DNA from: Pigmentiphaga sp. NML080357
GTDB taxonomy: Bacteria > Pseudomonadota > Gammaproteobacteria > Burkholderiales > Burkholderiaceae_B
Direction: 5' to 3'
Length of the DNA stretch: 64,000 nucleotides
NCBI RefSeq assembly: GCF_002188465.1
Contig: NZ_NINW01000037.1
Span: forward strand, 1-64,000
Shown here: positions 1-64,000 of the stretch, one piece after another
Position numbering within the stretch: position 1 is the first letter of the stretch
Layout of the letters: each line of letters opens with the position of its first letter
Notes under the pieces: model-generated
Seen by the model: the letters and a program-made list of their open reading frames with translations, nothing else
Told to the model about the DNA's origin: nothing
Databases searched by the model: none
Program-made: the position numbers and the translations under genes

Positions 1-164
1 CGCTGCCGGCCCCCTCCGACGGGCCGGCAGCGGCGCCGGTTGCTCGCGCCGCCGATACCGGGCTCCATGCCGTCTTCGCCCGGCTGGCCCAGCCGGCTCC
101 TGCCGCGCCGGCGCCGGCAGAAGACAAGAACGCCTCCCTCCTCCAGCGGTTGAATCGATTGTGA
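1..164 (+). CDS. 3' end of a BcsP-like cellulose accessory protein (partial)
   Basis: An open frame runs in from the left edge and ends at a TGA at 162-164. It encodes an Ala/Pro-rich tail finishing LHAVFARLAQP, a Pro/Ala stretch, and then SLLQRLNRL. Its stop overlaps the GTG start of the next gene (GTGA at 161-164), so the two are probably translationally coupled. Short Ala/Pro-rich proteins with an LFxRL motif and a Leu/Arg-rich end precede bcsQ in many betaproteobacterial cellulose operons (BcsP, sometimes BcsR-like). The assignment rests on this position and tail; the N-terminus is outside the window. Confidence 0.5.
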   Translation, partial: LPAPSDGPAAAPVARAADTGLHAVFARLAQPAPAAPAPAEDKNASLLQRLNRL

Positions 165-934
165 AGATCATTGCTGTTGTCTCCGCCAAGGGCGGTGTCG
201 GCAAGACCACGGTCACCGCCAACCTGAGCACGGCGCTCAGGCGCGAAGGCCGCAACGTCCTGACCGTCGACCTCGACCCGCAAAACGCCCTGCACCTGCA
301 TTTCGGCGGCGATCCCCAGCGCATCGCCGGCACTTCCCGCGCCACGCTGGCCGGCGAAGACTGGCGCGACGTCGGTTTCGTCAGCCCCACGGGCGTCGTC
401 GTAATGCCATACGGCGCGGTCAACGAGGACGACCGCCGGGCGTTCGAGAACCGCCTGGAAAGCCGTCCCCGCTGGCTGGCCGACAATCTGCGGGCGCTGG
501 ACCTGGGCCCGGACGATATCGTCGTGGTGGACACCCCGCCGGGCCCGTCGATCTACATGCGGACCGCGCTCTCGGCCGCCAACCTGGCGCTGATCGTCAC
601 CTTGCCGGATGCGGCGTCATACGCCACGTTGCCGATGATGGAAGGCCTGGTGCAGACCTATTGCATCCCGCGGCCCGACTTCATCGATCACGCTTTCGTG
701 ATCAACCAGGTGGACAATTCCCGGCTGCTGGCGCGCGACGTTTCGCAGATCATGCGCGCGGATTTCGGCGAGCGCATCGTCGGGATCATCCACCAGGACC
801 AGTCCGTCTGCGAAGCGCTGGCTTTCAATCAAAGCGTGCTGGACTACGACCCGCGTTGCCAGGCAACGCAAGATTATCTGGCCTGCGCGCGCAGCGTCGC
901 GGCGGCCTTGAGCGCATTCGGACCCGCCTCGTGA
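161..934 (+). CDS. bcsQ: Cellulose biosynthesis protein BcsQ (MinD/ParA-type ATPase)
   Basis: A 257-residue protein starting at GTG. It has a deviant Walker A motif, KGGVGKTT, at residues 11-18, a D-L-D-P-Q switch around 38-42 and a Walker B-like VVVDTPPG near 121-128. This is the SIMIBI P-loop ATPase pattern of MinD/ParA. BcsQ proteins of about 250 residues are essential accessory proteins that localise the cellulose synthase complex at the pole or inner membrane in enterobacteria. The start overlaps the previous stop, and its own stop (932-934) overlaps the GTG of bcsA at 931, so translation of the operon appears coupled. Identification is strong because bcsA, bcsB, bcsZ and bcsC follow directly. 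Confidence 0.93.
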   Translation: MKIIAVVSAKGGVGKTTVTANLSTALRREGRNVLTVDLDPQNALHLHFGGDPQRIAGTSRATLAGEDWRDVGFVSPTGVVVMPYGAVNEDDRRAFENRLESRPRWLADNLRALDLGPDDIVVVDTPPGPSIYMRTALSAANLALIVTLPDAASYATLPMMEGLVQTYCIPRPDFIDHAFVINQVDNSRLLARDVSQIMRADFGERIVGIIHQDQSVCEALAFNQSVLDYDPRCQATQDYLACARSVAAALSAFGPAS

Positions 935-3135
935 CAGACGCCCCTCCCCCCCGGCATTCGGCATCCCGCACACTGGACCGCTGGAGCGACCGCGTGACCC
1001 AGTGGAAAGCGTGGCATCATCCCGTCGCGCGGCTGGCGATCGTCGTCCTGGGCGCCCTGCTGTTCGCGCTCGCCATCACCGTCCCGCTGGAACTGGAACA
1101 GCAAATCGTCTTCGCCGTCGCCTGCTTCGGGCTGGCGCTCGCGCTCAATACGGCGGCGGGCCGCCTCGCGACCCTGGCGATGATGGTCCTGTCGATCACG
1201 GCCTCGCTGCGCTACATGTACTGGCGCCTGACCTCCACGCTGGGCTTCGAGAATTTCATCGACGCGTTCTTCGGTTTCGGGCTGGTGCTGGCCGAGTTCT
1301 ATGCGCTGCTGGTCCTGCTCCTGGGCTATTTCCAGACCGCCTGGCCGCTGGGACGCAAGCCTGCGCCGATGCCCCCCGACCCCGCCCTGTGGCCGGCGGT
1401 GGACATCTTCATCCCGACCTACAACGAGCCGCTCGACGTAGTCCGGCAGACTGTCTACAGCGCGGTGGGCATGGACTGGCCCGCAGACAAGTTCAAGGTA
1501 TTCGTGCTCGACGACGGCCGCCGGCCGGAGTTCAAGGCATTCTGCGAGGAAGTGGGGGTCGGCTACATCACGCGCGACAACAATTCCCACGCCAAGGCCG
1601 GCAACATCAACCACGCGCTGACGCTCACCGATGGCGAGTACGTCGCCATTTTCGACTGCGATCACATACCGACGCGCTCGTTCCTGCAGATCTGCATGGG
1701 GTGGTTCCTGCGGGACCCGAAGCTGGCAATGCTGCAGACGCCGCACTATTTCTTCTCGCCGGACCCATTCGAGAAGAACCTCAACACGTTCCAGGTCGTC
1801 CCCAACGAAGGCGAGCTCTTCTACGGCCTGGTGCAGGACGGCAACGATCTCTGGAATGCCACGTTCTTCTGCGGATCCTGCGCCATGATGCGCCGCGCGC
1901 CGCTGCTCGAGGTGGGCGGCGTGGCCGTGGAGACCGTGACCGAGGACGTGCACACCGCCCTCAAGATGAACCGCGCGGGCTACAACACCGCCTATCTCGC
2001 TATCCCCCAGGCGGCCGGGCTCGCCACAGAAAGCCTGTCGGGCCACATCGGCCAGCGCGTGCGCTGGGCACGCGGCATGGCGCAGATATGCCGGCTCGAC
2101 AACCCGCTGTTCGGACCCGGGCTGAGCCTCGGGCAGCGCCTGTGCTATCTGAACGCGATGATGCACTTCTTCTACGGCCTGCCGCGGCTGGTGTTCCTGA
2201 CCGCCCCGCTGGCCTACCTGCTGCTCGATGCCCATGTCTTCCAGGCGACCGCATTCCTGATCGCCGCGTACGCGTTGCCGCACCTGTTCCACGCCTCGGT
2301 GACGAATTCGCGCATACAGGGCCGGTTCCGCCACTCGTTCTGGAACGAGGTGTATGAATCCGTGCTGGCCTGGTACATCCTGCGCCCCACGCTGGTCGCC
2401 TTCATCAACCCCAAGGGCGGCAAGTTCAACGTGACGGCCAAGGGCGGCATCACGGAGCAAGGCTTCTTCGACTGGGACATGGCCCGCCCCTACCTCGTGC
2501 TGCTGACGTTGAACCTGTTCGGCGTGGCCGTGGGCGTGAGCAGGCTGATCCTGCAGGAATCGCCGGACACGGCCACGCTGCTGATCAACCTCGCCTGGAC
2601 CGGGTACAACGTGATCATGACGGGCGCTGCGGTCGCCGTGGCAAGCGAAACCCGCCAGGTGCGCCGTTCGCCCCGGGTGAGCACCAGGCTGCCCGCCAGC
2701 CTGACCTTCGCCAACGGCAAGACGCTGGCTTGCGAGACCATCGACTTCTCGCAGACCGGCCTGGGCCTGCGCGTTCCCGCCGAGGCCGAGATCCCCATGA
2801 GCGAGCCGATGCACGTCTCGCTGTACCGCGGCCAGGAAGAAGGCGTGTTTCCCGCCACCGCCGCGTTCCGCCGCGGCGAACACCTCGGCCTGCAGTTCCA
2901 GGGGCTCAACGTGCAGCAGGAAGTCGAACTGGCGCAAATGACATTCGCGTGCGCCGACAACTGGGCCAACGTCTGGGGCCAGCGGCAGCGCGACTCGCTG
3001 CCCCACGCCTTCGCCTCGGTGCTAAGGATCTCCATGAAAGGCTTCGGCGAATTGGCGCGCAGCGTGGCCCGGCTGGCCATTCCTTCACGGCGCGCCCGCG
3101 CCGTTCAATCCACTCTCGATATGAGGGATCAATGA
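931..3135 (+). CDS. bcsA: Cellulose synthase catalytic subunit BcsA (UDP-forming)
   Basis: A 734-residue inner-membrane family 2 glycosyltransferase that polymerises UDP-glucose to beta-1,4-glucan and exports the chain. The GTG at 931 is chosen because it overlaps the bcsQ stop, although the open frame extends further upstream. The catalytic signature is complete: DDG at 194-196, DCD at 242-244, TED at 337-339 and QRVRW at 375-379. Hydrophobic helices flank the catalytic domain. A C-terminal PilZ domain carries RQVRR at 575-579 and DFSQTG at 605-610, the RxxxR and [D/N]xSxxG residues that bind cyclic di-GMP, so allosteric activation by c-di-GMP is expected. The stop overlaps the bcsB ATG (ATGA). 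Confidence 0.97.
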   Translation: MTDAPPPRHSASRTLDRWSDRVTQWKAWHHPVARLAIVVLGALLFALAITVPLELEQQIVFAVACFGLALALNTAAGRLATLAMMVLSITASLRYMYWRLTSTLGFENFIDAFFGFGLVLAEFYALLVLLLGYFQTAWPLGRKPAPMPPDPALWPAVDIFIPTYNEPLDVVRQTVYSAVGMDWPADKFKVFVLDDGRRPEFKAFCEEVGVGYITRDNNSHAKAGNINHALTLTDGEYVAIFDCDHIPTRSFLQICMGWFLRDPKLAMLQTPHYFFSPDPFEKNLNTFQVVPNEGELFYGLVQDGNDLWNATFFCGSCAMMRRAPLLEVGGVAVETVTEDVHTALKMNRAGYNTAYLAIPQAAGLATESLSGHIGQRVRWARGMAQICRLDNPLFGPGLSLGQRLCYLNAMMHFFYGLPRLVFLTAPLAYLLLDAHVFQATAFLIAAYALPHLFHASVTNSRIQGRFRHSFWNEVYESVLAWYILRPTLVAFINPKGGKFNVTAKGGITEQGFFDWDMARPYLVLLTLNLFGVAVGVSRLILQESPDTATLLINLAWTGYNVIMTGAAVAVASETRQVRRSPRVSTRLPASLTFANGKTLACETIDFSQTGLGLRVPAEAEIPMSEPMHVSLYRGQEEGVFPATAAFRRGEHLGLQFQGLNVQQEVELAQMTFACADNWANVWGQRQRDSLPHAFASVLRISMKGFGELARSVARLAIPSRRARAVQSTLDMRDQ

Positions 3136-5441
3136 TCTCGAGGTCTGCCCTTAGGAAATTCGCTGCGGCGGCGCGGGTGCGCACGCTGCCCGCCCTGATA
3201 GCCGGCGTGCTCGCCTGCGGCCCGAACGGCCTGTCCTTCGCCGCCCAGGCCCCCGCCCAGACAGGCGCGGGGGCGCCCAACGCCAAGCCGGCCGCGGCGG
3301 GCGCGACCCGTACCTACACCTACACGCTCAAGCAGCTCGGCGCGCTGTATCCGCTGCAGCTGCGCGGCATCGACGGCATCTACGGCGTTCCTTTCAGCGT
3401 GCGGGCCGACGAGGTCGTGACCGGCGCAACCCTGCGCCTGTCCTATGCCTATTCCCCGGCCCTGCTGCCGGTGCTCTCGCATATCAACGTCCTGGTCAAC
3501 GGCGAGGTCTCCTCCTCCATTCCCGTGACCCGGGAACAAGGCGGCATGAATCTTACCCGGGAGATCGCCATTCCGCCCCGGCTGATCACCGAGTTCAACC
3601 GGCTGAACCTGCAGTTGATCGGGCACTACACGATGGAGTGCGAGGATCCCGCCCACTCCAGCCTGTGGACCAACGTCAGCAACGCCAGCGTGCTGGAATT
3701 GACGGTCACCCGCATCGCGCTGGAGAACGACCTGGCGCTGCTGCCCCAGCCGTTCTTCGACCGCCGCGACATCCGTCCGCTGAACCTGCCCTTCATCTTC
3801 CCCGCCACGCCGAGCAACGGCGCGCTGGAAGCCGCGGGCGTGCTGTCGTCGTGGTTCGGCGCGCTGGCCAGCTACCGCGGCGCCACGTTCCCCGTCGCCC
3901 AGAACGCCATTCCCGAAAGCGGCAATGCGGTGATCCTGGCCACGGGCAACGAGCGCGTCGCGGGCATAGAGTGGCCCCAGATCCAGGGCCCCACCGTGGC
4001 GGTGACAACCAATCCCCGTGATCCCTACGGCAAGCTGTTGCTCGTGCTCGGCCGCGACGCCGCCGAATTGAAAACCGCTGCCACCGCGCTCACCGTGGGA
4101 GCGCCCACGCTGTCGGGCCAGGTCGCCACCATTACCAACATCGAACAGCTCAAGCCTCGCCAACCCTACGACGCGCCCAACTGGCTGCGCGCCGACCGGC
4201 CGGTCAAGTTCGGCGAACTGGCCGACACGGCGGCGCTGAACGTGTCCGGCTATTCGCCCGACCTGATACGGGTCAATTTCCGCATGCCGCCCGACCTGTT
4301 CGCCTGGCGCGACAAGGGCATTCCGGTCGACCTGCGGTATCGCTACACGCCGCGCGCCGAGCCGGACAAGTCCACGCTCAACATCAACATCAACGAACGC
4401 TTCCTGCGTTCGGAACCGCTGCGCGCGATCCGCCACGACGCCACCACCCACGTGGACCGGCTGCTGAACAAGGTGCTGCCGGACGGCACCGTCCCGGCCC
4501 GGACGAAGTTCCAGATCCCGCTGTTCATGCTGCCCGCGCAGACGCAGATGCAGTTCCACTACTACTATGACTACATCAAGCAGGGCGAATGCAAGGACGT
4601 GGTCCTCGATAACGTGCGGGGCACGATAGAGCCCGACTCGACGATCGATATCTCGCACTTCTCGCACTTCATTGCGATGCCGGACCTGGCCGCCTTCAGC
4701 AACAGCGGCTTCCCGTTCACCCGGATGGCGGACCTGTCCGACACGGCGGTGGTGCTGCCGGATTCCCCCACGCCTGCCGACTACTCGACCTACCTCACGG
4801 TACTCGGGCGCATGGGCGACTCCACCGGCTACCCCGCCACCGGCGTGACCGTCACGCAGGCGCAGCGGGTGGAGACGGTGTCCGGCAAGGACCTGCTCGT
4901 GATCGCCTCCGGCGGCCGCCAGCCGCTGTTGAACCAATGGGCGAAACACATGCCGGTAAGCCTGGACGGCAACGCCAAGCGTTTCTCGCTTTCCGACAAG
5001 GTGTACCAGCTGTTTACGTGGTGGGACACCGATGCGCGCACCAACGTCAAGCCCACGCGGCAGGAGCTGGCCTTCAACAGCGCCAGCACCGACGCGGTCA
5101 TCGCCGGCTTCGAGTCTCCGCTCGCGAGCGGACGCAGCGTGGTGCTGATCTCGGCCAACCAGGCCGCCGGCCTGCACGACGCGGTGCGGGCCATGCTCGA
5201 CCCGGACCTGGTCAAGCGCATACAAGGCAGCGCGGTCGTGGTCCGCAACAAGCAGGTCGACAGCCTGACGGCCGATCAGACCTATTTCGTCGGATCGCTC
5301 AACCCGCTGCTCTACGTCCAGTGGTTCCTGTCCAATCACCCGCTGCTGCTGGCGCTGCTGGGCATCGTCGCCGCGCTGCTGCTGGCCGTGATCCTGTACC
5401 TGTCGCTGCGTGCCCGGGCCCGGCGGCGGCTGGCGCTCTGA
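3132..5441 (+). CDS. bcsB: Cellulose synthase periplasmic subunit BcsB
   Basis: A 769-residue periplasmic, membrane-anchored partner of BcsA that guides the nascent glucan across the periplasm. The ATG at 3132 overlaps the bcsA stop. Residues 1 to about 38 form a long Sec signal peptide ending near FAAQA. An Ala/Pro linker follows, then the large BcsB region with the carbohydrate-binding and flavodoxin-like repeats. A single C-terminal hydrophobic helix (about residues 742-765, rich in Leu/Ala/Ile) is followed by a basic RARARRR tail; this is the anchor that packs against BcsA. Length and architecture fit the family, and the gene lies in the expected place directly after bcsA. Confidence 0.95.
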   Translation: MISRSALRKFAAAARVRTLPALIAGVLACGPNGLSFAAQAPAQTGAGAPNAKPAAAGATRTYTYTLKQLGALYPLQLRGIDGIYGVPFSVRADEVVTGATLRLSYAYSPALLPVLSHINVLVNGEVSSSIPVTREQGGMNLTREIAIPPRLITEFNRLNLQLIGHYTMECEDPAHSSLWTNVSNASVLELTVTRIALENDLALLPQPFFDRRDIRPLNLPFIFPATPSNGALEAAGVLSSWFGALASYRGATFPVAQNAIPESGNAVILATGNERVAGIEWPQIQGPTVAVTTNPRDPYGKLLLVLGRDAAELKTAATALTVGAPTLSGQVATITNIEQLKPRQPYDAPNWLRADRPVKFGELADTAALNVSGYSPDLIRVNFRMPPDLFAWRDKGIPVDLRYRYTPRAEPDKSTLNININERFLRSEPLRAIRHDATTHVDRLLNKVLPDGTVPARTKFQIPLFMLPAQTQMQFHYYYDYIKQGECKDVVLDNVRGTIEPDSTIDISHFSHFIAMPDLAAFSNSGFPFTRMADLSDTAVVLPDSPTPADYSTYLTVLGRMGDSTGYPATGVTVTQAQRVETVSGKDLLVIASGGRQPLLNQWAKHMPVSLDGNAKRFSLSDKVYQLFTWWDTDARTNVKPTRQELAFNSASTDAVIAGFESPLASGRSVVLISANQAAGLHDAVRAMLDPDLVKRIQGSAVVVRNKQVDSLTADQTYFVGSLNPLLYVQWFLSNHPLLLALLGIVAALLLAVILYLSLRARARRRLAL

Positions 5442-5445
5442 GGCG

Positions 5446-6684
5446 ATGATGCCCACGCCCGCGTCCGGCTTCCAGCGTAACTCGTCCGCCAGGTCCGGCC
5501 GAGGGGCCGGCACGCGGCTGGCGCGCTGGGCAGCGGCCCTGGCGCTGGCGCTGCCCGCGGCCGCCTCCGCCGCGTCGTGCCCGCCTATCGCGTGGCCGCT
5601 GTGGCAAGACTTTCAGCGGCGTTTCATGCAAGCCGACGGCCGGGTCATCGACCCCAGCGTGCCGCAGCAGCATTCCACGTCCGAGGGCCAGTCGTACGCC
5701 ATGTTCTTCGCGCTGGTCGCCAACGACCCGGCCGCCTTCGAGCGCGCCTGGCGCTGGAGCGTGGACAACCTCGCGCAGGGCGATGCGGCCGGCCGCCTGC
5801 CCGCATGGCAATGGGGCCGGCGCGAGGATGGCACCTGGGGCCTGCTCGACGCCAACGCGGCGTCCGACGCCGATCTCTGGTTCGCCTACGCGCTGGCCGA
5901 AGCAGCCCGGTTATGGAAACGCCCGGACTATGCGCGCGACGCGCGCGCGCTCCTGGCGCGCATCGCGGCCGACGAAGTGGCGGAGCTGCCCGGGCTGGGC
6001 AAGATGCTGCTGCCCGGCCCGGCCGGCTTCGAACTTGCCGGTCCCCTCTGGCGCCTGAATCCGAGCTATCTGCCGCTGCCCGTGCTGCGCCGGCTTGCAC
6101 AGTTCGATCAGGGCGGGCCATGGCGCGCCATCGCCGCCAACACCGTGAAAATGGTCGAGGCGGTCTCGCCCAAAGGGTTCGTCGCGGACTGGGTGGCCTA
6201 CCAGGCTCCCGCCGGCGCGCCGCCTGCCTTCGCGCCCGACCCGGAAAAAGGCGCCGTCGGGAGCTATGACGCCATCCGCAACTATCTATGGGCGGGCATG
6301 ACCGCGCCGGCCGATGCGGCGGCCCGGCCGATGCTGCGCACGCTGTCGGGCATGGAGGGCGCGATCGCGGAAGGCGTGCCCCCGGAATCGGTCGACGCGG
6401 CCACCGGGGCCGTCAAGGGCCAGGGTCCCGTGGGGTTTTCCGCGGCGCTGCTACCCTATCTGGCCGCGCGCGGCGCGAAGGAAGAGCTGGAACGCCAGCG
6501 CGCCCGGGTGCGCGCGCAGTTGCCCGCCGCCCCGCACGCGCCGCCCGAGCAGGCGCCGCGCTACTACGATTATGTCCTGGGCCTGTTCGGAACGGGCTGG
6601 GACGAACAACGATATCGATTCCTGTCAGCGGGAACACTCAAGTTGAGCTGGGAGAAGGCATGTCCGCACGCCGCAACACGGTAG
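5446..6684 (+). CDS. bcsZ: Periplasmic endo-1,4-beta-glucanase BcsZ (GH8)
   Basis: A 412-residue glycoside hydrolase family 8 cellulase needed for normal cellulose secretion. Two ATGs lie in tandem at 5446 and 5449, only 4 bases after the bcsB stop. A basic N-region and an Ala/Leu hydrophobic core ending in ASAASC give a signal peptide of about 45 residues. The general-acid glutamate lies in SEGQSY (Glu80). The GH8 signature ASDADLWFAYALAEAARLW (about 139-157) holds the conserved aspartates. The 3' end overlaps the start of bcsC by 25 bases. In E. coli bcsZ also lies between bcsB and bcsC. Confidence 0.95.
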   Translation: MMPTPASGFQRNSSARSGRGAGTRLARWAAALALALPAAASAASCPPIAWPLWQDFQRRFMQADGRVIDPSVPQQHSTSEGQSYAMFFALVANDPAAFERAWRWSVDNLAQGDAAGRLPAWQWGRREDGTWGLLDANAASDADLWFAYALAEAARLWKRPDYARDARALLARIAADEVAELPGLGKMLLPGPAGFELAGPLWRLNPSYLPLPVLRRLAQFDQGGPWRAIAANTVKMVEAVSPKGFVADWVAYQAPAGAPPAFAPDPEKGAVGSYDAIRNYLWAGMTAPADAAARPMLRTLSGMEGAIAEGVPPESVDAATGAVKGQGPVGFSAALLPYLAARGAKEELERQRARVRAQLPAAPHAPPEQAPRYYDYVLGLFGTGWDEQRYRFLSAGTLKLSWEKACPHAATR

Positions 6685-9600
6685 TCCTGGGGCTACTGGC
6701 TGCACTCATCCACGGTGGCGCACTCGCCCAAGGCGATCCGGTCAAGGTACTGGTCGAGCAGGGGCGCTACTGGCAATCGCGCGGCAATGGCGAACGCGCG
6801 GCCGAGGCCTGGCAGAAGCTGCTCAAGCTCGCCCCCAACCATCCCGACGCGCTGTATGGCCTGGCACAGGTGGAACTGGACGCGGGGCGGTCCGAGAATG
6901 CCCGCGGCTACCTTGCACAGCTCAAGCGCACGCGTCCCGACAGCCCGCTGATCGCCCGCCTCGAGCAGGCCATCAATCTCGGTGGCAGCAGCCGCGTGCT
7001 GCAGCAGGCGCGCGAGCAGGCACGCAGCGGCCAGACCGCCGAAGCGCTCGCCACGTACCAGACGGCGCTGGGTGGCAAGGCTCCCGAAGGGCCCCTGGCA
7101 CTGGAGTACTACCAGACCCTGGGCGGCACGCCGCAGGGCTGGGAAGAGGCTCGCCGCGGCCTGCAGAAGCTCGCCAGCGAATCGCCCAACGATCCCCAGA
7201 TCGCGCTGGCGCTCGCCCAGCACCTGACGTACCGCGAAGCCACCCGGCGCGAAGGCATCCAGCAGCTCGCCGCGCTGTCCAAGCGGCCGGACGTGGGCAA
7301 GGCGGCCAGCGACAGCTGGCGCAAGGCGCTGGCCTGGGCCGGAACACGGCCCGCCGACGCGCCCCTGTATCGCGCCTACCTCGAAGCGCATCCGGACGAC
7401 GTGGGCGTCAAGACCAAGCTGGAGGAAATCGAACGCCAGCAGCGCGAAGGCCGCCAGGCCTCGGCGGCCTCGGCCGACCCGTTGCGCCAGCGAGCCGCCG
7501 CGGGTTTCCAGGCTCTCGACGAGGGCGACCTGGCCAAGGCCGAGAGCGACTTCCAGGCCGTGCTGGCGGCTCGCCCCGGCGACGGCGACGCGCTCGGCGG
7601 CCTCGGCATCCTGCGCCTGCGGCAAGAGAACTTCGGGCAGGCCAAAGATCTGCTCGAGCGCGCCTCGCGCCAGGGATCGGCCTCGCGCTGGCGCTCGGCG
7701 CTCAATAGCGCCACCTACTGGAGCCTGGTCGAACAGGCGCGCGGCGCCCGCGCCGGGGGCAATCTCGACGGCGCCCGCCGCACGCTCGAGCAGGCCGTCA
7801 AGCTCGATCCTGCCGAACCCACGGCGCAAAACAGCCTCGGCGATGTACTGGCGGAAAGCGGACAGCTCGACGCGGCCGAGGCTGCCTATCGCCGCGTATT
7901 GGCGCGCCAGCCGGACAACCCGGATGCCCTGCGCGGCCTGGTCGGCGTGATGGCGCAGAACAACAAGCCCGACCAGGCTCTCGCGCTGGTCGAAAAACTC
8001 ACGCCGCAGCAGCAGGAAAAGATCGGCGAACTCGGCCGCTTGCGCGCCGCCCAGGCGGTCGGGGCGGCCAAGGCCGCGGCCCAGCGCGGCGACGATGCCG
8101 GCGCTCGCGTAGCGCTCGAAGACGCGTTGCTGAACGATCCCAATAGCCCGTGGATACGGCTGGACCTGGCCCGCCTGTACATGAAGATGGGCGCCTACAA
8201 CGACGCCCGCGGCGTCATGGATGGGCTGCTGATCTCCAATCCCAACCTGCCCGACGCCCAGTACGCCAGCGCCCTGCTGGCCTCCGAAATGCAGGATTGG
8301 CGCGGCGCCCTCAATACGCTCGACAACATCCCGCAGCAGAACCGCACGCGCGAGATGGCCGCGCTGCAGAAGCGGGCCTGGGTACATGTGCAGGCGGCCG
8401 ACGCGGGCGAGCTGGCCCGGCAGGGGCGCAGGCAGGAAGCCGCCGCCCTGCTGGCCCAGGCCGAACCCTACGCGGGCCAGGATCCCGAACTGCTCGGCGC
8501 CATCGCGGTGGCCTATACCGACATCGGCGATACCGGCCGCGCGCTCAACATGATGCGCCAGCTGCTGGCGCGCACCACCCGTCCCGATGCCGGCATGCGG
8601 CTCCAATATGCCGCCATCCTGCTGCGCACGCGCCAGGACGTCGAACTCGCCGGCATCCTGCGCCAGCTCCAGTCCGAACCCATGAGCGCGGCCGAGCGCA
8701 AGAGCTACGACGACATACGCGTGGCCTACATCGTGCGCCAGGCGGATGCGCTGCGCACCTCGGGCGATCTCGTCATGGCTTACGACACGCTGGCCCCGCT
8801 GCTGGCCGAGCGCCCCGACGACCAGCAAGTCGTCGGCGCCCTGGCCCGCATGTATGCGGACGCGCGCGACTACCAGCAGGCGCTGGGTCTCTACAACCGG
8901 CTGCTGGAGAAAGACCCGCGCAACCTCGAGACCATGATCGCGGCCGCTTCCATGGCCATTTCGGCCAAGGAATACGGCTATGCCGAAAACGTCATCGACA
9001 ACGCCTTGCGCCAAGCACCCCAGAATCCCGAGGTGCTGACGGCCGCCGGGCGGCTCTACCGCGCGCAGGGTAAGTCCAGCAAGGCGTCGCAATACTTCGC
9101 CGCGGCCGTCGAGGCCGAGAATCGACAGCGCGGCATCGCGCCCGGCTACGTCGCGAGCGGCCAGCCCGGCATGGCGCCCGCTCGCTCGGCCAATCCCTTC
9201 GTCGGCCTGCCCGGCCAGCGCTCGAACTCCACGCTGGCCCCCCACCCCGTCGCGCCGGCGCTTCCGTATGGCGGCGCCGCGCCCGTGCCCATGGCGGCGG
9301 CAGGCGGCTATGCGCCCGCCTACCCTGCCACGCTGCCGCAAGCCCCCGCGCAAGCGGCATACGGCGGCGCGGCATCCGGCTACGGCGCCTCGCAGCCGTA
9401 CATTCCTCCTCCTGCCGGCGCCTACCGGTTCCCGTCCCAGCCGGTCCAATTGGCCTCCGCTTCCGGCTATACGCCCTATGGCACGCCCGCCGCGATCGAC
9501 AACGGCCCGCCCACCCCGACGGACTACCTGGCGCAGGAAAACGCCGCCCAGCCCGCCGCCGGCACCCGCGCACCGGCAGGCAACGCGAGCCAACGCGGCA

Positions 9601-11183
9601 GTTCGGCCGCCGCTCGTCCGGGCACGGCGGCCGCGGCCTCCCGGCGCGGCGCGACGGGCACCGCTCCGGCGCAATCAAGCTCGAACAGTGCACGCGCCGC
9701 GGCGCCGAGCGGCAACGCCGCCTCGCCCCATGCGAACGCCATGCCGCCGGCCGCCTATCCGGGCGCCGTCCCGTATGGCGCCGGTTCCGCCCAGGCCCCC
9801 GCCTATGTGCCGGCTCCCGTGCAGCCGGCCCCGCTTGGCGCCTCCTATTACGCCCCCCCGGCCGTCGCGCAAAACGTCCAACCGGCCTACGGCGCCTATC
9901 CGGGCCAATTGCCTGCGGCCCAGGCGCGCCCCTGGGATCCCGCCGCCGCGCAGGCCGACCGGCCGCGCACCGCGCTCGACGAGCTCAACGAGATCCAGCA
10001 GGCGCGCAGCCCCGCGCTGACGGTCGGCGGTACGGTCAGGACCCGCGACGGCGAGGAAGGCCTGGGCCAGCTGACCGACATCCAGGCGCCCGTCGAGTAC
10101 CGTTTCCCGGTGGGCGACGGCAAGCTGGCGCTTCGCGCCACGCCCGTCTCGCTCGACGCCGGCACGCCAGGCAGTTCATATGACGCTTCGAGCCGCTTCG
10201 GCGGCGGGCCGGCCGCCGCGCTCCAGCAGGCGGCCGGGTCCACGGGCGGCGCGGGCTCGCAAAGCCAGTCCGGCGTCGGCCTGGCCGTGGCCTACGAGTC
10301 GGAGCGAGTGCAGGCGGACCTGGGCACCACGCCGCTGGGCTTTCGCTACACCGATATCAACGCGGGCCTCAAATTCAAGGGACCGATTTCCAGCGAAGTG
10401 TCCTACGCGATCGACCTGTCGCGGCGCCCGGTCACCGACAGCCTGCTGTCGTTCGCCGGCGCCCGAGACTCGCGCACGGGACAGGCCTGGGGCGGCGTCT
10501 CGGCCACCGGCGGACGCCTCGAGCTGACCTGGGACAACGGCGACTACGGCATCTACGGCTACGGCGCGTTCCACTCGCTCAACGGTACCAACGTCGCCTC
10601 GAACACCCGCGTCGAGGGCGGCGGCGGCCTGTATTGGCGCCTGCTCCGCTCGCCCGATTCCGAGTTGACCGCGGGCGTCAATTTCACCGGCATCGGCTAC
10701 GACAAGAACCTGCGCTATTTCACCTACGGCCACGGCGGCTACTTCAGCCCGCAGCAATTCTTCGCCGCCAGCGTGCCCGTCTCGTGGACGCAGCGCAGCG
10801 GCAAACTGTCCTACCAGGTCAAGGGTTCGTTGGGGGTGCAACGCTTCAAGGAAGACTCGGCGCCGTACTTCCCCACCAGCGGCTCGCTGCAGTCCGCCGC
10901 GCAGCAGGCCGCCATCGACGCCGCCGCCTTCGGCCTGACGTCGAACACCAGCGGCGCCTTCTATCCGGGCCAGACCAAGACCGGCCTGGGCTACAGCCTG
11001 GCCGCCGCCATGGAGTACCAGATCGCCCCCCAGTTGACGCTGGGCGGACAACTGGCGATGGACAATGCGCGCGACTATCGGCAACTGATGGGAGGCGTCT
11101 ATCTGCGCTACGCGTTCCAGCCTTACAGCGGCCCGGCCGCGTACCCGCTCACGCCGTATCGGTCGCTGTATCCGAGCAACTGA
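6660..11183 (+). CDS. bcsC: Cellulose export outer-membrane protein BcsC (TPR + beta-barrel)
   Basis: A 1,507-residue protein that carries the cellulose chain through the periplasm and outer membrane. The ATG lies inside the bcsZ 3' end behind GGGAGAAGGC. Residues 1 to about 23 are a signal peptide ending ALAQ. Residues about 25-820 are a solenoid of TPR repeats. From about 1105 to the end is the BCSC C-terminal domain, a Gly/aromatic-rich 16-strand-type barrel ending in PYRSLYPSN. Between them lies an unusual 275-residue linker (about 826-1100) made almost wholly of Ala, Pro, Gly, Tyr and Ser. The frame stays open and codon use is normal through it, so I read it as real protein. A strong hairpin terminator follows. 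Confidence 0.95.
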   Translation: MSARRNTVVLGLLAALIHGGALAQGDPVKVLVEQGRYWQSRGNGERAAEAWQKLLKLAPNHPDALYGLAQVELDAGRSENARGYLAQLKRTRPDSPLIARLEQAINLGGSSRVLQQAREQARSGQTAEALATYQTALGGKAPEGPLALEYYQTLGGTPQGWEEARRGLQKLASESPNDPQIALALAQHLTYREATRREGIQQLAALSKRPDVGKAASDSWRKALAWAGTRPADAPLYRAYLEAHPDDVGVKTKLEEIERQQREGRQASAASADPLRQRAAAGFQALDEGDLAKAESDFQAVLAARPGDGDALGGLGILRLRQENFGQAKDLLERASRQGSASRWRSALNSATYWSLVEQARGARAGGNLDGARRTLEQAVKLDPAEPTAQNSLGDVLAESGQLDAAEAAYRRVLARQPDNPDALRGLVGVMAQNNKPDQALALVEKLTPQQQEKIGELGRLRAAQAVGAAKAAAQRGDDAGARVALEDALLNDPNSPWIRLDLARLYMKMGAYNDARGVMDGLLISNPNLPDAQYASALLASEMQDWRGALNTLDNIPQQNRTREMAALQKRAWVHVQAADAGELARQGRRQEAAALLAQAEPYAGQDPELLGAIAVAYTDIGDTGRALNMMRQLLARTTRPDAGMRLQYAAILLRTRQDVELAGILRQLQSEPMSAAERKSYDDIRVAYIVRQADALRTSGDLVMAYDTLAPLLAERPDDQQVVGALARMYADARDYQQALGLYNRLLEKDPRNLETMIAAASMAISAKEYGYAENVIDNALRQAPQNPEVLTAAGRLYRAQGKSSKASQYFAAAVEAENRQRGIAPGYVASGQPGMAPARSANPFVGLPGQRSNSTLAPHPVAPALPYGGAAPVPMAAAGGYAPAYPATLPQAPAQAAYGGAASGYGASQPYIPPPAGAYRFPSQPVQLASASGYTPYGTPAAIDNGPPTPTDYLAQENAAQPAAGTRAPAGNASQRGSSAAARPGTAAAASRRGATGTAPAQSSSNSARAAAPSGNAASPHANAMPPAAYPGAVPYGAGSAQAPAYVPAPVQPAPLGASYYAPPAVAQNVQPAYGAYPGQLPAAQARPWDPAAAQADRPRTALDELNEIQQARSPALTVGGTVRTRDGEEGLGQLTDIQAPVEYRFPVGDGKLALRATPVSLDAGTPGSSYDASSRFGGGPAAALQQAAGSTGGAGSQSQSGVGLAVAYESERVQADLGTTPLGFRYTDINAGLKFKGPISSEVSYAIDLSRRPVTDSLLSFAGARDSRTGQAWGGVSATGGRLELTWDNGDYGIYGYGAFHSLNGTNVASNTRVEGGGGLYWRLLRSPDSELTAGVNFTGIGYDKNLRYFTYGHGGYFSPQQFFAASVPVSWTQRSGKLSYQVKGSLGVQRFKEDSAPYFPTSGSLQSAAQQAAIDAAAFGLTSNTSGAFYPGQTKTGLGYSLAAAMEYQIAPQLTLGGQLAMDNARDYRQLMGGVYLRYAFQPYSGPAAYPLTPYRSLYPSN

Positions 11184-11245
11184 GAGTGTCGGCCATGGCC
11201 GCCCCCGGTCTGGGCAGCATGCCGGTACGCAATCCGCGCAATGAG

Positions 11246-11280
11246 AAAAGCCCGCTTCGAGACCGAAGCGGGCTTTTTTC
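11246..11280. terminator. Rho-independent terminator of the bcs operon
   Basis: AAAAGCCCGCTTCG, a four-base loop AGAC and CGAAGCGGGCTTTT form a near-perfect stem of 14 pairs, followed by further T residues. The A run on the left makes it work on the minus strand too, which suits its position between the bcsC end and the minus-strand lipoprotein that also ends here. Confidence 0.9.
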
Positions 11281-11327
11281 TCTTGCCGGAAGAATATCGG
11301 GAGCGAGCTCCGCGACGCTGGCTCGCG

Positions 11328-12893
11328 CTACGGCGTTGCCGGCACGAACCCCAGCTTCGCCACCCTCGCGAACCGCTGCGTGCTGCTGGTCAACGTTCCC
11401 AGCGTAAAGATCCACAAGCCCTTTGCCGTGGCGGCCCCGGTATCGTAGTCCGCTATCGCGACGCCGTCCTCGCTTCCCGCGCAAGCCGCGCCGGTGAAGA
11501 TCAGCTTGACCTGGTACAGGTTCTGCGTGCTGATGCCCGGATAAGGGCCGAGGCGGCTTACCGGTCCGCCGTCGGTCGAGGCATCCACGATCTTGCAGGC
11601 GTCGCGGGTGCCGCTCAGGATACCGTCGGCGCCCACGCTGACGGTCATCGCGGGCGTATCGAAGGAAGCCGTCTGGTATGACCGGCCGGCCACCGCGGAG
11701 AGCTTGGCCGGGTTGGCGCTATAGACGTCGCTACGATTCAACGAGAATTCCGTCACGGCATCGCCAGAAGCCGGATCGGCGAAACTTGCCGTGAACGTGT
11801 TGCCTATTACGGTCCCGCTCAACGACGTCGTGGTGCTCGTGCCTTGCGAACTATAGAAGGTCGCGGCGTCGTCCACCATCCTGCTGTTGCTGCCAGCGGC
11901 CCGGGCCAGGAGGCCGCTCAACACGTCATAGCCGCCGCCATTGCGCCGATATAAAAAGTAGTACCCGTCCGGCGTCACCACGCCCTCGAAACCGCCGCGG
12001 GCTGCGGTCCAATAGCCCTCGGCGAATTGCGGCGTGCCGGGGTCGGGCGGTTCGGTGCTGGTATCCGCGGTGCCGCGGAGGATGAACGTATTCAACGCCT
12101 GCGGATTGGAATCGGCCGTGAATACCCAGATGCCCGTCTTGGCTCCCGTCGAACCGTATTCGAGCACGGCCCAGCCGGTCTGCGTCGACCCGGGCCGGGA
12201 GCACGAATCTCCCGACAGGCTGAGAACGATGCCGTACACGCCGCGAGCAGGATTCGGCGTGGAAACGCTTCCGGTGAGCTTGCAGCCGCCGTTGTTGCCC
12301 GTCAGCCGGCCGGCTGCGTCCACGGTCATGCTCCAGCCCCCGCCGAACGCGCCGCCACCGCTGTAGCTGCCCGCCATGGCCTGCAGCGATGAAGCATGCA
12401 TGTAGAGATCGGGCCGGTATTCCAGCGTGAACGGAACCAGCGTGGTGCCGGACGCCGCGGCCGCCGTGCCTGTCGGGTTGCTGTAGTTGCCGCTGATGCG
12501 GGCATTCGGGCTTTCGGCCGTCGCCGCGCCCGTCACGGTTCCCGAAACGGTGATGTTCGATGCGAACTTTCCGTCCTGCGTCGAATAATAGGTCGCATTG
12601 CTTGCGCGCAGCATTGCCACGTTGACGGACAAATCGCCGTAGAGTCCATCGTAGCCCCTGCTGCTGCTGGCATAGCGCGCGAAATAGAAGCTGCCTCCCT
12701 TGCCGTCGAGGCCCCCGTCGATCACGCCGATGAAATCCCGCTGCGCCCCCAGCGGCCCCGCCTTGCCGGTATAGATGCCCGCCGGGTACTGCTGCACGGC
12801 GGGAGCCGTCCCGCCGTCCCCCGAATCCCCGCCTCCGCATGCGCTGAGCACCATCGCCACGCCGGCCCACACCAGGCTCGATCTCAGATTCAT
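11328..12893 (-). CDS. Two-repeat lipoprotein of unknown function
   Basis: A 521-residue predicted lipoprotein. The start at 12893 is preferred over the longer open frame to 13004 because MNLRSSLVWAGVAMVLSAC is a clean lipoprotein signal (lipobox LSAC) and AAGGGAAG precedes it. A Gly/Ser/Asp-rich linker follows the acylated cysteine. The rest reads as two related halves. Each has a G-Y/T-x-G-K/A-type opening with an FYF or YYFLY strand, an ATYYS or ATFYSSQG motif, an SGTV strand and a terminal ...GxWIFT or GIWVFT strand; GIWVFTADSN and GLWIFTLGT are equivalent. These beta-rich repeats suggest an exposed beta-sandwich or barrel-like surface protein. No enzymatic motif is seen. It converges on the bcs operon but nothing ties it to cellulose. 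Confidence 0.7.
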   Translation of the reverse strand: MNLRSSLVWAGVAMVLSACGGGDSGDGGTAPAVQQYPAGIYTGKAGPLGAQRDFIGVIDGGLDGKGGSFYFARYASSSRGYDGLYGDLSVNVAMLRASNATYYSTQDGKFASNITVSGTVTGAATAESPNARISGNYSNPTGTAAAASGTTLVPFTLEYRPDLYMHASSLQAMAGSYSGGGAFGGGWSMTVDAAGRLTGNNGGCKLTGSVSTPNPARGVYGIVLSLSGDSCSRPGSTQTGWAVLEYGSTGAKTGIWVFTADSNPQALNTFILRGTADTSTEPPDPGTPQFAEGYWTAARGGFEGVVTPDGYYFLYRRNGGGYDVLSGLLARAAGSNSRMVDDAATFYSSQGTSTTTSLSGTVIGNTFTASFADPASGDAVTEFSLNRSDVYSANPAKLSAVAGRSYQTASFDTPAMTVSVGADGILSGTRDACKIVDASTDGGPVSRLGPYPGISTQNLYQVKLIFTGAACAGSEDGVAIADYDTGAATAKGLWIFTLGTLTSSTQRFARVAKLGFVPATP

Positions 12894-13102
12894 TTTCTTC
12901 CCTTGCAAGAACGCTCCCCCAGGAGCCGCCATGTCGAGCATTGTAGCCGCGCCCCTCCACGTATTGCGGCATCGCCGAACCGGCCCAAGCCTAAACCTTT
13001 GCAATCGAGCCGCCAGGCACGCGGCGCTTGCCGCCGCGCTCCATGGAGTAGTATTACAAGTGAGGCCGCCCGTGCCGGCCCGCTTTCGCCTTGATATCCG
13101 CC

Positions 13103-14206
13103 GTGACCGCCAAGACCATCCTGCTCACCGACCATCGCAGCCGCCGCCCCGCCCCCGTCGTGCCGGGCGTGCCCATCGCGCCGTCCGGCCGGCTGGCGGA
13201 CACGCGCGGGCGGCCGCTGCACGACTTGCGCATCTCGGTCACGGACCGCTGCAACTTCCGCTGCGTGTACTGCATGCCGAAGGAAGTCTTCGGCAAGGAC
13301 TACCCCTACCTGCCGCACGACGCCCTGCTCAGCTTCGAGGAAATCGTCAGGCTGGCGCGCCTGTTCGTCGCGCACGGCGTCGAGAAGATCCGGCTCACCG
13401 GCGGCGAACCGCTGCTGCGCAAGAACATCGAAGCCTTGATTGCCCAGCTGGCCGAGTTGCGCACACCGGCCGGCCAGCCGCTCGACCTGACGCTCACCAC
13501 CAATGCCTCGCTGCTGGCGCGCAAGGCCCGGGCCCTGGCCGATGCGGGGCTGCGGCGCGTCACCGTCAGCCTCGATGCGCTGGACGACACGGTCTTTCGC
13601 CGCATGAACGACGTCGACTTCCCCGTGGCCGACGTCCTGCGCGGCATCGACGCCGCGGCCGAAGCCGGCCTGGGGCCGATCAAGGTCAACATGGTGGTCA
13701 AGAAGGGAGTCAACGACGACCAGATCGAATCCATGGCCGAGTACTTCCGCCATTCCGGCCATACGCTGCGTTTCATCGAATATATGGACGTGGGCGCCTC
13801 CAACGGCTGGAAGATGGACGAAGTCCTGCCTTCTGCCGACGTGCTGCGCCGCATCGGCGCCCGCTGGCCCCTGGAAACGCTGCAGCCGCACTACGCCGGG
13901 GAGGTGGCCCAGCGCTGGCGCTATCGCGACGGCGCGGGCGAGATCGGCGTCATCTCCAGCGTCACGCAGGCCTTCTGTTCATCCTGTACCCGCGCCCGGC
14001 TCTCGACCGAAGGCCAGTTGTACCTGTGCCTGTTCGCCGACCAGGGCTACGACCTGCGCGCCCTGCTGCGCGGCGGCGCCAGCGACGCCGATCTCGCCAC
14101 CGCCATCGCCCACATCTGGCATGGCCGCACCGACAATTACTCCGAACGCCGCTCCGCCGACACCCCGCGGGCCGGCCGGATCGAGATGAGCTATATCGGG
14201 GGGTAG
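13103..14206 (+). CDS. moaA: GTP 3',8-cyclase MoaA (molybdenum cofactor biosynthesis)
   Basis: A radical-SAM enzyme that rearranges GTP to 3',8-cyclo-GTP, the first step of molybdopterin synthesis. From the GTG at 13103 (367 residues) the N-terminal 4Fe-4S site is Cys50-x3-Cys54-x2-Cys57 in CNFRCVYC. The C-terminal cluster that holds GTP uses Cys292, Cys295 and Cys309. The protein ends in SYIGG; a terminal Gly-Gly is essential in MoaA. A TTG at 13091 is an alternative start and neither start has a clear Shine-Dalgarno. The gene stands alone, with no other moa gene in view. Confidence 0.94.
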
Positions 14207-14281
14207 CAAGCCCCCCCTACGCGCTTACGCGCGAGGGAAGCCCACCCCCTTGCGGCCTTCGGCCGCTAGGGGCGGGCCTCA
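14207..14281. repeat. Intergenic mosaic repeat, copy A (moaA/pagL gap)
   Basis: The convergent gap holds CCCCTACGCGCTTACGCGCG (14214-14233) followed by AGGGAAGCCCACCCCCT (14234-14250) and the small hairpin GCGGCCTTCGGCCGC. The first block recurs at 28437-28455 and 62311-62330, and the second matches an arm of the hairpin at 30690. The palindromes may also terminate transcription from both sides. Confidence 0.8.
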
Positions 14282-14818
14282 TCAGAAGGCCATGGCGAAG
14301 TTGAGCTGGACCTGGTTCAACCCTTGGTTGGGTTTCTTCATCCCGCCATTGGAGAAGTGCGAAACACGCACGCCCACACGCATGTTGTCGCTCAGCTTGA
14401 ACCCCGCGCCGATGTGGTCACCGAACTGAAAGGTCGAGCTGATATCTTTATCGTGGAACTTCTTCTCGCTGACCAGCGTAGCTCCCACGCCGCCTTCGAT
14501 ATAGAAGCGCTCCGTCGGCCACCAGCGGAACATCGGGATCGCATTGAGCTGCCACATGTGACGGGCATATCCCGGCAGCGCGCTGGAAGTCCACCAATAC
14601 GAACCGCCCAGCTCACCCACCAGCTCCAGGCGGGTCGAACCCAGCTTCAGATGCCACAGCGGCGAGGTCTCGTAATTGAGAGTGAGGCGGTGATTGCCGT
14701 CGATGACCCCGTACTGGGTACTCCAGCCGCCATTGGCGAAGCCGCCGGTCGGATCGGCGGCATGGGCCGGCATTGCGGCAAGAGGCAAAAGAACGGCGAG
14801 TAGGGCTATTTTTTTCAT
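14282..14818 (-). CDS. pagL: Lipid A 3-O-deacylase PagL
   Basis: A 178-residue outer-membrane enzyme that removes the 3-position acyl chain of lipid A and so modulates endotoxin activity. A signal peptide ending AMPAHA precedes the mature protein. Alternating hydrophobic strands (WHLKLGSTRLELVGELGGSYWW and others) fit an 8-strand barrel. The C-terminal motif RVSHFSNGGMKKPNQGLN contains the family's catalytic His154 and Ser156 and the conserved Asn. It ends in Phe, as outer-membrane proteins do. The length matches the Bordetella bronchiseptica enzyme. It is a single gene with its own upstream gap; no lipid A genes are nearby. Confidence 0.92.
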   Translation of the reverse strand: MKKIALLAVLLPLAAMPAHAADPTGGFANGGWSTQYGVIDGNHRLTLNYETSPLWHLKLGSTRLELVGELGGSYWWTSSALPGYARHMWQLNAIPMFRWWPTERFYIEGGVGATLVSEKKFHDKDISSTFQFGDHIGAGFKLSDNMRVGVRVSHFSNGGMKKPNQGLNQVQLNFAMAF

Positions 14819-14980
14819 TTGATCTGCCTGGCTTTTATGGGCGGCGCGGAACCAGCCATGCCGCCGCGAAATGCAGCGATGCGGAGCGCGCCCTAGGGGA
14901 AAACCAGACTATAGCAGCTGCCTCGCCCGCCCTGCGGGTGTGGCGCGAGCGAGACATGCCCGCGCCATGCCGATGCAGCC

Positions 14981-15850
14981 TCAGGCTACCGCGTCGGCAG
15001 GCTGCTGCGTCAGCAACGCCAGCAAACGGGCGATTTCTTCGCGCATCTTGCGCCGATCGACGATCATGTCGATGGCGCCCTTCTCGAGCAGGAACTCGGC
15101 GCGCTGGAACCCTTCCGGCAGCTTCTCGCGCACGGTCTGCTCGATGACCCGGGGGCCGGCAAATCCGACCAGCGCCTTGGGCTCGGCGATCACCACGTCG
15201 CCCATGAAGGCGAAACTGGCCGACACGCCTCCCATGGTGGGATCGGACAACACGCTGATGAAAGGCAGCTTGCGCGAGGACAGCAACGTGAGCGCCGCCG
15301 TGGTCTTGGCCATTTGCATCAGCGACAGCAGGCCTTCCTGCATCCGCGCGCCGCCCGAGGCGGTCACGCAGATGAACGGCACCTTCTGCTCGATGGCCGC
15401 CTGCACACCGCGCACGAAGCGCTCGCCCACCACCGAGCCCATGGAGCCGCCCATGAACTCGAACTCGAAGCACGCGACGACCACCGGCAGCGTATGCATC
15501 GCGCCGCCCATGACCACCAGCGCGTCGGTCTCGCCGGTCTGCGCCATGGCGTCCTGCAGGCGGTCGGGGTACTTCTTGGTGTCCTTGAACTTGAGGCTAT
15601 CGACCGGCAAGGTCCCGATGCCGATCTCGTAGCGGCCCTCGGCGTCGAGCAGCGCATCGATGCGCTGGCGGGCGCCGATGCGCATGTGATGCTCGCACTT
15701 GGGGCAGACGTTCAGGTTCTTGTCCAGGTCGTCGCGGTACAGCACCGATTCGCACGACGGGCACTTGACCCACAGCCCCTCCGGCACGCGGCGCGCGGAG
15801 CCGTCGGTGGTCTTGATGCGGGGAGGGAGCAGTTTTTCTATCCAGCTCAT
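14981..15850 (-). CDS. accD: Acetyl-CoA carboxylase carboxyltransferase beta subunit
   Basis: A 289-residue subunit of the AccAD carboxyltransferase, which moves the carboxyl group from biotin to acetyl-CoA to make malonyl-CoA for fatty acid synthesis. The N-terminal zinc ribbon has Cys30, Cys33, Cys49 and Cys52 (CPSC and CPKC). A crotonase-fold domain follows, with [12 protein letters not shown]-like oxyanion glycines ([12 protein letters not shown] here). Its ATG overlaps the trpA stop (ATGA at 15850-15847), so it is the last gene of a trpF-trpB-trpA-accD unit. In many proteobacteria folC follows accD; here pagL does. Confidence 0.97.
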
Positions 15851-16722
15851 GCGGATTTCCTTGATTCATGGGTGGCCCCGCCCGGAGGCGGGGCATCGAG
15901 CGCCACCCGGATTGTACGCAACCACGCGCCGGCTGCGCGAGCGCAGATTTCAGGCAGTTGCCCGGGCCGGACGCCATCGGCGGCGGCTTCGATCTCCTGG
16001 ATCAGGCGGCTCCCGATGACCACGGCATCGGCCACGGCGCCCAGGGCCTGCGCGCTGGCTGCGTCGCGGATGCCGAAGCCCACGCCCACCGGCAGCGAGA
16101 CGAAGCGCCGGATATGCGCCAGCCGGCGGGACACGTCGTCCACGTCCAGGTGGCCGGCTCCTGTCACGCCCTTGAGCGACACGTAGTACACATAGCCGCG
16201 CGCGACCTGCGCCACCGCGCGGATACGCTCGTCCGTCGTGGTGGGCGCGAGCAGGAAGATCGGATCGATGCCGTGGCGCTCCAGCAGCGCCCCGAACTCG
16301 CCGGTTTCTTCGGGGGGGTAATCCACGACCAGGCAACCGTCCACGCCGGCCGCCTGCGCGGCGGCGGCGAACTCGGCCTGGCCCATGCGTTCGACCGGAT
16401 TGGCATAACCCATGAGGACCACCGGCGTGCTGTCGTCGGCCTGGCGAAACGCCTTCACCATGGCCAGCACGTCGCGCAGGCCCACGCCCTGCTCGAGCGC
16501 ATGCTGGCTGGAACGCTGGATGACGGGTCCGTCGGCCATGGGATCGGAAAACGGCACGCCCAGTTCGAGCACGTCGGCCCCGGCGGCCACCAGGGCATGC
16601 ATGACGGGGACCGTCGTGGCCGGGCTGGGAAAGCCCGCGGTGACATAGGGAATCAGCGCGCTGGCGCGGCCGGCTGCCTGGCGGCGGGCAAAGGCCGCCG
16701 CGATACGGGAAGATGACGACAT
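15847..16722 (-). CDS. trpA: Tryptophan synthase alpha subunit
   Basis: A 291-residue TIM-barrel subunit that cleaves indole-3-glycerol phosphate to indole and glyceraldehyde 3-phosphate. The catalytic residues are Glu53 and Asp64 in [14 protein letters not shown]. The GVGFGI phosphate-binding loop lies in the C-terminal half. The start at 16722 (MSSSSRI) is 11 bases past the trpB stop; the open frame upstream of it overlaps trpB and is not translated sense. It carries a short C-terminal extension ([16 protein letters not shown]) and overlaps accD by 4 bases. Confidence 0.97.
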
Positions 16723-16733
16723 GGGGACCGCCT

Positions 16734-17933
16734 TCAAAGCACGATGCCCGAGCGTTCGGCGACGGTATGCATGTCCTTGTCGCCGCGCCCGGAAAGATTG
16801 ACCAGCAGGATCTTGTCCTTTGGCAGGGTGGGCGCCAGCCGCACGGCATGCGCGATCGCATGCGACGATTCCAGCGCCGGGATGATCCCCTCGACCCGGC
16901 AGCAATGGTGGAACGCCGCCAGGGCCTCCTCGTCGGTAACGCCGACGTAGGTGGCCCGCCCGCTGTCCATGAGCCAGGCGTGCTCGGGGCCGACGCCGGG
17001 ATAGTCCAATCCGGCCGAGATCGAATGGGTATCGATCACCTGTCCATTCTCGTCCTGCAGGACGTAGGTGCGATTGCCGTGCAGCACGCCCGGCGCGCCG
17101 CCCGCCAGCGAAGCCGCGTGCCGCCCGGTGTGCATGCCTTCGCCGGCGGCCTCCACGCCCACCAGCGCGACCTCTTCGTACGGCAGGTAGGGATGGAAAA
17201 TACCCATCGCGTTCGACCCGCCGCCCACGGCAGCGATGACCACGTCGGGCTGGCGCCCGGCCGCCTTGGGCATCTGGACCAGGCATTCGTTGCCGATGAC
17301 GGTCTGGAAATCGCGCACCATCATCGGATAGGGATGCGGCCCGGCCACCGTGCCGATGATGTAGAAGGTGTCCTCGACGTTGGTCACCCAATCGCGCATG
17401 GCTTCGTTCAACGCGTCCTTCAGCGTGCGCGAGCCGGACTCGACGGGCACGACGGTGGCGCCCAGCAGCTTCATCCGGTAGACGTTGGCGGCCTGGCGCT
17501 TGACGTCCTCGCTGCCCATGTAGACCACGCACTCCATGCCGTAGCGCGCCGCGACGGTGGCCGTGGCCACGCCGTGCTGCCCGGCGCCGGTCTCGGCGAT
17601 CACCCGCCGCTTGCCCATGCGCCGAGCCAGCAGCGCCTGGCCGATGCAATTGTTCACCTTGTGGGCGCCGGTGTGGTTCAGGTCTTCGCGCTTGAACCAG
17701 ATCTGCGCGCCACCGAGTTCCTCGGACCAGCGCCTGGCGTGGTAGACCGGACTGGGACGGCCGACGAAGTGCTCGAGCTCGTCATTGAACTCGGCGATGA
17801 AGTCGGGATCGTGCTGGTAGCGCGCGTAGGTCTGGCGCAGCTCGTCCAGGGCGTGCATGAGCGTTTCCGCCACGAACACGCCGCCATACGGGCCGAAATG
17901 GCCCCTGGCATCGGGGAAATCGTAGGTTTTCAC
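16734..17933 (-). CDS. trpB: Tryptophan synthase beta subunit
   Basis: A 399-residue PLP enzyme that condenses indole with serine to give tryptophan, receiving indole by channel from TrpA. The PLP lysine is Lys92 in HTGAHKVNN. The GAGQHG loop and the GGGSNA phosphate-binding motif are present. The length is normal. It lies between trpF and trpA in one minus-strand unit. Confidence 0.98.
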
Positions 17934-18006
17934 TTGGAATAGTTCCGGCTAGGGAAACCGGACCGTGTCCGTGGGACACGTGCCGGAGAGGTTGCGAAAG
18001 GCGGCG

Positions 18007-18648
18007 TCAGTTGCCGTCGGCCCGCTTCACCTGGGCGACGAACTGCGCAATCTTGTCGGCGCACTTGATGCCCGGCGATTGCTCCACGCCGCTGCTTACG
18101 TCGACAGCGAACGGGCGCACGGATTCAATGGCCGCCGCCACATTTCCGGCATGCAACCCACCAGACAAAACGACCGGACGCGCGCTTTCGCTGCTGACCA
18201 GAGACCAATCGAACACTCTCCCGCTGCCGCCGTAGCCTTCGGAATGGCTGTCGAACAGCCAGCCGGCGGCGGAACCGTATAGTTCACAGGATTTTAACAA
18301 AGCCTGCGAGTTCTCCATACCCGGGGCACCCACGCGAAAGGCCCGCAGGTAGCGGCGTCCGTAGCGTTCGCATTGCTCCGGGGTCTCGTCGCCGTGGAAC
18401 TGGAGCAGATCCGGCTGGACCCGGTCCAGGACCTCGCGGATCTGCGCATCGGTGGCATTGACGAACAGCGCGGTCACGTCGACGAAAGGCGGCACGAGCC
18501 GCCTCAGCTCGGCGGCGCGGGCCGGAGCGAGCGCGCGGCGGCTGGGCGGATAGAAGACCAGGCCGATGGCGTCGGCCCCGGCGGCGACCGCCGCGGCGAC
18601 ATCCTCTTCGCGGGTCAGGCCGCAGATCTTGATACGGGTACGGGACAT
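18007..18648 (-). CDS. trpF: Phosphoribosylanthranilate isomerase
   Basis: A 213-residue TIM-barrel enzyme that converts N-(5'-phosphoribosyl)anthranilate to CdRP in tryptophan synthesis. It has the N-terminal catalytic cysteine motif KICGLT (Cys9), QFHGDE, and DVSSGVE near the end with the catalytic aspartate. The start at 18648 (MSRTRIKICG) is chosen because upstream sense lacks family similarity. It is the first gene of the trpF-trpB-trpA-accD unit and diverges from the tannase-like gene. Confidence 0.96.
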   Translation of the reverse strand: MSRTRIKICGLTREEDVAAAVAAGADAIGLVFYPPSRRALAPARAAELRRLVPPFVDVTALFVNATDAQIREVLDRVQPDLLQFHGDETPEQCERYGRRYLRAFRVGAPGMENSQALLKSCELYGSAAGWLFDSHSEGYGGSGRVFDWSLVSSESARPVVLSGGLHAGNVAAAIESVRPFAVDVSSGVEQSPGIKCADKIAQFVAQVKRADGN

Positions 18649-18899
18649 ACCGCAATCATACCGCCGGCGGAGCCGATGCCGGCCCGTCCGGCCTTGGATG
18701 GCGTCGGGCGCGTTCCGCGCCGCGCCCTTGTTCGAACCAAGGCCTAGGTACATGCCCTAAATTGAGCAAACATGCATTTTAGTACATCATCCCGCCCACA
18801 ATAACAAGAATTATTTTGCATGCACGAAGTGATACGCCCGCAGTTGTCTCGCCTCAACAAGAACATGGCCGCCCGCGCCATCCACCGAGGAGCTCGAAC
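18649..18899. promoter_or_regulatory. Divergent control region between trpF and the tannase-like gene
   Basis: This 250-base gap holds an AT-rich island (about 18757-18825) that contrasts with the GC-rich surroundings, with TTGAGC, TTTTAGTACAT and ATAACAAGAATTATTTTG stretches. It must serve both the minus-strand trp unit and the plus-strand esterase. I cannot fix a -35/-10 pair with confidence. Confidence 0.45.
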
Positions 18900-20771
18900 A
18901 TGGCACGCTTCAGACAATCCCCTCGCCTCTCTTTCTTCCATGCTGCCGGCCACGGGCGGCGGCCCCTGTCTCCCCGCGTCTTGACCGTGGGACTGCTGGC
19001 CGCCCTCGGCGCCTGCGGCGGCAGCGACGACGATACCCCCGCGCCGCCGCCCGCGGCGACGCTCAGCTGCGACGACAGCATGAAGGCCGCCTTCAAGCCG
19101 GATGCCGACACCACGGTCGTCCTGGTCAAATCCTTCAAGCAGGGCGACCCGCTGGCCCTGGCCGGCACGCCGTCCGCCCCCGCACCGGCGAAAGCGGCCA
19201 AGGACATGTGCCTGGTCAAGATGGTCGTCGGGCCGGGCAGCGCCGGCACCGCCGGCGCACCCTCCACGTCCCCCGGCATAGGCATCGAGGTCTGGCTGCC
19301 CGCACCGGCGGACTGGAACCGGCGCATCCGCAACCTGGGCGGCGGAGGCTGGGCCGGAGGCAACCAGGCCTCGCCCACCCTCATCGGCAACGCCGGCGCG
19401 GCGGCCACGGCAGCCCAGGGCTACGCCGTCGGCACCACCGATACGGGCCACTCGGTCCAGGGCTCGGGTTCATTCGCGATGAAAGAGGACGGCACCATCA
19501 ACACCGCGCTCTGGCGCGACTTTGCCGAGAACAGCCTGCACCAGCTTGCGGTCAAGACCAAGGCGCTGGTGCAAGCCTATTACGGCGAGCCCCAGGAGTA
19601 CGCGTACTGGGAAGGCTGTTCCACGGGAGGCCGGCAAGGCTACAAGATCGCGCAGGAGCATCCCGGGGACTACGATGGCTACCTGAACGGGGCGCCCGCC
19701 TTCAACTGGACGCGCTTCATCACCAACGAGCTGTATCCGCAGATCGTCATGCAGCGCGACCTGGGCGGCCCGATCGCCATGGAAAAACTCAAGCGTGTCA
19801 GCGCGGCGGCGGTCGATGCCTGCGATACCGTGGGCGGCCGGCATCTGGGCTTCATTGCCGATACCAGCCAATGCCGCTACGATCCCACGCGCGACGCCTC
19901 GGCCCTGTGCGCCGGCGTGGCCGGCAACGGCGTAACCGGCGCCAGCACCGATGCCGCCTGCGTATCGCTGGCCGAGGCGCGGGCCATCAACAAGATCTGG
20001 TACGGCCAGACGGCCGACGGCAGCGTTCCCGACCCGCAGGCCGACAACGCCAGCGGCGCCACCCTGGCCAGCAAGCAGCTCTGGTGGGGCGTGACGCGCG
20101 GCACCGACCTCGCCGCGCTGGCCGGCTCCTCCGGCACCCCGCCCGTCGCCCGCCCGTTCACGATTGCCACCGACATGGTGGCGCTCGAACTGCAGGATCC
20201 ATCCTATGCCACGCCATCCTTCATCAACGCGACCGGAAACGGCGCGAACCGATGGATGGATCTGAACTATGGCGATCTGGCCAATGCCTATGACCGCGGC
20301 ATCGCGCTGCAAGCCTCGTTCGGGCACATCAATACCGACAACCCGGACCTGGGCGGCTTGCGCAACAGCGGCGGCAAGGTGATCAGCTACCACGGCCTGG
20401 GCGACCAGCTGATCACGCCGGCGGGATCGGTCAACTACTTCACGCGCGTGGCGGACAAGATGGGCGGCGTCGCCGCCACCCAGGCCTTCAACCGGCTGTA
20501 TCTCGTACCCGGCATGGGGCATTGCGCCGGCGTGGGCACCGTCAGCGGCACGGCCGGCCCTCCGGCCACGCCCGACAATGTTCCCCTGCCCGCCACCGAC
20601 CAGTTCTTCGAAGCCCTGGTCGCGTGGGTGGAAAAAGGCACGGCCCCCGGCAGCATGATGCTGAAATCTGCCAACGCGAGCGTCAGCATGCCGATCTGCG
20701 TCTATCCCCAGAAGGCGGTCTACAAGGGCAGCGGCGCGATAACGGACGGCGCGAACTACGCCTGCAGATAG
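18900..20771 (+). CDS. Tannase/feruloyl esterase family lipoprotein
   Basis: A 623-residue predicted secreted lipoprotein esterase. The ATG follows a good Shine-Dalgarno (GAGGAG). The signal ends in the lipobox LGAC (Cys39). The family's CS-D-HC arrangement is complete: Cys240-Ser241 in EGCSTGGRQG, Asp502 in GLGDQLITP and His541-Cys542 in GMGHCAG. In this family the two cysteines form a disulfide that links nucleophile and histidine. Members hydrolyse gallate, ferulate or related hydroxycinnamate esters; the substrate here is not evident. It is a single gene, placed on the opposite strand inside the usually continuous truA-trpF neighbourhood. Confidence 0.88.
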   Translation: MARFRQSPRLSFFHAAGHGRRPLSPRVLTVGLLAALGACGGSDDDTPAPPPAATLSCDDSMKAAFKPDADTTVVLVKSFKQGDPLALAGTPSAPAPAKAAKDMCLVKMVVGPGSAGTAGAPSTSPGIGIEVWLPAPADWNRRIRNLGGGGWAGGNQASPTLIGNAGAAATAAQGYAVGTTDTGHSVQGSGSFAMKEDGTINTALWRDFAENSLHQLAVKTKALVQAYYGEPQEYAYWEGCSTGGRQGYKIAQEHPGDYDGYLNGAPAFNWTRFITNELYPQIVMQRDLGGPIAMEKLKRVSAAAVDACDTVGGRHLGFIADTSQCRYDPTRDASALCAGVAGNGVTGASTDAACVSLAEARAINKIWYGQTADGSVPDPQADNASGATLASKQLWWGVTRGTDLAALAGSSGTPPVARPFTIATDMVALELQDPSYATPSFINATGNGANRWMDLNYGDLANAYDRGIALQASFGHINTDNPDLGGLRNSGGKVISYHGLGDQLITPAGSVNYFTRVADKMGGVAATQAFNRLYLVPGMGHCAGVGTVSGTAGPPATPDNVPLPATDQFFEALVAWVEKGTAPGSMMLKSANASVSMPICVYPQKAVYKGSGAITDGANYACR

Positions 20772-20788
20772 CGGACGCCACCTGCAGC

Positions 20789-20816
20789 GCCGCGGGCAAC
20801 GTGCCGCGCCCGCGGC
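20789..20816. terminator. Hairpin between esterase and truA
   Basis: GCCGCGGGC (20789-20797) and GCCCGCGGC (20808-20816) form a nine-pair GC stem in a convergent gap. There is no U-tract, so termination activity is a guess. Confidence 0.4.
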
Positions 20817-20843
20817 GGCACCTGCCCGGCATGCCCGGCTTCC

Positions 20844-21635
20844 TCAAAGTCCCAGCCGGATCTCGTCGGTGGCGTCGGTGGACGGCAGGCCATGGCCATC
20901 GGGATAGCCGACGGCGGTAAGGTAAAGCCCGTCGGGCGAGAAGGTGGGCGCCGCCTTGGTGCGGTTGCGTTCGGCCAGCAGCGCCGGGATCCAGTCCGCC
21001 GGCTGCCGCCCCTGGCCCACGTACACCAGCGCGCCGACGATGTTGCGCACCATGTGGTGCAGGAAGGCATTGGCCCGCAGCGTGAAAACGACGATCCGCC
21101 CCCGGCGCTCGATACGCAGCTCGTGCAGCGTACGCACGGGCGAGGCGGCCTGGCATTCCGACGAACGAAAGCTGCTGAAGTCGTGTTCGCCCAGCAAATG
21201 GGCCGCGCCGGCTTGCATGGCCGCCAGGTCCACCGGGCGGAAACTCCACCCCGCCCGCCCCGCCCACAACGGCGACCGGACGGGATCCTCCAGCAGCAGG
21301 TAGACATAGGAGCGTGAACGAGCCGAAAACCGGGCGTGGAAATCATCCGCCACGGGACGCGCCCAGCGCACGGCGATGCTCGAGGGCAGGTGCGCATTGA
21401 CGCCGCGCACCCAGGCCTGTTCGGGACGTTCGACCCCGGTATCGAGGTGGACGACCTGCTGCGCGGCGTGCACCCCCGTATCGGTACGGCCGGCGCAGAC
21501 GGTACTCACCGGCTGGCCGACGAAAGCGGCCAACGCCGCTTCCAGGGCATCCTGTACCGTACGCCGATGCGGCTGCGTCTGCCAACCTTGCCACGGGGCC
21601 CCGTCGTAGCTCAGGCCCAGGGCGATGCGCGCCAT
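20844..21635 (-). CDS. truA: tRNA pseudouridine(38-40) synthase TruA
   Basis: A 263-residue enzyme that isomerises uridines 38-40 in the tRNA anticodon arm. The catalytic aspartate is Asp52 in [10 protein letters not shown]. The [20 protein letters not shown] helix ([13 protein letters not shown]) is present in the C-terminal half. It starts 8 bases after the fimV stop and is probably co-transcribed with it. Confidence 0.97.
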
Positions 21636-21643
21636 GACCTTCC

Positions 21644-23602
21644 CTACCAGGAAGCGAGCAGCGCCCGCGCCCGTTCGCGCTGTCCGGCGTCCCCTTCGCG
21701 CAGGACTTCCTCCAGCAATTCGCGCGCGCCGTCCCGGTCGCCCATGTCGGCATAGGCCTTGGCCAGGTCCAGCTTGGCGGACGGATCCACCGGCGCGTCG
21801 AGGTCGGCATCCAGGTCCAGGTTCGGCAGCGCGGCATCCCGGGCGGGCGCCGCGGCGCCGTCGTGCGCCGGTTTGCCCGCGGGCGGCGCGCCGTCCAGGT
21901 TCAAGTCCAGACCGAATGCCGCCGCCGACGCGGCCGACATGGGAGGCGCCGGCCGGCCGGGCGGCGGCTCGTCCGGCTCGTCGTCGTCCGGGTAGTCTTC
22001 CGGTTCGCCGGCGGTATGGACCGGCGTGTCGGGAATGGGGAACGGCGGGATATCGTCCCAGTCGCGCAGATGGTTGACCCGTTCCGGCTCGGCAGACGGC
22101 AGCGCATCGGCTTCCTCCTGCGCTTCCTCGGTCTCGAGGCGCGCCGTCTCGCGCGCCTGCTCTTCTTCCGCGCGAGCGGCGCGGCGGCGCAGCGCAAGAG
22201 CGCCAAAGATCACCGCCAACACCGCGACAATGGCGCCAAGGACCGCCACGCTGTTGTCCCGGACCTTGCGCGCCACCGAAGCGGCAAACGTGGCTGGCGG
22301 GGCGTCCTCCCCCGCGGGCGCCGCCGCGGCAGGCTGCCCCTCGGCGGCGCCGGCCGGCACCGCCGCCTGGGCGGGCGCCTCGGGAGCTGCACCGGAAGGC
22401 GTTGCCTGCCCCACGGCGTCGGCCCCGGCTCCCGCCTGCGCACCGGCTTCCGGGACGGCAGCGGGCGAAGTGGCGCTGGCATCCGGAGCCGGCGCCGTGG
22501 ACGGCTGGCCGGCCTCACCCGCGGCCCGGTCGCGGGCCTGCTGTTCCATGCGGGCCAGGGTTTCGTTCTGGGCCTCGAGCAGGCCGCGCATGGCCTCCAC
22601 GTTGCCCTGCAAGGCCTGCATGCGGGACTCCGCCTCGCGCACCGCCTTGGCGGTGGCATCGCGCTCCTCCTCCAGCCTGTCGCGCGCCGTCTGTTCGTTG
22701 CCTCCCTGGCCGCCGCCGGAGAGCTTGAGGGCATCGCCCTCGGCGCCCGAGGGCGAGGACGGCGGCGCCGGCGTCTTCGCGATGTCGCCGCCCGACTCGG
22801 CGCCACGCCGGTCCGCCGTCGCCGGCGCCTGGCCCGCATTGCCGGCGATGCGCTGGCGATAGGCTTGGAACGCTTGCGCCTGCGCGGCGAACAGGGCCTC
22901 CGCCTCCCCCTGGTCGATCGCGGCGATGTCGCTGGCGCCCGGCGTGGCCAGCGATGCCCCGGCCCGCAGCCGGTTCATGTTGCCATCGACGAAAGCCTGC
23001 GGATTGGCGCGCAGCAACGCGGCCATGGTCTGCATCAGCGACGCGCCTTCCGGCCGCAAGCGGCCGGCGATGCCGTACAAGGTGTCGCCGGGGTTCACCT
23101 GGGTCGCGCCGGTTGTGGAAGCTTGCGTTTCGGGCGCCTGCGCCTTGGGCGGCGGCGCATCCAGGATGAAGGTGTACTGGCGGATGAAGCGCCCCATGTT
23201 CCAGGTCAGTTCCACCAGGAGATCCAGCACGTGGACGTTCAGGGGCGTAGATGAAGAAACGATGACGACCTTGCGCCCGTCCGGGCGGTCCTCGACGTCC
23301 AGTTTCAGGTTGGACAGCGCCTCGTCGTACTCGAGCCGGGTCTGGCGATACACCTCGCGCGGCGCCACGGCCGCCTTCAGCGTGCTGGCCTCCTGCGGAG
23401 TCAGTGCCGTGACTGCGATCTCGGCCCGCAACGGCTCGCCGGCGGCCGACAAGACCTTCAATCCCCCCAGGTCCGCCGCGTGGACCGACGACGCGGCGCC
23501 GATCGCCAATCCCAGCGCCAGGAGCCTGGACGGCTGCCCACCCTTGCGCGAAAAACCGCGTGCCCGACCCGAACCTGCTTTTTGATAGGGAAGTCCTTTC
23601 AT
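21644..23602 (-). CDS. fimV: FimV/HubP-like polar peptidoglycan-binding protein
   Basis: A 652-residue membrane protein. The start at 23602 ([10 protein letters not shown]) is preferred to a longer frame because it gives a signal peptide ending [10 protein letters not shown]. The order is: periplasmic FimV N-domain ([13 protein letters not shown]...), LysM-type module ([14 protein letters not shown], about 195-250) for peptidoglycan, a coiled-coil stretch ([20 protein letters not shown]), an Ala/Pro-rich linker, one transmembrane helix ([18 protein letters not shown]), an acidic cytoplasmic tail, and the short C-terminal FimV/TPR motif ending ARALLASW. FimV/HubP proteins organise cell poles, type IV pili and chemosensory arrays. 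The position between asd and truA is classical. Confidence 0.9.
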
Positions 23603-23786
23603 CCTAGTCCCATGCGCCAGTGCCCTCACAAACGTGTCGCCCGGTAGCCCCCAGCCGATCCCCCTCCCCTCCGGCACCCCGCCGCCAAGCTGCGAGCCAA
23701 CCGAGGAGAGGCGTAGAGGGGGTCCCTTGTATCATCAGCCACCTACCCTCGCAAGCTCGGGTACGTTCTGATGCAGTCCGGACGGC

Positions 23787-24914
23787 TCAGAGCTCGCCCA
23801 GCACGATGCGCAGCATGCGGCGCAGCGGCTCGGCCGCGCCCCACAGCAACTGGTCGCCCACGGTGAAGGCGCTCAGGTACTCGGGACCCATCGCCAGCTT
23901 GCGCATGCGGCCGACCGGGATGTCCAGGGTGCCCGTGACGGCTACCGGCGTCAGCGACTGCATCGACGCCTCGCGCGTGTTCGGGACGACCTTGGCCCAC
24001 TGGTTGTTCTCGCGCAGCATGCCCTCGATCTCGTCCAGGGGCACGTCCTTCTTCAGCTTGATGGTCAGCGCCTGGCTGTGGCAGCGCATCGCGCCGATGC
24101 GCACGCACAGGCCGTCGATGGGAATGGGCGACGAGCCGAAGCCTTCCCCGCGGCCCAGGATCTTGTTGGTCTCGGCGCCGCCCTTCCATTCCTCGCGCGA
24201 TACGCCATTGCCCAGGTCCTTGTCGATCCACGGGATCAGGTTGCCGGCCAGCGGCACGCCGAAATGCTCTTGCGGCAGCGAACCGTCCTGCTGCTTGGCC
24301 AGCACGGTGCGGTCGATCTCGAGGATGGCCGAGGCGGGGTCGGCCAGCAGGTCGGACACCGTCGCGTTGAGCAGGCCGAACTGGGTCAGCAACTCGCGCA
24401 TGTGCTGCGCGCCGCCGCCGGAGGCGGCCTGGTAGGTCATGCTGGTCATCCAGTCGATCAGGTCGTGCTGGAACAGGCCGCCAAGGCCCATCAGCATGCA
24501 ACTGACCGTGCAGTTGCCGCCGATGTAGTTCTTGACGCCCTTCTTCAACGCCTGGTCAATCACGTTGCGGTTGACGGGATCGAGCACGATGATGGCGTCG
24601 TCCTTCATCCGCAGCGTGCTGGCCGCGTCGATCCAGATGCCGTCCCAGCCGGCGGCGCGCAGCTTGGGATAGACCTCGGTGGTGTAGTCGCCGCCCTGAG
24701 CCGTGACGATGATGGGCAGCTTCTTGAGCGCCTCGATGTCGAACGCGTTCTGCAACGGGCCCGCGCCCTGCGCCCACGAGGGCGCCGCGCCGCCGGCGTT
24801 GCTGGTGGAAAAGAACACCGGCTCGATCAGCGAAAAATCGTTTTCGTCGCGCATGCGCTGCATGAGCACGGAACCGACCATGCCTCGCCAGCCGACCAGA
24901 CCAACTGCTTTCAT
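23787..24914 (-). CDS. asd: Aspartate-semialdehyde dehydrogenase
   Basis: A 375-residue enzyme that reduces beta-aspartyl phosphate to aspartate semialdehyde with NADPH, feeding lysine, diaminopimelate, threonine and methionine synthesis. It has an N-terminal dinucleotide fold ([12 protein letters not shown]) and the catalytic Cys135 in GGNCTVSCM. It carries the long insert typical of the E. coli-type enzyme. It lies downstream of leuB with an 80-base gap. Confidence 0.97.
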
Positions 24915-24994
24915 TTACACACCCCTACCAAGTAGTCCAGATTGAAACTGTTTGCCGGGCGCATCACACCCGGGGGGCGCGACACGCAGGCTGG

Positions 24995-26068
24995 TTACAG
25001 AGCTTTGATCACGGCACTGCCCATCTCGGCAGTGCCGACCTTAGTCGTGCCTTCTTCGTAAATGTCGGCCGTACGCAGGCCCTGCTCCAGCACTTTCTTG
25101 ACGGCTGCCTCGATCCGGTCGGCCTGGGCCGCCTTGTCGAGCGAGTAGCGCAGCATCATCGCCGCCGACAGGATGGTTGCCAGCGGATTGGCGATGTTCT
25201 TGCCCGCGATGTCGGGCGCCGAGCCGTGGCTGGGCTCGTACAGGCCCTTGCCGGTCTCGTTCAGCGAGGCGGACGGCAGCATGCCGATAGAGCCCGTCAG
25301 CATCGAAGCCTGGTCGGAAAGGATGTCGCCGAACATGTTGCCGGTCACGATCACGTCGAATTGCTTGGGAGCGCGCACCAGTTGCATGGCGGCGTTGTCC
25401 ACGTACATGTGGCTGAGTTCCACGTCAGGATACTCCTTGCCGACCTCGGTGACGATGTCCTTCCAGAACTGGAAGGTCTCGAGTACGTTGGATTTGTCGA
25501 CGCTGCACAACTTTCCGCGGCGCTTGCGCGCGGTCTGGAAGGCCACGTGCGCGATGCGGCGGATTTCCGGCTCGGCGTAGCGCATCGTGTCGAAGCCCTC
25601 GCGCTGGCCGGCGAACGCGCCGTCGGGCGCCGTGCGGATGCCGCGCGGCTGGCCGAAGTAGATGTCGCCGGTCAGCTCGCGGATGATCAGGATGTCCAGG
25701 CCGGACACCACCTCGGGCTTGAGCGACGAGGCATTGGCCAGCTCGGGATAGAGAATGGCCGGGCGCAGGTTGGCGAACAGCCCCAGATTCTTGCGCAGGC
25801 CCAGGATGGCCTGCTCGGGACGCAGCGAGCGCTCGAGCTTGTCGTACTTCCAGTCGCCCACCGAGCCGAACAGCACCGCATCGGCCTTCTTGGCCAGCTC
25901 CAGCGTGGCCGGCGGCAGCGGATGGCCAGCTGCCTCGTACGCGGCGCCGCCCACCGGCTGGGTATCGAGCGTGAACGATTCGCCCAGCGCGGTCAGCACG
26001 CGCACGGCTTGCTCGACGATTTCCGGACCGATGCCGTCACCCGGCAGCACTGCGATATGTTGTGTCAT
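24995..26068 (-). CDS. leuB: 3-Isopropylmalate dehydrogenase
   Basis: A 357-residue NAD-dependent enzyme that oxidises and decarboxylates 3-isopropylmalate in leucine synthesis. The start is set at [16 protein letters not shown]. Characteristic stretches are [17 protein letters not shown], the substrate-binding arginines in [20 protein letters not shown] and the NAD-binding [15 protein letters not shown]. The gap to leuD contains a copy of the mosaic repeat, so the leuCD and leuB reading frames are further apart than usual. Confidence 0.98.
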
Positions 26069-26139
26069 CTTCAACCCAAGAAAACTCTGTTTGATTCCTG
26101 TCCAGGGCACAGCGGATCCGGCTTTGCCGGCCCGCAAGT

Positions 26140-26218
26140 AGAGCCCCTGGGCCCGGCGCCGGGCAGCTCCCTCGGGGGGCTGCCGCGTAGCGGCTGGGGG
26201 CCCACCTCATCCGGCGCG
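26140..26218. repeat. Intergenic mosaic repeat, copy B (leuD/leuB gap)
   Basis: GC-rich palindromic DNA inside the leu operon. GGGGGGCTGCCGCGTAGCGG and CTGGGGGCCCACC (26174-26206) match, in reverse complement with one difference, 28464-28496 in the gap upstream of leuC. CCGGCGCCGGG and GGCGCGCGTCAGCGCGC add further palindromes. Confidence 0.75.
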
Positions 26219-26220
26219 CG

Positions 26221-26886
26221 TCAGCGCGCAGGGGGCGACCTCAACTCAGCCACGTCCAGCCAGGGCTGGGCGGCCAGGCGTTTCTGCTCGAAGGCCTTGA
26301 TCTTGTCCGCATGGCGCAGCGTCAGGCCGATCTCGTCCAGGCCATTCAGCATGCAGTACTTGCGGAAGCTGTCGATGTTGAACGACAGCTCGCGGCCCGC
26401 CGGCGTCGTCACGACCTGGCGATCCAGGTCGATGGTGAGCTTATAGCCTTCCTTGGCCTCTACCTCCTTGAACAGGCTGTCGACGTCTTCCTCCGACAGC
26501 ACGATGGGCAGCACGCCGTTCTTGAAGCAGTTGTTGAAGAAGATGTCGGCGAACGACGGCGCGATCACCGCGCGAAAGCCATACTGGTCCAGCGCCCACG
26601 GCGCGTGCTCGCGGCTCGAGCCGCAGCCGAAGTTCTTGCGCGACAGCAGGATGGAAGCGCCCTGGTAGCGCGGCTGGTTCAGCACGAAGTCCGGGTTCAG
26701 CGGCCGCTTGCTGTTGTCCATGCCGGGCTGGCCTTCGTCCAGGTAGCGCCAGGCATCGAACAGGTTGGGGCCGAAGCCGCTGCGATGAATCGACTTCAGA
26801 AACTGCTTGGGAATGATCTGGTCGGTATCGACGTTCTCGCGGTCCAGCGGCGCCACCAGGCCTTCATGAGTGGTGAATGCTTGCAT
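26221..26886 (-). CDS. leuD: 3-Isopropylmalate dehydratase small subunit
   Basis: A 221-residue swivel-domain subunit that pairs with LeuC to isomerise 2-isopropylmalate to 3-isopropylmalate. Family stretches include [30 protein letters not shown] and the [13 protein letters not shown] motif. It begins 11 bases after the leuC stop, as expected for stoichiometric synthesis. Confidence 0.98.
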
Positions 26887-26897
26887 GATGTTCTACC

Positions 26898-28301
26898 TCA
26901 GTTGACCTTGCGGACGTCGACGAAATGGCCGGCCACGGCAGCGGCCGCGGCCATCGCGGGGCTCACGAGGTGGGTGCGGCCGCCCGCGCCCTGCCGGCCC
27001 TCGAAATTGCGGTTCGAGGTCGAGGCGCAGCGCTCGCCCGGCTCCAGGCGGTCGTCGTTCATGGCCAGGCACATGGAGCAGCCCGGATCCCGCCATTCGA
27101 AGCCGGCCTCGATGAAGACCTTGTCCAGCCCTTCCTGCTCGGCCTGCGCCTTGACCAGGCCCGAACCGGGCACGGCCAGCGCCAGCTTGACGTTGGGAGC
27201 GATGCGCTTGCCGCGCAAGACCGCCGCAGCGGCACGGAAATCCTCGATGCGCGAATTGGTGCACGAGCCGATGAAGACCTTGTCGATCTTGATGTCGGTG
27301 ATCGGCATGTTGGCGGTCAGCCCCATGTATTCCAGCGCGCGCGCCACGCCCGACCGGCGGGTCTCGTCCGTCTCGTTGGCGGGATCGGGCACGTTGGCGC
27401 CCACCGGCAACACCATCTCGGGCGAGGTGCCCCAGGTCACCTGCGGCTGGATCTCGGCGGCGTCGATCTCGACTACGCGGTCGAAATGCGCGCCCTCGTC
27501 CGAATGCAGCGTCTTCCAATAGGCCACGGCCTGGTCCCAGGCTTCGCCCTTGGGTGCGTAGGGCCGGCCGCGGAAATACTCGATCGTCTTCTCGTCCACG
27601 GCCACCAGGCCGACGCGCGCGCCGGCCTCGATGGCCATGTTGCAGATCGTCATGCGGCCTTCGACGGACAGGTCGCGGATCGTGCTGCCGGCGAATTCGA
27701 TGGCATGCCCGGTGCCGCCGGCCGTGCCGATCTTGCCGATCACGTGCAGGACCAGGTCCTTGGCGGTGCAGCCGGCGGGCAGCTTGCCCTCCACGCGCAC
27801 CTGCATGTTCTTGTTCTTCTTGGCCAGCAGCGTCTGCGTGGCCAGGGCATGTTCCACCTCGGACGTGCCGATGCCAAAGGCCATCGCGGCCACCGCCCCG
27901 TGCGTGCTGGTATGCGAATCGCCGCAGACCACCGTCATGCCCGGCAGCGTCGCGCCCTGCTCCGGTCCGATCACGTGCACGATGCCCTGGCGGCGGTCGC
28001 CCATGTCGAATTCGACGATGCCGTATTCATTGCAGTTAGCGTCCAGCGTATCGACCTGCAGGCGCGAGACCGGATCGGCGATGCCCTTGTCGCGATTGTG
28101 CGTGGGCACGTTGTGATCCGCCACGGCCAGGTTGGCGCTGATGCGCCAGACCGGACGCCCCGCGAGCTTCAGCCCCTCGAACGCCTGCGGGCTGGTCACT
28201 TCGTGGACCAGATGGCGGTCGATGTAGATCAGACAGGTACCGTCTTCTTCCTGGTGGACGACGTGGGCGTCCCACAGTTTGTCGTAAAGGGTCTGAGGCA
28301 T
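26898..28301 (-). CDS. leuC: 3-Isopropylmalate dehydratase large subunit
   Basis: A 467-residue aconitase-family subunit carrying the 4Fe-4S cluster. The cluster ligands are Cys347 in GSCTNSR and Cys408 and Cys411 in [18 protein letters not shown] and the N-terminal [11 protein letters not shown] are typical. It is the first gene of leuC-leuD-leuB; the upstream 340 bases contain repeats and presumably its promoter. Confidence 0.98.
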
Positions 28302-28645
28302 GAGATTCCGGCCAAAAATTGAACGGGCTCATTGTTGCCGCACGGTTCGGCGCCTCTTGGCGCCGCTCTGGCGCGAGGACCAGCCTCGACGGACCCGCTC
28401 AGGTATAGGGAACTCTTGATTGTATATGAATCCCCTCCCTACGCGCTTACGCGCGCCCAGCATGGTGGCCCCCCAGCCGCTACGCGGCAGCCCCCCAAAG
28501 GGGCCGGGACCCGCCTTGGGGCGGCCCGGCGCCGGGTCCCGGGGGGCAATGCGGGTGGACCGGCGAAGCCGGATCCACCGCATCCTGGGGTACCGCTCGG
28601 CTGGCGGGGGGGCGTTTTTGTCCCGCACACGACCGTATTCAGAAC
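28302..28645. repeat. Repeat-rich intergenic region, copy C (upstream of leuC)
   Basis: No gene is seen. An AT-richer patch (28415-28433) is followed by CCCTACGCGCTTACGCGCG (28437-28455), an inverted GCCGCTACGCGGC palindrome within 28464-28496, GGACCCG/CGGGTCC palindromic pieces and the imperfect hairpin ATGCGGGTGGACCGGC-GAA-GCCGGATCCACCGCAT (28549-28584). The last block recurs with one change at 62345-62384. The leuC promoter should lie in the part nearest 28301. Confidence 0.8.
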
Positions 28646-29488
28646 TTACTTCTTGGCTTGCTGATAAAGCGGCAGCACTTTCTCGGAAGCCTGGCGCAAA
28701 TCCGCGATGCGCGATTCCGCCGAGGGGTGCGTGGACAGGATCTCCGGCGGCGCCGAGCCGCCCACCTGCCCCATCTTCGTCCACAGCGTCACCGCCGCCC
28801 GCGGGTCATACCCCGCCCGCGCGGCCAGTTCCACCCCCATGCGATCGGCCTCGGTTTCATGCAACCGGCTATTCGGCAACCCGAACATCACGTTGGCCAA
28901 GGCCCCGCCCAGATCCGACGTCGCCTGCGATCCCGTAATCGCCGCCAACACGCTCAACCCCATGCTCGTCGCCATCTGCTCGGAGGCCCGCTCCCGCGCG
29001 TGCTCGCGCAGCGCATGCGCGATCTCATGCCCCAGCACCGCGGCCAGTTCGTCGTCCGTCGGCTTCACCGAATTGAGCAACCCGGTATAGACCGCGATCT
29101 TGCCGCCCGGCATGCACCAGGCGTTGACCTCTTTGCTGTCGATGACGTTGACTTCCCACTTCCAGTTCGCCGCATCGGGCCGGAACACCCCCACCTGCGA
29201 GATCAACCGCTGCGAAATCGTCCGCACGCGAGCGACCTGGGCGGAATTGGTGTTGAGCTGCCCCTTGCTGCGCGCCCCCGACAGGGTCTGCTGATAAAGC
29301 TGGACCGCTTCCTGGTCCAACTGCGCCTCGGACACCAGGCTGGACATGCGCTGCGTACGGTTGATGCCTATCGCGCCGCCCTGCGTGGTATTGACCGATT
29401 CGCAACCGGCCGCTGCCACCAGCGCCAAGGCTGCCGCCGCCATCGTGGCACGGCGGGCGAAAGAGGAGTGCTTCGTGGTGTTTTGCAT
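28646..29488 (-). CDS. M48 family metalloprotease lipoprotein
   Basis: A 280-residue predicted periplasmic lipoprotein zinc protease. The signal ends in the lipobox AAGC (Cys29). The active site is HEIAH with His154, Glu155 and His158, and the third ligand Glu213 lies in ETEADRMG. Residues 100-150 (WEVNVIDSKEVNAWCMPGGKIAVYTG) are typical of the LoiP/YggG and BepA group. Related enzymes degrade misfolded outer-membrane proteins and help cell-envelope quality control. The C-terminal TPR domain of BepA is absent, so it is closer to LoiP in length. Confidence 0.9.
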   Translation of the reverse strand: MQNTTKHSSFARRATMAAAALALVAAAGCESVNTTQGGAIGINRTQRMSSLVSEAQLDQEAVQLYQQTLSGARSKGQLNTNSAQVARVRTISQRLISQVGVFRPDAANWKWEVNVIDSKEVNAWCMPGGKIAVYTGLLNSVKPTDDELAAVLGHEIAHALREHARERASEQMATSMGLSVLAAITGSQATSDLGGALANVMFGLPNSRLHETEADRMGVELAARAGYDPRAAVTLWTKMGQVGGSAPPEILSTHPSAESRIADLRQASEKVLPLYQQAKK

Positions 29489-29545
29489 GATGCCCCCGGC
29501 AAGAAAGCCAGGGGCAATTTTGCACCAAAACGGGTGTTACTTTCT

Positions 29546-30646
29546 TTAACGCCGGAGGCGGCCGATGTCGGGAGTCGGGACGGATACGTCCGCGCATTGC
29601 GCCCGGTGGCGCAGCGCATGGTCGGCCAGCACCAGCGCCAGCAGGGCCTCGGCGATGGGCGTGGCCCGTATGCCGACGCAGGGATCATGGCGGCCGTGGG
29701 TCTCGACCACCGTCGGCTCGCCCGCCTTGTCGATGGAGCGGCGCGGACTGCGTATGCTGGACGTGGGCTTGATGCCCAGCGACACCGTGATCGGCTGGCC
29801 GGTGGAGATGCCGCCCAGGATGCCGCCGGCATTGTTCGACAGGAAGCCTTCGGGCGTGAGTTCGTCGCCATGCTCGGTGCCGCGCTGGGCCACGCTATGG
29901 AAGCCGGCGCCGATCTCCACCGCCTTGACCGCGTTCAGACCCATCATCGCGTAGGCGATGTCGGCATCCAGGCGGCCGTAGATCGGCTCGCCCAGGCCCA
30001 CCGGGACGTTCTCGGCCACCACTTCGATGCGGGCGCCGACCGAATCGCCGTCGCGGCGCAGCCGGTCCATATAGGCCTCGAGTTCGGCCACCCTGCTGCT
30101 GCCAGCCGCGTAGAACGGATTGGTATGGACGGCTTCCCAGTTTTCGAAGGGAATCTCGATGTTGCCCAGCTGGCTCATGTAGCCGCGCACCAGCACGCCA
30201 TGGCGCTCGGCCAGCCACTTCTTGGCCACCGCGCCGGCAGCCACCGTCGGCGCGGTCAGCCGGGCAGAGGAACGGCCGCCGCCGCGCGGGTCGCGGATGC
30301 CGAACTTGTGCCAATAGGTGTAGTCGGCGTGGCCGGGGCGGAAAGTGTCCGCGATGCTGCTGTAGTCCTTGCTGCGGGCATCCTGGTTGCGGATCAGGAG
30401 CGCGATCGGCGTGCCCGTGGTCTTGCCCTCGTAGACTCCCGACAGGATCTCGACCTGGTCGGGCTCCTGCCGCTGGGTGACGTGGCGCGACGTGCCGGGG
30501 CGCCGGCGATCGAGCTCGACCTGGATGTCGGCCTCGGTCAACGCCATGCCCGGAGGACAGCCGTCGATCACGCAGCCGACCGCCGGCCCGTGGGATTCGC
30601 CGAAATTGGTAACGCGGAAGAGCTCTCCGAGGGTGCTGCCTGGCAT
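29546..30646 (-). CDS. aroC: Chorismate synthase
   Basis: A 366-residue FMN-dependent enzyme that makes chorismate from EPSP, the last common step of aromatic amino-acid synthesis. The three family signatures are visible: [18 protein letters not shown] near the start, GGRSSAR in the middle and [16 protein letters not shown] near the end. It lies downstream of a CBS-domain gene, separated by a strong palindrome. Confidence 0.98.
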
Positions 30647-30689
30647 GGGACGTCTGGGCTCCGATTAGGACGGAAGCATTGTACCCGTA

Positions 30690-30760
30690 GGGAAGCCCAC
30701 CCCCTCGCGCTTCGCGCTCCTCCTTGAGGGGGGCGCGAAGCGCGAGGGGGTGGGCTTCCC
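30690..30760. repeat. Perfect 28-bp inverted repeat, copy D (aroC/CBS gap)
   Basis: Arms at 30690-30717 and 30733-30760 are exact reverse complements around a 15-base loop. The left arm begins GGGAAGCCCACCCCCTCGCG. The right arm with part of the loop recurs at 62523-62561, and the left-arm start at 14235-14250. It lies between the CBS gene stop and the aroC start, so it may act as a terminator or RNA-stabilising hairpin between them, although a U-tract is lacking. Confidence 0.9.
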
Positions 30761-30761
30761 G

Positions 30762-31226
30762 TTATAGAGTCCCTTCCGTTTCCCGCTGTTCGCCCGGCCA
30801 GTCGCGGATGTAGGCCTTGAGCATGCGATTCTCGAAGCCTTGGGCCTCGAGTACGGCCTTGGCCACGTCGTAGAAGGAAATCACGCCGAGCAGCATGCGC
30901 CCATCCATGACCGGGATGTAGCGCGCGTGCTTGTCGAGCATCAGGCGCCGAACTTCGTTGACTTCGGTATTGGGCGATACCGTGACCGGCGCATCGTCCA
31001 TGATGGAACGGATGGTCGTGGTGCCCAGCGAACCGCCGTTGGCCTGTAGGTGCCGGATGATTTCGCGGAAGGTGAGCATGCCCACCAGCTCGCCGAATTC
31101 CATGATGACGAGCGAACCGATGTCCTGCAGCGCCATGGTGTCGACGACTTGGGAGACCGGGGTGTCCGGGCTGGCGGTATAGAGCGCGTCGCCTTTGACG
31201 CGCAGGATTTCACTGACTTTGATCAT
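30762..31226 (-). CDS. Tandem CBS-domain protein
   Basis: A 154-residue cytoplasmic protein made of two CBS motifs (about 8-60 and 75-130), which usually form a Bateman module binding adenine nucleotides. Motif ends such as DIGSLVIMEFGELVGMLTFREI and ARYIPVMDGRMLLGVISFYDV are clear. The start at 31226 has GAGGAGG five bases upstream and is preferred to the ATG six codons earlier. There is no catalytic domain, so a regulatory or sensory role is inferred. It precedes aroC on the same strand. Confidence 0.9.
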   Translation of the reverse strand: MIKVSEILRVKGDALYTASPDTPVSQVVDTMALQDIGSLVIMEFGELVGMLTFREIIRHLQANGGSLGTTTIRSIMDDAPVTVSPNTEVNEVRRLMLDKHARYIPVMDGRMLLGVISFYDVAKAVLEAQGFENRMLKAYIRDWPGEQRETEGTL

Positions 31227-31332
31227 GACGGCCTCCTCGGCCACGCACGCCGGTTTTGTTTATGGGGTCGACTGGGAATATATCGGCTCGTGCATGGCCA
31301 TGTGGCTATGCTAGCGCGCTTGGAAAGGCGCT

Positions 31333-32052
31333 TCAACTCGCCGCGGCCACGGCGCCGGCATCCAGCGCGGCAAGGATGTTTCGGGCTGTTCGCTCGATGT
31401 GCTCGGCCAGGATTTCCGCAGCCAGATCTTCCTTGCGGTCCAGCGTCGCGTCCACCAGCGAACGGTGCTCCTGGGCAACGTCGCGGTCGAACGGCTGGTA
31501 GGCCAGGAATAGGCGCCGGTAGCGCGCGCTGAAATGCTGGAGCGAATCGCAAACCATCAGGGCCAGGGGCATGCGGCACGCTGCCAGCAAAGCCAGGTGG
31601 AACTCCCGGTGATGGGCCTCCCATTCGTCCACGCCGCCGCCATCCTTCTGCTCCGGACGTTCGTAGCGAGACAGCCGGTGGTGGGTCAGGACGATTCCGT
31701 CCTCCCAATCGCGGCCGCCATGCCGGATGGACTCCCGCAAGGCCATGGGTTCCAGCGTGGACTGAAGCTTCGCCACCTCCAGCAGGTTTTCGCGCGACAC
31801 GGGCGCGACCTTGAATCCCTTCTTGTCCTCGTTGACCACGAAGCCCTCGGTCGCCAGTCTGGCCAGGGCCTCGCGCAACGGGGAAAGGCTTACGCCGAAG
31901 TCTCCCTTGAGTTCTTCGATGGAAAGTCTGGCACCGGGAGGACGCCGTCCGGAAACGATGTCGTTGCGTAACCGGGTCGCGATCGCGCTCGCGAAATTCT
32001 GTCCCGTGCTCGGAGCCGGCTGCCGCGCCGGCAAGACCGATGCCAGTTTCAT
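31333..32052 (-). CDS. GntR-family transcriptional regulator (FCD subfamily)
   Basis: A 239-residue repressor-type protein. The N-terminal winged helix (about 12-75) has the GntR pattern (LRNDIVSGRRPPGARLSIEELKGDFGVSLSPLREALARLATEGFV). The C-terminal all-helical FCD ligand domain carries candidate metal-binding residues in the EWEAHHREFH and HRSLV helices. The start at 32052 is favoured because AGGAG precedes the ATGATG; ATG at 32064 lies too close. It faces the catabolic operon across a 118-base AT-rich gap with repeated boxes, so it most likely controls that operon in response to its substrate. Confidence 0.9.
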   Translation of the reverse strand: MKLASVLPARQPAPSTGQNFASAIATRLRNDIVSGRRPPGARLSIEELKGDFGVSLSPLREALARLATEGFVVNEDKKGFKVAPVSRENLLEVAKLQSTLEPMALRESIRHGGRDWEDGIVLTHHRLSRYERPEQKDGGGVDEWEAHHREFHLALLAACRMPLALMVCDSLQHFSARYRRLFLAYQPFDRDVAQEHRSLVDATLDRKEDLAAEILAEHIERTARNILAALDAGAVAAAS

Positions 32053-32106
32053 CATGCTCCTCATCTTTTGGTCTCATCGTAACACGAGGCAAGAATCATC
32101 TTTCTG

Positions 32107-32112
32107 TTGACA
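32107..32112 (+). promoter_or_regulatory. Candidate -35 box of the catabolic operon
   Basis: TTGACA, a perfect sigma-70 -35 hexamer, lies directly before the first 12-bp box in an AT-rich gap. A -10 at normal spacing would fall in the A-rich AAAAAT around 32130, which is a weak match. Promoter strength may thus depend on the regulator. Confidence 0.45.
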
Positions 32113-32113
32113 G

Positions 32114-32125
32114 ATAATCGATTAT
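32114..32125. promoter_or_regulatory. Candidate GntR operator box 1
   Basis: ATAATCGATTAT is a perfect 12-bp palindrome that sits immediately downstream of TTGACA. A near copy with one mismatch lies 47 bases further on. Its place between the GntR gene and the operon it faces makes it the natural operator. Confidence 0.6.
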
Positions 32126-32160
32126 TCTAAAAAATCTCCGAAAAATCGAAAAATAAAAAA

Positions 32161-32172
32161 ATCATCGATTAT
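32161..32172. promoter_or_regulatory. Candidate GntR operator box 2
   Basis: ATCATCGATTAT differs from box 1 at one base. It overlaps the first possible start codon of the fused hydrolase (ATG at 32171). The Shine-Dalgarno-like GGAGAAGGA (32173-32181) lies after that ATG and before an in-frame TTG at 32183, so the box may in fact lie in the 5' leader. Confidence 0.55.
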
Positions 32173-33706
32173 GGAGAAGGAATTGAAAGCCGACGCCTAT
32201 CGCGATTTATCGGACGCGCAGCCCCTCCTTTCGCTGGCGGCCCGAGTGGACGTCGCCCACACGGCCGTGCTGGTCATCGACATGCAGAACGATTTCTGCG
32301 CCTCCGGCGGTTATGTCGAACGGGTCATCGGCAAGGACGTCGCGGCATGCGGGGCCATCGTCCCCCGGCTCCAATCCCTGATCGGCGCCGCGCGCGACCA
32401 CGGCGTCCCCGTCTTCTGGCTGCGAGCCTGCTACCGGCCCGACCTGCTGCCTGCATCCATGCGCACCAAGCTGGCCGAGCAAGGCATCACTGACGTCTGC
32501 TGCGACCGCGACACCTGGGGCTACGACTGGTACGGCGTCCAGCCGCTGCCCGGCGAACTGGTAGTGGAAAAGCACAGCTACGACGGCTTCGTCGGCACCA
32601 CGCTCGAACACGAACTGCGCGACCGCGGCATCCGCACCCTGGTCTTCGCGGGCGTCCAGACCAACATCTGCGTCGAAGCCACGCTGCGGCACGCGAACGC
32701 CCTGGGGTTCCATTGCGTCGTGCCCGAGGACTGCGTGGCCTCGCACACGCAGCCCGCGCACGACGCCACGCTGAACAACGTCCGTTTCCTGCTCGGCGAC
32801 GTGACCCGGCTGGACGACCTCGCGTCTCATTGGAAGACCTCGCCGCCGCACGTGTATCTCGACTACACGCAGGAGGAACTGGATCGCGCCTATGACCAGC
32901 GCGCCTGGGCCGACAACCGGGACGCCATGCTGGCCTGGTACGCGCAGGCCAGCGCCAGCGCCCGCGAGGAATATCCGCACCACCGGCACGTCCCCTATGG
33001 CCCGGGCCCCCACGAGACCCTGGACATCTTTCCGGCGCAGCGGCAAGGCGCGCCCATCCACGTCCATGTGCACGGCGGCGGCTGGCGCAATCTCAGCAAG
33101 GACGACGAGTCCTTCCTGGCCCGCACCGTGGTTCGCGCGGGCGGCGTGCTGGTGGTGCTGGACTTTTCGCTGATACCCGAGGTGCGCCTGCCCGAGATGA
33201 TCGCCCAGACCCGCCGCGCGCTGGCCTGGGTCCGGGCCAAGGCCGCCCGCTTCGGCGGAGACCCGGACCGCATCCACCTGTCGGGCCACTCGTCCGGCGC
33301 GCACATGGCCGCGGTCCTGGCCACCACCGACTGGGAGTCCTTGCACCTGCCCGCCGACCTGGTCAAGAGCGCGCTGCTGATCAGCGGCATGTACGACCTG
33401 CATCCCGTGATGCTCAGCGCCCGCAGCGACTACGTCAAACTCCAGCCGGACGAGATCGAGCGCTACAGCCCGATCCGGCACCTGTGCCGCCTGAACTGTC
33501 CGGCGGTCGTCGCGATCGGCGACCGCGAAAGTCCCGAATTCCAGCGGCAGGCGCGCGACTTCGTCCGCGCCGCGCAGGAACAGGACAGGCAGGTGGAGCT
33601 GATGCAGCTGCCCGCCACGAATCACTACGAAATCGTGACCCACCTGAACGCCCCCGACTCCGCCCTTTCCCAGGCCGCGCTGCGGTTGATGGGCCTGTCG
33701 GGTTGA
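32171..33706 (+). CDS. Fused isochorismatase-like amidase and alpha/beta hydrolase
   Basis: A 511-residue two-enzyme fusion. Residues about 30-215 are a cysteine hydrolase of the isochorismatase superfamily with the triad Asp37 (VLVIDMQNDF), Lys134 (VVEKHSYDGF) and Cys167 (TNICVEATLRHA); sequence around it resembles ureidoacrylate amidase RutB. Residues about 270-511 are an alpha/beta hydrolase of kynurenine-formamidase/esterase type with the oxyanion motif HGGGW (His301), nucleophile Ser374 (GHSSG), acid Asp451 or Glu453 and His485. Both halves look active. The expected chemistry is hydrolysis of two carbon-nitrogen or ester bonds in succession. ATG 32171 lacks a Shine-Dalgarno; TTG 32183, with GGAGAAGGA upstream, may be the true start. 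It is the first gene of the operon. Confidence 0.88.
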   Translation: MEKELKADAYRDLSDAQPLLSLAARVDVAHTAVLVIDMQNDFCASGGYVERVIGKDVAACGAIVPRLQSLIGAARDHGVPVFWLRACYRPDLLPASMRTKLAEQGITDVCCDRDTWGYDWYGVQPLPGELVVEKHSYDGFVGTTLEHELRDRGIRTLVFAGVQTNICVEATLRHANALGFHCVVPEDCVASHTQPAHDATLNNVRFLLGDVTRLDDLASHWKTSPPHVYLDYTQEELDRAYDQRAWADNRDAMLAWYAQASASAREEYPHHRHVPYGPGPHETLDIFPAQRQGAPIHVHVHGGGWRNLSKDDESFLARTVVRAGGVLVVLDFSLIPEVRLPEMIAQTRRALAWVRAKAARFGGDPDRIHLSGHSSGAHMAAVLATTDWESLHLPADLVKSALLISGMYDLHPVMLSARSDYVKLQPDEIERYSPIRHLCRLNCPAVVAIGDRESPEFQRQARDFVRAAQEQDRQVELMQLPATNHYEIVTHLNAPDSALSQAALRLMGLSG

Positions 33707-33792
33707 ATGCCGCCACCGCGAAGGAGGAACTTGCCCACCCACTGACCCAGTAGCCCTGCTGCTTTCCCCATCATTACGTGAAAGGACTGAAC

Positions 33793-34950
33793 ATGCTTGA
33801 AGGATTCAAGATTTATGATGCAGATGCCCACGTTCTAATGACCCCGGAAATGTGGGAAACCCTTCCCAAACAGTACTGGCTGCGCCGCCCGCGGCCGGTA
33901 AAGTTCGGCGATGGCCATGAGCTCGGCAACTGGGGCACGGCGTGGCTGGTGGATGGCCGCATCGAGCCGCACCCGTTCGGACCCGGCACCCACGCCGCCA
34001 ACACCCCCGGCATGGTGCTGGAGGAATATGGCGCCAACCGCGCGCGGGCCGGCGACTTCACCGCCTTCTCCCTTCCCGTCGGCTGTGTCACGCTGGGCAA
34101 CGTCGCGGACCGGCTCACCGCCATGGACAAGCTGGGCATCGACGTCCAGGTCCTGTTCCCCAGCACGATATACGCCACCATTGCCGCGGACGCGACGCTG
34201 GAAGGGGAGCTCTTCCGCGCCTACAACCGCTATATCGGCACGCGCTGCCGGGATGCCGCCAAGCGCCTGCGCTGGGTCGGCCTGCTCCCGATGCGGGACG
34301 CCGAGCAAGCCAGGCTCGCCATGAGCGAAATGGTCTCCATGGGCGCGGCGGCCGCCGTCGTGTTCGGGACCGTGGGCGACAGGATGCTCTCGCACCCGAG
34401 CTTCGCGCCGATATGGGACGAGTTCTCGCGCACCGGGCTGCCCCTCTGCGTGCACATGGCCATGAGCTTTCCGCCGCTGGCCCAGCTGTGCGAGTCGATC
34501 CAGGACGCCAACATGATAGGCAAGGCCATGCCCGCGCAACTGGCCTTCATGGCCATGGCCGGCCACGGCATGCTGGACAAATACCCCAGCCTCAAGGTCG
34601 CTTTCCTGGAGTTCGGCGGCGAATGGATCTTCTATTCGGTGGGACGCATGAAGCAGTACGCCGAGGTCAACAAGGGCCGCATGGCCGATCCCAGCATGCT
34701 GCCCAAGAGCGACGTGGAAGACCTGGTGAAGTCGGGGCGCATCTACCTGGGCCCCGAATCCAGCGACGCCATGCTGCCGCACGAGCTCAAGCTGCTGGGC
34801 GACGGGCAACTCCTCTATTCCTCGGATTTCCCTCATGGCGAAGGACGGGACAACGCCGCGATGGAGATCATCGAGCGCCAGGACCTCACCAAGGAGCAGA
34901 AGCGCAAGTTCCTGTACGACAACGCGGCCAACTTCTACGGGGAGCCCTGA
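33793..34950 (+). CDS. Amidohydrolase-2 family protein (decarboxylase-like)
   Basis: A 385-residue TIM-barrel protein of the amidohydrolase-2 group that includes ACMSD, gamma-resorcylate and dihydroxypicolinate decarboxylases. It opens with YDADAHV (Asp11-x-His13 in place of the usual HxH). It has a CVHMAM histidine near the middle, FLEFGGEW, and SSDFPHGEG near the end with the conserved metal aspartate. AAAGGA precedes the ATG at 33793; GTG at 33778 is less likely. In context, non-oxidative decarboxylation of a ring acid or its cleavage product is the best guess, but hydrolysis cannot be excluded. Confidence 0.82.
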   Translation: MLEGFKIYDADAHVLMTPEMWETLPKQYWLRRPRPVKFGDGHELGNWGTAWLVDGRIEPHPFGPGTHAANTPGMVLEEYGANRARAGDFTAFSLPVGCVTLGNVADRLTAMDKLGIDVQVLFPSTIYATIAADATLEGELFRAYNRYIGTRCRDAAKRLRWVGLLPMRDAEQARLAMSEMVSMGAAAAVVFGTVGDRMLSHPSFAPIWDEFSRTGLPLCVHMAMSFPPLAQLCESIQDANMIGKAMPAQLAFMAMAGHGMLDKYPSLKVAFLEFGGEWIFYSVGRMKQYAEVNKGRMADPSMLPKSDVEDLVKSGRIYLGPESSDAMLPHELKLLGDGQLLYSSDFPHGEGRDNAAMEIIERQDLTKEQKRKFLYDNAANFYGEP

Positions 34951-35040
34951 TACACGGAGCGAAAGGCGTGGCGCGCCGCGAGGCATCCGGCCTGCGGCGC
35001 GCCCACCGGTAAGGAGAAACGTCACTCCAGGAGAGATTCC

Positions 35041-36024
35041 ATGAAGCCGTTCCACCATCGCCTTGCCCGATATTCCCTCGTGCTGCTGCCCCTGGCCGCC
35101 CACGGCGCAGCCTGGGCCCAGAACAATGCCTATCCGTCCCGACCCATACGCATCGTGAATCCCTACGGGGCCGGCGGCTTGGGAGACGTCAGCTTCCGGC
35201 TGATCGCGCCGCTGATGGAAAAGCAGCTCGGGCAGCCGCTCGTCATCGAGAACAAGCCCGGCGCCTCCGGCAACCTGGGCGCCGCGGACGTGGCGCGCGC
35301 CGCCCCGGACGGCTATACGCTGCTGCTGGGTGCCGTGAACAATTTCGCGACGAACCAGTATCTCTACCGCGACATGACCTTCGATCCGCTGACGGCGTTC
35401 GATCCCATCGCGCTGATCAGCAACGCGCCCACGATCGTCGTCGTCAATCCCGCCGTGCCGGCCCGCAGCCTGCGCGAACTGGCCGCCTACGCGAAGGAGC
35501 GGCCGGGCAAGGTGAACTTCGGCTCGCCGGGCATCGGCACCCCGCCCCATCTCGCGGCCGAGTTCTTCGCGAACCTGGCCAACGTCTCGATGACCCATGT
35601 CCCGTTCAATGGCTCGCCCCCCGTCGTGCTCGCCCTGCTGCGCAACGATGTCAACGTGGCCTTCTACACCGCCGGCCCCATCGCGGGCCCGCTCAAGGCC
35701 GGCACGATCCAGCCCATCGCGGTCGCGGCCAGCGAACGGCTCGACATCCTGCCCAACGTGCCGACCACCGCGGAAGCGGGCTTCGGCGCCCTGCAGACGG
35801 GCAGCTGGATAGGGCTGGCCGCGCCCAAGGGCACGGATCCCGCCGTGCTGGACAAGCTCAACGCGGCCGTCCGGCAGGCGCTGGCCGACCCGGAGGTGCG
35901 CAAGCGCTATGCGGAGATGGGCATGCTGACCGGCAATACCAGCCGCACGCAATTCTCGGCGCTCATCGACGCCGAGGCGACCCGGTGGAAGAAAGTGATC
36001 GCCGACGCGGGGATCGCGAAATGA
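35041..36024 (+). CDS. Bug/TctC-family periplasmic solute-binding protein
   Basis: A 327-residue tripartite-tricarboxylate-type binding protein. A signal peptide ends GAAWAQ. The typical YPSRPIRIVNPYGAGG opening, VIENKPGASGNLGA, and APDGYTLLLG follow, with GTPPHLAAEFF in the middle. Bug proteins bind small carboxylates or aromatic acids in the periplasm and are greatly expanded in Bordetella. No TctA or TctB membrane genes are nearby, as is common for orphan Bug genes. Placement inside the operon suggests it senses or captures the pathway's substrate. GGAGA lies upstream of the ATG. Confidence 0.93.
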   Translation: MKPFHHRLARYSLVLLPLAAHGAAWAQNNAYPSRPIRIVNPYGAGGLGDVSFRLIAPLMEKQLGQPLVIENKPGASGNLGAADVARAAPDGYTLLLGAVNNFATNQYLYRDMTFDPLTAFDPIALISNAPTIVVVNPAVPARSLRELAAYAKERPGKVNFGSPGIGTPPHLAAEFFANLANVSMTHVPFNGSPPVVLALLRNDVNVAFYTAGPIAGPLKAGTIQPIAVAASERLDILPNVPTTAEAGFGALQTGSWIGLAAPKGTDPAVLDKLNAAVRQALADPEVRKRYAEMGMLTGNTSRTQFSALIDAEATRWKKVIADAGIAK

Positions 36025-36043
36025 TCCTGGGCTGGCTCCGACC

Positions 36044-37036
36044 ATGCTGACGCTGACGCTTGCCTGCGCCGCCTATGACCGGACGCGGCCGCTGATCGAC
36101 GGGCGGGTCGCCATCGAAGGCGTCGAACTGCGGGCGACGACGCTGCACCCCGAGGCCGCCTTCGCGCGCGCGAAGGCGGCCGAGTTCGACCTGACCGAGC
36201 TGTCCTTGAGCGGCTACCTGCGCTCGCTGGATGCCGGGAAGCCGACCTATGTCGCGCTGCCGGTCTTTCCCTCGCGGGCCTTTCGCCACAGCGGCATCTA
36301 TGTCCATGCGGGCCGCGGCATCCGCTCGCCGGCCGACCTGCGCGGCAGGACCATCGGAACGCCGGACTACAAGACGACGGCCAACGTCTGGATCCGGGCT
36401 TTCCTGGCCCACGACCACGGCGTCCAGCCCCACGAAATGCAGTGGATGGAGGCCGCCATGGAAGCGGGCGAACCGGGGCCGGCCACCGCCACCGCCGTCC
36501 CGGGCGTCTCCATCCTGGCCCTGCCGGACCAGGACTTGTCCGGCATGCTGGCCCGTGGAGAGATCGACGCGGTCGTCGGCGCCAAGGTGCCGTCCTGCTT
36601 CGGCCCCGGGCAGGACGGCGTGGCCCGGTTGTTCCCCGATCATCAACGGGTTGAGCAGGACTACTACCGGCGCACCGGCTTCTTTCCCATCATGCATGTG
36701 CTGGGACTGCGGCGCGACCTGCACGAGCGCCATCCCTGGCTGGCCCAGGCGATCTGCCAAGGCTTCGAGGCCGCCCGGCGCATGGCGCTCCAGGACCTCC
36801 GGGACGTCTGCCAGCTGGCCGCCACCCTGCCCTGGGTCGTGGCGGAATACCAGCGCACGGTGGACCTGATGGGCGAGGACTACTGGCCGTACGGCCTGGA
36901 TGCCAACCGGGAGGTGCTGCAGGCCTTCGCGCGCTACCACTTCCAGCAGGGCTTGTCCGCCCGGCTGCACAGCCCCGGCGATTGGCTCGCCCCCGCGAAT
37001 TTTTCTTCGAACCGCGTCACCACGAGATCCGCATGA
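36044..37036 (+). CDS. 4,5-Dihydroxyphthalate decarboxylase-like protein
   Basis: A 330-residue protein without a signal peptide, in the periplasmic-binding-protein fold group that contains 4,5-dihydroxyphthalate decarboxylase (Pht5). The opening LTLACAAYDRTRPLIDGRVAIEGVEL, FDLTELSLSGYL, FPSRAFRHSGIYV and GTPDYKTTANVWIRAFL are characteristic. Known relatives decarboxylate 4,5-dihydroxyphthalate to protocatechuate; other members are uncharacterised. Its stop overlaps the ATG of the next hydrolase (ATGA), so the two are coupled. Decarboxylation of a dihydroxy ring acid before extradiol cleavage is inferred. Confidence 0.82.
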   Translation: MLTLTLACAAYDRTRPLIDGRVAIEGVELRATTLHPEAAFARAKAAEFDLTELSLSGYLRSLDAGKPTYVALPVFPSRAFRHSGIYVHAGRGIRSPADLRGRTIGTPDYKTTANVWIRAFLAHDHGVQPHEMQWMEAAMEAGEPGPATATAVPGVSILALPDQDLSGMLARGEIDAVVGAKVPSCFGPGQDGVARLFPDHQRVEQDYYRRTGFFPIMHVLGLRRDLHERHPWLAQAICQGFEAARRMALQDLRDVCQLAATLPWVVAEYQRTVDLMGEDYWPYGLDANREVLQAFARYHFQQGLSARLHSPGDWLAPANFSSNRVTTRSA

Positions 37037-37896
37037 ACGAACGCCCCGCACTCTACGACATCGAGGCCACGGTCCCCGATTTCCGCACCCACCTGCAGCG
37101 CTACGCCGAAGCCAGCCGGCTCACGCGCGAGCGACGGCCGACCCGGCTCGACCTTGCCTACGGCGAAGGAGCCGCGCACACGCTGGACGTCTATCTGGCG
37201 GACGCTCCCCACGCGCCCGTGGTGATCTACCTGCACGGCGGCGCCTGGAAAGGGTCGAGCAAATCGGACCGCGGCTTTCCCGCCGATACCTTCGGGCCGG
37301 CGGGCGCCATCTGGGTCTCCATGGAATATCCCCTGGCGCCCGCCGCGAGCGTGGACGACATGGTCGCGGCGGTACGCAAGGGCGTGGCCTGGGTCCATCG
37401 CCACGCGGCCTCCTTCGGCGGCGATCCCGGCCGCATCTTCCTTTGCGGCAACTCCGCGGGCGGCCATCTGGCCGGCATGGCGGCGGCCACCGACTGGGCG
37501 GCGCACGGCCTGCCGGCCGACCTCGTCAAGGGCATCACGACGGTGAGCGGTATCTTCGACATGCGGCCCATGGCCCGATCGCTGATGAACGAGTGGCTGC
37601 GCCTGGATGCGGAAAGCGCCGCGCGCAACAGCCCCCTCCTGCACCTGCCTCGCGTGGCCTGCCCCCTGGTCTGCGCCGTGGGGGAAAAGGAGTTGCCCGA
37701 ATTCATCGAGCAGTCCGCCGGCTATGCGCGGGCATGGGCCGCCGCGGGCTACCCCTCGCGCTTCATGCCCATGCCGGGCCATGACCATTTTTCCATCATC
37801 GACGAGCTCAACCGGCCCGACGGCCCGCTGCTGGCGGCGATGTTCGAACAGATCGGCCTTCGCAACCGCGGCGCCGCTTCCCGCGCCCACACCTGA
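37033..37896 (+). CDS. Alpha/beta hydrolase (kynurenine formamidase-like)
   Basis: A 287-residue cytoplasmic hydrolase. It has HGGAW (His68) for the oxyanion hole, the nucleophile Ser141 in GNSAG, Glu218 or Glu220 in GEKELPEF and His252 in GHDHFSII. Alignment by eye with the C-terminal half of the fused hydrolase (ATDW...LPADLVK..., SPL/SPIRHL, ELPEF/SPEF) shows the two are paralogues. The acid residue is Glu here and probably Asp there. Likely substrates are N-formyl amides or esters formed in the pathway. The start overlaps the previous stop by four bases. Confidence 0.87.
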   Translation: MNERPALYDIEATVPDFRTHLQRYAEASRLTRERRPTRLDLAYGEGAAHTLDVYLADAPHAPVVIYLHGGAWKGSSKSDRGFPADTFGPAGAIWVSMEYPLAPAASVDDMVAAVRKGVAWVHRHAASFGGDPGRIFLCGNSAGGHLAGMAAATDWAAHGLPADLVKGITTVSGIFDMRPMARSLMNEWLRLDAESAARNSPLLHLPRVACPLVCAVGEKELPEFIEQSAGYARAWAAAGYPSRFMPMPGHDHFSIIDELNRPDGPLLAAMFEQIGLRNRGAASRAHT

Positions 37897-37916
37897 ATAA
37901 AGGAGTAGCCCGAATC

Positions 37917-39080
37917 ATGAAACTGCATCTTCGCTCTTGCCTCGCATCATGCGTCCTGGCCGCCGCGGCCGCGCACGGCCCTGCGCATGCCGCCGACAAG
38001 CCCTTGAAGATCGGCGTCGTCACCGAGTTCTCCGGCACCTATGCCTCCGCCGGGCAGTCCATCGAAAGCGCGATGCGCGCCTACATGAAGCTCAACGGCG
38101 ACACCGTGGCCGGCCGCAAGGTCGAGCTCATCCTGCGCGACACCGGCGGCATCTCGCCCGAGAACGCGCGCCGCTACGCGCAGGAACTGGTCACCCGCGA
38201 CAAGGTCGACGCGCTGGTGGGCTTCAACTTCACCCCCAACGCGCTGGCCGCCGCGCCCATCGCCACCGCGGCCAAGACGCCGATGATCGCGCTCGCGGCC
38301 ACGGCCATCGTCACCGAGAAGTCTCCCTATATCGTGCGCACCGCGTTCACGCTCGGACAGACGTCGGCGCCCATGGCCACCTGGGCGGCCAGGAACGGCA
38401 TCAAGCGCGTATTCTCGCTGGTGTCCGACTACGGCCCCGGGCACGACGCCGCGCAGGCCTTCAAGGATGCGTTCACCGCCGCCGGCGGCCAGATGGCGGG
38501 CGAAATACGCATGCCCGTCAGCAGCATGGAATTCGCGCCCTTCCTGCAACGGGCCCGCGACGCGCGCGCCGACGCCATCTTCGTGTTCGTGCCGGGCAGC
38601 GAAGCCGCCATCGCCTTCATGAAGGCGTACAACGAACGCGGTTTCAAGCAAGCGGGCATTCGCCTGATCGGCACGGGCGACCTGGTCGACGACGACTCGC
38701 TGCCGGCCATCGGCGACGTCGCGCTGGATACCGTCACCGCCCACCACTACTCGGCCGCGCACGACTCCGACCTGAACCGCGGCTTCGTCAAGGCGGTCCA
38801 GGATCAGGGACGCAAGCGGCCCAACTTCATCGGAGTGGGCGCCTATGACGCCATGGCCGTCATCTACGCCGCGGTCAAGAAAACCGGCGGCGATACCGAC
38901 GGCGACAAGCTCGTCGCGGCGATGAAAGGACTCAAGCTCGACAGCCCGCGCGGCCCGATCTCGATCGACCCCGCCACGCGCGACATCGTGCAAGACATCT
39001 ACATCCGCAAAGTCCAGAAGGTCGGAGGCGAGCTCTACAACGTCGAGTTCGACAAGATCAAGGCCGTCAAGGCCCGCTAG
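37917..39080 (+). CDS. Branched-chain-type ABC transporter substrate-binding protein
   Basis: A 387-residue periplasmic protein of the LivJ/type I family. A signal peptide ends PAHA. The domain opens LKIGVVTEFSGTYASAGQSIESAMRAYMKLN and continues with VDALVGFNFTPNALAAAPIA and DAIFVFVPGSEA. Relatives in catabolic clusters bind aromatic acids rather than leucine. AAAGGAG lies upstream. Four importer genes follow directly, giving a complete system. Confidence 0.93.
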   Translation: MKLHLRSCLASCVLAAAAAHGPAHAADKPLKIGVVTEFSGTYASAGQSIESAMRAYMKLNGDTVAGRKVELILRDTGGISPENARRYAQELVTRDKVDALVGFNFTPNALAAAPIATAAKTPMIALAATAIVTEKSPYIVRTAFTLGQTSAPMATWAARNGIKRVFSLVSDYGPGHDAAQAFKDAFTAAGGQMAGEIRMPVSSMEFAPFLQRARDARADAIFVFVPGSEAAIAFMKAYNERGFKQAGIRLIGTGDLVDDDSLPAIGDVALDTVTAHHYSAAHDSDLNRGFVKAVQDQGRKRPNFIGVGAYDAMAVIYAAVKKTGGDTDGDKLVAAMKGLKLDSPRGPISIDPATRDIVQDIYIRKVQKVGGELYNVEFDKIKAVKAR

Positions 39081-39094
39081 CCAAAGGAGTCCGC

Positions 39095-39976
39095 ATGCTG
39101 ACCGACTTCGTCGGCGTGATCATCGATGGAACGTCGTACGGCGCCATGCTGTTCGTGATCGCGCTCGGATTGTCCATCACGCTGGGGTTGATGGGTTTCG
39201 TCAACCTCGCGCACACCGCCGTCGCCATGTTCGGCGGCTATTTCCTCGTTACGCTGGTCAACCAGTTGGCCTGGCCGTTCTTCGCGTCGGTGGCCGTGGT
39301 CGTGGCGGCGATCGCCCTGGCCAGCCTGGTGCTGGAACGCGTGGTCTATGCGCCCTTTTATCGCGCCACGGCGCTCGACCAGAGCCTCCTGACCTTCGGG
39401 TTGATGCTGATGGCCGGCGGCATCGTCCACTATTTCTGGGGGCCGTCGCAACAGGCGGTGCGGGTGCCCGAGTACCTGGACGGCCGCTGGTACCTGGGCG
39501 ATCTCAGCGTCTCCAAGTACAGGCTGATGCTGCTCGGCACGGGCCTGGCCTTGCTCGCCCTGCTGAACTGGGGACTCGACTCGACCCGCCTGGGCGCGAT
39601 GATCCGCGCCTCGGTCGACAACCAGCGCATCGCGGCCGCGATGGGCATACCGGTCAAGCGCGTATTCATGATCGCCTTCGCGATCGGCAGCGGGCTCGCG
39701 GCGCTGGGCGGCGCACTCGGGGCCGAGGTGCTGGGCCTGGATCCGGCCTTCGCCACGCGCACGCTGGTGCTGTGCCTGCTCGTGGTGGTGCTGGGCGGCG
39801 CCGGCTCGGTCAACGGCACCTTCTTCGCCGCCATGCTGCTGGGCATCTGCGACATCGGCAGCAAATACTACGTCCCCGAGTTCGGGGCCTTCATGATCTA
39901 CGTGCTCATGGCGCTGGTCCTGCTGTACCGGCCGCAAGGCCTCTACAGCCTCTTCGCGCGCAGGAGGGCCGCATGA
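39095..39976 (+). CDS. Branched-chain-type ABC transporter permease (LivH-like)
   Basis: A 293-residue inner-membrane permease with about eight helices. It has the LivH pattern DGTSYGAMLFVIALGLSITLGLMGFVNLAH at the start and the EAA-like loop MGIPVKRVFMIAFAIGSGLAALGG. It follows the binding protein by 14 bases with AAAGGAG, and its stop overlaps the ATG of the next permease. Confidence 0.94.
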   Translation: MLTDFVGVIIDGTSYGAMLFVIALGLSITLGLMGFVNLAHTAVAMFGGYFLVTLVNQLAWPFFASVAVVVAAIALASLVLERVVYAPFYRATALDQSLLTFGLMLMAGGIVHYFWGPSQQAVRVPEYLDGRWYLGDLSVSKYRLMLLGTGLALLALLNWGLDSTRLGAMIRASVDNQRIAAAMGIPVKRVFMIAFAIGSGLAALGGALGAEVLGLDPAFATRTLVLCLLVVVLGGAGSVNGTFFAAMLLGICDIGSKYYVPEFGAFMIYVLMALVLLYRPQGLYSLFARRRAA

Positions 39977-40959
39977 ACGGCAGCCCGCTGCGCCCCCTGC
40001 TGGACCGCTCGCGCTGGCGCGTGCCCGAGCTCGTGTTCTGGACGCTCGTCGTCGCGGCCTTCTTCGTCTTTCCCGATCACCGCAGCCTGGGCGCGCAAGT
40101 GCTGGTGACCGGCATCTTCGCGCTGTCGCTCGACATGCTGCTGGGCTACGCGGGCATCGTCACCCTGGGACATGCCGCGTTCTTCGGCGTGGGCGCGTTC
40201 ACCGCCGGCTGGCTCGGCAAGTACGGCTGGCACGAACCGGTCTCGGCGCTGGCCATCGCCGCCGCCGTCACGGCATGCGCGGGCGCGCTCGGCAGCCGGC
40301 TGGTCGTGCGGGGCACCGACCTGAGCCGGCTCATGGTGACGCTGGCCATCGGCCTCGTGCTGTACGAGGCCGCCAACAAGGCCACCGCGGTCACCGGCGG
40401 CATCGACGGCCTGCAAGGCATCGAGTTCGCGCCGCTGCTTGGCCTCTTCCCGTTCGACCTCATGGGATCGACCGCCTACGCATACGCGGCCATCGTGGCC
40501 TTCGTCACGCTCTACCTCGTGCGCAGGCTGGTCAATTCGCCCTATGGCCTGTCCCTGCATGCCACGCGCATGAACCGCCGGCGCGCGCTGGCCGTTGGCA
40601 TCGACGACGGCCGCACCCTGGCGATCTCCTACGTCGCCTCGGCGGCGGTGGCGGGCGTCGCGGGCGCGCTGACGACGCAGATCACGCAGTTCATCACCAT
40701 CGATGCGCTCGGTTTCGGGCGGTCGGCCGACATCCTGATCATCGCCGCGCTGGGCGGCGTGGGCTACCTGTACGGCGGCTTCATCGGCGCGCTGGTATTC
40801 GTCGTGGGCCGCGACCTGCTGTCCGGCATCAGCCCCGCCTATTGGCATTTCTGGCTGGGCCTGCTGCTGGTGCTCACCATCTTCTTTGCCCGCGGCGGCA
40901 TCATGGGCACCGCCGCACGGCTGGCCCGGCGCCTGGCGCACAAGGAGGCGCAACGATGA
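39973..40959 (+). CDS. Branched-chain-type ABC transporter permease (LivM-like)
   Basis: A 328-residue membrane permease, the LivM partner of the LivH-like protein. Several long hydrophobic helices surround LGYAGIVTLGHAAFFGVGAFTAGW and the cytoplasmic loop in which GIDDGRTLAISYVASAAVAGVAGAL lies. The ATG at 39973 overlaps the previous stop (ATGA), and its own stop overlaps the ATPase start, so the whole importer is translationally coupled. Confidence 0.94.
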   Translation: MNGSPLRPLLDRSRWRVPELVFWTLVVAAFFVFPDHRSLGAQVLVTGIFALSLDMLLGYAGIVTLGHAAFFGVGAFTAGWLGKYGWHEPVSALAIAAAVTACAGALGSRLVVRGTDLSRLMVTLAIGLVLYEAANKATAVTGGIDGLQGIEFAPLLGLFPFDLMGSTAYAYAAIVAFVTLYLVRRLVNSPYGLSLHATRMNRRRALAVGIDDGRTLAISYVASAAVAGVAGALTTQITQFITIDALGFGRSADILIIAALGGVGYLYGGFIGALVFVVGRDLLSGISPAYWHFWLGLLLVLTIFFARGGIMGTAARLARRLAHKEAQR

Positions 40960-41714
40960 TACAGACCGTGGACCTGTGCAAGCGCTTCGGCGCGCTGGTG
41001 GCGACCGACAACGTGAACCTGTCGCTCGCTCCCGGCGACCGGCATGCGCTGATCGGCCCGAACGGCGCGGGCAAGACGACCTTCATCAACCTGCTGACCG
41101 GCATGCTGCGCCCGACCTCGGGCCGCGTGCTGCTGGACGGCGCGGACGTGACCGCGGCGCCGCCCGACAAACGGGTGGACCTGGGGCTGGTGCGCACTTT
41201 CCAGATCAATACGCTGTTCCTGGATATGACCGTGCTGGAGGCGGTCACGCTGGTCGTGCTGGCGCGCACCGGAGCCGTCCGCTCGCTGTTCGGGTCGCTG
41301 CGCCGGCATGAGCCGGCGGCCACCGAGGCCTGGGAATTGCTCGAGCGCATCGGCCTGGCGCAGGACGCGCATCGGCCCACCCGGCAGCTCGCCTATGGCA
41401 GGCAGCGGCTGGTGGAAATCGCGCTCGCGCTGGCGCGCAAGCCCAAGGTGCTGCTGCTGGACGAACCGGCGGCCGGCGTCTCGGCGGCCGACAGCCGCCA
41501 TGTCTTCGCGGTCCTGGATCGACTGCCCCAGGACATCGCCATCCTTTTGATCGAACACGACATGAACCTCGTCTTCCGTTTTGCGCAACGCATTTCGGTG
41601 CTCGTCGCCGGCCGCCTCATCGCCACCGGGCTACCTGGCGACATCGCCCGCGATCCCCGCGTGCGCGAGGCCTACCTCGGGCAGGCGGCGCCCCTGGAGG
41701 CGGCATGCGCATGA
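40956..41714 (+). CDS. Branched-chain-type ABC transporter ATPase (LivG-like)
   Basis: A 252-residue nucleotide-binding subunit. Walker A is GPNGAGKTT (about 35-43); a Q-loop lies in VRTFQINTLF. The ABC signature is degenerate (LAYGRQRLVEIALAL, lacking the usual LSGGQ). Walker B is VLLLDEPAAG and the H-loop is IEHDMNLVF. The LivG-type C-terminal sequence VREAYLG is present. It starts inside the LivM stop. Confidence 0.93.
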   Translation: MIQTVDLCKRFGALVATDNVNLSLAPGDRHALIGPNGAGKTTFINLLTGMLRPTSGRVLLDGADVTAAPPDKRVDLGLVRTFQINTLFLDMTVLEAVTLVVLARTGAVRSLFGSLRRHEPAATEAWELLERIGLAQDAHRPTRQLAYGRQRLVEIALALARKPKVLLLDEPAAGVSAADSRHVFAVLDRLPQDIAILLIEHDMNLVFRFAQRISVLVAGRLIATGLPGDIARDPRVREAYLGQAAPLEAACA

Positions 41715-42430
41715 GCGCTACGGACAGCCTGCTGCAACTGGAGCACGTGCGCGCCGGCTACGGCGACGCGATGGTGCTGGACGATCTCTCGTTCTCCGTG
41801 GGCGCCGGCGACGGTCTGGCGGTGCTCGGACGCAATGGCGTGGGCAAGACCACCCTGCTCGAAACCCTGATGGGCAACACGCGCCTGACGGCAGGGCGCA
41901 TCCTCTGGCAAGGCCGCGACCTCGCCAGGCTGGACGCCTGCCAGCGATCTCGCGCCGGGCTGGGCTGGGTGCCGCAGGAGCGAGAGGTGTTCGCCTCGCT
42001 GACCGTCGAGGAAAACCTGACCGTGGTGGCCTGCCGCGGCCCGTGGACGCTGGACCGGGTATACGGTCTGTTTCCGCGACTGCGCGAGCGGCGCAACAAC
42101 CTGGGCAACGAACTGTCCGGCGGAGAACAGCAGATGCTGGCGATAGGCCGCGCGCTCATGACCAACCCGCGCCTGCTCCTTCTGGACGAACCCATGGAAG
42201 GCCTGGCTCCTATCGTCGTCGAGGAACTCGGCGCCGCCATCATTGCCCTGCACACGCAGGAAGGCATGAGCACCATCGTGGTCGAGCAACACCCGGTCAT
42301 CGCCCTGGCCATGACCTCGACCGCCATCATCCTGGACCGCGGCCGCATCGTGCATCGGTCCTCGAGCGAAGAACTGCGGGCGTCGCCCGAGATACTCGAC
42401 CGCTGGCTCAATGTTGCCGCGGCCGAGTGA
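41711..42430 (+). CDS. Branched-chain-type ABC transporter ATPase (LivF-like)
   Basis: A 239-residue ATPase. Walker A is GRNGVGKTT, the signature is LSGGEQQM, Walker B is LLLLDEPMEG and the H-loop histidine is in VEQHPV. The ATG at 41711 overlaps the LivG-like stop in the ATGA pattern used throughout this operon; ATG 41705 is an alternative. It completes a five-part importer placed between the hydrolases and the dioxygenase. Confidence 0.93.
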   Translation: MSATDSLLQLEHVRAGYGDAMVLDDLSFSVGAGDGLAVLGRNGVGKTTLLETLMGNTRLTAGRILWQGRDLARLDACQRSRAGLGWVPQEREVFASLTVEENLTVVACRGPWTLDRVYGLFPRLRERRNNLGNELSGGEQQMLAIGRALMTNPRLLLLDEPMEGLAPIVVEELGAAIIALHTQEGMSTIVVEQHPVIALAMTSTAIILDRGRIVHRSSSEELRASPEILDRWLNVAAAE

Positions 42431-42465
42431 ACGACTTATCGTTTTCATCGAATCAAGGAGCCAGC

Positions 42466-42771
42466 ATGGGAATCCGAGACACCGACAAGACCCTGCCTTC
42501 CAACCGCATGGTGTTCGAGCTGCGGCGCGACGAGCAGAAGTACCTCGCCTTCAAAGAGGACCTGGAAGCCACCATGGCGGCCTACGGCCTGGGCGAGGAA
42601 GAGAAACGCGCCTGGCGCGCCATAGACATCGAGGCCCTCGGCGCGATGGGCATGCACCCCTATTTCCTGCCCCAGGTCTCGCGCCTGTTCAAGGGCGGCT
42701 CGCGCAACCACAACGACAGCGACGCGGCCCGCCTGTATGCCGAGAAAATGGGTATCGCATCCAAGGACTGA
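42466..42771 (+). CDS. Extradiol dioxygenase small (LigA-like) subunit
   Basis: A 101-residue helical protein resembling the alpha subunit of protocatechuate 4,5-dioxygenase. Recognisable stretches are SNRMVFELRRDEQKYLAFKEDLEATMAAYGL and the C-terminal ALGAMGMHPYFLPQVSRL. LigA is about 140 residues, so this is a compact form. It lacks metal ligands and in LigAB-type enzymes shapes the active site. AAGGAG precedes the ATG. It is followed 14 bases later by the catalytic subunit. Confidence 0.87.
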   Translation: MGIRDTDKTLPSNRMVFELRRDEQKYLAFKEDLEATMAAYGLGEEEKRAWRAIDIEALGAMGMHPYFLPQVSRLFKGGSRNHNDSDAARLYAEKMGIASKD

Positions 42772-42785
42772 CTCCGGAGACTCGC

Positions 42786-43634
42786 ATGGCAAAGATCGTA
42801 GCAACCCTGGGCGTGGCCCACGCTCCCGGCGTCACCGGCTGGATAGACAAGGCGCCGCAGCATGAGCAGGACGGCGTATTGGCCGGCTATGCCAGGTTCC
42901 AGCAGTTGATGGACGAGGTGCGTCCGGACGTGGTCATCGGCATCGCCAACGACCATCTGCTGAACTTCTCGCTCGACAACATTCCGGACTTCTGCGTGGG
43001 CATCGGCGAACAATGGGCCGGCCCGGCGCCTTGGTTCCGCGACTGGCTCAACATCCCGGACTACACGGTGGCCGGCCACCGCGAACTCGGGCGCGCGCTC
43101 GTGCGCGAATCGGCCAAGGCGGGCATCAACCATGCCTTCGCCGACAAGCTCTTGTTCGACGACAACTGGTCGGTGCCGCTCAAGTTCCTGTTCCCGCGCT
43201 ACGACGTGCGCTTCGTCCCCATCCACATGAATCCCATCGTGCCGCCGGTGCCCAGCGCGGCGCACTGCTACGCGGTGGGAGAGACCATCGCGCGCATCGT
43301 CCAGCAATTCCCGTCGGACGAGCGGGTGGTGGTCATGGGTACGGGCGGCCTCTCGCACGATCCCGGCGGCAAGGACTACTTCACGGTGCACGAGGAATTC
43401 GACCGCTGGTTCCTCGAATTGATGGAATCCGGCGATGCCGAGCGCGTCAAGCGCGAACTCACCTTCGACAAGCTGCTGACCGGGGGCGACGGCGGCGCGG
43501 GCGAATTGCTGGCATGGGTCGTCGCCATGGGCGCGGCCGGCGTATGCGGCAATACGCGTGCGGAAACCGTGTTCTACGTGCCCTCGGTGCCGATGCGCTG
43601 CGGCATGGGTGGAGTCTACTGGCGGCTCGATTGA
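42786..43634 (+). CDS. Class III extradiol dioxygenase catalytic (LigB-like) subunit
   Basis: A 282-residue LigB-type ring-opening dioxygenase. Candidate Fe(II) ligands are His12 (LGVAHAPG) and His57 (IANDHLLNF), with Glu in NTRAETVFY near residue 260. The catalytic His191 lies in TGGLSHDPGG. The family cleaves vicinal diols beside one hydroxyl, including protocatechuate, gallate and some dihydroxypyridines. The usual aldehyde dehydrogenase, hydratase and aldolase genes of protocatechuate 4,5-cleavage are missing from this operon and amidase-type genes are present instead, so the substrate is probably not protocatechuate. It is the last gene of the operon. Confidence 0.9.
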   Translation: MAKIVATLGVAHAPGVTGWIDKAPQHEQDGVLAGYARFQQLMDEVRPDVVIGIANDHLLNFSLDNIPDFCVGIGEQWAGPAPWFRDWLNIPDYTVAGHRELGRALVRESAKAGINHAFADKLLFDDNWSVPLKFLFPRYDVRFVPIHMNPIVPPVPSAAHCYAVGETIARIVQQFPSDERVVVMGTGGLSHDPGGKDYFTVHEEFDRWFLELMESGDAERVKRELTFDKLLTGGDGGAGELLAWVVAMGAAGVCGNTRAETVFYVPSVPMRCGMGGVYWRLD

Positions 43635-43647
43635 CGGGCGCGCCGGG

Positions 43648-43848
43648 CTAGGCGAACCTGCGCAACATCCACGCGGCGCAGGCCGTCAAGGCCAGCGTCC
43701 ACAACAGCAGGATCGCCACGGCCCCCGCCACGCTGCGGGGCGGGGCAGCCTGCAGCTCTCGCTCCTCGGCCTGCCTGGCCACCCACAGCGTGAACGCGTC
43801 TCGCTTGATCCGGCGCGCCCACGCGCGGAGCGTGGCAAGGACTGTCAT
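43648..43848 (-). CDS. Short DUF1232/YkvA-like membrane protein
   Basis: A 66-residue protein with an amphipathic N-terminus (LATLRAWARRIKRDAFTLWVARQ) and one transmembrane helix (VAGAVAILLLWTLALTACAAWML). The N-terminus resembles that of YkvA/DUF1232 proteins, which normally continue with a PIDLIPD motif that is absent here. It may be a shortened derivative or an independent small protein. It follows yihY on the same strand by 11 bases and could be co-transcribed. Confidence 0.5.
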   Translation of the reverse strand: MTVLATLRAWARRIKRDAFTLWVARQAEERELQAAPPRSVAGAVAILLLWTLALTACAAWMLRRFA

Positions 43849-43859
43849 GGCCGCGGCGG

Positions 43860-45323
43860 TCAGGACGCGCGCAGGCGACGCAGTCTCTCGTCCTGCACGG
43901 CTTCGGTCGCCTCTTCTTCGGCCTCGGCCTCCCGCTCGCCCTGGTCCGGCTCCAGCTCCAGTTCGCGATCCAGGGCCAGTTCCGCCTCGACTTCCTCCGG
44001 CCGTTGTTTCAAGGCCTCGGCAATGGTGACCGAACCGCTTTCCCAGGCCGCGTTCACCGCCCGCAGCAGCATGGGATCATCGGCCAGCGGGCCCCGGTCC
44101 AGCAGCAGCCGGTCCACCACCGGCGCCAAGGTCGCCACCGTCGGGTCGCACACCATGGCCCACCGCTCGCGGGCGCTGCCGGCATCGCCGATGCGCGCGA
44201 TGTAGCCAATGCTGGCCAGGGTATCGAGCACCACCATCAGTTCGTCGTGATGCAGGTTCAGCCGGCTGCGCAGCGATAGCGTGCTCAGCCCCGGCGGGTT
44301 GCGGTCCCGCACGGAAGACAGGGCGCGCAGGATGGACAAGGCATCGACGAAGGGCCGCCCCGGCCGCCGCACCGTTTCCCAGCGCCCCATGCGGATCAGG
44401 GGCAGGCTGGCCGCCAGGGTGGCGCCGAACAGCGTCACGAGCCACGACAGGTAGACCCAAATCAGGAAGATCGGCAGCGTGGCGAAGGCGCCGTACAGCA
44501 CGGTGTAGGTGGGAAAGCGGGTGAGGTAGAAGGCGAAGCCGGATTTCATGATTTCCAGCACGATGGCGGCCGCGAAACCGCCCGTCATCGCGTCGCGTGT
44601 CTCGACATGGCGGTTGGGGACCACCATGAACAGAGCGCCGAAGGCCAATCCAGTCAGAATCAGCGGAATGAAGGACAGCAGCACGCCGATGGGCGCGGGC
44701 ACGTCTCCCACCAGCCCCATGGATTCGCGCGCCAGGAAGGACGTGGCCCACAGGCTGGCGCCGATCAGCACCGGCCCCAGCGTGAGCGTGGCCCAGTAGA
44801 TCAGCACCCGCTGCGCCAGGGGCCGGCCCTTGCGCACATGCCAGATCTCGTTCAGCGCCTTGTCGATGGTGAGCATCAGCGACACGGCGGTGATCATCAG
44901 GAAGATGCCGCCCACCGCCGTCAGCCGGCTCGCCTTCTGCGCGAACTGGTTGAGGTAGTCCATGATGTTGTCGGCAACGGACGGCGGCATCAGGTTGCTC
45001 ACCAGGAACGCCTCCAGGGCCCCCTGGAATTCGCGGAACAGCGGAAAGGCTGTGAACAGCGCCAGCGCCACCGCCAGCAGCGGCACCATGGAGAGCACGG
45101 AGGTAAAGGTCAGGCTGGAGGCGACTTGCGTAATGCGCTCCTCGGCCGCGCGCTGCAGGGCGAACCTCAAGAGCCTGCCCACGCGCGCCGGCCAGGACTC
45201 GTGCGCCAGCAGATGGCGGCGCAGCGCCGCGGTGCGGGATTCGGGACGGGCGGGCCCCGCTGCGGAAGAGGACGGCGTCGGTGACGTGGCGGAAATCGGC
45301 ATCTCGGAAGCGTTCTGGACCAT
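43860..45323 (-). CDS. YihY/BrkB-family inner-membrane protein
   Basis: A 487-residue protein with about six transmembrane helices of the YihY (formerly ribonuclease BN) family. The opening ITQVASSLTFTSVLSMVPLLAVALALFTAFP and the TIDKALNEIWHVRKGRP motif are diagnostic. A long soluble C-terminal part (about 300-487) has winged-helix-like character and a Glu-rich end. The exact function of the family is not established. The start is uncertain: ATG 45323 or ATG 45302, neither with a strong Shine-Dalgarno. It diverges from wrbA across only 21 bases. Confidence 0.88.
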   Translation of the reverse strand: MVQNASEMPISATSPTPSSSAAGPARPESRTAALRRHLLAHESWPARVGRLLRFALQRAAEERITQVASSLTFTSVLSMVPLLAVALALFTAFPLFREFQGALEAFLVSNLMPPSVADNIMDYLNQFAQKASRLTAVGGIFLMITAVSLMLTIDKALNEIWHVRKGRPLAQRVLIYWATLTLGPVLIGASLWATSFLARESMGLVGDVPAPIGVLLSFIPLILTGLAFGALFMVVPNRHVETRDAMTGGFAAAIVLEIMKSGFAFYLTRFPTYTVLYGAFATLPIFLIWVYLSWLVTLFGATLAASLPLIRMGRWETVRRPGRPFVDALSILRALSSVRDRNPPGLSTLSLRSRLNLHHDELMVVLDTLASIGYIARIGDAGSARERWAMVCDPTVATLAPVVDRLLLDRGPLADDPMLLRAVNAAWESGSVTIAEALKQRPEEVEAELALDRELELEPDQGEREAEAEEEATEAVQDERLRRLRAS

Positions 45324-45335
45324 GACGAGAGATAA

Positions 45336-46351
<1,016 letters not shown>

Positions 46352-46409
46352 CGGCCGGCCGCGGACGCCCTCCTGGCTTTCGCCCGGCCCGGCTCCGGAT
46401 GGAGGATGC

Positions 46410-47813
46410 ATGGATTTGTTGACCGAGCTCAAGACGACGCTGGGCGCCGAGCAGGTGCTTACCGGCGAGGATGCCGCGCCCTACCTCACCGACTGGCGCG
46501 GACGCTATACCGGCGCCGCGTGCGCGGTCGTGCGTCCCGCCACCGCGCACGAAGTGGCCCAGGTCGTACGGCTGTGCCGGCGGTACGGGGCCCCGGTCGT
46601 ACCCCAGGGCGGCAACACCGGCCTGGCCGGCGGTGCCACGCCCGATGCCAGCGGACGCGCGGTGGTCATATCGACGCGTCGCCTCGACCGCCTGCGCGCG
46701 ATCGACACCGACAACGACACCATTACCGTCGAGGCGGGGTGCGTGCTGCAGGCGGTGCAGGATTGGGCGCGCCAGGCCGGTCGCCTCTACCCCCTCAGCC
46801 TCGCCTCCGAAGGCAGCTGCACGGTGGGCGGCAACCTCGCCACCAACGCCGGCGGCACCCAGGTCCTGCGCTACGGCAACGCGCGCGAGCTGGCCCTTGG
46901 GCTGGAGGTGGTCACCGCCGAAGGCGAGATCTGGGATGGCCTGCGCGGCCTGCGCAAGGACAACACGGGCTACGATCTGCGCGATCTCTACATCGGCAGC
47001 GAAGGCACGCTGGGCATCATCACCGCCGCCACGTTGCGGCTCTATCCCCTGCCGGTGGCACAGTGCACCGCGCTGGTCAGCCTGCCCTCGCTCGCGGCCG
47101 CGGTCACCCTGCTGGGTCAGGCCCGGGCCGGCTTCGGCGCGGGCCTGACCGGCTTCGAAGTCATGTCGCACGCCAGCCTCGAGGTCGTGACCCGCGCCTT
47201 CCCCGACCAGAAGCTGCCGCTCGCGCCCGCCCCGTGGTATGCGCTGCTGGAAGTGTCCGACAGCGAAAGCGAATCGCACGCGCAGGCGCGCTTCCAGGAT
47301 GTGTTGCAGGCGGCGCTGGAAAACGGCACCGCCGTGGATGCCGCCGTGGCCGCCAGCCTCGCCCAGAGCCGCGCGCTGTGGCACCTGCGAGAGAACATCT
47401 CGGCCGCCCAGGCATGGGAAGGCAAGAACATCAAGCACGACATCTCGGTGCCGACGTCGCGCATTCCGGCGTTCGTGGCCGAGACCGACGCCCTGCTGCA
47501 GGCGGCGATTCCGGGCGTGCGCCACATCACCTTCGGCCATCTTGGCGACGGCAACCTGCACTACAACGTGACCCGCCCCCCCGAGATCGCCGAGGCCGAA
47601 TTCCTCGCCCGCCAGGACGAGGTCTACCGCCTCGTGCACGACAGCGCGCACGCGCACGGCGGCTCGATCAGCGCCGAACACGGCATCGGCCAGCTCAAGC
47701 GCGGCGAGATGGCGCGCTACAAGAGCGCGCTGGAACTCGAACTGATGCGGCGCCTCAAGCGCGCGCTGGACCCGGACGGCCTGATGAATCCGGGCAAGAT
47801 CCTGCCGCCCTAG
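46410..47813 (+). CDS. FAD-binding oxidase, D-lactate/D-2-hydroxyglutarate dehydrogenase family
   Basis: A 467-residue flavoprotein of the GlcD/DLD2 group. The PCMH FAD domain includes VVPQGGNTGLAGGA, SLASEGSCTVGGNLATNAGG and GSEGTLGIITAATLRLYP. The C-terminal cap has HLGDGNLHYNVT and AEHGIGQLKRGEM. Such enzymes oxidise D-2-hydroxy acids and pass electrons to ETF or quinone. GGAGG precedes the ATG at 46410. The precise substrate cannot be read from the sequence. Confidence 0.9.
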   Translation: MDLLTELKTTLGAEQVLTGEDAAPYLTDWRGRYTGAACAVVRPATAHEVAQVVRLCRRYGAPVVPQGGNTGLAGGATPDASGRAVVISTRRLDRLRAIDTDNDTITVEAGCVLQAVQDWARQAGRLYPLSLASEGSCTVGGNLATNAGGTQVLRYGNARELALGLEVVTAEGEIWDGLRGLRKDNTGYDLRDLYIGSEGTLGIITAATLRLYPLPVAQCTALVSLPSLAAAVTLLGQARAGFGAGLTGFEVMSHASLEVVTRAFPDQKLPLAPAPWYALLEVSDSESESHAQARFQDVLQAALENGTAVDAAVAASLAQSRALWHLRENISAAQAWEGKNIKHDISVPTSRIPAFVAETDALLQAAIPGVRHITFGHLGDGNLHYNVTRPPEIAEAEFLARQDEVYRLVHDSAHAHGGSISAEHGIGQLKRGEMARYKSALELELMRRLKRALDPDGLMNPGKILPP

Positions 47814-47822
47814 CGTTCGGAC

Positions 47823-48008
47823 TCAGCCTGGACGGCGTGCGCCGCCGCCGCGCTGCCGCTGCGATGTCTGGTCGCCGCCGGTGCCGATCTGGTCCGTGTG
47901 GCCGTCCTTCTTCGTCCGGTTCTGCGTATCGCCATGGCTGCGCTGCTGTTCGCGCGGCTGGTCGTCCGACTGCTTGGGGCTGGGCGGGGTTGCGGGGCTG
48001 TTGGGCAT
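47823..48008 (-). CDS. Small hydrophilic protein of unknown function
   Basis: A 61-residue protein rich in Gln, Ser, Asp, Lys and Gly (MPNSPATPPSPKQSDDQPRE at the start, a KKDGHTDQIGTGGDQ core and a basic GGGARRPG end). AAGGAG lies seven bases before the ATG at 48008, which supports real translation. No transmembrane helix or known domain is seen; it is probably disordered. It ends 10 bases from the converging oxidase gene. Confidence 0.6.
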   Translation of the reverse strand: MPNSPATPPSPKQSDDQPREQQRSHGDTQNRTKKDGHTDQIGTGGDQTSQRQRGGGARRPG

Positions 48009-48163
48009 AGCGCACTCCTTCACGAGGAACCGCGGCGCCGCAACTTTCGTGCCGCGGATGTGGTTCCCCGCTGGCGCCTAGCCGCGGTTCCCAACGCCCG
48101 GATCGCCGGGCGTTCCCCCACGGGCGGCCGGTGCCCGCAGCTGACAGGTTATCATTACGCATT

Positions 48164-49177
48164 ATGCTTTCAAATCAACAACTTGGCGGCTGGGAGCTGT
48201 GCGTCGCGCCGATGATCGACTGGACCGACCGCCACTGCCGGTTCTTCCATCGGCTGCTCGCGCCGCGCGCGCGCCTCTATACCGAAATGATCGCCACCGG
48301 GGCGATTCTCTACGGCGATGCCGCCCGGCACCTCGACTTCGATCCGGCCGAGCACCCGGTCGCGCTGCAACTGGGCGGGAACGAGCCACAGGCCCTGGCC
48401 CGCGCCGCCAAGGCCGGCCAGGACTGGGGCTATGACGAGATCAACCTCAACTGCGGCTGCCCTTCCGACCGCGTGCAGAAAGGCGCCTTCGGCGCCTGCC
48501 TGATGTCCGAGCCGACACTGGTGGCGGACTGCGTCAAGGCCATGCGCGACGCCGTCGACGTCCCGGTCACGGTCAAGCACCGCATCGGCCTCGACTACGA
48601 GGAATCGTACGGATTCGTGCGCGATTTCGTCGGCACCGTGCACGCGGCCGGCTGCGAGGTCTTCATCGTGCATGCCCGCAACGCCGTGCTCAAGGGCCTG
48701 TCCCCCAAGGAAAACCGCGAAATTCCTCCGCTGCGCTATCACGTCGCGCGGCAGCTCAAGCAGGATTTCCCGAACGCACGCATCGTGCTCAACGGCGGAC
48801 TGGTCGATGCGGGTGCGGCGCTGTCTCACATCGGGCATGGCGGCGGCGAACTCGATGGCGTGATGCTGGGACGCGAGGCCTACCATCGGCCGCGCGTGCT
48901 GTCCGAGCTGTCGCGGCAACTATGGCCCGAGGCCGCCATTGCCGACGACGAGGCGGTCGTGCGCGCCATGACCGATTACGCGAGCGGGCAAGTGGCGCGA
49001 GGCGTGCCGCTGCGCGCCGTGGTGCGCCATATGCTGGGCCTGTTCAACGCCCAGGGCGGCGCCCGGCGCTGGCGCCAGATGCTGTCCGACAGCCGCCTGC
49101 TCGCCGGCAACGACCCGGCCCTGATCGGGCAAGCCTGGGCGGTCGTCGGCCAGGGCGGCCAACGGCGGGCCGCGTAG
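48164..49177 (+). CDS. dusA: tRNA-dihydrouridine(20/20a) synthase DusA
   Basis: A 337-residue FMN enzyme that reduces uridine 20/20a in the tRNA D-loop. CVAPMIDWTDRHCRFFHRLL and TEMIATGAILYG are DusA signatures. The catalytic cysteine lies in NLNCGCPSDRVQKGAFGACLM. The HARNAVLKGLSPKENREIPPL stretch distinguishes DusA from DusB and DusC. The ATG at 48164 follows an AT-rich stretch. Confidence 0.96.
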   Translation: MLSNQQLGGWELCVAPMIDWTDRHCRFFHRLLAPRARLYTEMIATGAILYGDAARHLDFDPAEHPVALQLGGNEPQALARAAKAGQDWGYDEINLNCGCPSDRVQKGAFGACLMSEPTLVADCVKAMRDAVDVPVTVKHRIGLDYEESYGFVRDFVGTVHAAGCEVFIVHARNAVLKGLSPKENREIPPLRYHVARQLKQDFPNARIVLNGGLVDAGAALSHIGHGGGELDGVMLGREAYHRPRVLSELSRQLWPEAAIADDEAVVRAMTDYASGQVARGVPLRAVVRHMLGLFNAQGGARRWRQMLSDSRLLAGNDPALIGQAWAVVGQGGQRRAA

Positions 49178-49368
49178 GCGCGGCGGCCTGGCCGGACACG
49201 CGGCCGAACAAGCCCGCCTAAAGCGCCCTATTCCTGCTTTGGCGGGCGCGGCGGGCGCGCGATACTGGCGGGCGGATACGCTGGCGCCCGTGCCCGCCGG
49301 CCACCTCCGGCCCGAGAGCGGCCTGCGCGCCGCCATGGCCCTCCACGGCGCACGCAAGGTATGGAGAC

Positions 49369-50007
49369 ATGGCCCAGATCGTCTGTGTACTGGGAAACAA
49401 GGGCGGCACCGGCAAGACGACGCTGTCCCACATGATCTCGCACGGCATGGCGCTGCTCGGCAAGCGCGTGGTCTGCGTGCTGACCGATCTCGAGCGCGAA
49501 CGCCTGTCCAAGGACGGCCGCCTGTACCTGCCCTTCGACGCTCGCGAGGCCGGCAACCTGTCCAAGGTCGTTGCCACCCTGAACCGCGTCGACGACTGGT
49601 TCGGCGTCATCGATGGCGGCGGCAATCGATCCGACGCCGACAGCCATCTCGCCAACCAGGCCGATCTCGTGCTCCTGCCCTTTCGCGACTCCCACGAAGA
49701 CATGCGCACGGTGCTGCGCGACCTCGAATGGATGCCTCGCGCCTGGGGCCTGCCGTCGCAATGGCCGGCGGACGATGCCGCCAGGCGCGCGGCCGAGGCG
49801 TCGATCGATCTCCTGCTGGGCGCCTATCGCCACCGGCTGCTCGACCCCGTCCCCCACCTGTGGGCTACCAAGCTCCTGCTGCAGGACCGTATCCCTCGCG
49901 GGCTGCCCTGGCAACTGACCAACGCCTGCGTGGCGCTGGCCATGCAGGTATTCGAACTGCTCGACGTGCAATACGAAAGCCCGGCCGCCATCGACACCGG
50001 GCGCTGA
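49369..50007 (+). CDS. Orphan ParA-type ATPase
   Basis: A 212-residue P-loop ATPase. The deviant Walker A is NKGGTGKTT (about 10-18). The switch region reads LTDLERERLS rather than the usual D-x-D-P-Q, and the Walker B-like strand is FGVIDGGGNRSDADS. Sequence resembles short ParA/MipZ-like proteins carried on mobile elements or the chromosome without ParB. No parB, parS-like repeat or replication gene is nearby, so it is not a standard partition locus. GGAG precedes the ATG. Its role is unknown. Confidence 0.8.
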   Translation: MAQIVCVLGNKGGTGKTTLSHMISHGMALLGKRVVCVLTDLERERLSKDGRLYLPFDAREAGNLSKVVATLNRVDDWFGVIDGGGNRSDADSHLANQADLVLLPFRDSHEDMRTVLRDLEWMPRAWGLPSQWPADDAARRAAEASIDLLLGAYRHRLLDPVPHLWATKLLLQDRIPRGLPWQLTNACVALAMQVFELLDVQYESPAAIDTGR

Positions 50008-50077
50008 CCGCCGCGCATGCGGCATGCTTGTTGCTGGAAGACTGGCCCCACGCGGACCTATCCACGGGAGAACGACC

Positions 50078-50944
<867 letters not shown>

Positions 50945-51016
50945 GGAAAGAGCCGCTCGCCGCCTCGGGGCCGGGGAACCGGCTTCGCCGGTCCAGCCCC
51001 GCCCCTCGCGGACCCG

Positions 51017-51316
51017 CTATCTCGCGAACATGGTCATGAATGCGTCGAAGCTACTCGCGCCCCGCGTGGAGAACACGAAGCACTCGCCGTCCTGGTAGTC
51101 GGTGGCGCGCATGGTTGCCGCCAGGCGCTCCGCATCTTCGATGGCTTCGTTCCACGTTCCGCGTATGAGCGGGCAGTATTTGAGCCGGCTGTCCAGCATA
51201 TCCTTGCCCGCGCGGGCCTTGATCTCGACATAGCCGCGGAACTGCCCTTCGGGCAAATCGTGAACCCGCGACTTGAGGAAATACTGCACGGCGGGGTGGT
51301 CGACGACTTGGTTCAT
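51017..51316 (-). CDS. Hypothetical protein, 99 residues
   Basis: A small soluble protein starting MNQVVDHPAVQYFLKSRVHD with TTGGAG eight bases upstream. It contains a basic region (GYVEIKARAGKDMLDSRLKYCPLIRG), an acidic amphipathic helix (WNEAIEDAERLAATMRAT) and a C-terminal FVFSTRGASSFDAFMTMFAR. I do not recognise the family. It is a single gene, convergent with the SDR and divergent from the SGNH hydrolase. Confidence 0.65.
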   Translation of the reverse strand: MNQVVDHPAVQYFLKSRVHDLPEGQFRGYVEIKARAGKDMLDSRLKYCPLIRGTWNEAIEDAERLAATMRATDYQDGECFVFSTRGASSFDAFMTMFAR

Positions 51317-51525
51317 AGCTAGTCTCCAAGAGTCCATGTCTTTGATGCTAGCTCATTGGAGTGCAAAAATTAGCCGCGGCTCCCCGATGCTAGCAAAAGT
51401 TTACATTCCCTACACTCTTGTGGCGGCTGGCACCACACCGGCAACAATTTCGCTTTCGGCCGCAGGACCGGCCGGTATCATCAAAGTTTTATCCCCGTGC
51501 CTGCCGGCGTCGTCCGGCCGCTTCC

Positions 51526-52215
51526 ATGAAGCCCCGCCACGCCGTTTTCGCCATGCTGCTCGCAATGGGCAGCGCCTGCCCGCCAGTCCTGGCCGCCCAG
51601 GAAACCGCGGCCGGCACCGAGGCTGCCGATTCCCAGTGGGCGGCCAGTTTCGCGGCGTTCGACCGGGCCGATCGCCTGCATGCCCCGCCCATGGGCGGCG
51701 TACTGTTCGTGGGCAGTTCATCGATACGGATGTGGGACGATCTCGAAACCCGCTTCAAGCCGCTTCGCGTCCTGAAGCGGGGCTTCGGCGGTTCGCGCAT
51801 GATCGATTGCACGCGTCATCTGGGCCGGCTGGTCACGCGCTATCGGCCCCGCGTCGTCCTGGTCTATGCCGGCGACAACGATCTCGCCGAAGGACGCTCG
51901 CCGCGCGACATTCTCGAGAGCTTCGCCGCCTTCGTGGAGGGAGTGCGGCGCGAGTTGCCGGATACCCGCATCGCCTATATCTCGATCAAGCCGAGCCCGG
52001 CCCGGTTCTCGCTGATTTCACGGGCGCGCGCCGCCAATGCGCTGGTCGAGGCCTATGCCCGGACGGTACCCGCCACCGATTACATCGACGTTTTCACGCC
52101 CATGCTGACCGCCGACGGCCTGCCCCGCGCCGAATTGTTCCGCGAGGACGCGCTGCACCTGAACCAGGCCGGCTATGCGCTGTGGACATCGGTCATCTCG
52201 GCGTACCTGCGCTAG
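51526..52215 (+). CDS. Secreted SGNH/GDSL-type hydrolase
   Basis: A 229-residue exported esterase-fold protein. A signal peptide ends VLAAQE. Block I is VGSSSIRMWDD with the nucleophile Ser in place of GDS. The block II glycine is in KRGFGGSRMID, the block III asparagine in YAGDNDLAEG, and the C-terminal DALHLNQAGYALW supplies the catalytic Asp and His. This is the complete SGNH set. The VGSSS form is common in sialate or acetyl esterase-like members; the substrate is unknown. The upstream gap with the divergent small gene is AT-richer and likely carries promoters. Confidence 0.88.
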   Translation: MKPRHAVFAMLLAMGSACPPVLAAQETAAGTEAADSQWAASFAAFDRADRLHAPPMGGVLFVGSSSIRMWDDLETRFKPLRVLKRGFGGSRMIDCTRHLGRLVTRYRPRVVLVYAGDNDLAEGRSPRDILESFAAFVEGVRRELPDTRIAYISIKPSPARFSLISRARAANALVEAYARTVPATDYIDVFTPMLTADGLPRAELFREDALHLNQAGYALWTSVISAYLR

Positions 52216-52243
52216 GGCCTGCATCGCCTCCCGCGGATAGCGC

Positions 52244-53476
52244 TCAACGCGGTCCGGCGCTCGTCCGCAGCATGGGCCGGGCGCCGGCGGAACGATGTAC
52301 GGCGGCCGGGCGCCGCCCCGCCCCGGGATTCGAGCCGGACCCGAACATGTGCACCAGCTTGGCCACCGCATAGAGGGCGCCTATGCTCAAGGCGAACATG
52401 AGCGGGTCGAACCAGACCGGCCGGCCGGGATGACTCTCGCCCACCACCGCGAGCGCCACCAGCACGATCACCAGGTGAGCGCAAAAGACCGGCAGCGATG
52501 CCGATCCAAGGGTCTCGAGCAGCCGCACGCGCGGCAGATGGTGAGTCAACCATTCACCGTAGTGCAGCAGCACCGCGACCAGCGCGAGGAAATCGAGCAG
52601 CCGCAGCGGCCCGACGTGCCATTTGTCGAACCACAGGTTCAGCGGATCGCCCTCGGGAAACGGCGCGAGACCCGTCAAGTGCCGCCAGACGAAGAACCCC
52701 GCCGCCACACCGAGGGCGCCCAGCGCCAGCCAGCGAGGCAGGACGATGCGCTGGTCCGCCGGCACCCGCGCATGGTAGGACCCCAGGCACAGCCCCAGCA
52801 TCCACAGCAATTGCCAGGCGAAGGTCTCGAACGCCCCGGTCTCGCGGAACGGCACGGGCAGTCCCGTGGCGGCCACCAGCGCGTCGTACAGCACTCTCGA
52901 TAGGCCGAACTGCGCCGCCCCCCATAGCAGGACGCTGGCGACCAGAACCTGCTTCCATCCCCGCAGCAACCCGTGGCTCAACACCCATGGACTGGCCAGC
53001 ATGAACACGATGTAGACCGGCAGGATATCGAGCAGCGGCGGGTTGTAGATCATCAGCAGCCCGGTCCACAGGCCGGTGAGCGGCGCATGCAGGTAGAACG
53101 ACATCAGGTTGTTCGCGGCGGGCTGGTGGAACTTCATGCCGAGCGCGGCGATGACGGTGAACAGGAAGAGCAGCGAAGCGGCCTGGCAGGCGTAGATGAT
53201 CAACGCGCGCCGGAGGAAGGCGCGGCGCATGGCCGGGATGCCGTCGCGCACGGCGCGCTGGGTATAGACCAGTCCCGCCATGTAGGCGGACAGGAAGACG
53301 AACCCCTCGGCGGCCGACACGAAGCCGAAAGGCTGGCTGGCCGGGATGGAAAACCAGGTCGGCAGGTGCGTGGACGTCATCAGCACCAGCATCAGCCCAC
53401 GCAAGGCATCCAGTTCCCAGCGGCGGGAAGAAGCGGGCAGCGGCGAAGCGAAGGAAGAAGGAGGAGCGGCGGACAC
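52244..53476 (-). CDS. OpgC-family membrane protein
   Basis: A 410-residue integral membrane protein with about ten helices. The opening RWELDALRGLMLVLMTSTHLPTW and the SAAEGFVFLSAYMAGLVY stretch are typical of OpgC-domain proteins, membrane acyltransferase relatives that succinylate osmoregulated periplasmic glucans. No opgG or opgH is in view, so another acylation target is possible. The start is GTG (53476). It converges on the SGNH hydrolase with only 28 bases between the stops. Confidence 0.87.
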   Translation of the reverse strand: MSAAPPSSFASPLPASSRRWELDALRGLMLVLMTSTHLPTWFSIPASQPFGFVSAAEGFVFLSAYMAGLVYTQRAVRDGIPAMRRAFLRRALIIYACQAASLLFLFTVIAALGMKFHQPAANNLMSFYLHAPLTGLWTGLLMIYNPPLLDILPVYIVFMLASPWVLSHGLLRGWKQVLVASVLLWGAAQFGLSRVLYDALVAATGLPVPFRETGAFETFAWQLLWMLGLCLGSYHARVPADQRIVLPRWLALGALGVAAGFFVWRHLTGLAPFPEGDPLNLWFDKWHVGPLRLLDFLALVAVLLHYGEWLTHHLPRVRLLETLGSASLPVFCAHLVIVLVALAVVGESHPGRPVWFDPLMFALSIGALYAVAKLVHMFGSGSNPGAGRRPAAVHRSAGARPMLRTSAGPR

Positions 53477-53636
53477 GGGACGGATACGGAGTCAGGGTCG
53501 GACAACATGGACCATGCGAACTGCGAACAATTCGCACTTGTTGCATTCGGATACGGGTAAGCCCCTAATTACTTCACAAGATTAATATTTATCATTGTTA
53601 AACAATTCAATGAACCACCACAGGGGACGGAGACTC

Positions 53637-54725
53637 ATGAAACGCATCCTGCTGGCCAGCGCTCTCGGCCTGGCCGCCACCGGCGCCCACGCGCAAAACG
53701 TCACGCTGTACGGCATCATCGACACCGGGATCGAATACCTGAACCATGCCAATGCAAACGGCGATTCGGTATGGCGCATGCCCAGCAACACCGGCGGCAT
53801 CATGCCGTCGCGCTGGGGGCTGCGCGGCACGGAGGATCTCGGCAACGGGATGAAGGCCATCTTCAATCTCGAAAGCGGCTTCGGCGTGGATACCGGCACG
53901 TCGGGCCAGGGCGGCCGCTTGTTCGGCCGCGCCGCCTGGGTGGGCCTCAGCGGCAACTGGGGCACGCTCACCCTGGGCCGCCAATACAACATGACGTTCT
54001 ACACCCTGCTCGACTCGGACGTCATGGGGCCGGCGGTCTTCGGACTGGGCTCGCTCGACAATTACATCCCCAACACCCGCTCGGACAACGCCATCGGCTA
54101 CCGTGGCACGTTCTCCGGCCTGACGGTGGGCGCCACCTACAGCTTCGGGCGCGACGCCTCGGCCGCGGGTGGCCCCGCCGCCACGAACTGCGCGGGCGAA
54201 GTCCCGGGCGACCGCAAGGCCTGCCGCCAGGTCACCGCGATGCTCAAGTACGACCTCGGCCCGGGCGGCATCGCCGCCGGCTACGACCAGATGCGCGGCG
54301 GGCCGGGGGCGGCCGGAGGCCTCACGAGCAGCGACACGTCCGACACCCGCACCTTGCTCAACGGCTATTACCGCTTCGGCAGCCTGAAGATCGGCGGCGG
54401 CTGGATGGGACGCACCACGCGGGCGGCCACCCGTTCGGAATCCGACTTGTACTACCTCGGCGCCTCCTACGCCCTGTCGTCGGCGTGGACCATCGACGGC
54501 CAGGTTGCCCGGCTGAAGAACAAGACTACCGACGGCCGTTCGACGCTGGCCACGGTGCGCGCGACCTATTCGCTCTCCAAGCGCACGGCGGTCTATGGCC
54601 TGGTGGGCTACATCGACAACAACAAAAACGCCAACCTCTCGGTGAGCGGCGGCCAGGCCTTGGCCGGTCTTCCCAACGGCCTGAACCAGACCGGCGTCAT
54701 GCTGGGCATGCGGCACAGCTTCTGA
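53637..54725 (+). CDS. Gram-negative porin (betaproteobacterial type)
   Basis: A 362-residue outer-membrane trimeric porin. Signal peptide MKRILLASALGLAATGAHAQ precedes NVTLYGIIDTGIEYL, the standard first strand. PSRWGLRGTEDLGNGMKAIFNLESGF, LTLGRQYN and the final GVMLGMRHSF with terminal Phe are diagnostic. GGGACGGAG lies before the ATG at 53637. It is monocistronic with its own terminator. The AT-rich upstream region (about 53560-53610) likely has the promoter. Confidence 0.95.
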   Translation: MKRILLASALGLAATGAHAQNVTLYGIIDTGIEYLNHANANGDSVWRMPSNTGGIMPSRWGLRGTEDLGNGMKAIFNLESGFGVDTGTSGQGGRLFGRAAWVGLSGNWGTLTLGRQYNMTFYTLLDSDVMGPAVFGLGSLDNYIPNTRSDNAIGYRGTFSGLTVGATYSFGRDASAAGGPAATNCAGEVPGDRKACRQVTAMLKYDLGPGGIAAGYDQMRGGPGAAGGLTSSDTSDTRTLLNGYYRFGSLKIGGGWMGRTTRAATRSESDLYYLGASYALSSAWTIDGQVARLKNKTTDGRSTLATVRATYSLSKRTAVYGLVGYIDNNKNANLSVSGGQALAGLPNGLNQTGVMLGMRHSF

Positions 54726-54776
54726 GCATGGGGCGGCGCGCAGCCGCCTCGCATGGTATGTTGTGGCACTGGACTG

Positions 54777-54802
54777 GGCCGCCTTCGCGGCGGCCTTTTT
54801 TT
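54777..54802 (+). terminator. Rho-independent terminator of the porin gene
   Basis: GGCCGCC-TTCGC-GGCGGCC forms a seven-pair GC stem followed by seven T residues (54796-54802), 50 bases after the porin stop. Confidence 0.9.
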
Positions 54803-54892
54803 GCCCGGGCCGCCGCTGGGCGAAGCCCGCTCCCCCGCAGGGAAGGCCTCGCAGCAAGCACCAGGGCGTTCCCTCATCCATCCAATCGCCAC

Positions 54893-55378
54893 ATGCCGAA
54901 GACCGCGCCTAGCAAAACCGCCTCGCCGCGATCGACCAAATCCGACTTGGATCAATCCCACCTCTCCCACCTGCTGGGCTTCCAGACCTCGCTTGCGCAC
55001 GTCAGGCTGCAGAAGGCCTTCTTCGCGCACATGAAGGAACTGGACCTGCGCCCCGTGGAGTTTTCGATCCTGGTGCTGCTGGCCCACAACGACAAGGCCA
55101 ACCAGCAAAACCTGTGCCGCAGCCTCGCCTTGTCGGCGCCAAGGCTGGCACTGATCCTGGACCGCATGCAGGAGCGGGGACTGCTGTCGCGCGAGCGCAG
55201 CGACACCGACCGCCGGGCCCATCATGTGGTGTTGACCGAGGCCGGGCAGGCGCTCGCCCTGGAAGCCGAACGCCGCTCGCACGGCATCGAGGAAGCCGCC
55301 CTTGCCCCCCTCAGCCGGGGCGAAAGGCAAATCCTCGGCGAGCTGCTCTCCAAGATCGCACGCGGCACGCGCGCCTGA
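54893..55378 (+). CDS. MarR-family transcriptional regulator
   Basis: A 161-residue winged-helix regulator. The DNA-binding region includes LRPVEFSILVLLAHNDKANQQNLCRSLALSAPRLALILDRMQERGLLSRERSDTDRRAHHVVLTEAG, the normal MarR pattern with the DxRxx wing. The N-terminal helix supports dimerisation. Such proteins often respond to phenolic compounds. The gene converges on ybhN (1 base between the stops), so its target is not obvious from position; the porin upstream is separated by a terminator. Confidence 0.92.
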   Translation: MPKTAPSKTASPRSTKSDLDQSHLSHLLGFQTSLAHVRLQKAFFAHMKELDLRPVEFSILVLLAHNDKANQQNLCRSLALSAPRLALILDRMQERGLLSRERSDTDRRAHHVVLTEAGQALALEAERRSHGIEEAALAPLSRGERQILGELLSKIARGTRA

Positions 55379-55379
55379 A

Positions 55380-56366
55380 CTACCGGCGCGCCCGCGCCTC
55401 GAGCACCGCGTAGAGCACGACCGCCGGCACGAGCGGGCACAGGTAGTAGATGGCCCGGTAGGCCAGCAGGCCGGCCAGCAGCTCATGGGCAGGGATACGG
55501 CCCGAGAGCAGCGCGAGGAACACCGCCTCCAGCACGCCCAGACCGGCCGGCACGTGCGTCAGCGCGCCGGCTACCGCGCTGATCAGCATGACGCCGAGCA
55601 CCATCGGATAGTCGACCCGGCTGCCCAGCAGCAGGTGGATGATCAGGCCCATGACCAACCAGTTTGCGATCGACATCGCGAGCTGCGCCAAGGCCATCGG
55701 CCACCTGGGCCACGCGATCTCGACGCCGCGCAAAGTGAATCGGCGGCGCCCCGCGCCGGCGCACATCGCCAGATAAGCCGCCGCCACGATCCACGCGGCA
55801 ATGCCGGCCACCGGCAGAACGCCGGCGGGCACGCCCCACTGGCGGGGCGGCTGTATCCCGCCCCACACCAGCACCGCTCCGAGCAGGATGAGGTATCCCA
55901 GCCAGTTGGTGACCACGCTCAGCGCATAGATCTTGGTGATATCGGGCGCGGAAAGACCCAGCCGGGAATAGAGCCGATAGCGGAAGGCAACGCCGCCCAC
56001 CAACGCCCCCAGGTTCAAGGTGAAGGCATAGCAGACGCCCGCGATCACGGCGACCTGGCCCGCGCCGAGCCGGTGTCCGACATAGCGCCTGCCCAGTTGG
56101 TCGAACGCGCCGAACAAGAGGTGGCTGACGATCGCCAGGCCGGCAGCGGCCGCCAGCGTCCAGGGCGAATATGCCCTCAGAGACTGCAGCACGCGGTCCC
56201 ATTCGATCTTGCCGACCTGTTCGATCAGCAACACCGCCACGACCGCCAGGAATCCCAGCGTGAGCGCGTGCCGGCCCCACCACCGCCACGTGCGGCGCTT
56301 GCGTGGGCGTTGAGCATCGCGTGCCGCGGGTGCGGCGCGCCTATCCGGTTTCGCGAGGGTGGGCAT
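55380..56366 (-). CDS. ybhN: YbhN/UPF0104 (LPG synthase TM-like) membrane protein
   Basis: A 328-residue protein with about eight transmembrane helices of the lysylphosphatidylglycerol-synthase transmembrane domain family. Key stretches are FTLNLGALVGGVAFRYRLYSRLGLS and VAGALTHVPAGLGVLEAVFLALL. It lacks the cytoplasmic aminoacyl-transferase domain of MprF. The start overlaps the clsB end by 26 bases. The ybhP-clsB-ybhN order equals that of E. coli, which supports the name; in E. coli the protein's role is still poorly defined. Confidence 0.9.
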   Translation of the reverse strand: MPTLAKPDRRAAPAARDAQRPRKRRTWRWWGRHALTLGFLAVVAVLLIEQVGKIEWDRVLQSLRAYSPWTLAAAAGLAIVSHLLFGAFDQLGRRYVGHRLGAGQVAVIAGVCYAFTLNLGALVGGVAFRYRLYSRLGLSAPDITKIYALSVVTNWLGYLILLGAVLVWGGIQPPRQWGVPAGVLPVAGIAAWIVAAAYLAMCAGAGRRRFTLRGVEIAWPRWPMALAQLAMSIANWLVMGLIIHLLLGSRVDYPMVLGVMLISAVAGALTHVPAGLGVLEAVFLALLSGRIPAHELLAGLLAYRAIYYLCPLVPAVVLYAVLEARARR

Positions 56367-57711
56367 CGGCAGTTTCGGCCAGGCGCTGCTTGCGCGGCCC
56401 GACCTCCTCGAGTTTGGGGGTATGCGCGGGCAGCCAGCCGGCCCACGCAGGGAAACGACGCAGGAAGTGGAACACGATGAACGAGGTCGCCATCCGCCAG
56501 ATCGGCCGGGGCCGGGTGTCGCGGGCCGAGACTTCGCGGCAGTAGCGCTCGACCAGCGTGTCTAGCCGCTCGCGCAGCACGCGATTGAATTGCTCGTCGC
56601 GAATGACGAGGTTGGCCTCGAGATTCAGCGACAGGCTCAAGGGATCCAGGTTGCTCGATCCCACGGTGGACCAGCTGTCGTCCGCCACCGCTACCTTGCC
56701 ATGCAGCGGACGCTCGCAATACTCGTAGATGCGCACCCCTGCGCCCAGCAGATAATCGTGCAGCATGCGCGCCCCGACCTTGACGATGGGCATGTCCGGC
56801 TCGCCCTGCAGGATCAGCCGCACGCGCACGCCGCGCCGGGCGGCGTTGCGCAGGTCGCGCAGCAGCCGGTACCCGGGAAAGAAATAGGCGTTGGCGATCG
56901 TCAGGTCGTGGCGCGCGGCGCGCACGGCAATCCGGTAGTGCTGTTCGATGTCGGTCCGGTGCGCTTCGTTGTCGCGCACGACGAACAGGCAATCGGCGCC
57001 GCCTTCGCTCCGCGTTTCGCCGGCCCGGGCGCCCTGGCCGTTCCTCGCCTGCCGCCGCGTCTTTTCGCGCCGCATCGTCCCGGTCCGGACGAAATCGCGG
57101 ATCTGCGCCACGATCGGGCCGCGCACCTCGATGGCATAGTCCTGCTTGGCGCTCGGGCCGAAATCCGCGAGGTGGTCGGCCGAGAAATTGATCCCGCCCA
57201 CGAAGGCCGTTTCGCCATCCACGACCAGCAGCTTGCGATGCATGCGGCGGAACACGTTGGTGCGCATGCCCAGCAGCTTGGGACGCGGGTCGAACACCTG
57301 GAAGTGCACTCCCGCGTCGGTCAGGCTGGCGAGGAATTCGTCCGACAGGTCGACCGACCCATAGCCGTCGACCAGGACGGTCACGAAAACGCCGCGCCGC
57401 GCCGCCTCGACCAGCACGTCGCGCAGCGTGTTGCCCACCTTGTCCTCGAAAAGGATGAACGTCTCGAGCAATACTTCGCTGCGCGCCTGCCTGATCGCGT
57501 CGAACACGCGGGGGAAAAACGCTTCGCCGTTCTCCAGCAGTTCGATCTTGTTGCCCGGGACCCATTGCTGGCTCGCCGGCGCCGCCGGCATGCCGCGACG
57601 GTGCCGGTCATCCCGCCGGCCCGGCGCGGGACGCCGGCCACGCTCGCGCGCGGTGGCGGGGGGAGTGTCCTCCCCTCGCGAGGGAGATCTGCGTTGGAAC
57701 GAGCCGCTCAT
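56341..57711 (-). CDS. clsB: Cardiolipin synthase B
   Basis: A 456-residue phospholipase-D-family enzyme. The two HKD motifs are HRKLLVVDGETAFVGG and HGKVAVADDSWSTVGSSN. ClsB-type enzymes form cardiolipin from phosphatidylglycerol, and E. coli ClsB also makes phosphatidylglycerol. An Arg/Gly-rich insertion (REKTRRQARNGQGARAGETR) between the two halves and a basic N-terminal tail of about 45 residues lengthen it relative to E. coli. ATG 57711 overlaps the ybhP stop (ATGA). Confidence 0.93.
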   Translation of the reverse strand: MSGSFQRRSPSRGEDTPPATARERGRRPAPGRRDDRHRRGMPAAPASQQWVPGNKIELLENGEAFFPRVFDAIRQARSEVLLETFILFEDKVGNTLRDVLVEAARRGVFVTVLVDGYGSVDLSDEFLASLTDAGVHFQVFDPRPKLLGMRTNVFRRMHRKLLVVDGETAFVGGINFSADHLADFGPSAKQDYAIEVRGPIVAQIRDFVRTGTMRREKTRRQARNGQGARAGETRSEGGADCLFVVRDNEAHRTDIEQHYRIAVRAARHDLTIANAYFFPGYRLLRDLRNAARRGVRVRLILQGEPDMPIVKVGARMLHDYLLGAGVRIYEYCERPLHGKVAVADDSWSTVGSSNLDPLSLSLNLEANLVIRDEQFNRVLRERLDTLVERYCREVSARDTRPRPIWRMATSFIVFHFLRRFPAWAGWLPAHTPKLEEVGPRKQRLAETADAHPRETG

Positions 57712-58496
57712 AGCACGATCTCCGCCGCCAACGGGGCATGGTCCGACAATGAGGTCCACGGGTGCCGGCCCAGGTGGATGGGCCGCAGCTCCCGCGCGCC
57801 GCGCACGTAGATCCGGTCGAGCGGCAGTATCGGATACCAGGCGGGAAAGGTCCGGGCCAGGCGGCCGCCGGCGTGCTCGTACACCTCGCGCAGGCCGGCG
57901 CAGCCATCCAGCACCCGGCCGGCACGCTGCCGCCAATCGTTGAAGTCGCCGGCGACTACCAGCGGCGCGTCGGCCGGGATTTCCTTCTGCACGAGATGGC
58001 ACAGCAGCTCCAGCTGCCGCCGGCGATGCCTTTCCTGCAGGCCCAGATGCACGCATATGGCGTGCAGGTCGCCGCCGGCGTCGGGCGCCTTGATGATGCA
58101 GTGCAGGAGCCCCCGCCGTTCCGGCCCGCTGATCGAGATGTCGCGGTTCTCGAAACGCACGATAGGAAACTTGGACAGTACCGCGTTGCCGTGGTGACCC
58201 TCCGGATACACCGCATTGCGGCCATAGGCGAAATCCGACCAGATGGTGTCGGCCAGGAACTCGTACTGCGGTGTGGCCGGCCAATCGGCAAAGCGCAGCG
58301 AGTGCTTGACATGGCCGCCAAGCACTTCTTGCAGGAAGACCATGTCGGCCGACACGCTGCGAACCGCTTCGCGCAAGTCGTGCAGGATCAGGCGGCGGTT
58401 GAAAAAACTGAATCCCTTATGGACATTGACGGTAAGGACACGGAAGGTCAACCGGTCCTGCCCGTCGGGCGTCCGACTGTCGATATCCTGGTTCAT
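57708..58496 (-). CDS. ybhP: Endonuclease/exonuclease/phosphatase-family protein YbhP
   Basis: A 262-residue EEP-fold metal hydrolase. TVNVHKGFSFFNRR, the metal glutamate in VFLQEV, the HLGLQERHRRRQ stretch, GDFNDW and the final SLSDHAPL show the complete family pattern. It is the first gene of a ybhP-clsB-ybhN operon, as in E. coli. The substrate is unknown; association with cardiolipin synthase suggests a lipid-related phosphodiester. Confidence 0.92.
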   Translation of the reverse strand: MNQDIDSRTPDGQDRLTFRVLTVNVHKGFSFFNRRLILHDLREAVRSVSADMVFLQEVLGGHVKHSLRFADWPATPQYEFLADTIWSDFAYGRNAVYPEGHHGNAVLSKFPIVRFENRDISISGPERRGLLHCIIKAPDAGGDLHAICVHLGLQERHRRRQLELLCHLVQKEIPADAPLVVAGDFNDWRQRAGRVLDGCAGLREVYEHAGGRLARTFPAWYPILPLDRIYVRGARELRPIHLGRHPWTSLSDHAPLAAEIVL

Positions 58497-58526
58497 GCGG
58501 ACGCCGACCGCAAGAACCGTTCCCGG

Positions 58527-60056
58527 CTATTCCAGCGACAGCCACTGGCGGCCGTCACGCGCCAGCAGCACGTCCGCCGCGGCGGGCCCCTGGCTGCCCG
58601 CACGATAGGAATGGATCTCCCCGCCTTCGGCCCACGCCTGCTGGAACGGCAGGACGGCCTCCCAGCCCAGTTCGATGTCGGCCGCGCGCTGGAACAGCGT
58701 CGCATCGCCGACCATGCAATCGTAGATCAGGGTCTCGTAACCCGAACTGTGGCCGGTCAGGAAGTGGTCCGCGTAGCGGAAATCCATGCTGACCGGGGCG
58801 ATGCGGATCTTGGAGCCCGGCACCTTGGCCTTCATGTGGAAGAACAGCCCCTCGTCCGGCTGGATCTGCAGCACCAGCGTGTTGGCCGGAGGCTTCTCCT
58901 GCGCGCTCTGGCGGAACAGCGCATGGCCCGCGTCCTTGAAGGCGATGACGATCTGGGTCTGCCGCCGCGCAAGCGCCTTGCCGGTGCGAAGGTAGAAGGG
59001 CACGCCGGCCCAGCGCCAGTTGTCGATGCCGAGCTTGAGCGCCACATAGGTCTCGGTCCGGCTGTCGGGCGCGACACCCTCTTCCTCGCGGTAGCCCCGC
59101 ATGGGCTTGCCGCCCACGAGGCCTGACTGGTATTGGCCGCGTACGCTATTCTGCAGCGCCTCGAACGGCGTCTGGATGTGGATCGCATCGAGCAGCTTTT
59201 CCTTCTCGGTGCGCACCGCATCGGCGTCGAACGAATTGGGCGGCTCCATGGCCACCATGGCCAGCAGCTGGAACAGGTGATTGGGCACCATATCGCGCAG
59301 GGCGCCGGTCTGTTCGTAGAACTCCGAGCGGCGCTCCACGCCTATGGCCTCCGCGGCCGTGATCTGGACGTGATCGATGTACAGGCGGTTCCAGCTGCTC
59401 TCGAAGACGCTGTTGGCAAAGCGGGACACGAGGATGTTCTGGACCGTTTCCTTGCCGAGGAAATGGTCGATGCGGAAGATCTGGTTTTCATGGATCACCC
59501 GCGTCAGCTGCTTGTTCAGCTCGCAGGCCGACGGCAGGTCGCGGCCGAACGGCTTCTCGATCACCACGCGCCGCCAGCGGCCGCCGGCCTGCTTGAGAAG
59601 GCCCGCATCGTGCAGGTGCCGCGCAATCGTCTGGAAATAGCCGGGCGCGGTGGCGAAATAGAAGATGACGCCGCCCGACTCGGCGGCCAGCGCCTGGATC
59701 AGTTCCGCGTAGGTCCGCTCGTCCTCGAAGTCGCCCATCAGGTAGGACGTGCGCGCCATGAGCCACTGCCAGACGGAGGGATCGAAACTGGAGGCGGCCT
59801 GGGGCCCTCGCGCGGCAAAGACCTGGTCTATGGATTCCTTCAGGCCGCGGCGAAAGTCCTCATCGTCCAGGCGGCGATGCCCGATGCCTATCACGCGGAA
59901 ATCCGGATGCAGCGAATTGAAGCGCGCGAGGTTGTACAGCGCCGGCATCAGGAGCCGGCCGGTCATGTCGCCGGTCGCTCCGAAGATGACCAGGGTGCAA
60001 CGTGGAGCGGGCTGCAGCGCCACCTGCGGCGCCTGCCTGTTAGTCGGGAAATCCAT
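58527..60056 (-). CDS. zwf: Glucose-6-phosphate 1-dehydrogenase
   Basis: A 509-residue NADP-linked enzyme that oxidises glucose 6-phosphate to 6-phosphogluconolactone. The dinucleotide motif is FGATGDMTGR. The active-site stretch RIDHFLGKE contains the catalytic histidine, and EKPFGRDL is present. The start at 60056 (MDFPTNRQ) has GGAGG upstream and is preferred over ATG 60077. No pgl, edd or eda gene is beside it; ybhP follows 30 bases downstream. Confidence 0.96.
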   Translation of the reverse strand: MDFPTNRQAPQVALQPAPRCTLVIFGATGDMTGRLLMPALYNLARFNSLHPDFRVIGIGHRRLDDEDFRRGLKESIDQVFAARGPQAASSFDPSVWQWLMARTSYLMGDFEDERTYAELIQALAAESGGVIFYFATAPGYFQTIARHLHDAGLLKQAGGRWRRVVIEKPFGRDLPSACELNKQLTRVIHENQIFRIDHFLGKETVQNILVSRFANSVFESSWNRLYIDHVQITAAEAIGVERRSEFYEQTGALRDMVPNHLFQLLAMVAMEPPNSFDADAVRTEKEKLLDAIHIQTPFEALQNSVRGQYQSGLVGGKPMRGYREEEGVAPDSRTETYVALKLGIDNWRWAGVPFYLRTGKALARRQTQIVIAFKDAGHALFRQSAQEKPPANTLVLQIQPDEGLFFHMKAKVPGSKIRIAPVSMDFRYADHFLTGHSSGYETLIYDCMVGDATLFQRAADIELGWEAVLPFQQAWAEGGEIHSYRAGSQGPAAADVLLARDGRQWLSLE

Positions 60057-60232
60057 TACCGCCTCCAAAGCATGCATCGATTATGGCGGCGGCGATATGG
60101 CGCCGCAACACGCGCGCAGCGTCCGCTCACAACTCGTCACCTGCCTGACCGCCCTCGTCCGGTTCCGACCGGGAGCGCCGCCGACCGTTCCCCGCGGCCG
60201 CCGAAACGGCGTCCGCGCCTGCGCCAGGCCGG

Positions 60233-61174
60233 TCACGAATCCGGCCGCGTCGGAGCGTGGGATCCGGGCTTGCCGCCCAGGATGCCGCCCTCGATGCGCT
60301 TCTTGATCAGGTCGATGGTGGCCTGGGCCAGCCGGGTCAACGGCCGCTGCGCGGCCGTCGCGATCACCAGCTGGCTGGTCAGCGCCGGCGACACGATGCG
60401 CGCCGCGCGCAGATGCGGCCGCTGCGAGCGGCCATAGATGGCGTTGCGCGACAACACGGCATAGCCCATGCCGCGGTCGACCAGGTCCAGCAGCGACTCG
60501 ATGGCATCGACTTCCAAAGCCACGGAAAGCGGCACGCCGAGGCGAGCGCATTGCACGTCCAGCAGATTGCGAATCGCATTCGGCTGGCCCGGGGTGATCA
60601 GCGGATAGTGCGCCAGGTCGCGCATTTTGACGCTCTCGGGCATCGCCTTGCCGCCGAGCCCCCGGCGGCCGATCAGGTACAGGTCCTCGGACCAGACGTG
60701 TTCGTACACGGCCTGCTGGCTTACCGGCGGGTTGTACAAGAGCGCGAAGTCGAGACGGCCCAGCAGCAGCCACTCGTACATGGAGACGGTGAGCGCTTCC
60801 ACCACGCCCAGCGACGCGCGCGGAAACGCCGCGCGGAAATCGCTCACCAGATCCACCGTGATCGACTTGCCGACGCTGGGCGGCATGCCCACCACCACCT
60901 TGCCCGAGGGCGAGCCGCGCAGCTCTTCGATCTCCTGCTGGGCCAGGCGTACCTGGTGCAGGATGCCGCGGCCCCGCTCCAGCAGCCGCTTGCCGGCGTC
61001 GGTCGGGATGACGCCGCGGCCGTTGCGTTCGAGCAGATGCTCCTTGAGCTCGACCTCGAGCTGGCGTACGTGCCGGCTGACCACGGGCTGCGACAGGTTG
61101 AGGGTGACGGCCGCCCGGGTTACGCTGCCGAACTCGACCACGCGGACAAAGCATTCGAGTTGTTTCAGGTCCAT
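60233..61174 (-). CDS. LysR-family transcriptional regulator
   Basis: A 313-residue LTTR. The N-terminal helix-turn-helix reads MDLKQLECFVRVVEFGSVTRAAVTLNLSQPVVSRHVRQLEVEL, and an inducer-binding domain follows. MDLKQLE is the usual first sequence, so ATG 61174 is taken; ATG 61192 is possible. It diverges from a Bug protein, LigK-like and LigI-like genes and is the natural activator of that protocatechuate-type operon. Confidence 0.92.
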   Translation of the reverse strand: MDLKQLECFVRVVEFGSVTRAAVTLNLSQPVVSRHVRQLEVELKEHLLERNGRGVIPTDAGKRLLERGRGILHQVRLAQQEIEELRGSPSGKVVVGMPPSVGKSITVDLVSDFRAAFPRASLGVVEALTVSMYEWLLLGRLDFALLYNPPVSQQAVYEHVWSEDLYLIGRRGLGGKAMPESVKMRDLAHYPLITPGQPNAIRNLLDVQCARLGVPLSVALEVDAIESLLDLVDRGMGYAVLSRNAIYGRSQRPHLRAARIVSPALTSQLVIATAAQRPLTRLAQATIDLIKKRIEGGILGGKPGSHAPTRPDS

Positions 61175-61337
61175 CGGAAAGCCCCGATTCATGTTTTTTA
61201 AGCATAACAGCTAGTCCCGATTTGCGGTTTCCAATGGGCGGATCCGCGCCACAATGCGAGTTTGTTCGGATGGCGTCTTGCGCCCCGCCGGACGACAAGG
61301 TGGGCGGACCATCCGCTCCAACGAATTGAGGAAGACA

Positions 61338-62306
61338 ATGATCCGATCCCTGCTCGCGCGCCTGTGCCTTGGCGCCACCGCTACCCTGGTCGCCGCCGGC
61401 GCCCACGCCCAGGAGTTTCCCGCCAAACCGCTGCGCCTGATCGTGCCCTTCGGGCCCGGCGGCGTTGCCGACGTCACCGCCCGGATCGTCGCCCAGGGCC
61501 TGTCCGAGAAGTTCGGCAAGCCGGTCGTGGTCGAGAACATGCCCAGCGCCGGCGGCATCACCGGCGCCGTCACCGTGACCCGCGCAACGCCCGACGGCCA
61601 CACGCTGTTCCTCGTGAGCAACCAGCAAGCCGTCAGCCCGTCGCTGTTCAAGTCGCTGCCCTACGATCCAGTCAAGCAGTTCGCGATGATCTCCATGGTC
61701 GGCTCGTTCGACATCGTCATGGCCGTGGACCAGAGCAGCCCGCTGCGTACCGTCGCCGACGCCATCGCCGCGGCCAAGAAAGATCCGCAGCACTTCAACC
61801 TCGGCACCATCGGCGTCGGCAGCACCCAGCACCTGTCGGCGGAAATGTTCCGCGCCATGGCCGGCCTGGACGTGCCCACCATTCCCTTCAAGTCCAGCGG
61901 CGAAGTCCTGAGCGCCATCAAGGGCAAGAGCGTGCAAGTCATGTTCGAAACCGTGCCCGCGGTCATCGGCAACATCAAGGGCGGCAGCCTGCGCGTGCTG
62001 GGCGTCGCCTCGACCAAGCGCAGCCAACTGTTCCCGGATACGCCCACCATTGCCGAAACCGTGCCAGGCTACGTCTCGGTCTCGTGGAACGGCTTCGCCG
62101 CCCCCGCCGGCACGCCGCCCGCGATCGTCGACAAGCTCAACGCCGCCGTCCGCGAAGTGGTCAAGGACCCGGCCATCAATAAGAAGCTGATCGAAGTGGG
62201 CATGATCCCGCAGACCAACACGCCCAAGGAGTTCCAGGATTTCCTGGTTTCGGAAATCCAGAAGTGGAGCAAGGTTATTGATACGGCCAAGATAGAAAAA
62301 CAATAA
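61338..62306 (+). CDS. Bug/TctC-family periplasmic solute-binding protein
   Basis: A 322-residue orphan Bug protein. The signal peptide ends GAHAQ. FPAKPLRLIVPFGPGGVADVTARIVAQGLSEKFGKPVVVENMPSAGG and the ATPDGHTLFLVSNQQAVS segment are classical. GAGGAAG lies upstream of ATG 61338. It leads the operon with LigK- and LigI-like genes, so it probably binds a pathway acid or its precursor in the periplasm. Confidence 0.93.
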   Translation: MIRSLLARLCLGATATLVAAGAHAQEFPAKPLRLIVPFGPGGVADVTARIVAQGLSEKFGKPVVVENMPSAGGITGAVTVTRATPDGHTLFLVSNQQAVSPSLFKSLPYDPVKQFAMISMVGSFDIVMAVDQSSPLRTVADAIAAAKKDPQHFNLGTIGVGSTQHLSAEMFRAMAGLDVPTIPFKSSGEVLSAIKGKSVQVMFETVPAVIGNIKGGSLRVLGVASTKRSQLFPDTPTIAETVPGYVSVSWNGFAAPAGTPPAIVDKLNAAVREVVKDPAINKKLIEVGMIPQTNTPKEFQDFLVSEIQKWSKVIDTAKIEKQ

Positions 62307-62584
62307 CCCCCCCCTACGCGCTTACGCGCGCCCCCCAGGGGGCGATGCGGGTGGACCGGCGGAGCCGGATCCACCGCATCCTGGGTCTAGGACCGGTATC
62401 TTGGGTTGGGGCACCTGTGCTTCGCTGGCTGCCAGCGGTAGCCACGGTGCCGCAGGCCGAGAAAGCCGTCCTAAACCCAGGGCGCCGCGGCTCCGGCTTT
62501 GCCGGTCCGCCAGCGCCGCCCCCTTGAGGGGGAGCGCGAAGCGCGAGGGGGTGGGCTTCCCATGGCTTCCCTCTTTGGAGAATC
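62307..62584. repeat. Repeat-rich intergenic region, copy E (upstream of ligK-like gene)
   Basis: No gene is seen in these 278 bases. They contain CCCCTACGCGCTTACGCGCG (62311-62330), an imperfect hairpin (62345-62380) nearly identical to 28549-28584, and a block at 62523-62561 matching the right arm of the 30690-30760 palindrome. These pieces occur singly elsewhere and together here, so the element is modular. GGAG at the end serves as Shine-Dalgarno for the next gene. Confidence 0.85.
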
Positions 62585-63289
62585 ATGATGTTGGGTGTAG
62601 TCGTAAGGAAAAAGCCGGCGTTGCCCGAGGGCGCGGCGGAGAAGCTGGCCGCGCAGGGCGTGGCCACGGTGCATGAGGCGCAGGGGCGCAGCGTCGGGCT
62701 GATGAAGCCTTACATGCGGCCGATCTATGCGGGCGCGGCGATTGCCGGGCCGGCGGTGACCGTGCTGGCGCAGCCGGGCGACAACTGGATGCTGCACGTG
62801 GCGGTCGAGCAGTGCTCGCCGGGCGACATCCTCGTCGTGGGCTGCACCACCGAGAATGCCGACGGCATGTTCGGCGACCTGCTCGCCACGTCGCTCAAGG
62901 CCCGCGGCGTGCGCGGCCTCGTCATCGATGCCGGCGTGCGCGACGTGGCCACGCTCACCGCCATGGGCTTCCCGGTCTGGTCCAAGGCCGTCAACGCGCG
63001 CGGCACGGTCAAGGCCACCATCGGCTCGGTCAACGTGCCTATCGTATGCGCCGGCGCGCTGGTCCACCCGGGCGATGCCATCGTCGCCGACGACGACGGC
63101 GTGGCGATCGTGCCGAATGCCCAGGTGGCCTCGGTCGTCCAGAAGGCCGAGAAGCGTGTCCAGGAAGAAGAAGGCAAGCGTGCCCGCCTGGCCGCGGGCG
63201 AACTGGGCCTGGACATCTACAAGATGCGTCCCAAGCTGGAAGAAGCGGGCCTGCGCTATGTCGATTCGCTGGACGAATTGAACGGCTGA
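62585..63289 (+). CDS. ligK: 4-Carboxy-4-hydroxy-2-oxoadipate aldolase / oxaloacetate decarboxylase (LigK-like)
   Basis: A 234-residue protein of the RraA-like aldolase group. The stretch [35 protein letters not shown] and the metal/pyruvate site [28 protein letters not shown] are those of LigK/GalC/ProA. These enzymes split 4-carboxy-4-hydroxy-2-oxoadipate to pyruvate and oxaloacetate in the last step of protocatechuate or gallate 4,5-cleavage. Two ATGs at 62585 and 62588 follow GGAGAATC. The LigI-like gene is next. Confidence 0.92.
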
Positions 63290-63371
63290 GACCGCCCTTG
63301 GGGGGAGACCTCTCCACCGGACCCCGCGACGATCCGCCGCGGCCATCCTCGAACCTCATCGTTGCTGAATC

Positions 63372-64000
63372 ATGAAAACCTGCGCTGCACCTGACCCCAA
63401 TCCCGTCAAACCGCGCGAAGCGCTGCCTGCCGGCGCCTGCGATGCCCACTGCCACGTGTTCGGCCCCGCCGACCGCTTCCCCTATGCGCCCGATCGCAGC
63501 TATACGCCGCCCGATGCGCCCTTCGAGCGCCTGCGCGAGCTGCATGACTGGCTGGGCCTGGACCGCGCCGTCATCGTGCAGGCAAGCTGCCACGGCGACG
63601 ACAACTCCGCCATGCTCGATGCCATCGCGCGCAGCGAGGGCCGCTACCTCGGCGTGGCCATCGTCAACGGTTCCGAGACCGACGAGCAACTGGCAGACCT
63701 GCATGCCGGCGGCGTGCGCGGCGTGCGTTTCAACTTCGTCCAGCACCTGGGCGGCGCGCCCGACCTGGAGATCTTCGACAAGACCGTCGGCCGCCTGGGC
63801 GAGCTCGGCTGGCACGTCGTGCTGCACCTGGACGCGCAGGACATCGTCACCTACAGCGATCGCATCAACCGCATCCGGGTGCCGTTCGTCATCGACCACA
63901 TGGGTCGCGTACAGGCCGCCAAGGGGCTGGACCAGGAGCCTTTCCGCGCGCTGCTGGAGCTGATGAAGAACCCGCTGGCCTGGGTCAAGGTGTGCGGCGG
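63372..64000 (+). CDS. ligI: 2-Pyrone-4,6-dicarboxylate hydrolase, LigI-like (partial, runs off the window)
   Basis: The first 209 residues of an amidohydrolase-family enzyme. The metal motif is CDAHCHVFGP (residues 23-32). VIVQASCHGDDN, GVRGVRFNFVQHLGG and HVVLHLDAQD match PDC hydrolase. The frame is open to the edge at KVCGG. The enzyme hydrolyses 2-pyrone-4,6-dicarboxylate to 4-oxalomesaconate or its tautomer in protocatechuate 4,5-cleavage. With the LysR, Bug and LigK-like genes it forms the start of a pmd/lig-type operon; hydratase and dioxygenase genes may lie beyond the window. Confidence 0.9.
   Translation, partial: MKTCAAPDPNPVKPREALPAGACDAHCHVFGPADRFPYAPDRSYTPPDAPFERLRELHDWLGLDRAVIVQASCHGDDNSAMLDAIARSEGRYLGVAIVNGSETDEQLADLHAGGVRGVRFNFVQHLGGAPDLEIFDKTVGRLGELGWHVVLHLDAQDIVTYSDRINRIRVPFVIDHMGRVQAAKGLDQEPFRALLELMKNPLAWVKVCG

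Follow-up and report, generated by a model that had tools for sequence, protein, structure and literature searches.

A candidate LigAB-type operon of Pigmentiphaga possibly devoted to the degradation of a dihydroxylated N-heterocycle

Introduction

Which ring would be opened by an extradiol dioxygenase whose gene lies in one series with those of amide hydrolases? The question is raised by a locus of Pigmentiphaga, the host genome of the window studied here, that is, the whole stretch of 64,000 nucleotides analysed. The host is a soil bacterium. An earlier note had read the locus as a pathway for a carboxylated dihydroxy N-heterocycle or a related aromatic amide; no published description of such an operon was among the literature matches listed. 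We give about an even chance to the explanation preferred here, in which GntR controls a catabolic operon whose substrate is a dihydroxylated N-heterocycle, most probably a hydroxypyridone or dihydroxypyridine, with carboxylated forms as optional substrates.

Class III extradiol dioxygenases bind iron through two histidines and one glutamate and possess a further histidine as catalytic base. Isochorismatase-type cysteine hydrolases carry an Asp-Lys-Cys triad. In the Rut pathway, RutA opens the pyrimidine ring, RutB is an amidase of the isochorismatase type and RutC a RidA-type enamine deaminase, while the nicotinate route of NicX, NicD and NicF involves an N-formyl amide, a deformylase and a maleamate amidase.

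Results

Organization and predicted regulation of the candidate operon

Every gene named in the earlier note was recovered in frame and on the strand indicated there (Table 1), its inventory having overlooked the TctC-type receptor. The several four-base overlaps it mentioned correspond to 4 of the 11 junctions; the other seven are gaps of 14–90 bases. The importer genes follow the order K-H-M-G-F over 37917–42430, and the best NCBIfam match of the LivF-type ATPase is UrtE (229 bits, cut-off 286). No promoter or terminator was predicted over 42300–44000.

Table 1. Features of the operon and of its upstream region (window coordinates).
Feature	Position	Strand	Evidence
GntR/FCD-type regulator	31333..32064	-	PF00392 E 1.3e-16, PF07729 E 2.8e-16
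Sigma-70-like promoter, TTGACA-17-AAAAAT	32107..32135	+	consensus match, 10/12
Candidate operator 1, palindrome ATAATCGATTAT	32114..32125	n/a	motif search
Candidate operator 2, ATCATCGATTAT	32161..32172	n/a	motif search
Isochorismatase-type cysteine amidase + BD-FAE/alpha-beta hydrolase fusion, 511 aa, one ORF	32171..33706	+	PF00857 E 2.1e-43, PF20434 E 2.6e-19, PF07859 E 1.4e-18
Amidohydro_2 protein, accessory	33778..34950	+	PF04909 E 2.7e-18
TctC-type receptor, accessory	35041..36024	+	PF03401 E 4.9e-70
4,5-dihydroxyphthalate-decarboxylase-like protein, accessory	36044..37036	+	PDB 9jp7 E 1e-81, 278 bits
Free BD-FAE/alpha-beta hydrolase	37033..37896	+	PF20434 E 3.1e-20, on ORF starting upstream at 36982
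LivK-type binding protein	37917..39080	+	PF13458 E 5.2e-71
LivH-type permease	39095..39976	+	PF02653 E 8.2e-29
LivM-type permease	39973..40959	+	PF02653 E 3.8e-31, on enclosing ORF
LivG-type ATPase	40956..41714	+	PF00005 E 6.1e-30, on enclosing ORF
LivF-type ATPase	41711..42430	+	PF00005 E 2e-32, ORF from 41705
LigA-type small subunit, 101 aa	42466..42771	+	PF07746 E 1.4e-8
LigB-type catalytic subunit, FDDN clade	42786..43634	+	PF02900 E 5.4e-34

As had been noted, the GntR/FCD gene is divergent from the operon. Its product reached no NCBIfam equivalog cut-off and is probably a dedicated local repressor. The sigma-70-like promoter, a consensus match alone, was found once, against a mean of 0.2 in shuffled sequences; candidate operator 1 sits inside its spacer and candidate operator 2 runs as far as the fusion gene's start codon. 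The motif ATNATCGATTAT has only two sites in the whole 5.73 Mb genome, both at this operon. In 10 of 12 loci, under 1% of 2000 shuffles reached the AATCGA/TCGATT count found upstream of the GntR gene; the values for L016 (3.9%) and L051 (6.2%) were higher. The stretches had been picked by eye, the shuffles preserved single-base content only, and a palindrome was scored twice. The operon appears to have a candidate operator of its own, which we count in favour of the preferred explanation.

Active site and relationships of the LigB subunit

With its PF02900 domain and LigA partner, the LigB-type protein belongs to the class III extradiol dioxygenases (LigB superfamily). H12, H57, H191 and E240, which we take to be the Fe-ligand and catalytic-base residues, are invariant across 22 aligned LigB rows. 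The structure model (pLDDT 90.6) matches DesB (3wku, Z 35.5) and LigAB (1bou, Z 34.2) at 24–26% identity; aminophenol dioxygenases come lower in the structural aligner's list, at Z about 26.

The pocket is different. Position 126, equivalent to His124 of DesB and His127 of LigB, is occupied by aspartate. According to PMC3962378, type II dioxygenases conserve this second pocket histidine, and DesB cannot do without it, having no detectable activity once His124 is removed. Aspartate is found there in 17 of 17 clade tree rows (histidine in none), whereas none of the 12 further LigB-family proteins encoded in this genome has it; the surrounding FDDN motif is present in the same 17 rows and in all 19 loci of the family search. 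Scores against the NCBIfam class III models (143, 121, 114, 109 and 102 bits) fall below the cut-offs (290, 317, 299, 412 and 837), and on these scores, the pocket residue and the gene context an assignment as protocatechuate or gallate enzyme was set aside.

Sequence trees place the protein in what is a firm clade. They were computed without L010–L014, L018 and L053, which are close to rows kept, and later also without L005, then CnbCa, then L068 (last comparison). They lent no support to kinship of the FDDN clade with PydA (p-AU 0.197 when forced together, the free tree being 14.8 log units better), and they did not reject a grouping with the protocatechuate/gallate enzymes (p-AU 0.335).

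The parallel with PydA drawn in the earlier note holds in part. The pocket histidine is lost in both, being asparagine in the PydA rows (assigned by motif, size and context), one PydA of the comparison set finds its top BLAST matches within the clade, and a CGM motif is common to the operon LigB and three of four PydA rows. Identity with PydA was rejected on motifs and size. PydA (333 aa) has DDHFENH and GNN where the operon LigB, 33% identical to it, has ANDHLLN and DDN, and no LigA gene is annotated next to PydA in L063 and L064, whereas the operon has a separate one. The PydA signature given in PMC3637104 includes DDHFENH and a C-terminal EWICGM; the corresponding stretches here are ANDHLLNF and PMRCGMGG, with CGM alone in common. 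None of 399 genomes searched in the order had the PydA motif, and 2 of 268 in the family did, where the L060 match lies in an unrelated frame and L059/L061 is real; pydA of L059/L061 has a frame break (first 246 residues used), and the intact copies come from plasmids. The clade profile matched 3 of 398 genomes of the phylum at E 1e-50, namely the host and L089 and L090, which carry DHG and DHA, not FDDN.

Loss of the histidine is also found outside N-ring contexts. The LigB of Rhodococcus L028, 36% identical to ours and therefore closer to it than PydA (33%), has glutamate at the pocket position; its annotated neighbours are a Rieske protein, a ferredoxin, hydrolases and an amidohydrolase, and the amidase, FmdA, creatininase and RidA probes had no match around it.

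Conserved core of the cluster

The neighbourhood search advised in the earlier note recovered the full gene order in Pigmentiphaga L009, L011 and L014 (89–100% identity per operon gene), partial order in L010 (87–97%) and the core in other genera and classes. As judged from these comparisons, conservation of the series exceeds chance, and the conserved core is LigA, LigB and an isochorismatase-type amidase, usually with the GntR/FCD regulator (15 of 24 clade loci), the remainder being strain-specific. Related strains differ at a single chromosomal site, where the core is found by itself or accompanied by decarboxylases, by the importer or by both.

An isochorismatase is encoded in the LigAB cluster of 20 of the 24 clade loci read with flanks, although in L009 and L011 only its last residues fall within the locus and L014 was counted via the fused partner alone. 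FmdA takes its place in three (L027, L049, L050), and L024, close to a contig end, has neither. An amide-cleaving enzyme thus adjoins the LigB clade in 23 of 24 loci, seven of which (the studied operon among them) represent Pigmentiphaga at one site; L015 and L053 flank the same BrkB gene. Among 11 control regions with 12 other LigB-family proteins of this genome, one contained an isochorismatase and none FmdA. The flanks covered were shorter for these controls (about 7 kb) than for most clade loci (about 10 kb), and the probes were derived from clade loci. The controls are not clean: hydantoinase- and RidA-like genes accompany another LigB in L073, and RidA- and ABH-like genes accompany the LigB-family genes of L077. 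Further neighbours of clade members are BD-FAE hydrolases, a cyclase-type hydrolase and creatininase-family proteins. Close to the cassette in L021, L022 and L051, the L016 RidA probe matched at 77, 76 and 72%, and it matched once, at 74%, on another contig of this genome; the L016 creatininase probe had no match in this genome at E 1e-10.

Two of the 19 matches of the family search, read over ±1.5 kb, lie outside the count of 24: G442 (L046) has LigA, isochorismatase and GntR genes and G537 (L034) LigA only. L052, a repeat of L019, was dropped, and the LigA of L050 was recognised by eye, with no scan.

Amide hydrolases and accessory proteins

In the fusion protein, residues 31–215 form the isochorismatase part, a PF00857 domain with candidate catalytic residues D37, K134 and C167 by position, and residues 285–414 approximately the BD-FAE/alpha-beta hydrolase part, with HGGGW at 301 and GHSSG at 372 as candidate catalytic motifs, likewise by position. 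RutB and biuret hydrolase are the nearest NCBIfam relatives of the amidase part, which misses both equivalog cut-offs (110.3 against 378 and 114.4 against 370 bits, respectively); among PDB chains, biuret hydrolase is best (E 5e-26), followed by RutB at E 1.6e-23. For the fused hydrolase, of lipase/esterase/arylformamidase kind, Lipase 1 is the top PDB match (E 5e-35) and kynurenine formamidase comes lower (E 2e-13). The free hydrolase is 38% identical to it, and for both the best NCBIfam model is hormone-sensitive lipase, below its cut-off. Both hydrolases thus resemble lipases and esterases more closely than arylformamidases (kynurenine formamidases).

The product of 36044–37036 is predicted to be 4,5-dihydroxyphthalate-decarboxylase-like, since it matches the solved enzyme 9jp7 over residues 2–321 of 330; its structure model (pLDDT 38) was left unused, it had no match in PHROGs, and no paper about it was among the literature matches listed. 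The Amidohydro_2 protein appears to be a distant relative of PtmU3 (E 1.9e-14) and of gamma-resorcylate/ACMSD-group decarboxylases (gamma-resorcylate decarboxylase, E 2.7e-12), and its gene is missing from L012, L013, L015 and L053. Because several related strains lack decarboxylases at this chromosomal site, and likewise the importer, the 'carboxylated' substrate of the earlier note is not a core property of the system.

Discussion

A possible route begins with uptake by the Liv-type importer, perhaps also by the TctC receptor, and an accessory step in which the two decarboxylase-like proteins would remove ring carboxylates. LigA/LigB would then open the ring in extradiol fashion with O2, a step for which their family, their fold and the conserved residues of the Fe site speak; the clade's aspartate, in place of the histidine that holds the substrate hydroxyl, may be an adaptation to a ring with N-H/C=O. 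Judging from the recurrent neighbours, cleavage next to the ring nitrogen would yield an N-acyl (formyl or oxalyl) enamine, from which the isochorismatase-type amidase, perhaps with the alpha/beta hydrolases, would take off the acyl group, in parallel with RutB and PydB. The enamine might finally lose ammonia, aided by a RidA-type deaminase encoded elsewhere in the genome. The order proposed earlier, ring opening and then amide hydrolysis, is supported indirectly because several unrelated amide-hydrolase families adjoin the LigB clade; the substrate is a prediction. Counting against this explanation are the lack of a ring hydroxylase gene in the operon, the tree results, the histidine loss in L028, the lipase-like matches of the alpha/beta hydrolases, the controls that are not clean, and the presence of RidA with aminophenol dioxygenase as well.

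By analogy, the pathway would be PydA- and Rut-like in logic, yet a member of neither family. The 3-hydroxy-4-pyridone (3,4-dihydroxypyridine) pathway of mimosine-degrading rhizobia likewise has a LigB-family opener, adjacent to a GntR-type regulator, and in L063 and L064 a hydrolase and RidA in the same cluster; its hydrolases and importer are unlike those of the operon. The Rut pathway shares the amidase and RidA logic, but the ring opener here is LigAB, not RutA. LigAB and DesB share the fold and the four conserved residues, LigAB also the two-subunit make-up; they differ by the pocket histidine, and the operon adds amide hydrolases. The N-formyl amide logic of NicX/NicD/NicF is also similar. 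NicX is not of the LigB family, and the hydroxypyridine ring openers named in PMC7356986 come from families without relation to one another: NicX is aminopeptidase-like, KpiC amidohydrolase-like and PydA LigB-like.

More tentatively, and with rather less than even confidence, we propose a separate LigAB-type extradiol subclass, in which the pocket histidine, held to be a catalytic acid, is replaced by aspartate (asparagine in PydA), specialised for hydroxypyridones or comparable N-heterocycles, with exchangeable amide hydrolases and members in Proteobacteria and Actinobacteria. It would represent a further LigB lineage without the pocket histidine and with an amide-cleaving neighbour, FDDN being a sequence marker for such pathways, and would offer a natural test of extradiol catalysis without a residue needed by DesB. 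Thanks to the minimal cassette and its candidate operator, the question could be addressed directly in a single strain.

The alternative that survives best, though we consider it unlikely, is a benzenoid substrate bearing an amine or amide side group, of the aminophenol or hydroxyanthranilate type or an amide of a catechol; LigAB would cut the carbocycle, and the amidase would trim the amide or act as an aminomuconate-type deaminase. The Ramlibacter cassette (L016) adjoins genes for RidA, an aldehyde dehydrogenase (sharing 60% identity with its counterpart from the aminophenol cluster) and a 2-keto-4-pentenoate hydratase, and the latter two suggest a carbocyclic meta-pathway. 3-HAO-like cupins are encoded about 2 kb away from the cassette in L021 and about 8 kb away in L051, a Bosea Amidohydro_2 neighbour is ACMSD-like (E about 1e-25; top match the unnamed hydrolase 2f6k, E 1.6e-41), and L028 lost the histidine without N-ring-type neighbours. 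The 2-aminophenol 1,6-dioxygenase (Amn/Cnb) cluster itself combines a class III dioxygenase with RidA and an annotated amidase-family gene. The dioxygenases themselves speak against this alternative: BLAST at E 1e-3 finds no match between the operon LigB and CnbCb (the alpha subunit matches weakly, E 2e-4 over 88 residues), and CnbCb has tyrosine (DYG) where the clade has aspartate, on which grounds LigB was set aside as an aminophenol dioxygenase. The genome moreover has a separate aminophenol-dioxygenase-type pair (DYG/DTG) at L077, and an aminophenol route is not known to need an amidase plus second hydrolase.

It is less probable still that the importer–decarboxylase and LigAB–amidase blocks are separate pathways under one promoter, as could be supposed from L012 and L013, which have the amidase–LigAB core alone, and L010, with decarboxylases but no importer. 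An importer is also found beside the cassette in L015, L053, L020 and L051 (50–79% identity), and a functional link is suggested by the amidase and hydrolase, fused here but encoded side by side as individual genes in L015 and L053.

Ordinary phthalate/protocatechuate meta-cleavage, in which 4,5-dihydroxyphthalate would be converted to protocatechuate and opened by LigAB, is the least probable alternative, for all the decarboxylase-like gene alongside LigA and LigB, the fold similarity to LigAB/DesB (Z 34–35.5) and the tree result with the protocatechuate/gallate group, given that the histidine needed by DesB is replaced, that class III model scores are far under cut-offs, that Pfam and NCBIfam scans of the operon show no other protocatechuate 4,5-pathway gene, that the decarboxylase-like gene is present in just 5 of 22 clade loci probed (the studied operon, L009, L010, L011 and L014), and that three other LigB-type proteins of this genome cluster with the gallate/protocatechuate enzymes.

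Operon organization and gene modules

The 5.73-Mb source genome of the window (59 contigs) carries the probable operon at a site with chorismate synthase/CBS genes on one side and a BrkB gene on the other. A GntR/FCD regulator gene on the minus strand faces twelve plus-strand genes encoding, in order, an isochorismatase–hydrolase fusion, an Amidohydro_2 protein, a TctC receptor, a dihydroxyphthalate-decarboxylase-like protein, an alpha/beta hydrolase, LivKHMGF, LigA and LigB. Every gene named in the earlier note is present, and the TctC receptor had been missed. The several four-base overlaps it claimed are found at 4 of the 11 junctions, the remaining gaps being 14–90 bases, and the decarboxylase-like name is sound because the sole PDB match at E 0.01 is 4,5-dihydroxyphthalate decarboxylase (E 1e-81).

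Searches with the window proteins show that LigA, LigB and an unfused isochorismatase-type amidase are what remains of the set beyond Pigmentiphaga; this trio occurs in Ramlibacter, Pusillimonas and relatives, on a Bosea plasmid (LigB, 51% identity), and in MAGs assigned to Betaproteobacteria, Alphaproteobacteria and Rhodospirillales. At the same chromosomal site as in the window, L012 and L013 hold isochorismatase–LigA–LigB alone and L010 holds the fusion, Amidohydro_2, TctC, decarboxylase-like and LigAB genes, which in the window, L009, L011 and L014 are joined by the hydrolase and the importer. In L015 and L053, isochorismatase, hydrolase, importer and LigAB occur without the decarboxylases; there, amidase and hydrolase are adjoining separate genes, and in the window a single protein. 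Since gene sets differ between strains at one site, the importer and decarboxylases are modules surrounding a LigA–LigB–isochorismatase core.

Coordinates of the features discussed (L numbers, comparison loci from other genomes or from elsewhere in the own genome)
Locus	Position	Strand	Feature
Window	31333–43634		Operon and regulator
Window	32171–33706	+	511-aa fusion of isochorismatase-type amidase and BD-FAE/alpha-beta hydrolase
L028 (Rhodococcus)	11741–12828		LigA/LigB pair, FDEN (Glu), amid Rieske-type and hydrolase genes; third histidine replacement
L050	9955–11217		LigB and LigA (latter by eye) in a single ORF, order LigB–LigA, then FmdA
L051	17884–19040	−	3-HAO-like cupin, overlapped by a second isochorismatase gene; another ring-opener and amidase pair
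L061 (relative G524)	8338–9328		PydA gene broken across two reading frames; intact copies on rhizobial plasmids
L073 (own genome)	1987–9400		Hydantoinase A/B-like genes immediately upstream of a DHS-type LigB-family protein; RidA-like gene too
L077 (own genome)	7175–9017		Pair of aminophenol-dioxygenase type, pocket DYG and DTG; RidA-like gene nearby
L084 (own genome, C34:204000–222000)	2465–9416	+	Series of Liv-type genes, amidase-signature protein, RidA, 3-HAO-like cupin

The regulator probe located GntR in 15 of 24 loci of the LigB clade described below and had no match in six (L013, L022, L023, L024, L025 and L027); in the other three (L009, L011 and L014) the regulator position would fall beyond the stretch examined. 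In the gap between GntR and the fusion, the spacer of a putative TTGACA promoter contains ATAATCGATTAT, and ATCATCGATTAT adjoins and overlaps the start codon; the pattern ATNATCGATTAT has no further occurrence in the genome. AATCGA/TCGATT is enriched upstream of GntR relative to shuffles in 10 of 12 clade loci. These candidate sites would fit a dedicated repressor.

A LigB clade with an altered pocket

The window LigB retains H12, H57, H191 and E240, and its model (pLDDT 90.6) aligns with DesB and LigAB at Z 34.2–35.5 across 262–272 residues. In DesB, according to PMC3962378, His124 (the equivalent of LigB His127) holds the substrate 4-OH, and replacing it with Phe leaves no detectable activity. 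The window protein has Asp (D126) at this position, in the string FDDN, as does every one of the 17 clade rows in the tree; FDDN also occurs in all 19 loci from the family-wide search. The 12 other LigB-family proteins of the own genome have His (10) or, in the L077 pair, Tyr and Thr, and none has Asp. Clade members occur at E 1e-60 in 19 of 250 genomes of the family, among them 10 of the 11 from the genus, and in a phylum-wide sample of 398 genomes (E 1e-50) only in the window's own.

PydA, the LigB-family 3,4-dihydroxypyridine opener, differs from the clade in having Asn at this position (YGNN) in all four rows, which were identified by motif, size and context; the C-terminal CGM of the window LigB is common to three of them (one taken from the other frame). 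The Rhodococcus protein of L028, 36% identical to the window LigB as against 33% for PydA, has Glu. It has lost the histidine, yet our amide-hydrolase and RidA probes had no match in its cluster, so the residue change alone is no proof of an N-ring substrate.

The clade is well supported (100/98 to 100/100 in three trees, 99/99 in another). The placement of its nearest outside kin is not firm: p-AU is 0.197 when the clade is constrained with PydA and 0.335 with the protocatechuate/gallate group. Among the collected sequences, the L061 PydA has its best BLAST matches in clade members (window LigB, 37% over 221 residues), against 29–34% for rows of the gallate/PCA/CarB type and kin of these from the own genome.

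Amide hydrolases beside LigB

An isochorismatase lies inside the LigAB cluster in 20 of the 24 clade loci, counting L009 and L011, in which just its final residues fall within the locus, and L014, which shows just the fused partner. Formamidase FmdA replaces it in L027 (a Corynebacterium plasmid), L049 and L050; neither was found in L024, close to a contig end. Seven of these loci, the window included, are from Pigmentiphaga at one common site and are therefore not independent. L024 is a metagenome bin labelled Klebsiella pneumoniae, a label that may be misassigned; its LigB is 60% identical to that of the window.

As a control, the same probes, taken from clade loci, found one isochorismatase, encoded on the other strand in L072 (30% identity), and no FmdA in 11 regions, with flanks shorter than those of the clade loci, covering the 12 other LigB-family proteins. 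This control has its limits, as two of its regions pair LigB-family genes with other such partners, hydantoinase- and RidA-like in L073 and RidA- and ABH-like in L077.

Further amide-type proteins encoded near clade members are a hydrolase of the cyclase family (L049) and proteins of the creatininase family (L016, L026 and L051) and the BD-FAE type (L015, L025 and L053). The window BD-FAE proteins match lipases better than formamidases, so a deformylase role for them is only a guess. RidA is close to the cassette in L016 (the source of the probe), L021 (77%), L022 (76%) and L051 (72%); the own genome has one match (74%), on a different contig from the operon. A conserved ~150-aa ORF follows the isochorismatase in five loci (L016–L020), the L017 copy scoring slightly over the CMD (carboxymuconolactone decarboxylase) cut-off.

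Proposed pathway

Gene content, linkage, residue changes and fold are observed, whereas the substrate class, the product and the sequence of steps are inferred. The cassette would act on a dihydroxylated pyridine-like ring, which would be opened beside the nitrogen to an N-acyl enamine; removal of the acyl group would leave an enamine that loses ammonia. Such a route would require a dioxygenase and an amide hydrolase, with RidA optional. RutB–RutC follow the same logic, amide hydrolysis and then an enamine losing ammonia, as do PydA–PydB–RidA (L063 and L064). This set of functions recurs here with the amidase role filled by different protein families.

We regard it as rather unlikely that the cassette serves a benzenoid amine or amide route instead. 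That alternative is kept alive by Ramlibacter, where the cassette continues into an aldehyde dehydrogenase (60% to an aminophenol-cluster enzyme) and a 2-keto-4-pentenoate hydratase above its own NCBIfam cut-off, by 3-HAO-like cupins at a distance from the cassette of ~2 kb in L021 and ~8 kb in L051, and by L028. The L084 series may be a second pathway of the own genome for ring opening and amide hydrolysis.

Our literature search, largely at abstract level, found no description of the LigAB–isochorismatase cassette or of the FDDN change. Opening of a nitrogen ring by the cassette, our preferred reading, would make this LigB lineage a new variant only, since KpiC and NicX, described in PMC7356986, already are hydroxypyridine ring openers from unrelated families.

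The PydA clusters L063 and L064 are plasmid-borne, in rhizobia from Leucaena and Acaciella, and contain, next to PydA and an alpha/beta hydrolase, genes for RidA, pyruvate carboxylase and a protein of the FAA-hydrolase family.

Follow-up and report, generated by a model that had tools for sequence, protein, structure and literature searches.

The fusion gene and its operon

The window, i.e., the whole 64,000-nucleotide stretch of DNA analysed here, contains an operon in which an isochorismatase-like amidohydrolase and an alpha/beta hydrolase are encoded by a single gene. The features of the locus are as follows, where "fused" and "split" denote species of the genus with the fused and with an unfused isochorismatase, respectively.

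31333..32064, minus strand: divergent GntR/FCD regulator (PF00392 and PF07729), divergent in fused and split species
32114..32125, no strand: palindrome ATAATCGATTAT, candidate operator of the FCD regulator, in all 6 fused species
32171..33706, plus strand: fusion gene, isochorismatase-like amidohydrolase and alpha/beta hydrolase, 511 aa (single ORF, Pfam, 5 other species, AlphaFold2)
32225..32836, plus strand: amidohydrolase domain (N-half), residues 19-222, with Asp37-Lys134-Cys167, CC(110-111) and WG(116-117) (Pfam, fold, invariance)
32852..33703, plus strand: alpha/beta hydrolase domain (C-half), residues 228-511, with HGGGW 301-305, Ser374, Glu453 and His485 (Pfam, fold, invariance)
33778..34950, plus strand: Amidohydro_2 metal hydrolase/decarboxylase-like protein (PF04909), inserted module, co-occurring with the fusion
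35041..36024, plus strand: TctC/Bug periplasmic binding protein (PF03401), inserted module
36044..37036, plus strand: 4,5-dihydroxyphthalate-decarboxylase-like or substrate-binding-like protein (weak PF09084), inserted module
36982..37896, plus strand: second, free alpha/beta hydrolase, 38% identical to the fused C-half (Pfam, sequence comparison)
37917..42430, plus strand: branched-chain-type ABC transporter livKHMGF (K, H and M by Pfam; G and F by position and sequence)
42466..42771, plus strand: LigA-type small dioxygenase subunit (PF07746)
42786..43634, plus strand: LigB-type class III extradiol dioxygenase of a subfamily of its own (PF02900)

The fusion gene reads as one frame without interruption (32171-33706, plus strand). 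Pfam assigns residues 31-215 to Isochorismatase (PF00857, E 2e-43) and residues 285-414 to BD-FAE/Abhydrolase_3 (E 3e-19 and 1e-18), with almost no linker joining the two halves. The full-length ORF, free of stops and frameshifts, recurs in five further species of the genus at 92-95% identity. The claim of the preliminary description that two complete hydrolases are fused in one chain is thus borne out by the ORF, by Pfam and by these five species. Six independent genomes share the in-frame junction, which refutes a missed stop or frameshift between the halves and any other assembly or sequencing error by which two genes would have been merged; we regard the probability of such an artefact as negligible.

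Among the fused species, pairwise dN/dS (Nei-Gojobori) has a mean of 0.15 in the isochorismatase domain and of 0.115 in the C-domain, i.e., both halves are functionally constrained by purifying selection. We also considered an internal start that would yield two proteins. Codon 228 at the junction is GTG in the window species (1/6) and GTC in the other five fused species. Since the start codon is not conserved, this candidate was rejected and a single fused product is expected.

Structure prediction of the whole chain with AlphaFold2 (46-row alignment) gave two confident domains with a mean pLDDT of 92, low confidence being limited to residues 1-17 and to residues 225-229, which form the junction. 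The pTM of 0.64 means that the mutual placement of the two domains in the model is not trustworthy.

Between the divergent regulator and ligA-ligB, the operon runs from the fusion through Amidohydro_2, Bug, the decarboxylase-like gene and the free hydrolase to liv. This block is flanked by a CBS-domain gene and yihY, and the arrangement is kept in the fused species. The locus of Alcaligenaceae bacterium SAGV5 has neither the free alpha/beta hydrolase nor the transporter and retains the fusion, Amidohydro_2, Bug, the decarboxylase-like protein and ligAB. The protein at 36044-37036 is related both to 4,5-dihydroxyphthalate decarboxylase and to NMT1-type binding proteins; its 43-46% matches carry one of two annotations, 4,5-dihydroxyphthalate decarboxylase and ABC substrate-binding protein. 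Upstream, the core TAATCGATTA of the palindrome is also present in two split species (G193 and G194), and the occurrence of ATAATCGATTAT in the fused species and of its core in these two is consistent with one regulon. As to the start of the fusion gene, a sequence that resembles the second half of the operator lies across the start codon, and codons 1-18 (32171-32224) encode an invariant peptide with a dS of 0.09 vs. 0.22-0.25 (a small sample of six species).

The combination of PF02900 and PF07746 identifies the last two genes as a LigAB-type class III extradiol dioxygenase. Window LigB matches protocatechuate 4,5-dioxygenase (PDB 1b4u) with E 2e-23 and does not reach the cut-off of any named class III family (best 143 bits vs. 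290; gallate 109 vs. 412; protocatechuate 102 vs. 837). PydA, the 3-hydroxy-4-pyridone dioxygenase, is characterised by the motifs DDHFENH and EWICGM (PMC3637104). Window LigB carries NDHLLNF at the place of the former, and the latter was not found in it, so that we rejected the PydA/mimosine route. Given the scores below all named cut-offs and the missing PydA motifs, window LigB is assigned to its own LigB subfamily.

Both active sites and their closest relatives

For the N-half, its description as an isochorismatase-like amidase agrees with the PF00857 match, the Asp-Lys-Cys triad and the fold (Z 28). Asp37, Lys134 and Cys167 are invariant among the 6 fused proteins and 19 stand-alone isochorismatases. 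Model residues 20-222 superimpose on TrtA, BiuH and RutB at Z about 28, and triuret/biuret hydrolase and RutB are also closest by sequence (E 5e-26 to 1e-22). The respective equivalog scores remain below cut-off (BiuH, NF050097: 114.4 vs. 370 bits; RutB, TIGR03614: 110.3 vs. 377.95 bits). The entries 3ot4/3uao, which we take to be maleamate amidohydrolase (NicF), reach E 6.9e-11 against 5e-26 for BiuH. CC(110-111) and WG(116-117) are common to the fused domain and the lone isochorismatases linked to ligAB. Position 138, near the catalytic Lys, is Asp in the fused isochorismatase and Ser in all lone ones compared.

The C-half shows the features of the HSL/kynurenine-formamidase type, namely HGG, G-x-S-x-G, an acid, a His and the full-length fold. 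Its model (residues 229-511) compares best with Lipase 1 of Pseudomonas chlororaphis PA23 (9n8r, Z 38.4), followed by Drosophila kynurenine formamidase (Z about 33), so that the predicted fold supports the earlier label "formamidase-like". The score for the HaHSL-type hormone-sensitive lipase model NF058665 is 136.8 bits, below the cut-off of 320.

The preliminary description had called both active sites intact, which stands for Asp37-Lys134-Cys167, for Ser374 and His485 (invariant among the 6 fused proteins and 22 stand-alone alpha/beta hydrolases) and for the presence of HGGGW (residues 301-305; HGGAW in most relatives). Its choice of Asp451 as the acid is probably wrong. Position 451 varies among relatives (E, T, S, Q, A, G or D), while position 453, three residues ahead of a conserved Glu-Phe (456-457), is Glu or Asp in every relative. 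The catalytic acid of the C-half is therefore probably Glu453, presumably the position that also provides the acid in mammalian kynurenine formamidase.

Distribution and history of the fusion

The fusion was identified in 6/11 genomes of the genus and was not found in the rest of the 268 family genomes searched, nor in samples of 399 genomes from the order and 398 from the phylum, which overlap in part. No further fusion appeared among 80 of 310 isochorismatase loci listed, except for Alcaligenaceae bacterium SAGV5, which is probably the same genome as one of our six (G197). A plasmid search yielded no match with at least 80% query coverage, and in open-licence papers we found no description of an isochorismatase plus alpha/beta hydrolase architecture. 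Judged by these comparisons, the fusion is a genuine and conserved new domain architecture, restricted to the genus among the genomes searched. A different fusion within the isochorismatase superfamily was seen in a Rhodospirillaceae MAG (L063:3009-4325), where two isochorismatase domains lie head to tail in one frame of 475 aa.

That relatives might always be two separate genes, as had been considered, does not apply, since six species carry the fusion and four sister species an unfused isochorismatase. In two of the latter (G193 and G194), the locus reads regulator / isochorismatase - alpha/beta hydrolase - liv - ligA - ligB; in G198 it is regulator / isochorismatase - ligA - ligB and in G191 isochorismatase - ligA - ligB. 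One further genome of the genus (G189) is without LigB. None of the four unfused-amidase loci showed a fused C-half, an Amidohydro_2, a Bug or a decarboxylase-like gene, and within the family the Amidohydro_2 gene and the fusion are found in the same 6/268 genomes. The alpha/beta hydrolase of G193/G194 is 60% identical to the window's free hydrolase and 38% to the fused C-half. We thus rejected the C-half as an orthologue of the free hydrolase (36982-37896), to which it is 38% identical.

The simplest history, which we consider likely from gene order, starts from an older locus of regulator, isochorismatase, ligA and ligB. A module of alpha/beta hydrolase, Amidohydro_2, Bug and decarboxylase-like genes would have entered between the isochorismatase and the rest of this locus, its first gene becoming joined in frame to the isochorismatase. 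For the direction we infer insertion here rather than loss there. As to a donor of the module, the Amidohydro_2 protein had no plasmid match at E 1e-30.

Between G191/G198 and the window, LigB is about 91% identical and the isochorismatase domain about 55%. In the tree, a long branch leads to the fused domain, which does not group with the clade of the genus' lone isochorismatases, and the fused-only change from Ser138 to Asp points the same way. Vertical descent of the fused isochorismatase from the genus' lone gene was nevertheless not rejected by the AU test for one clade (p 0.22 with G191/G198; 0.074 with all four), such that either replacement or fast divergence is possible.

Outside the genus, lone isochorismatases that are 45-54% identical to the fused domain directly follow ligA-ligB. 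Hosts among the matches listed, which include alpha- and betaproteobacteria, are Pusillimonas, Reyranella and Enterovirga as well as an alphaproteobacterial, a proteobacterial and a Tectomicrobia MAG; a Bosea plasmid shows the same order. In Reyranella, a 2-hydroxymuconic semialdehyde dehydrogenase (839 bits vs. cut-off 693) comes immediately after the isochorismatase. In Tectomicrobia, a CN_hydrolase gene lies ahead of ligA; a Tectomicrobia MAG has two tandem isochorismatase genes behind ligA-ligB (L047:10001-11391). On the Corynebacterium glutamicum plasmid p48A (L040:4009-10179), hydantoinase A/B, LigB, a LigA-like protein and an FmdA-like formamidase are encoded in a row, a gene set suggestive of a cluster for degrading an N-heterocycle or an amide. 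The LigB proteins of this plasmid and of Tectomicrobia are related to window LigB, while the amidase-type partners are non-homologous. With isochorismatase, FmdA-like and CN_hydrolase genes all beside a related ligB, a C-N hydrolase is a recurrent partner of this LigB group.

Proposed function and comparison with known systems

The reading that we hold to be probable, if only just, is that the fused chain works as a bifunctional hydrolase within an operon for inducible catabolism, providing an amidase and a deacylase step linked to LigAB. Here, the Cys domain would hydrolyse a C-N acyl bond in the ring-opened LigAB product, or in an amide form of the LigAB substrate, on the model of RutB acting on ureidoacrylate. 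The Ser domain, of kynurenine-formamidase type, would act on that intermediate or a neighbouring one and take off another acyl group, which is probably a formyl. Channelling between the two domains is possible. In favour of this bifunctional role are the intact gene in six species, the constraint on both halves, the invariant catalytic residues and the lack of a conserved internal start. The amidase half's subfamily elsewhere follows ligA-ligB as a lone gene, the folds are those of TrtA/BiuH/RutB and kynurenine formamidase, and Amidohydro_2 tracks the fusion. On the other side, lone-isochorismatase operons lack the C-half, so that the core pathway can run without it; esterases, too, belong to the alpha/beta hydrolase family; and Asp138 together with the long branch suggests that the activity of the fused isochorismatase may have shifted.

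Alternatively, the C-domain could have esterase or amidase activity and, jointly with the Amidohydro_2 and decarboxylase-like proteins, prepare the substrate. The two domains would then not act in succession, and the fusion would only fix stoichiometry or be a by-product of the insertion. The C-half comes with the inserted module, whereas the amidase is part of the older ligAB core; Lipase 1 (9n8r) is the solved structure nearest to the C-half by sequence and fold; and relatives of the C-half are found in unrelated contexts beside Bug genes. Conservation in six species, the near absence of a linker and the constraint on both halves speak against this explanation, though not decisively. We consider this explanation unlikely, yet a serious one. 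Doubtful to a higher degree is an amidase step before ring opening, in which the carboxamide of a catechol- or gallate-type acid is hydrolysed and LigAB then opens the ring. The amidase adjoins ligAB, the operon has no hydroxylase, and relatives of LigAB open protocatechuate and gallate, but the nearest relatives of the amidase half act on ureido and biuret compounds, and LigB falls below the cut-offs for protocatechuate and gallate dioxygenases.

The preliminary description had framed the fusion by nicotinate-type pathways, i.e., as N-formylmaleamate deformylase plus maleamate amidohydrolase. The pair of chemistries and superfamilies fits. However, the amidase half is much nearer to BiuH/TrtA/RutB than to 3ot4/3uao, and the ring-opening enzyme of the operon is of LigAB type. 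This assignment is thus very improbable, and we read the nicotinate pathway as an analogue rather than as the pathway to which the fusion belongs.

More broadly, and tentatively, since we give it a real chance but less than an even one, the operon may represent a new ring-cleavage pathway for an N-bearing aromatic compound. A distinct LigAB subfamily would always be coupled to a C-N hydrolase (isochorismatase in proteobacteria, FmdA or nitrilase elsewhere), condensed in this genus with a formamidase into one bifunctional and possibly channelling enzyme. That the ligA-ligB-isochorismatase triad occurs in several phyla suggests a catabolic route not yet described, and interest in the fusion would rise if the LigAB-linked pathway proves new. 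Within one genus, the operon exists in a fused, a split and a minimal form, which makes it possible to measure directly what joining two hydrolases does; judging from the upstream regions, these forms look to be under the same regulator and operator.

Among known systems, RutB is the best chemical analogy to the N-half, with which it shares fold and triad. It cleaves the N-acyl enamine ureidoacrylate after oxidative opening of the uracil ring; in contrast, no other Rut gene was recognised in the fusion operon. In the nicotinate pathway, the deformylase NicD and the amidase NicF provide the same pair of reaction types as the fusion halves, yet as two separate proteins. That pathway also uses another type of ring-opening enzyme, and the presumed NicF entries (3ot4/3uao) are not the nearest relatives of the N-half in the comparisons made. 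Kynurenine formamidase (Drosophila 4e11/4e14/4e15) and Lipase 1 (9n8r) resemble the C-half in full-length fold and Ser-His-acid triad and differ by an identity of only 20-29% and by the fusion. TrtA/BiuH share with the N-half the fold (Z about 28) and the Asp-Lys-Cys triad as defined for hydrolases of this type (PMC7948467), but the identity is about 30%, and the N-half has its own CC...WG signature, the fusion and the LigAB context. The 3,4-dihydroxypyridine pathway (PydA/PydB; KpiC/KpiB) differs by the PydA motifs, which window LigB lacks (PMC3637104), and no fusion is described there. In it, a class III extradiol dioxygenase opens the ring before a deformylase of the alpha/beta hydrolase type acts, which demonstrates that extradiol opening of an N-heterocycle can precede such a deformylase (PMC7356986).
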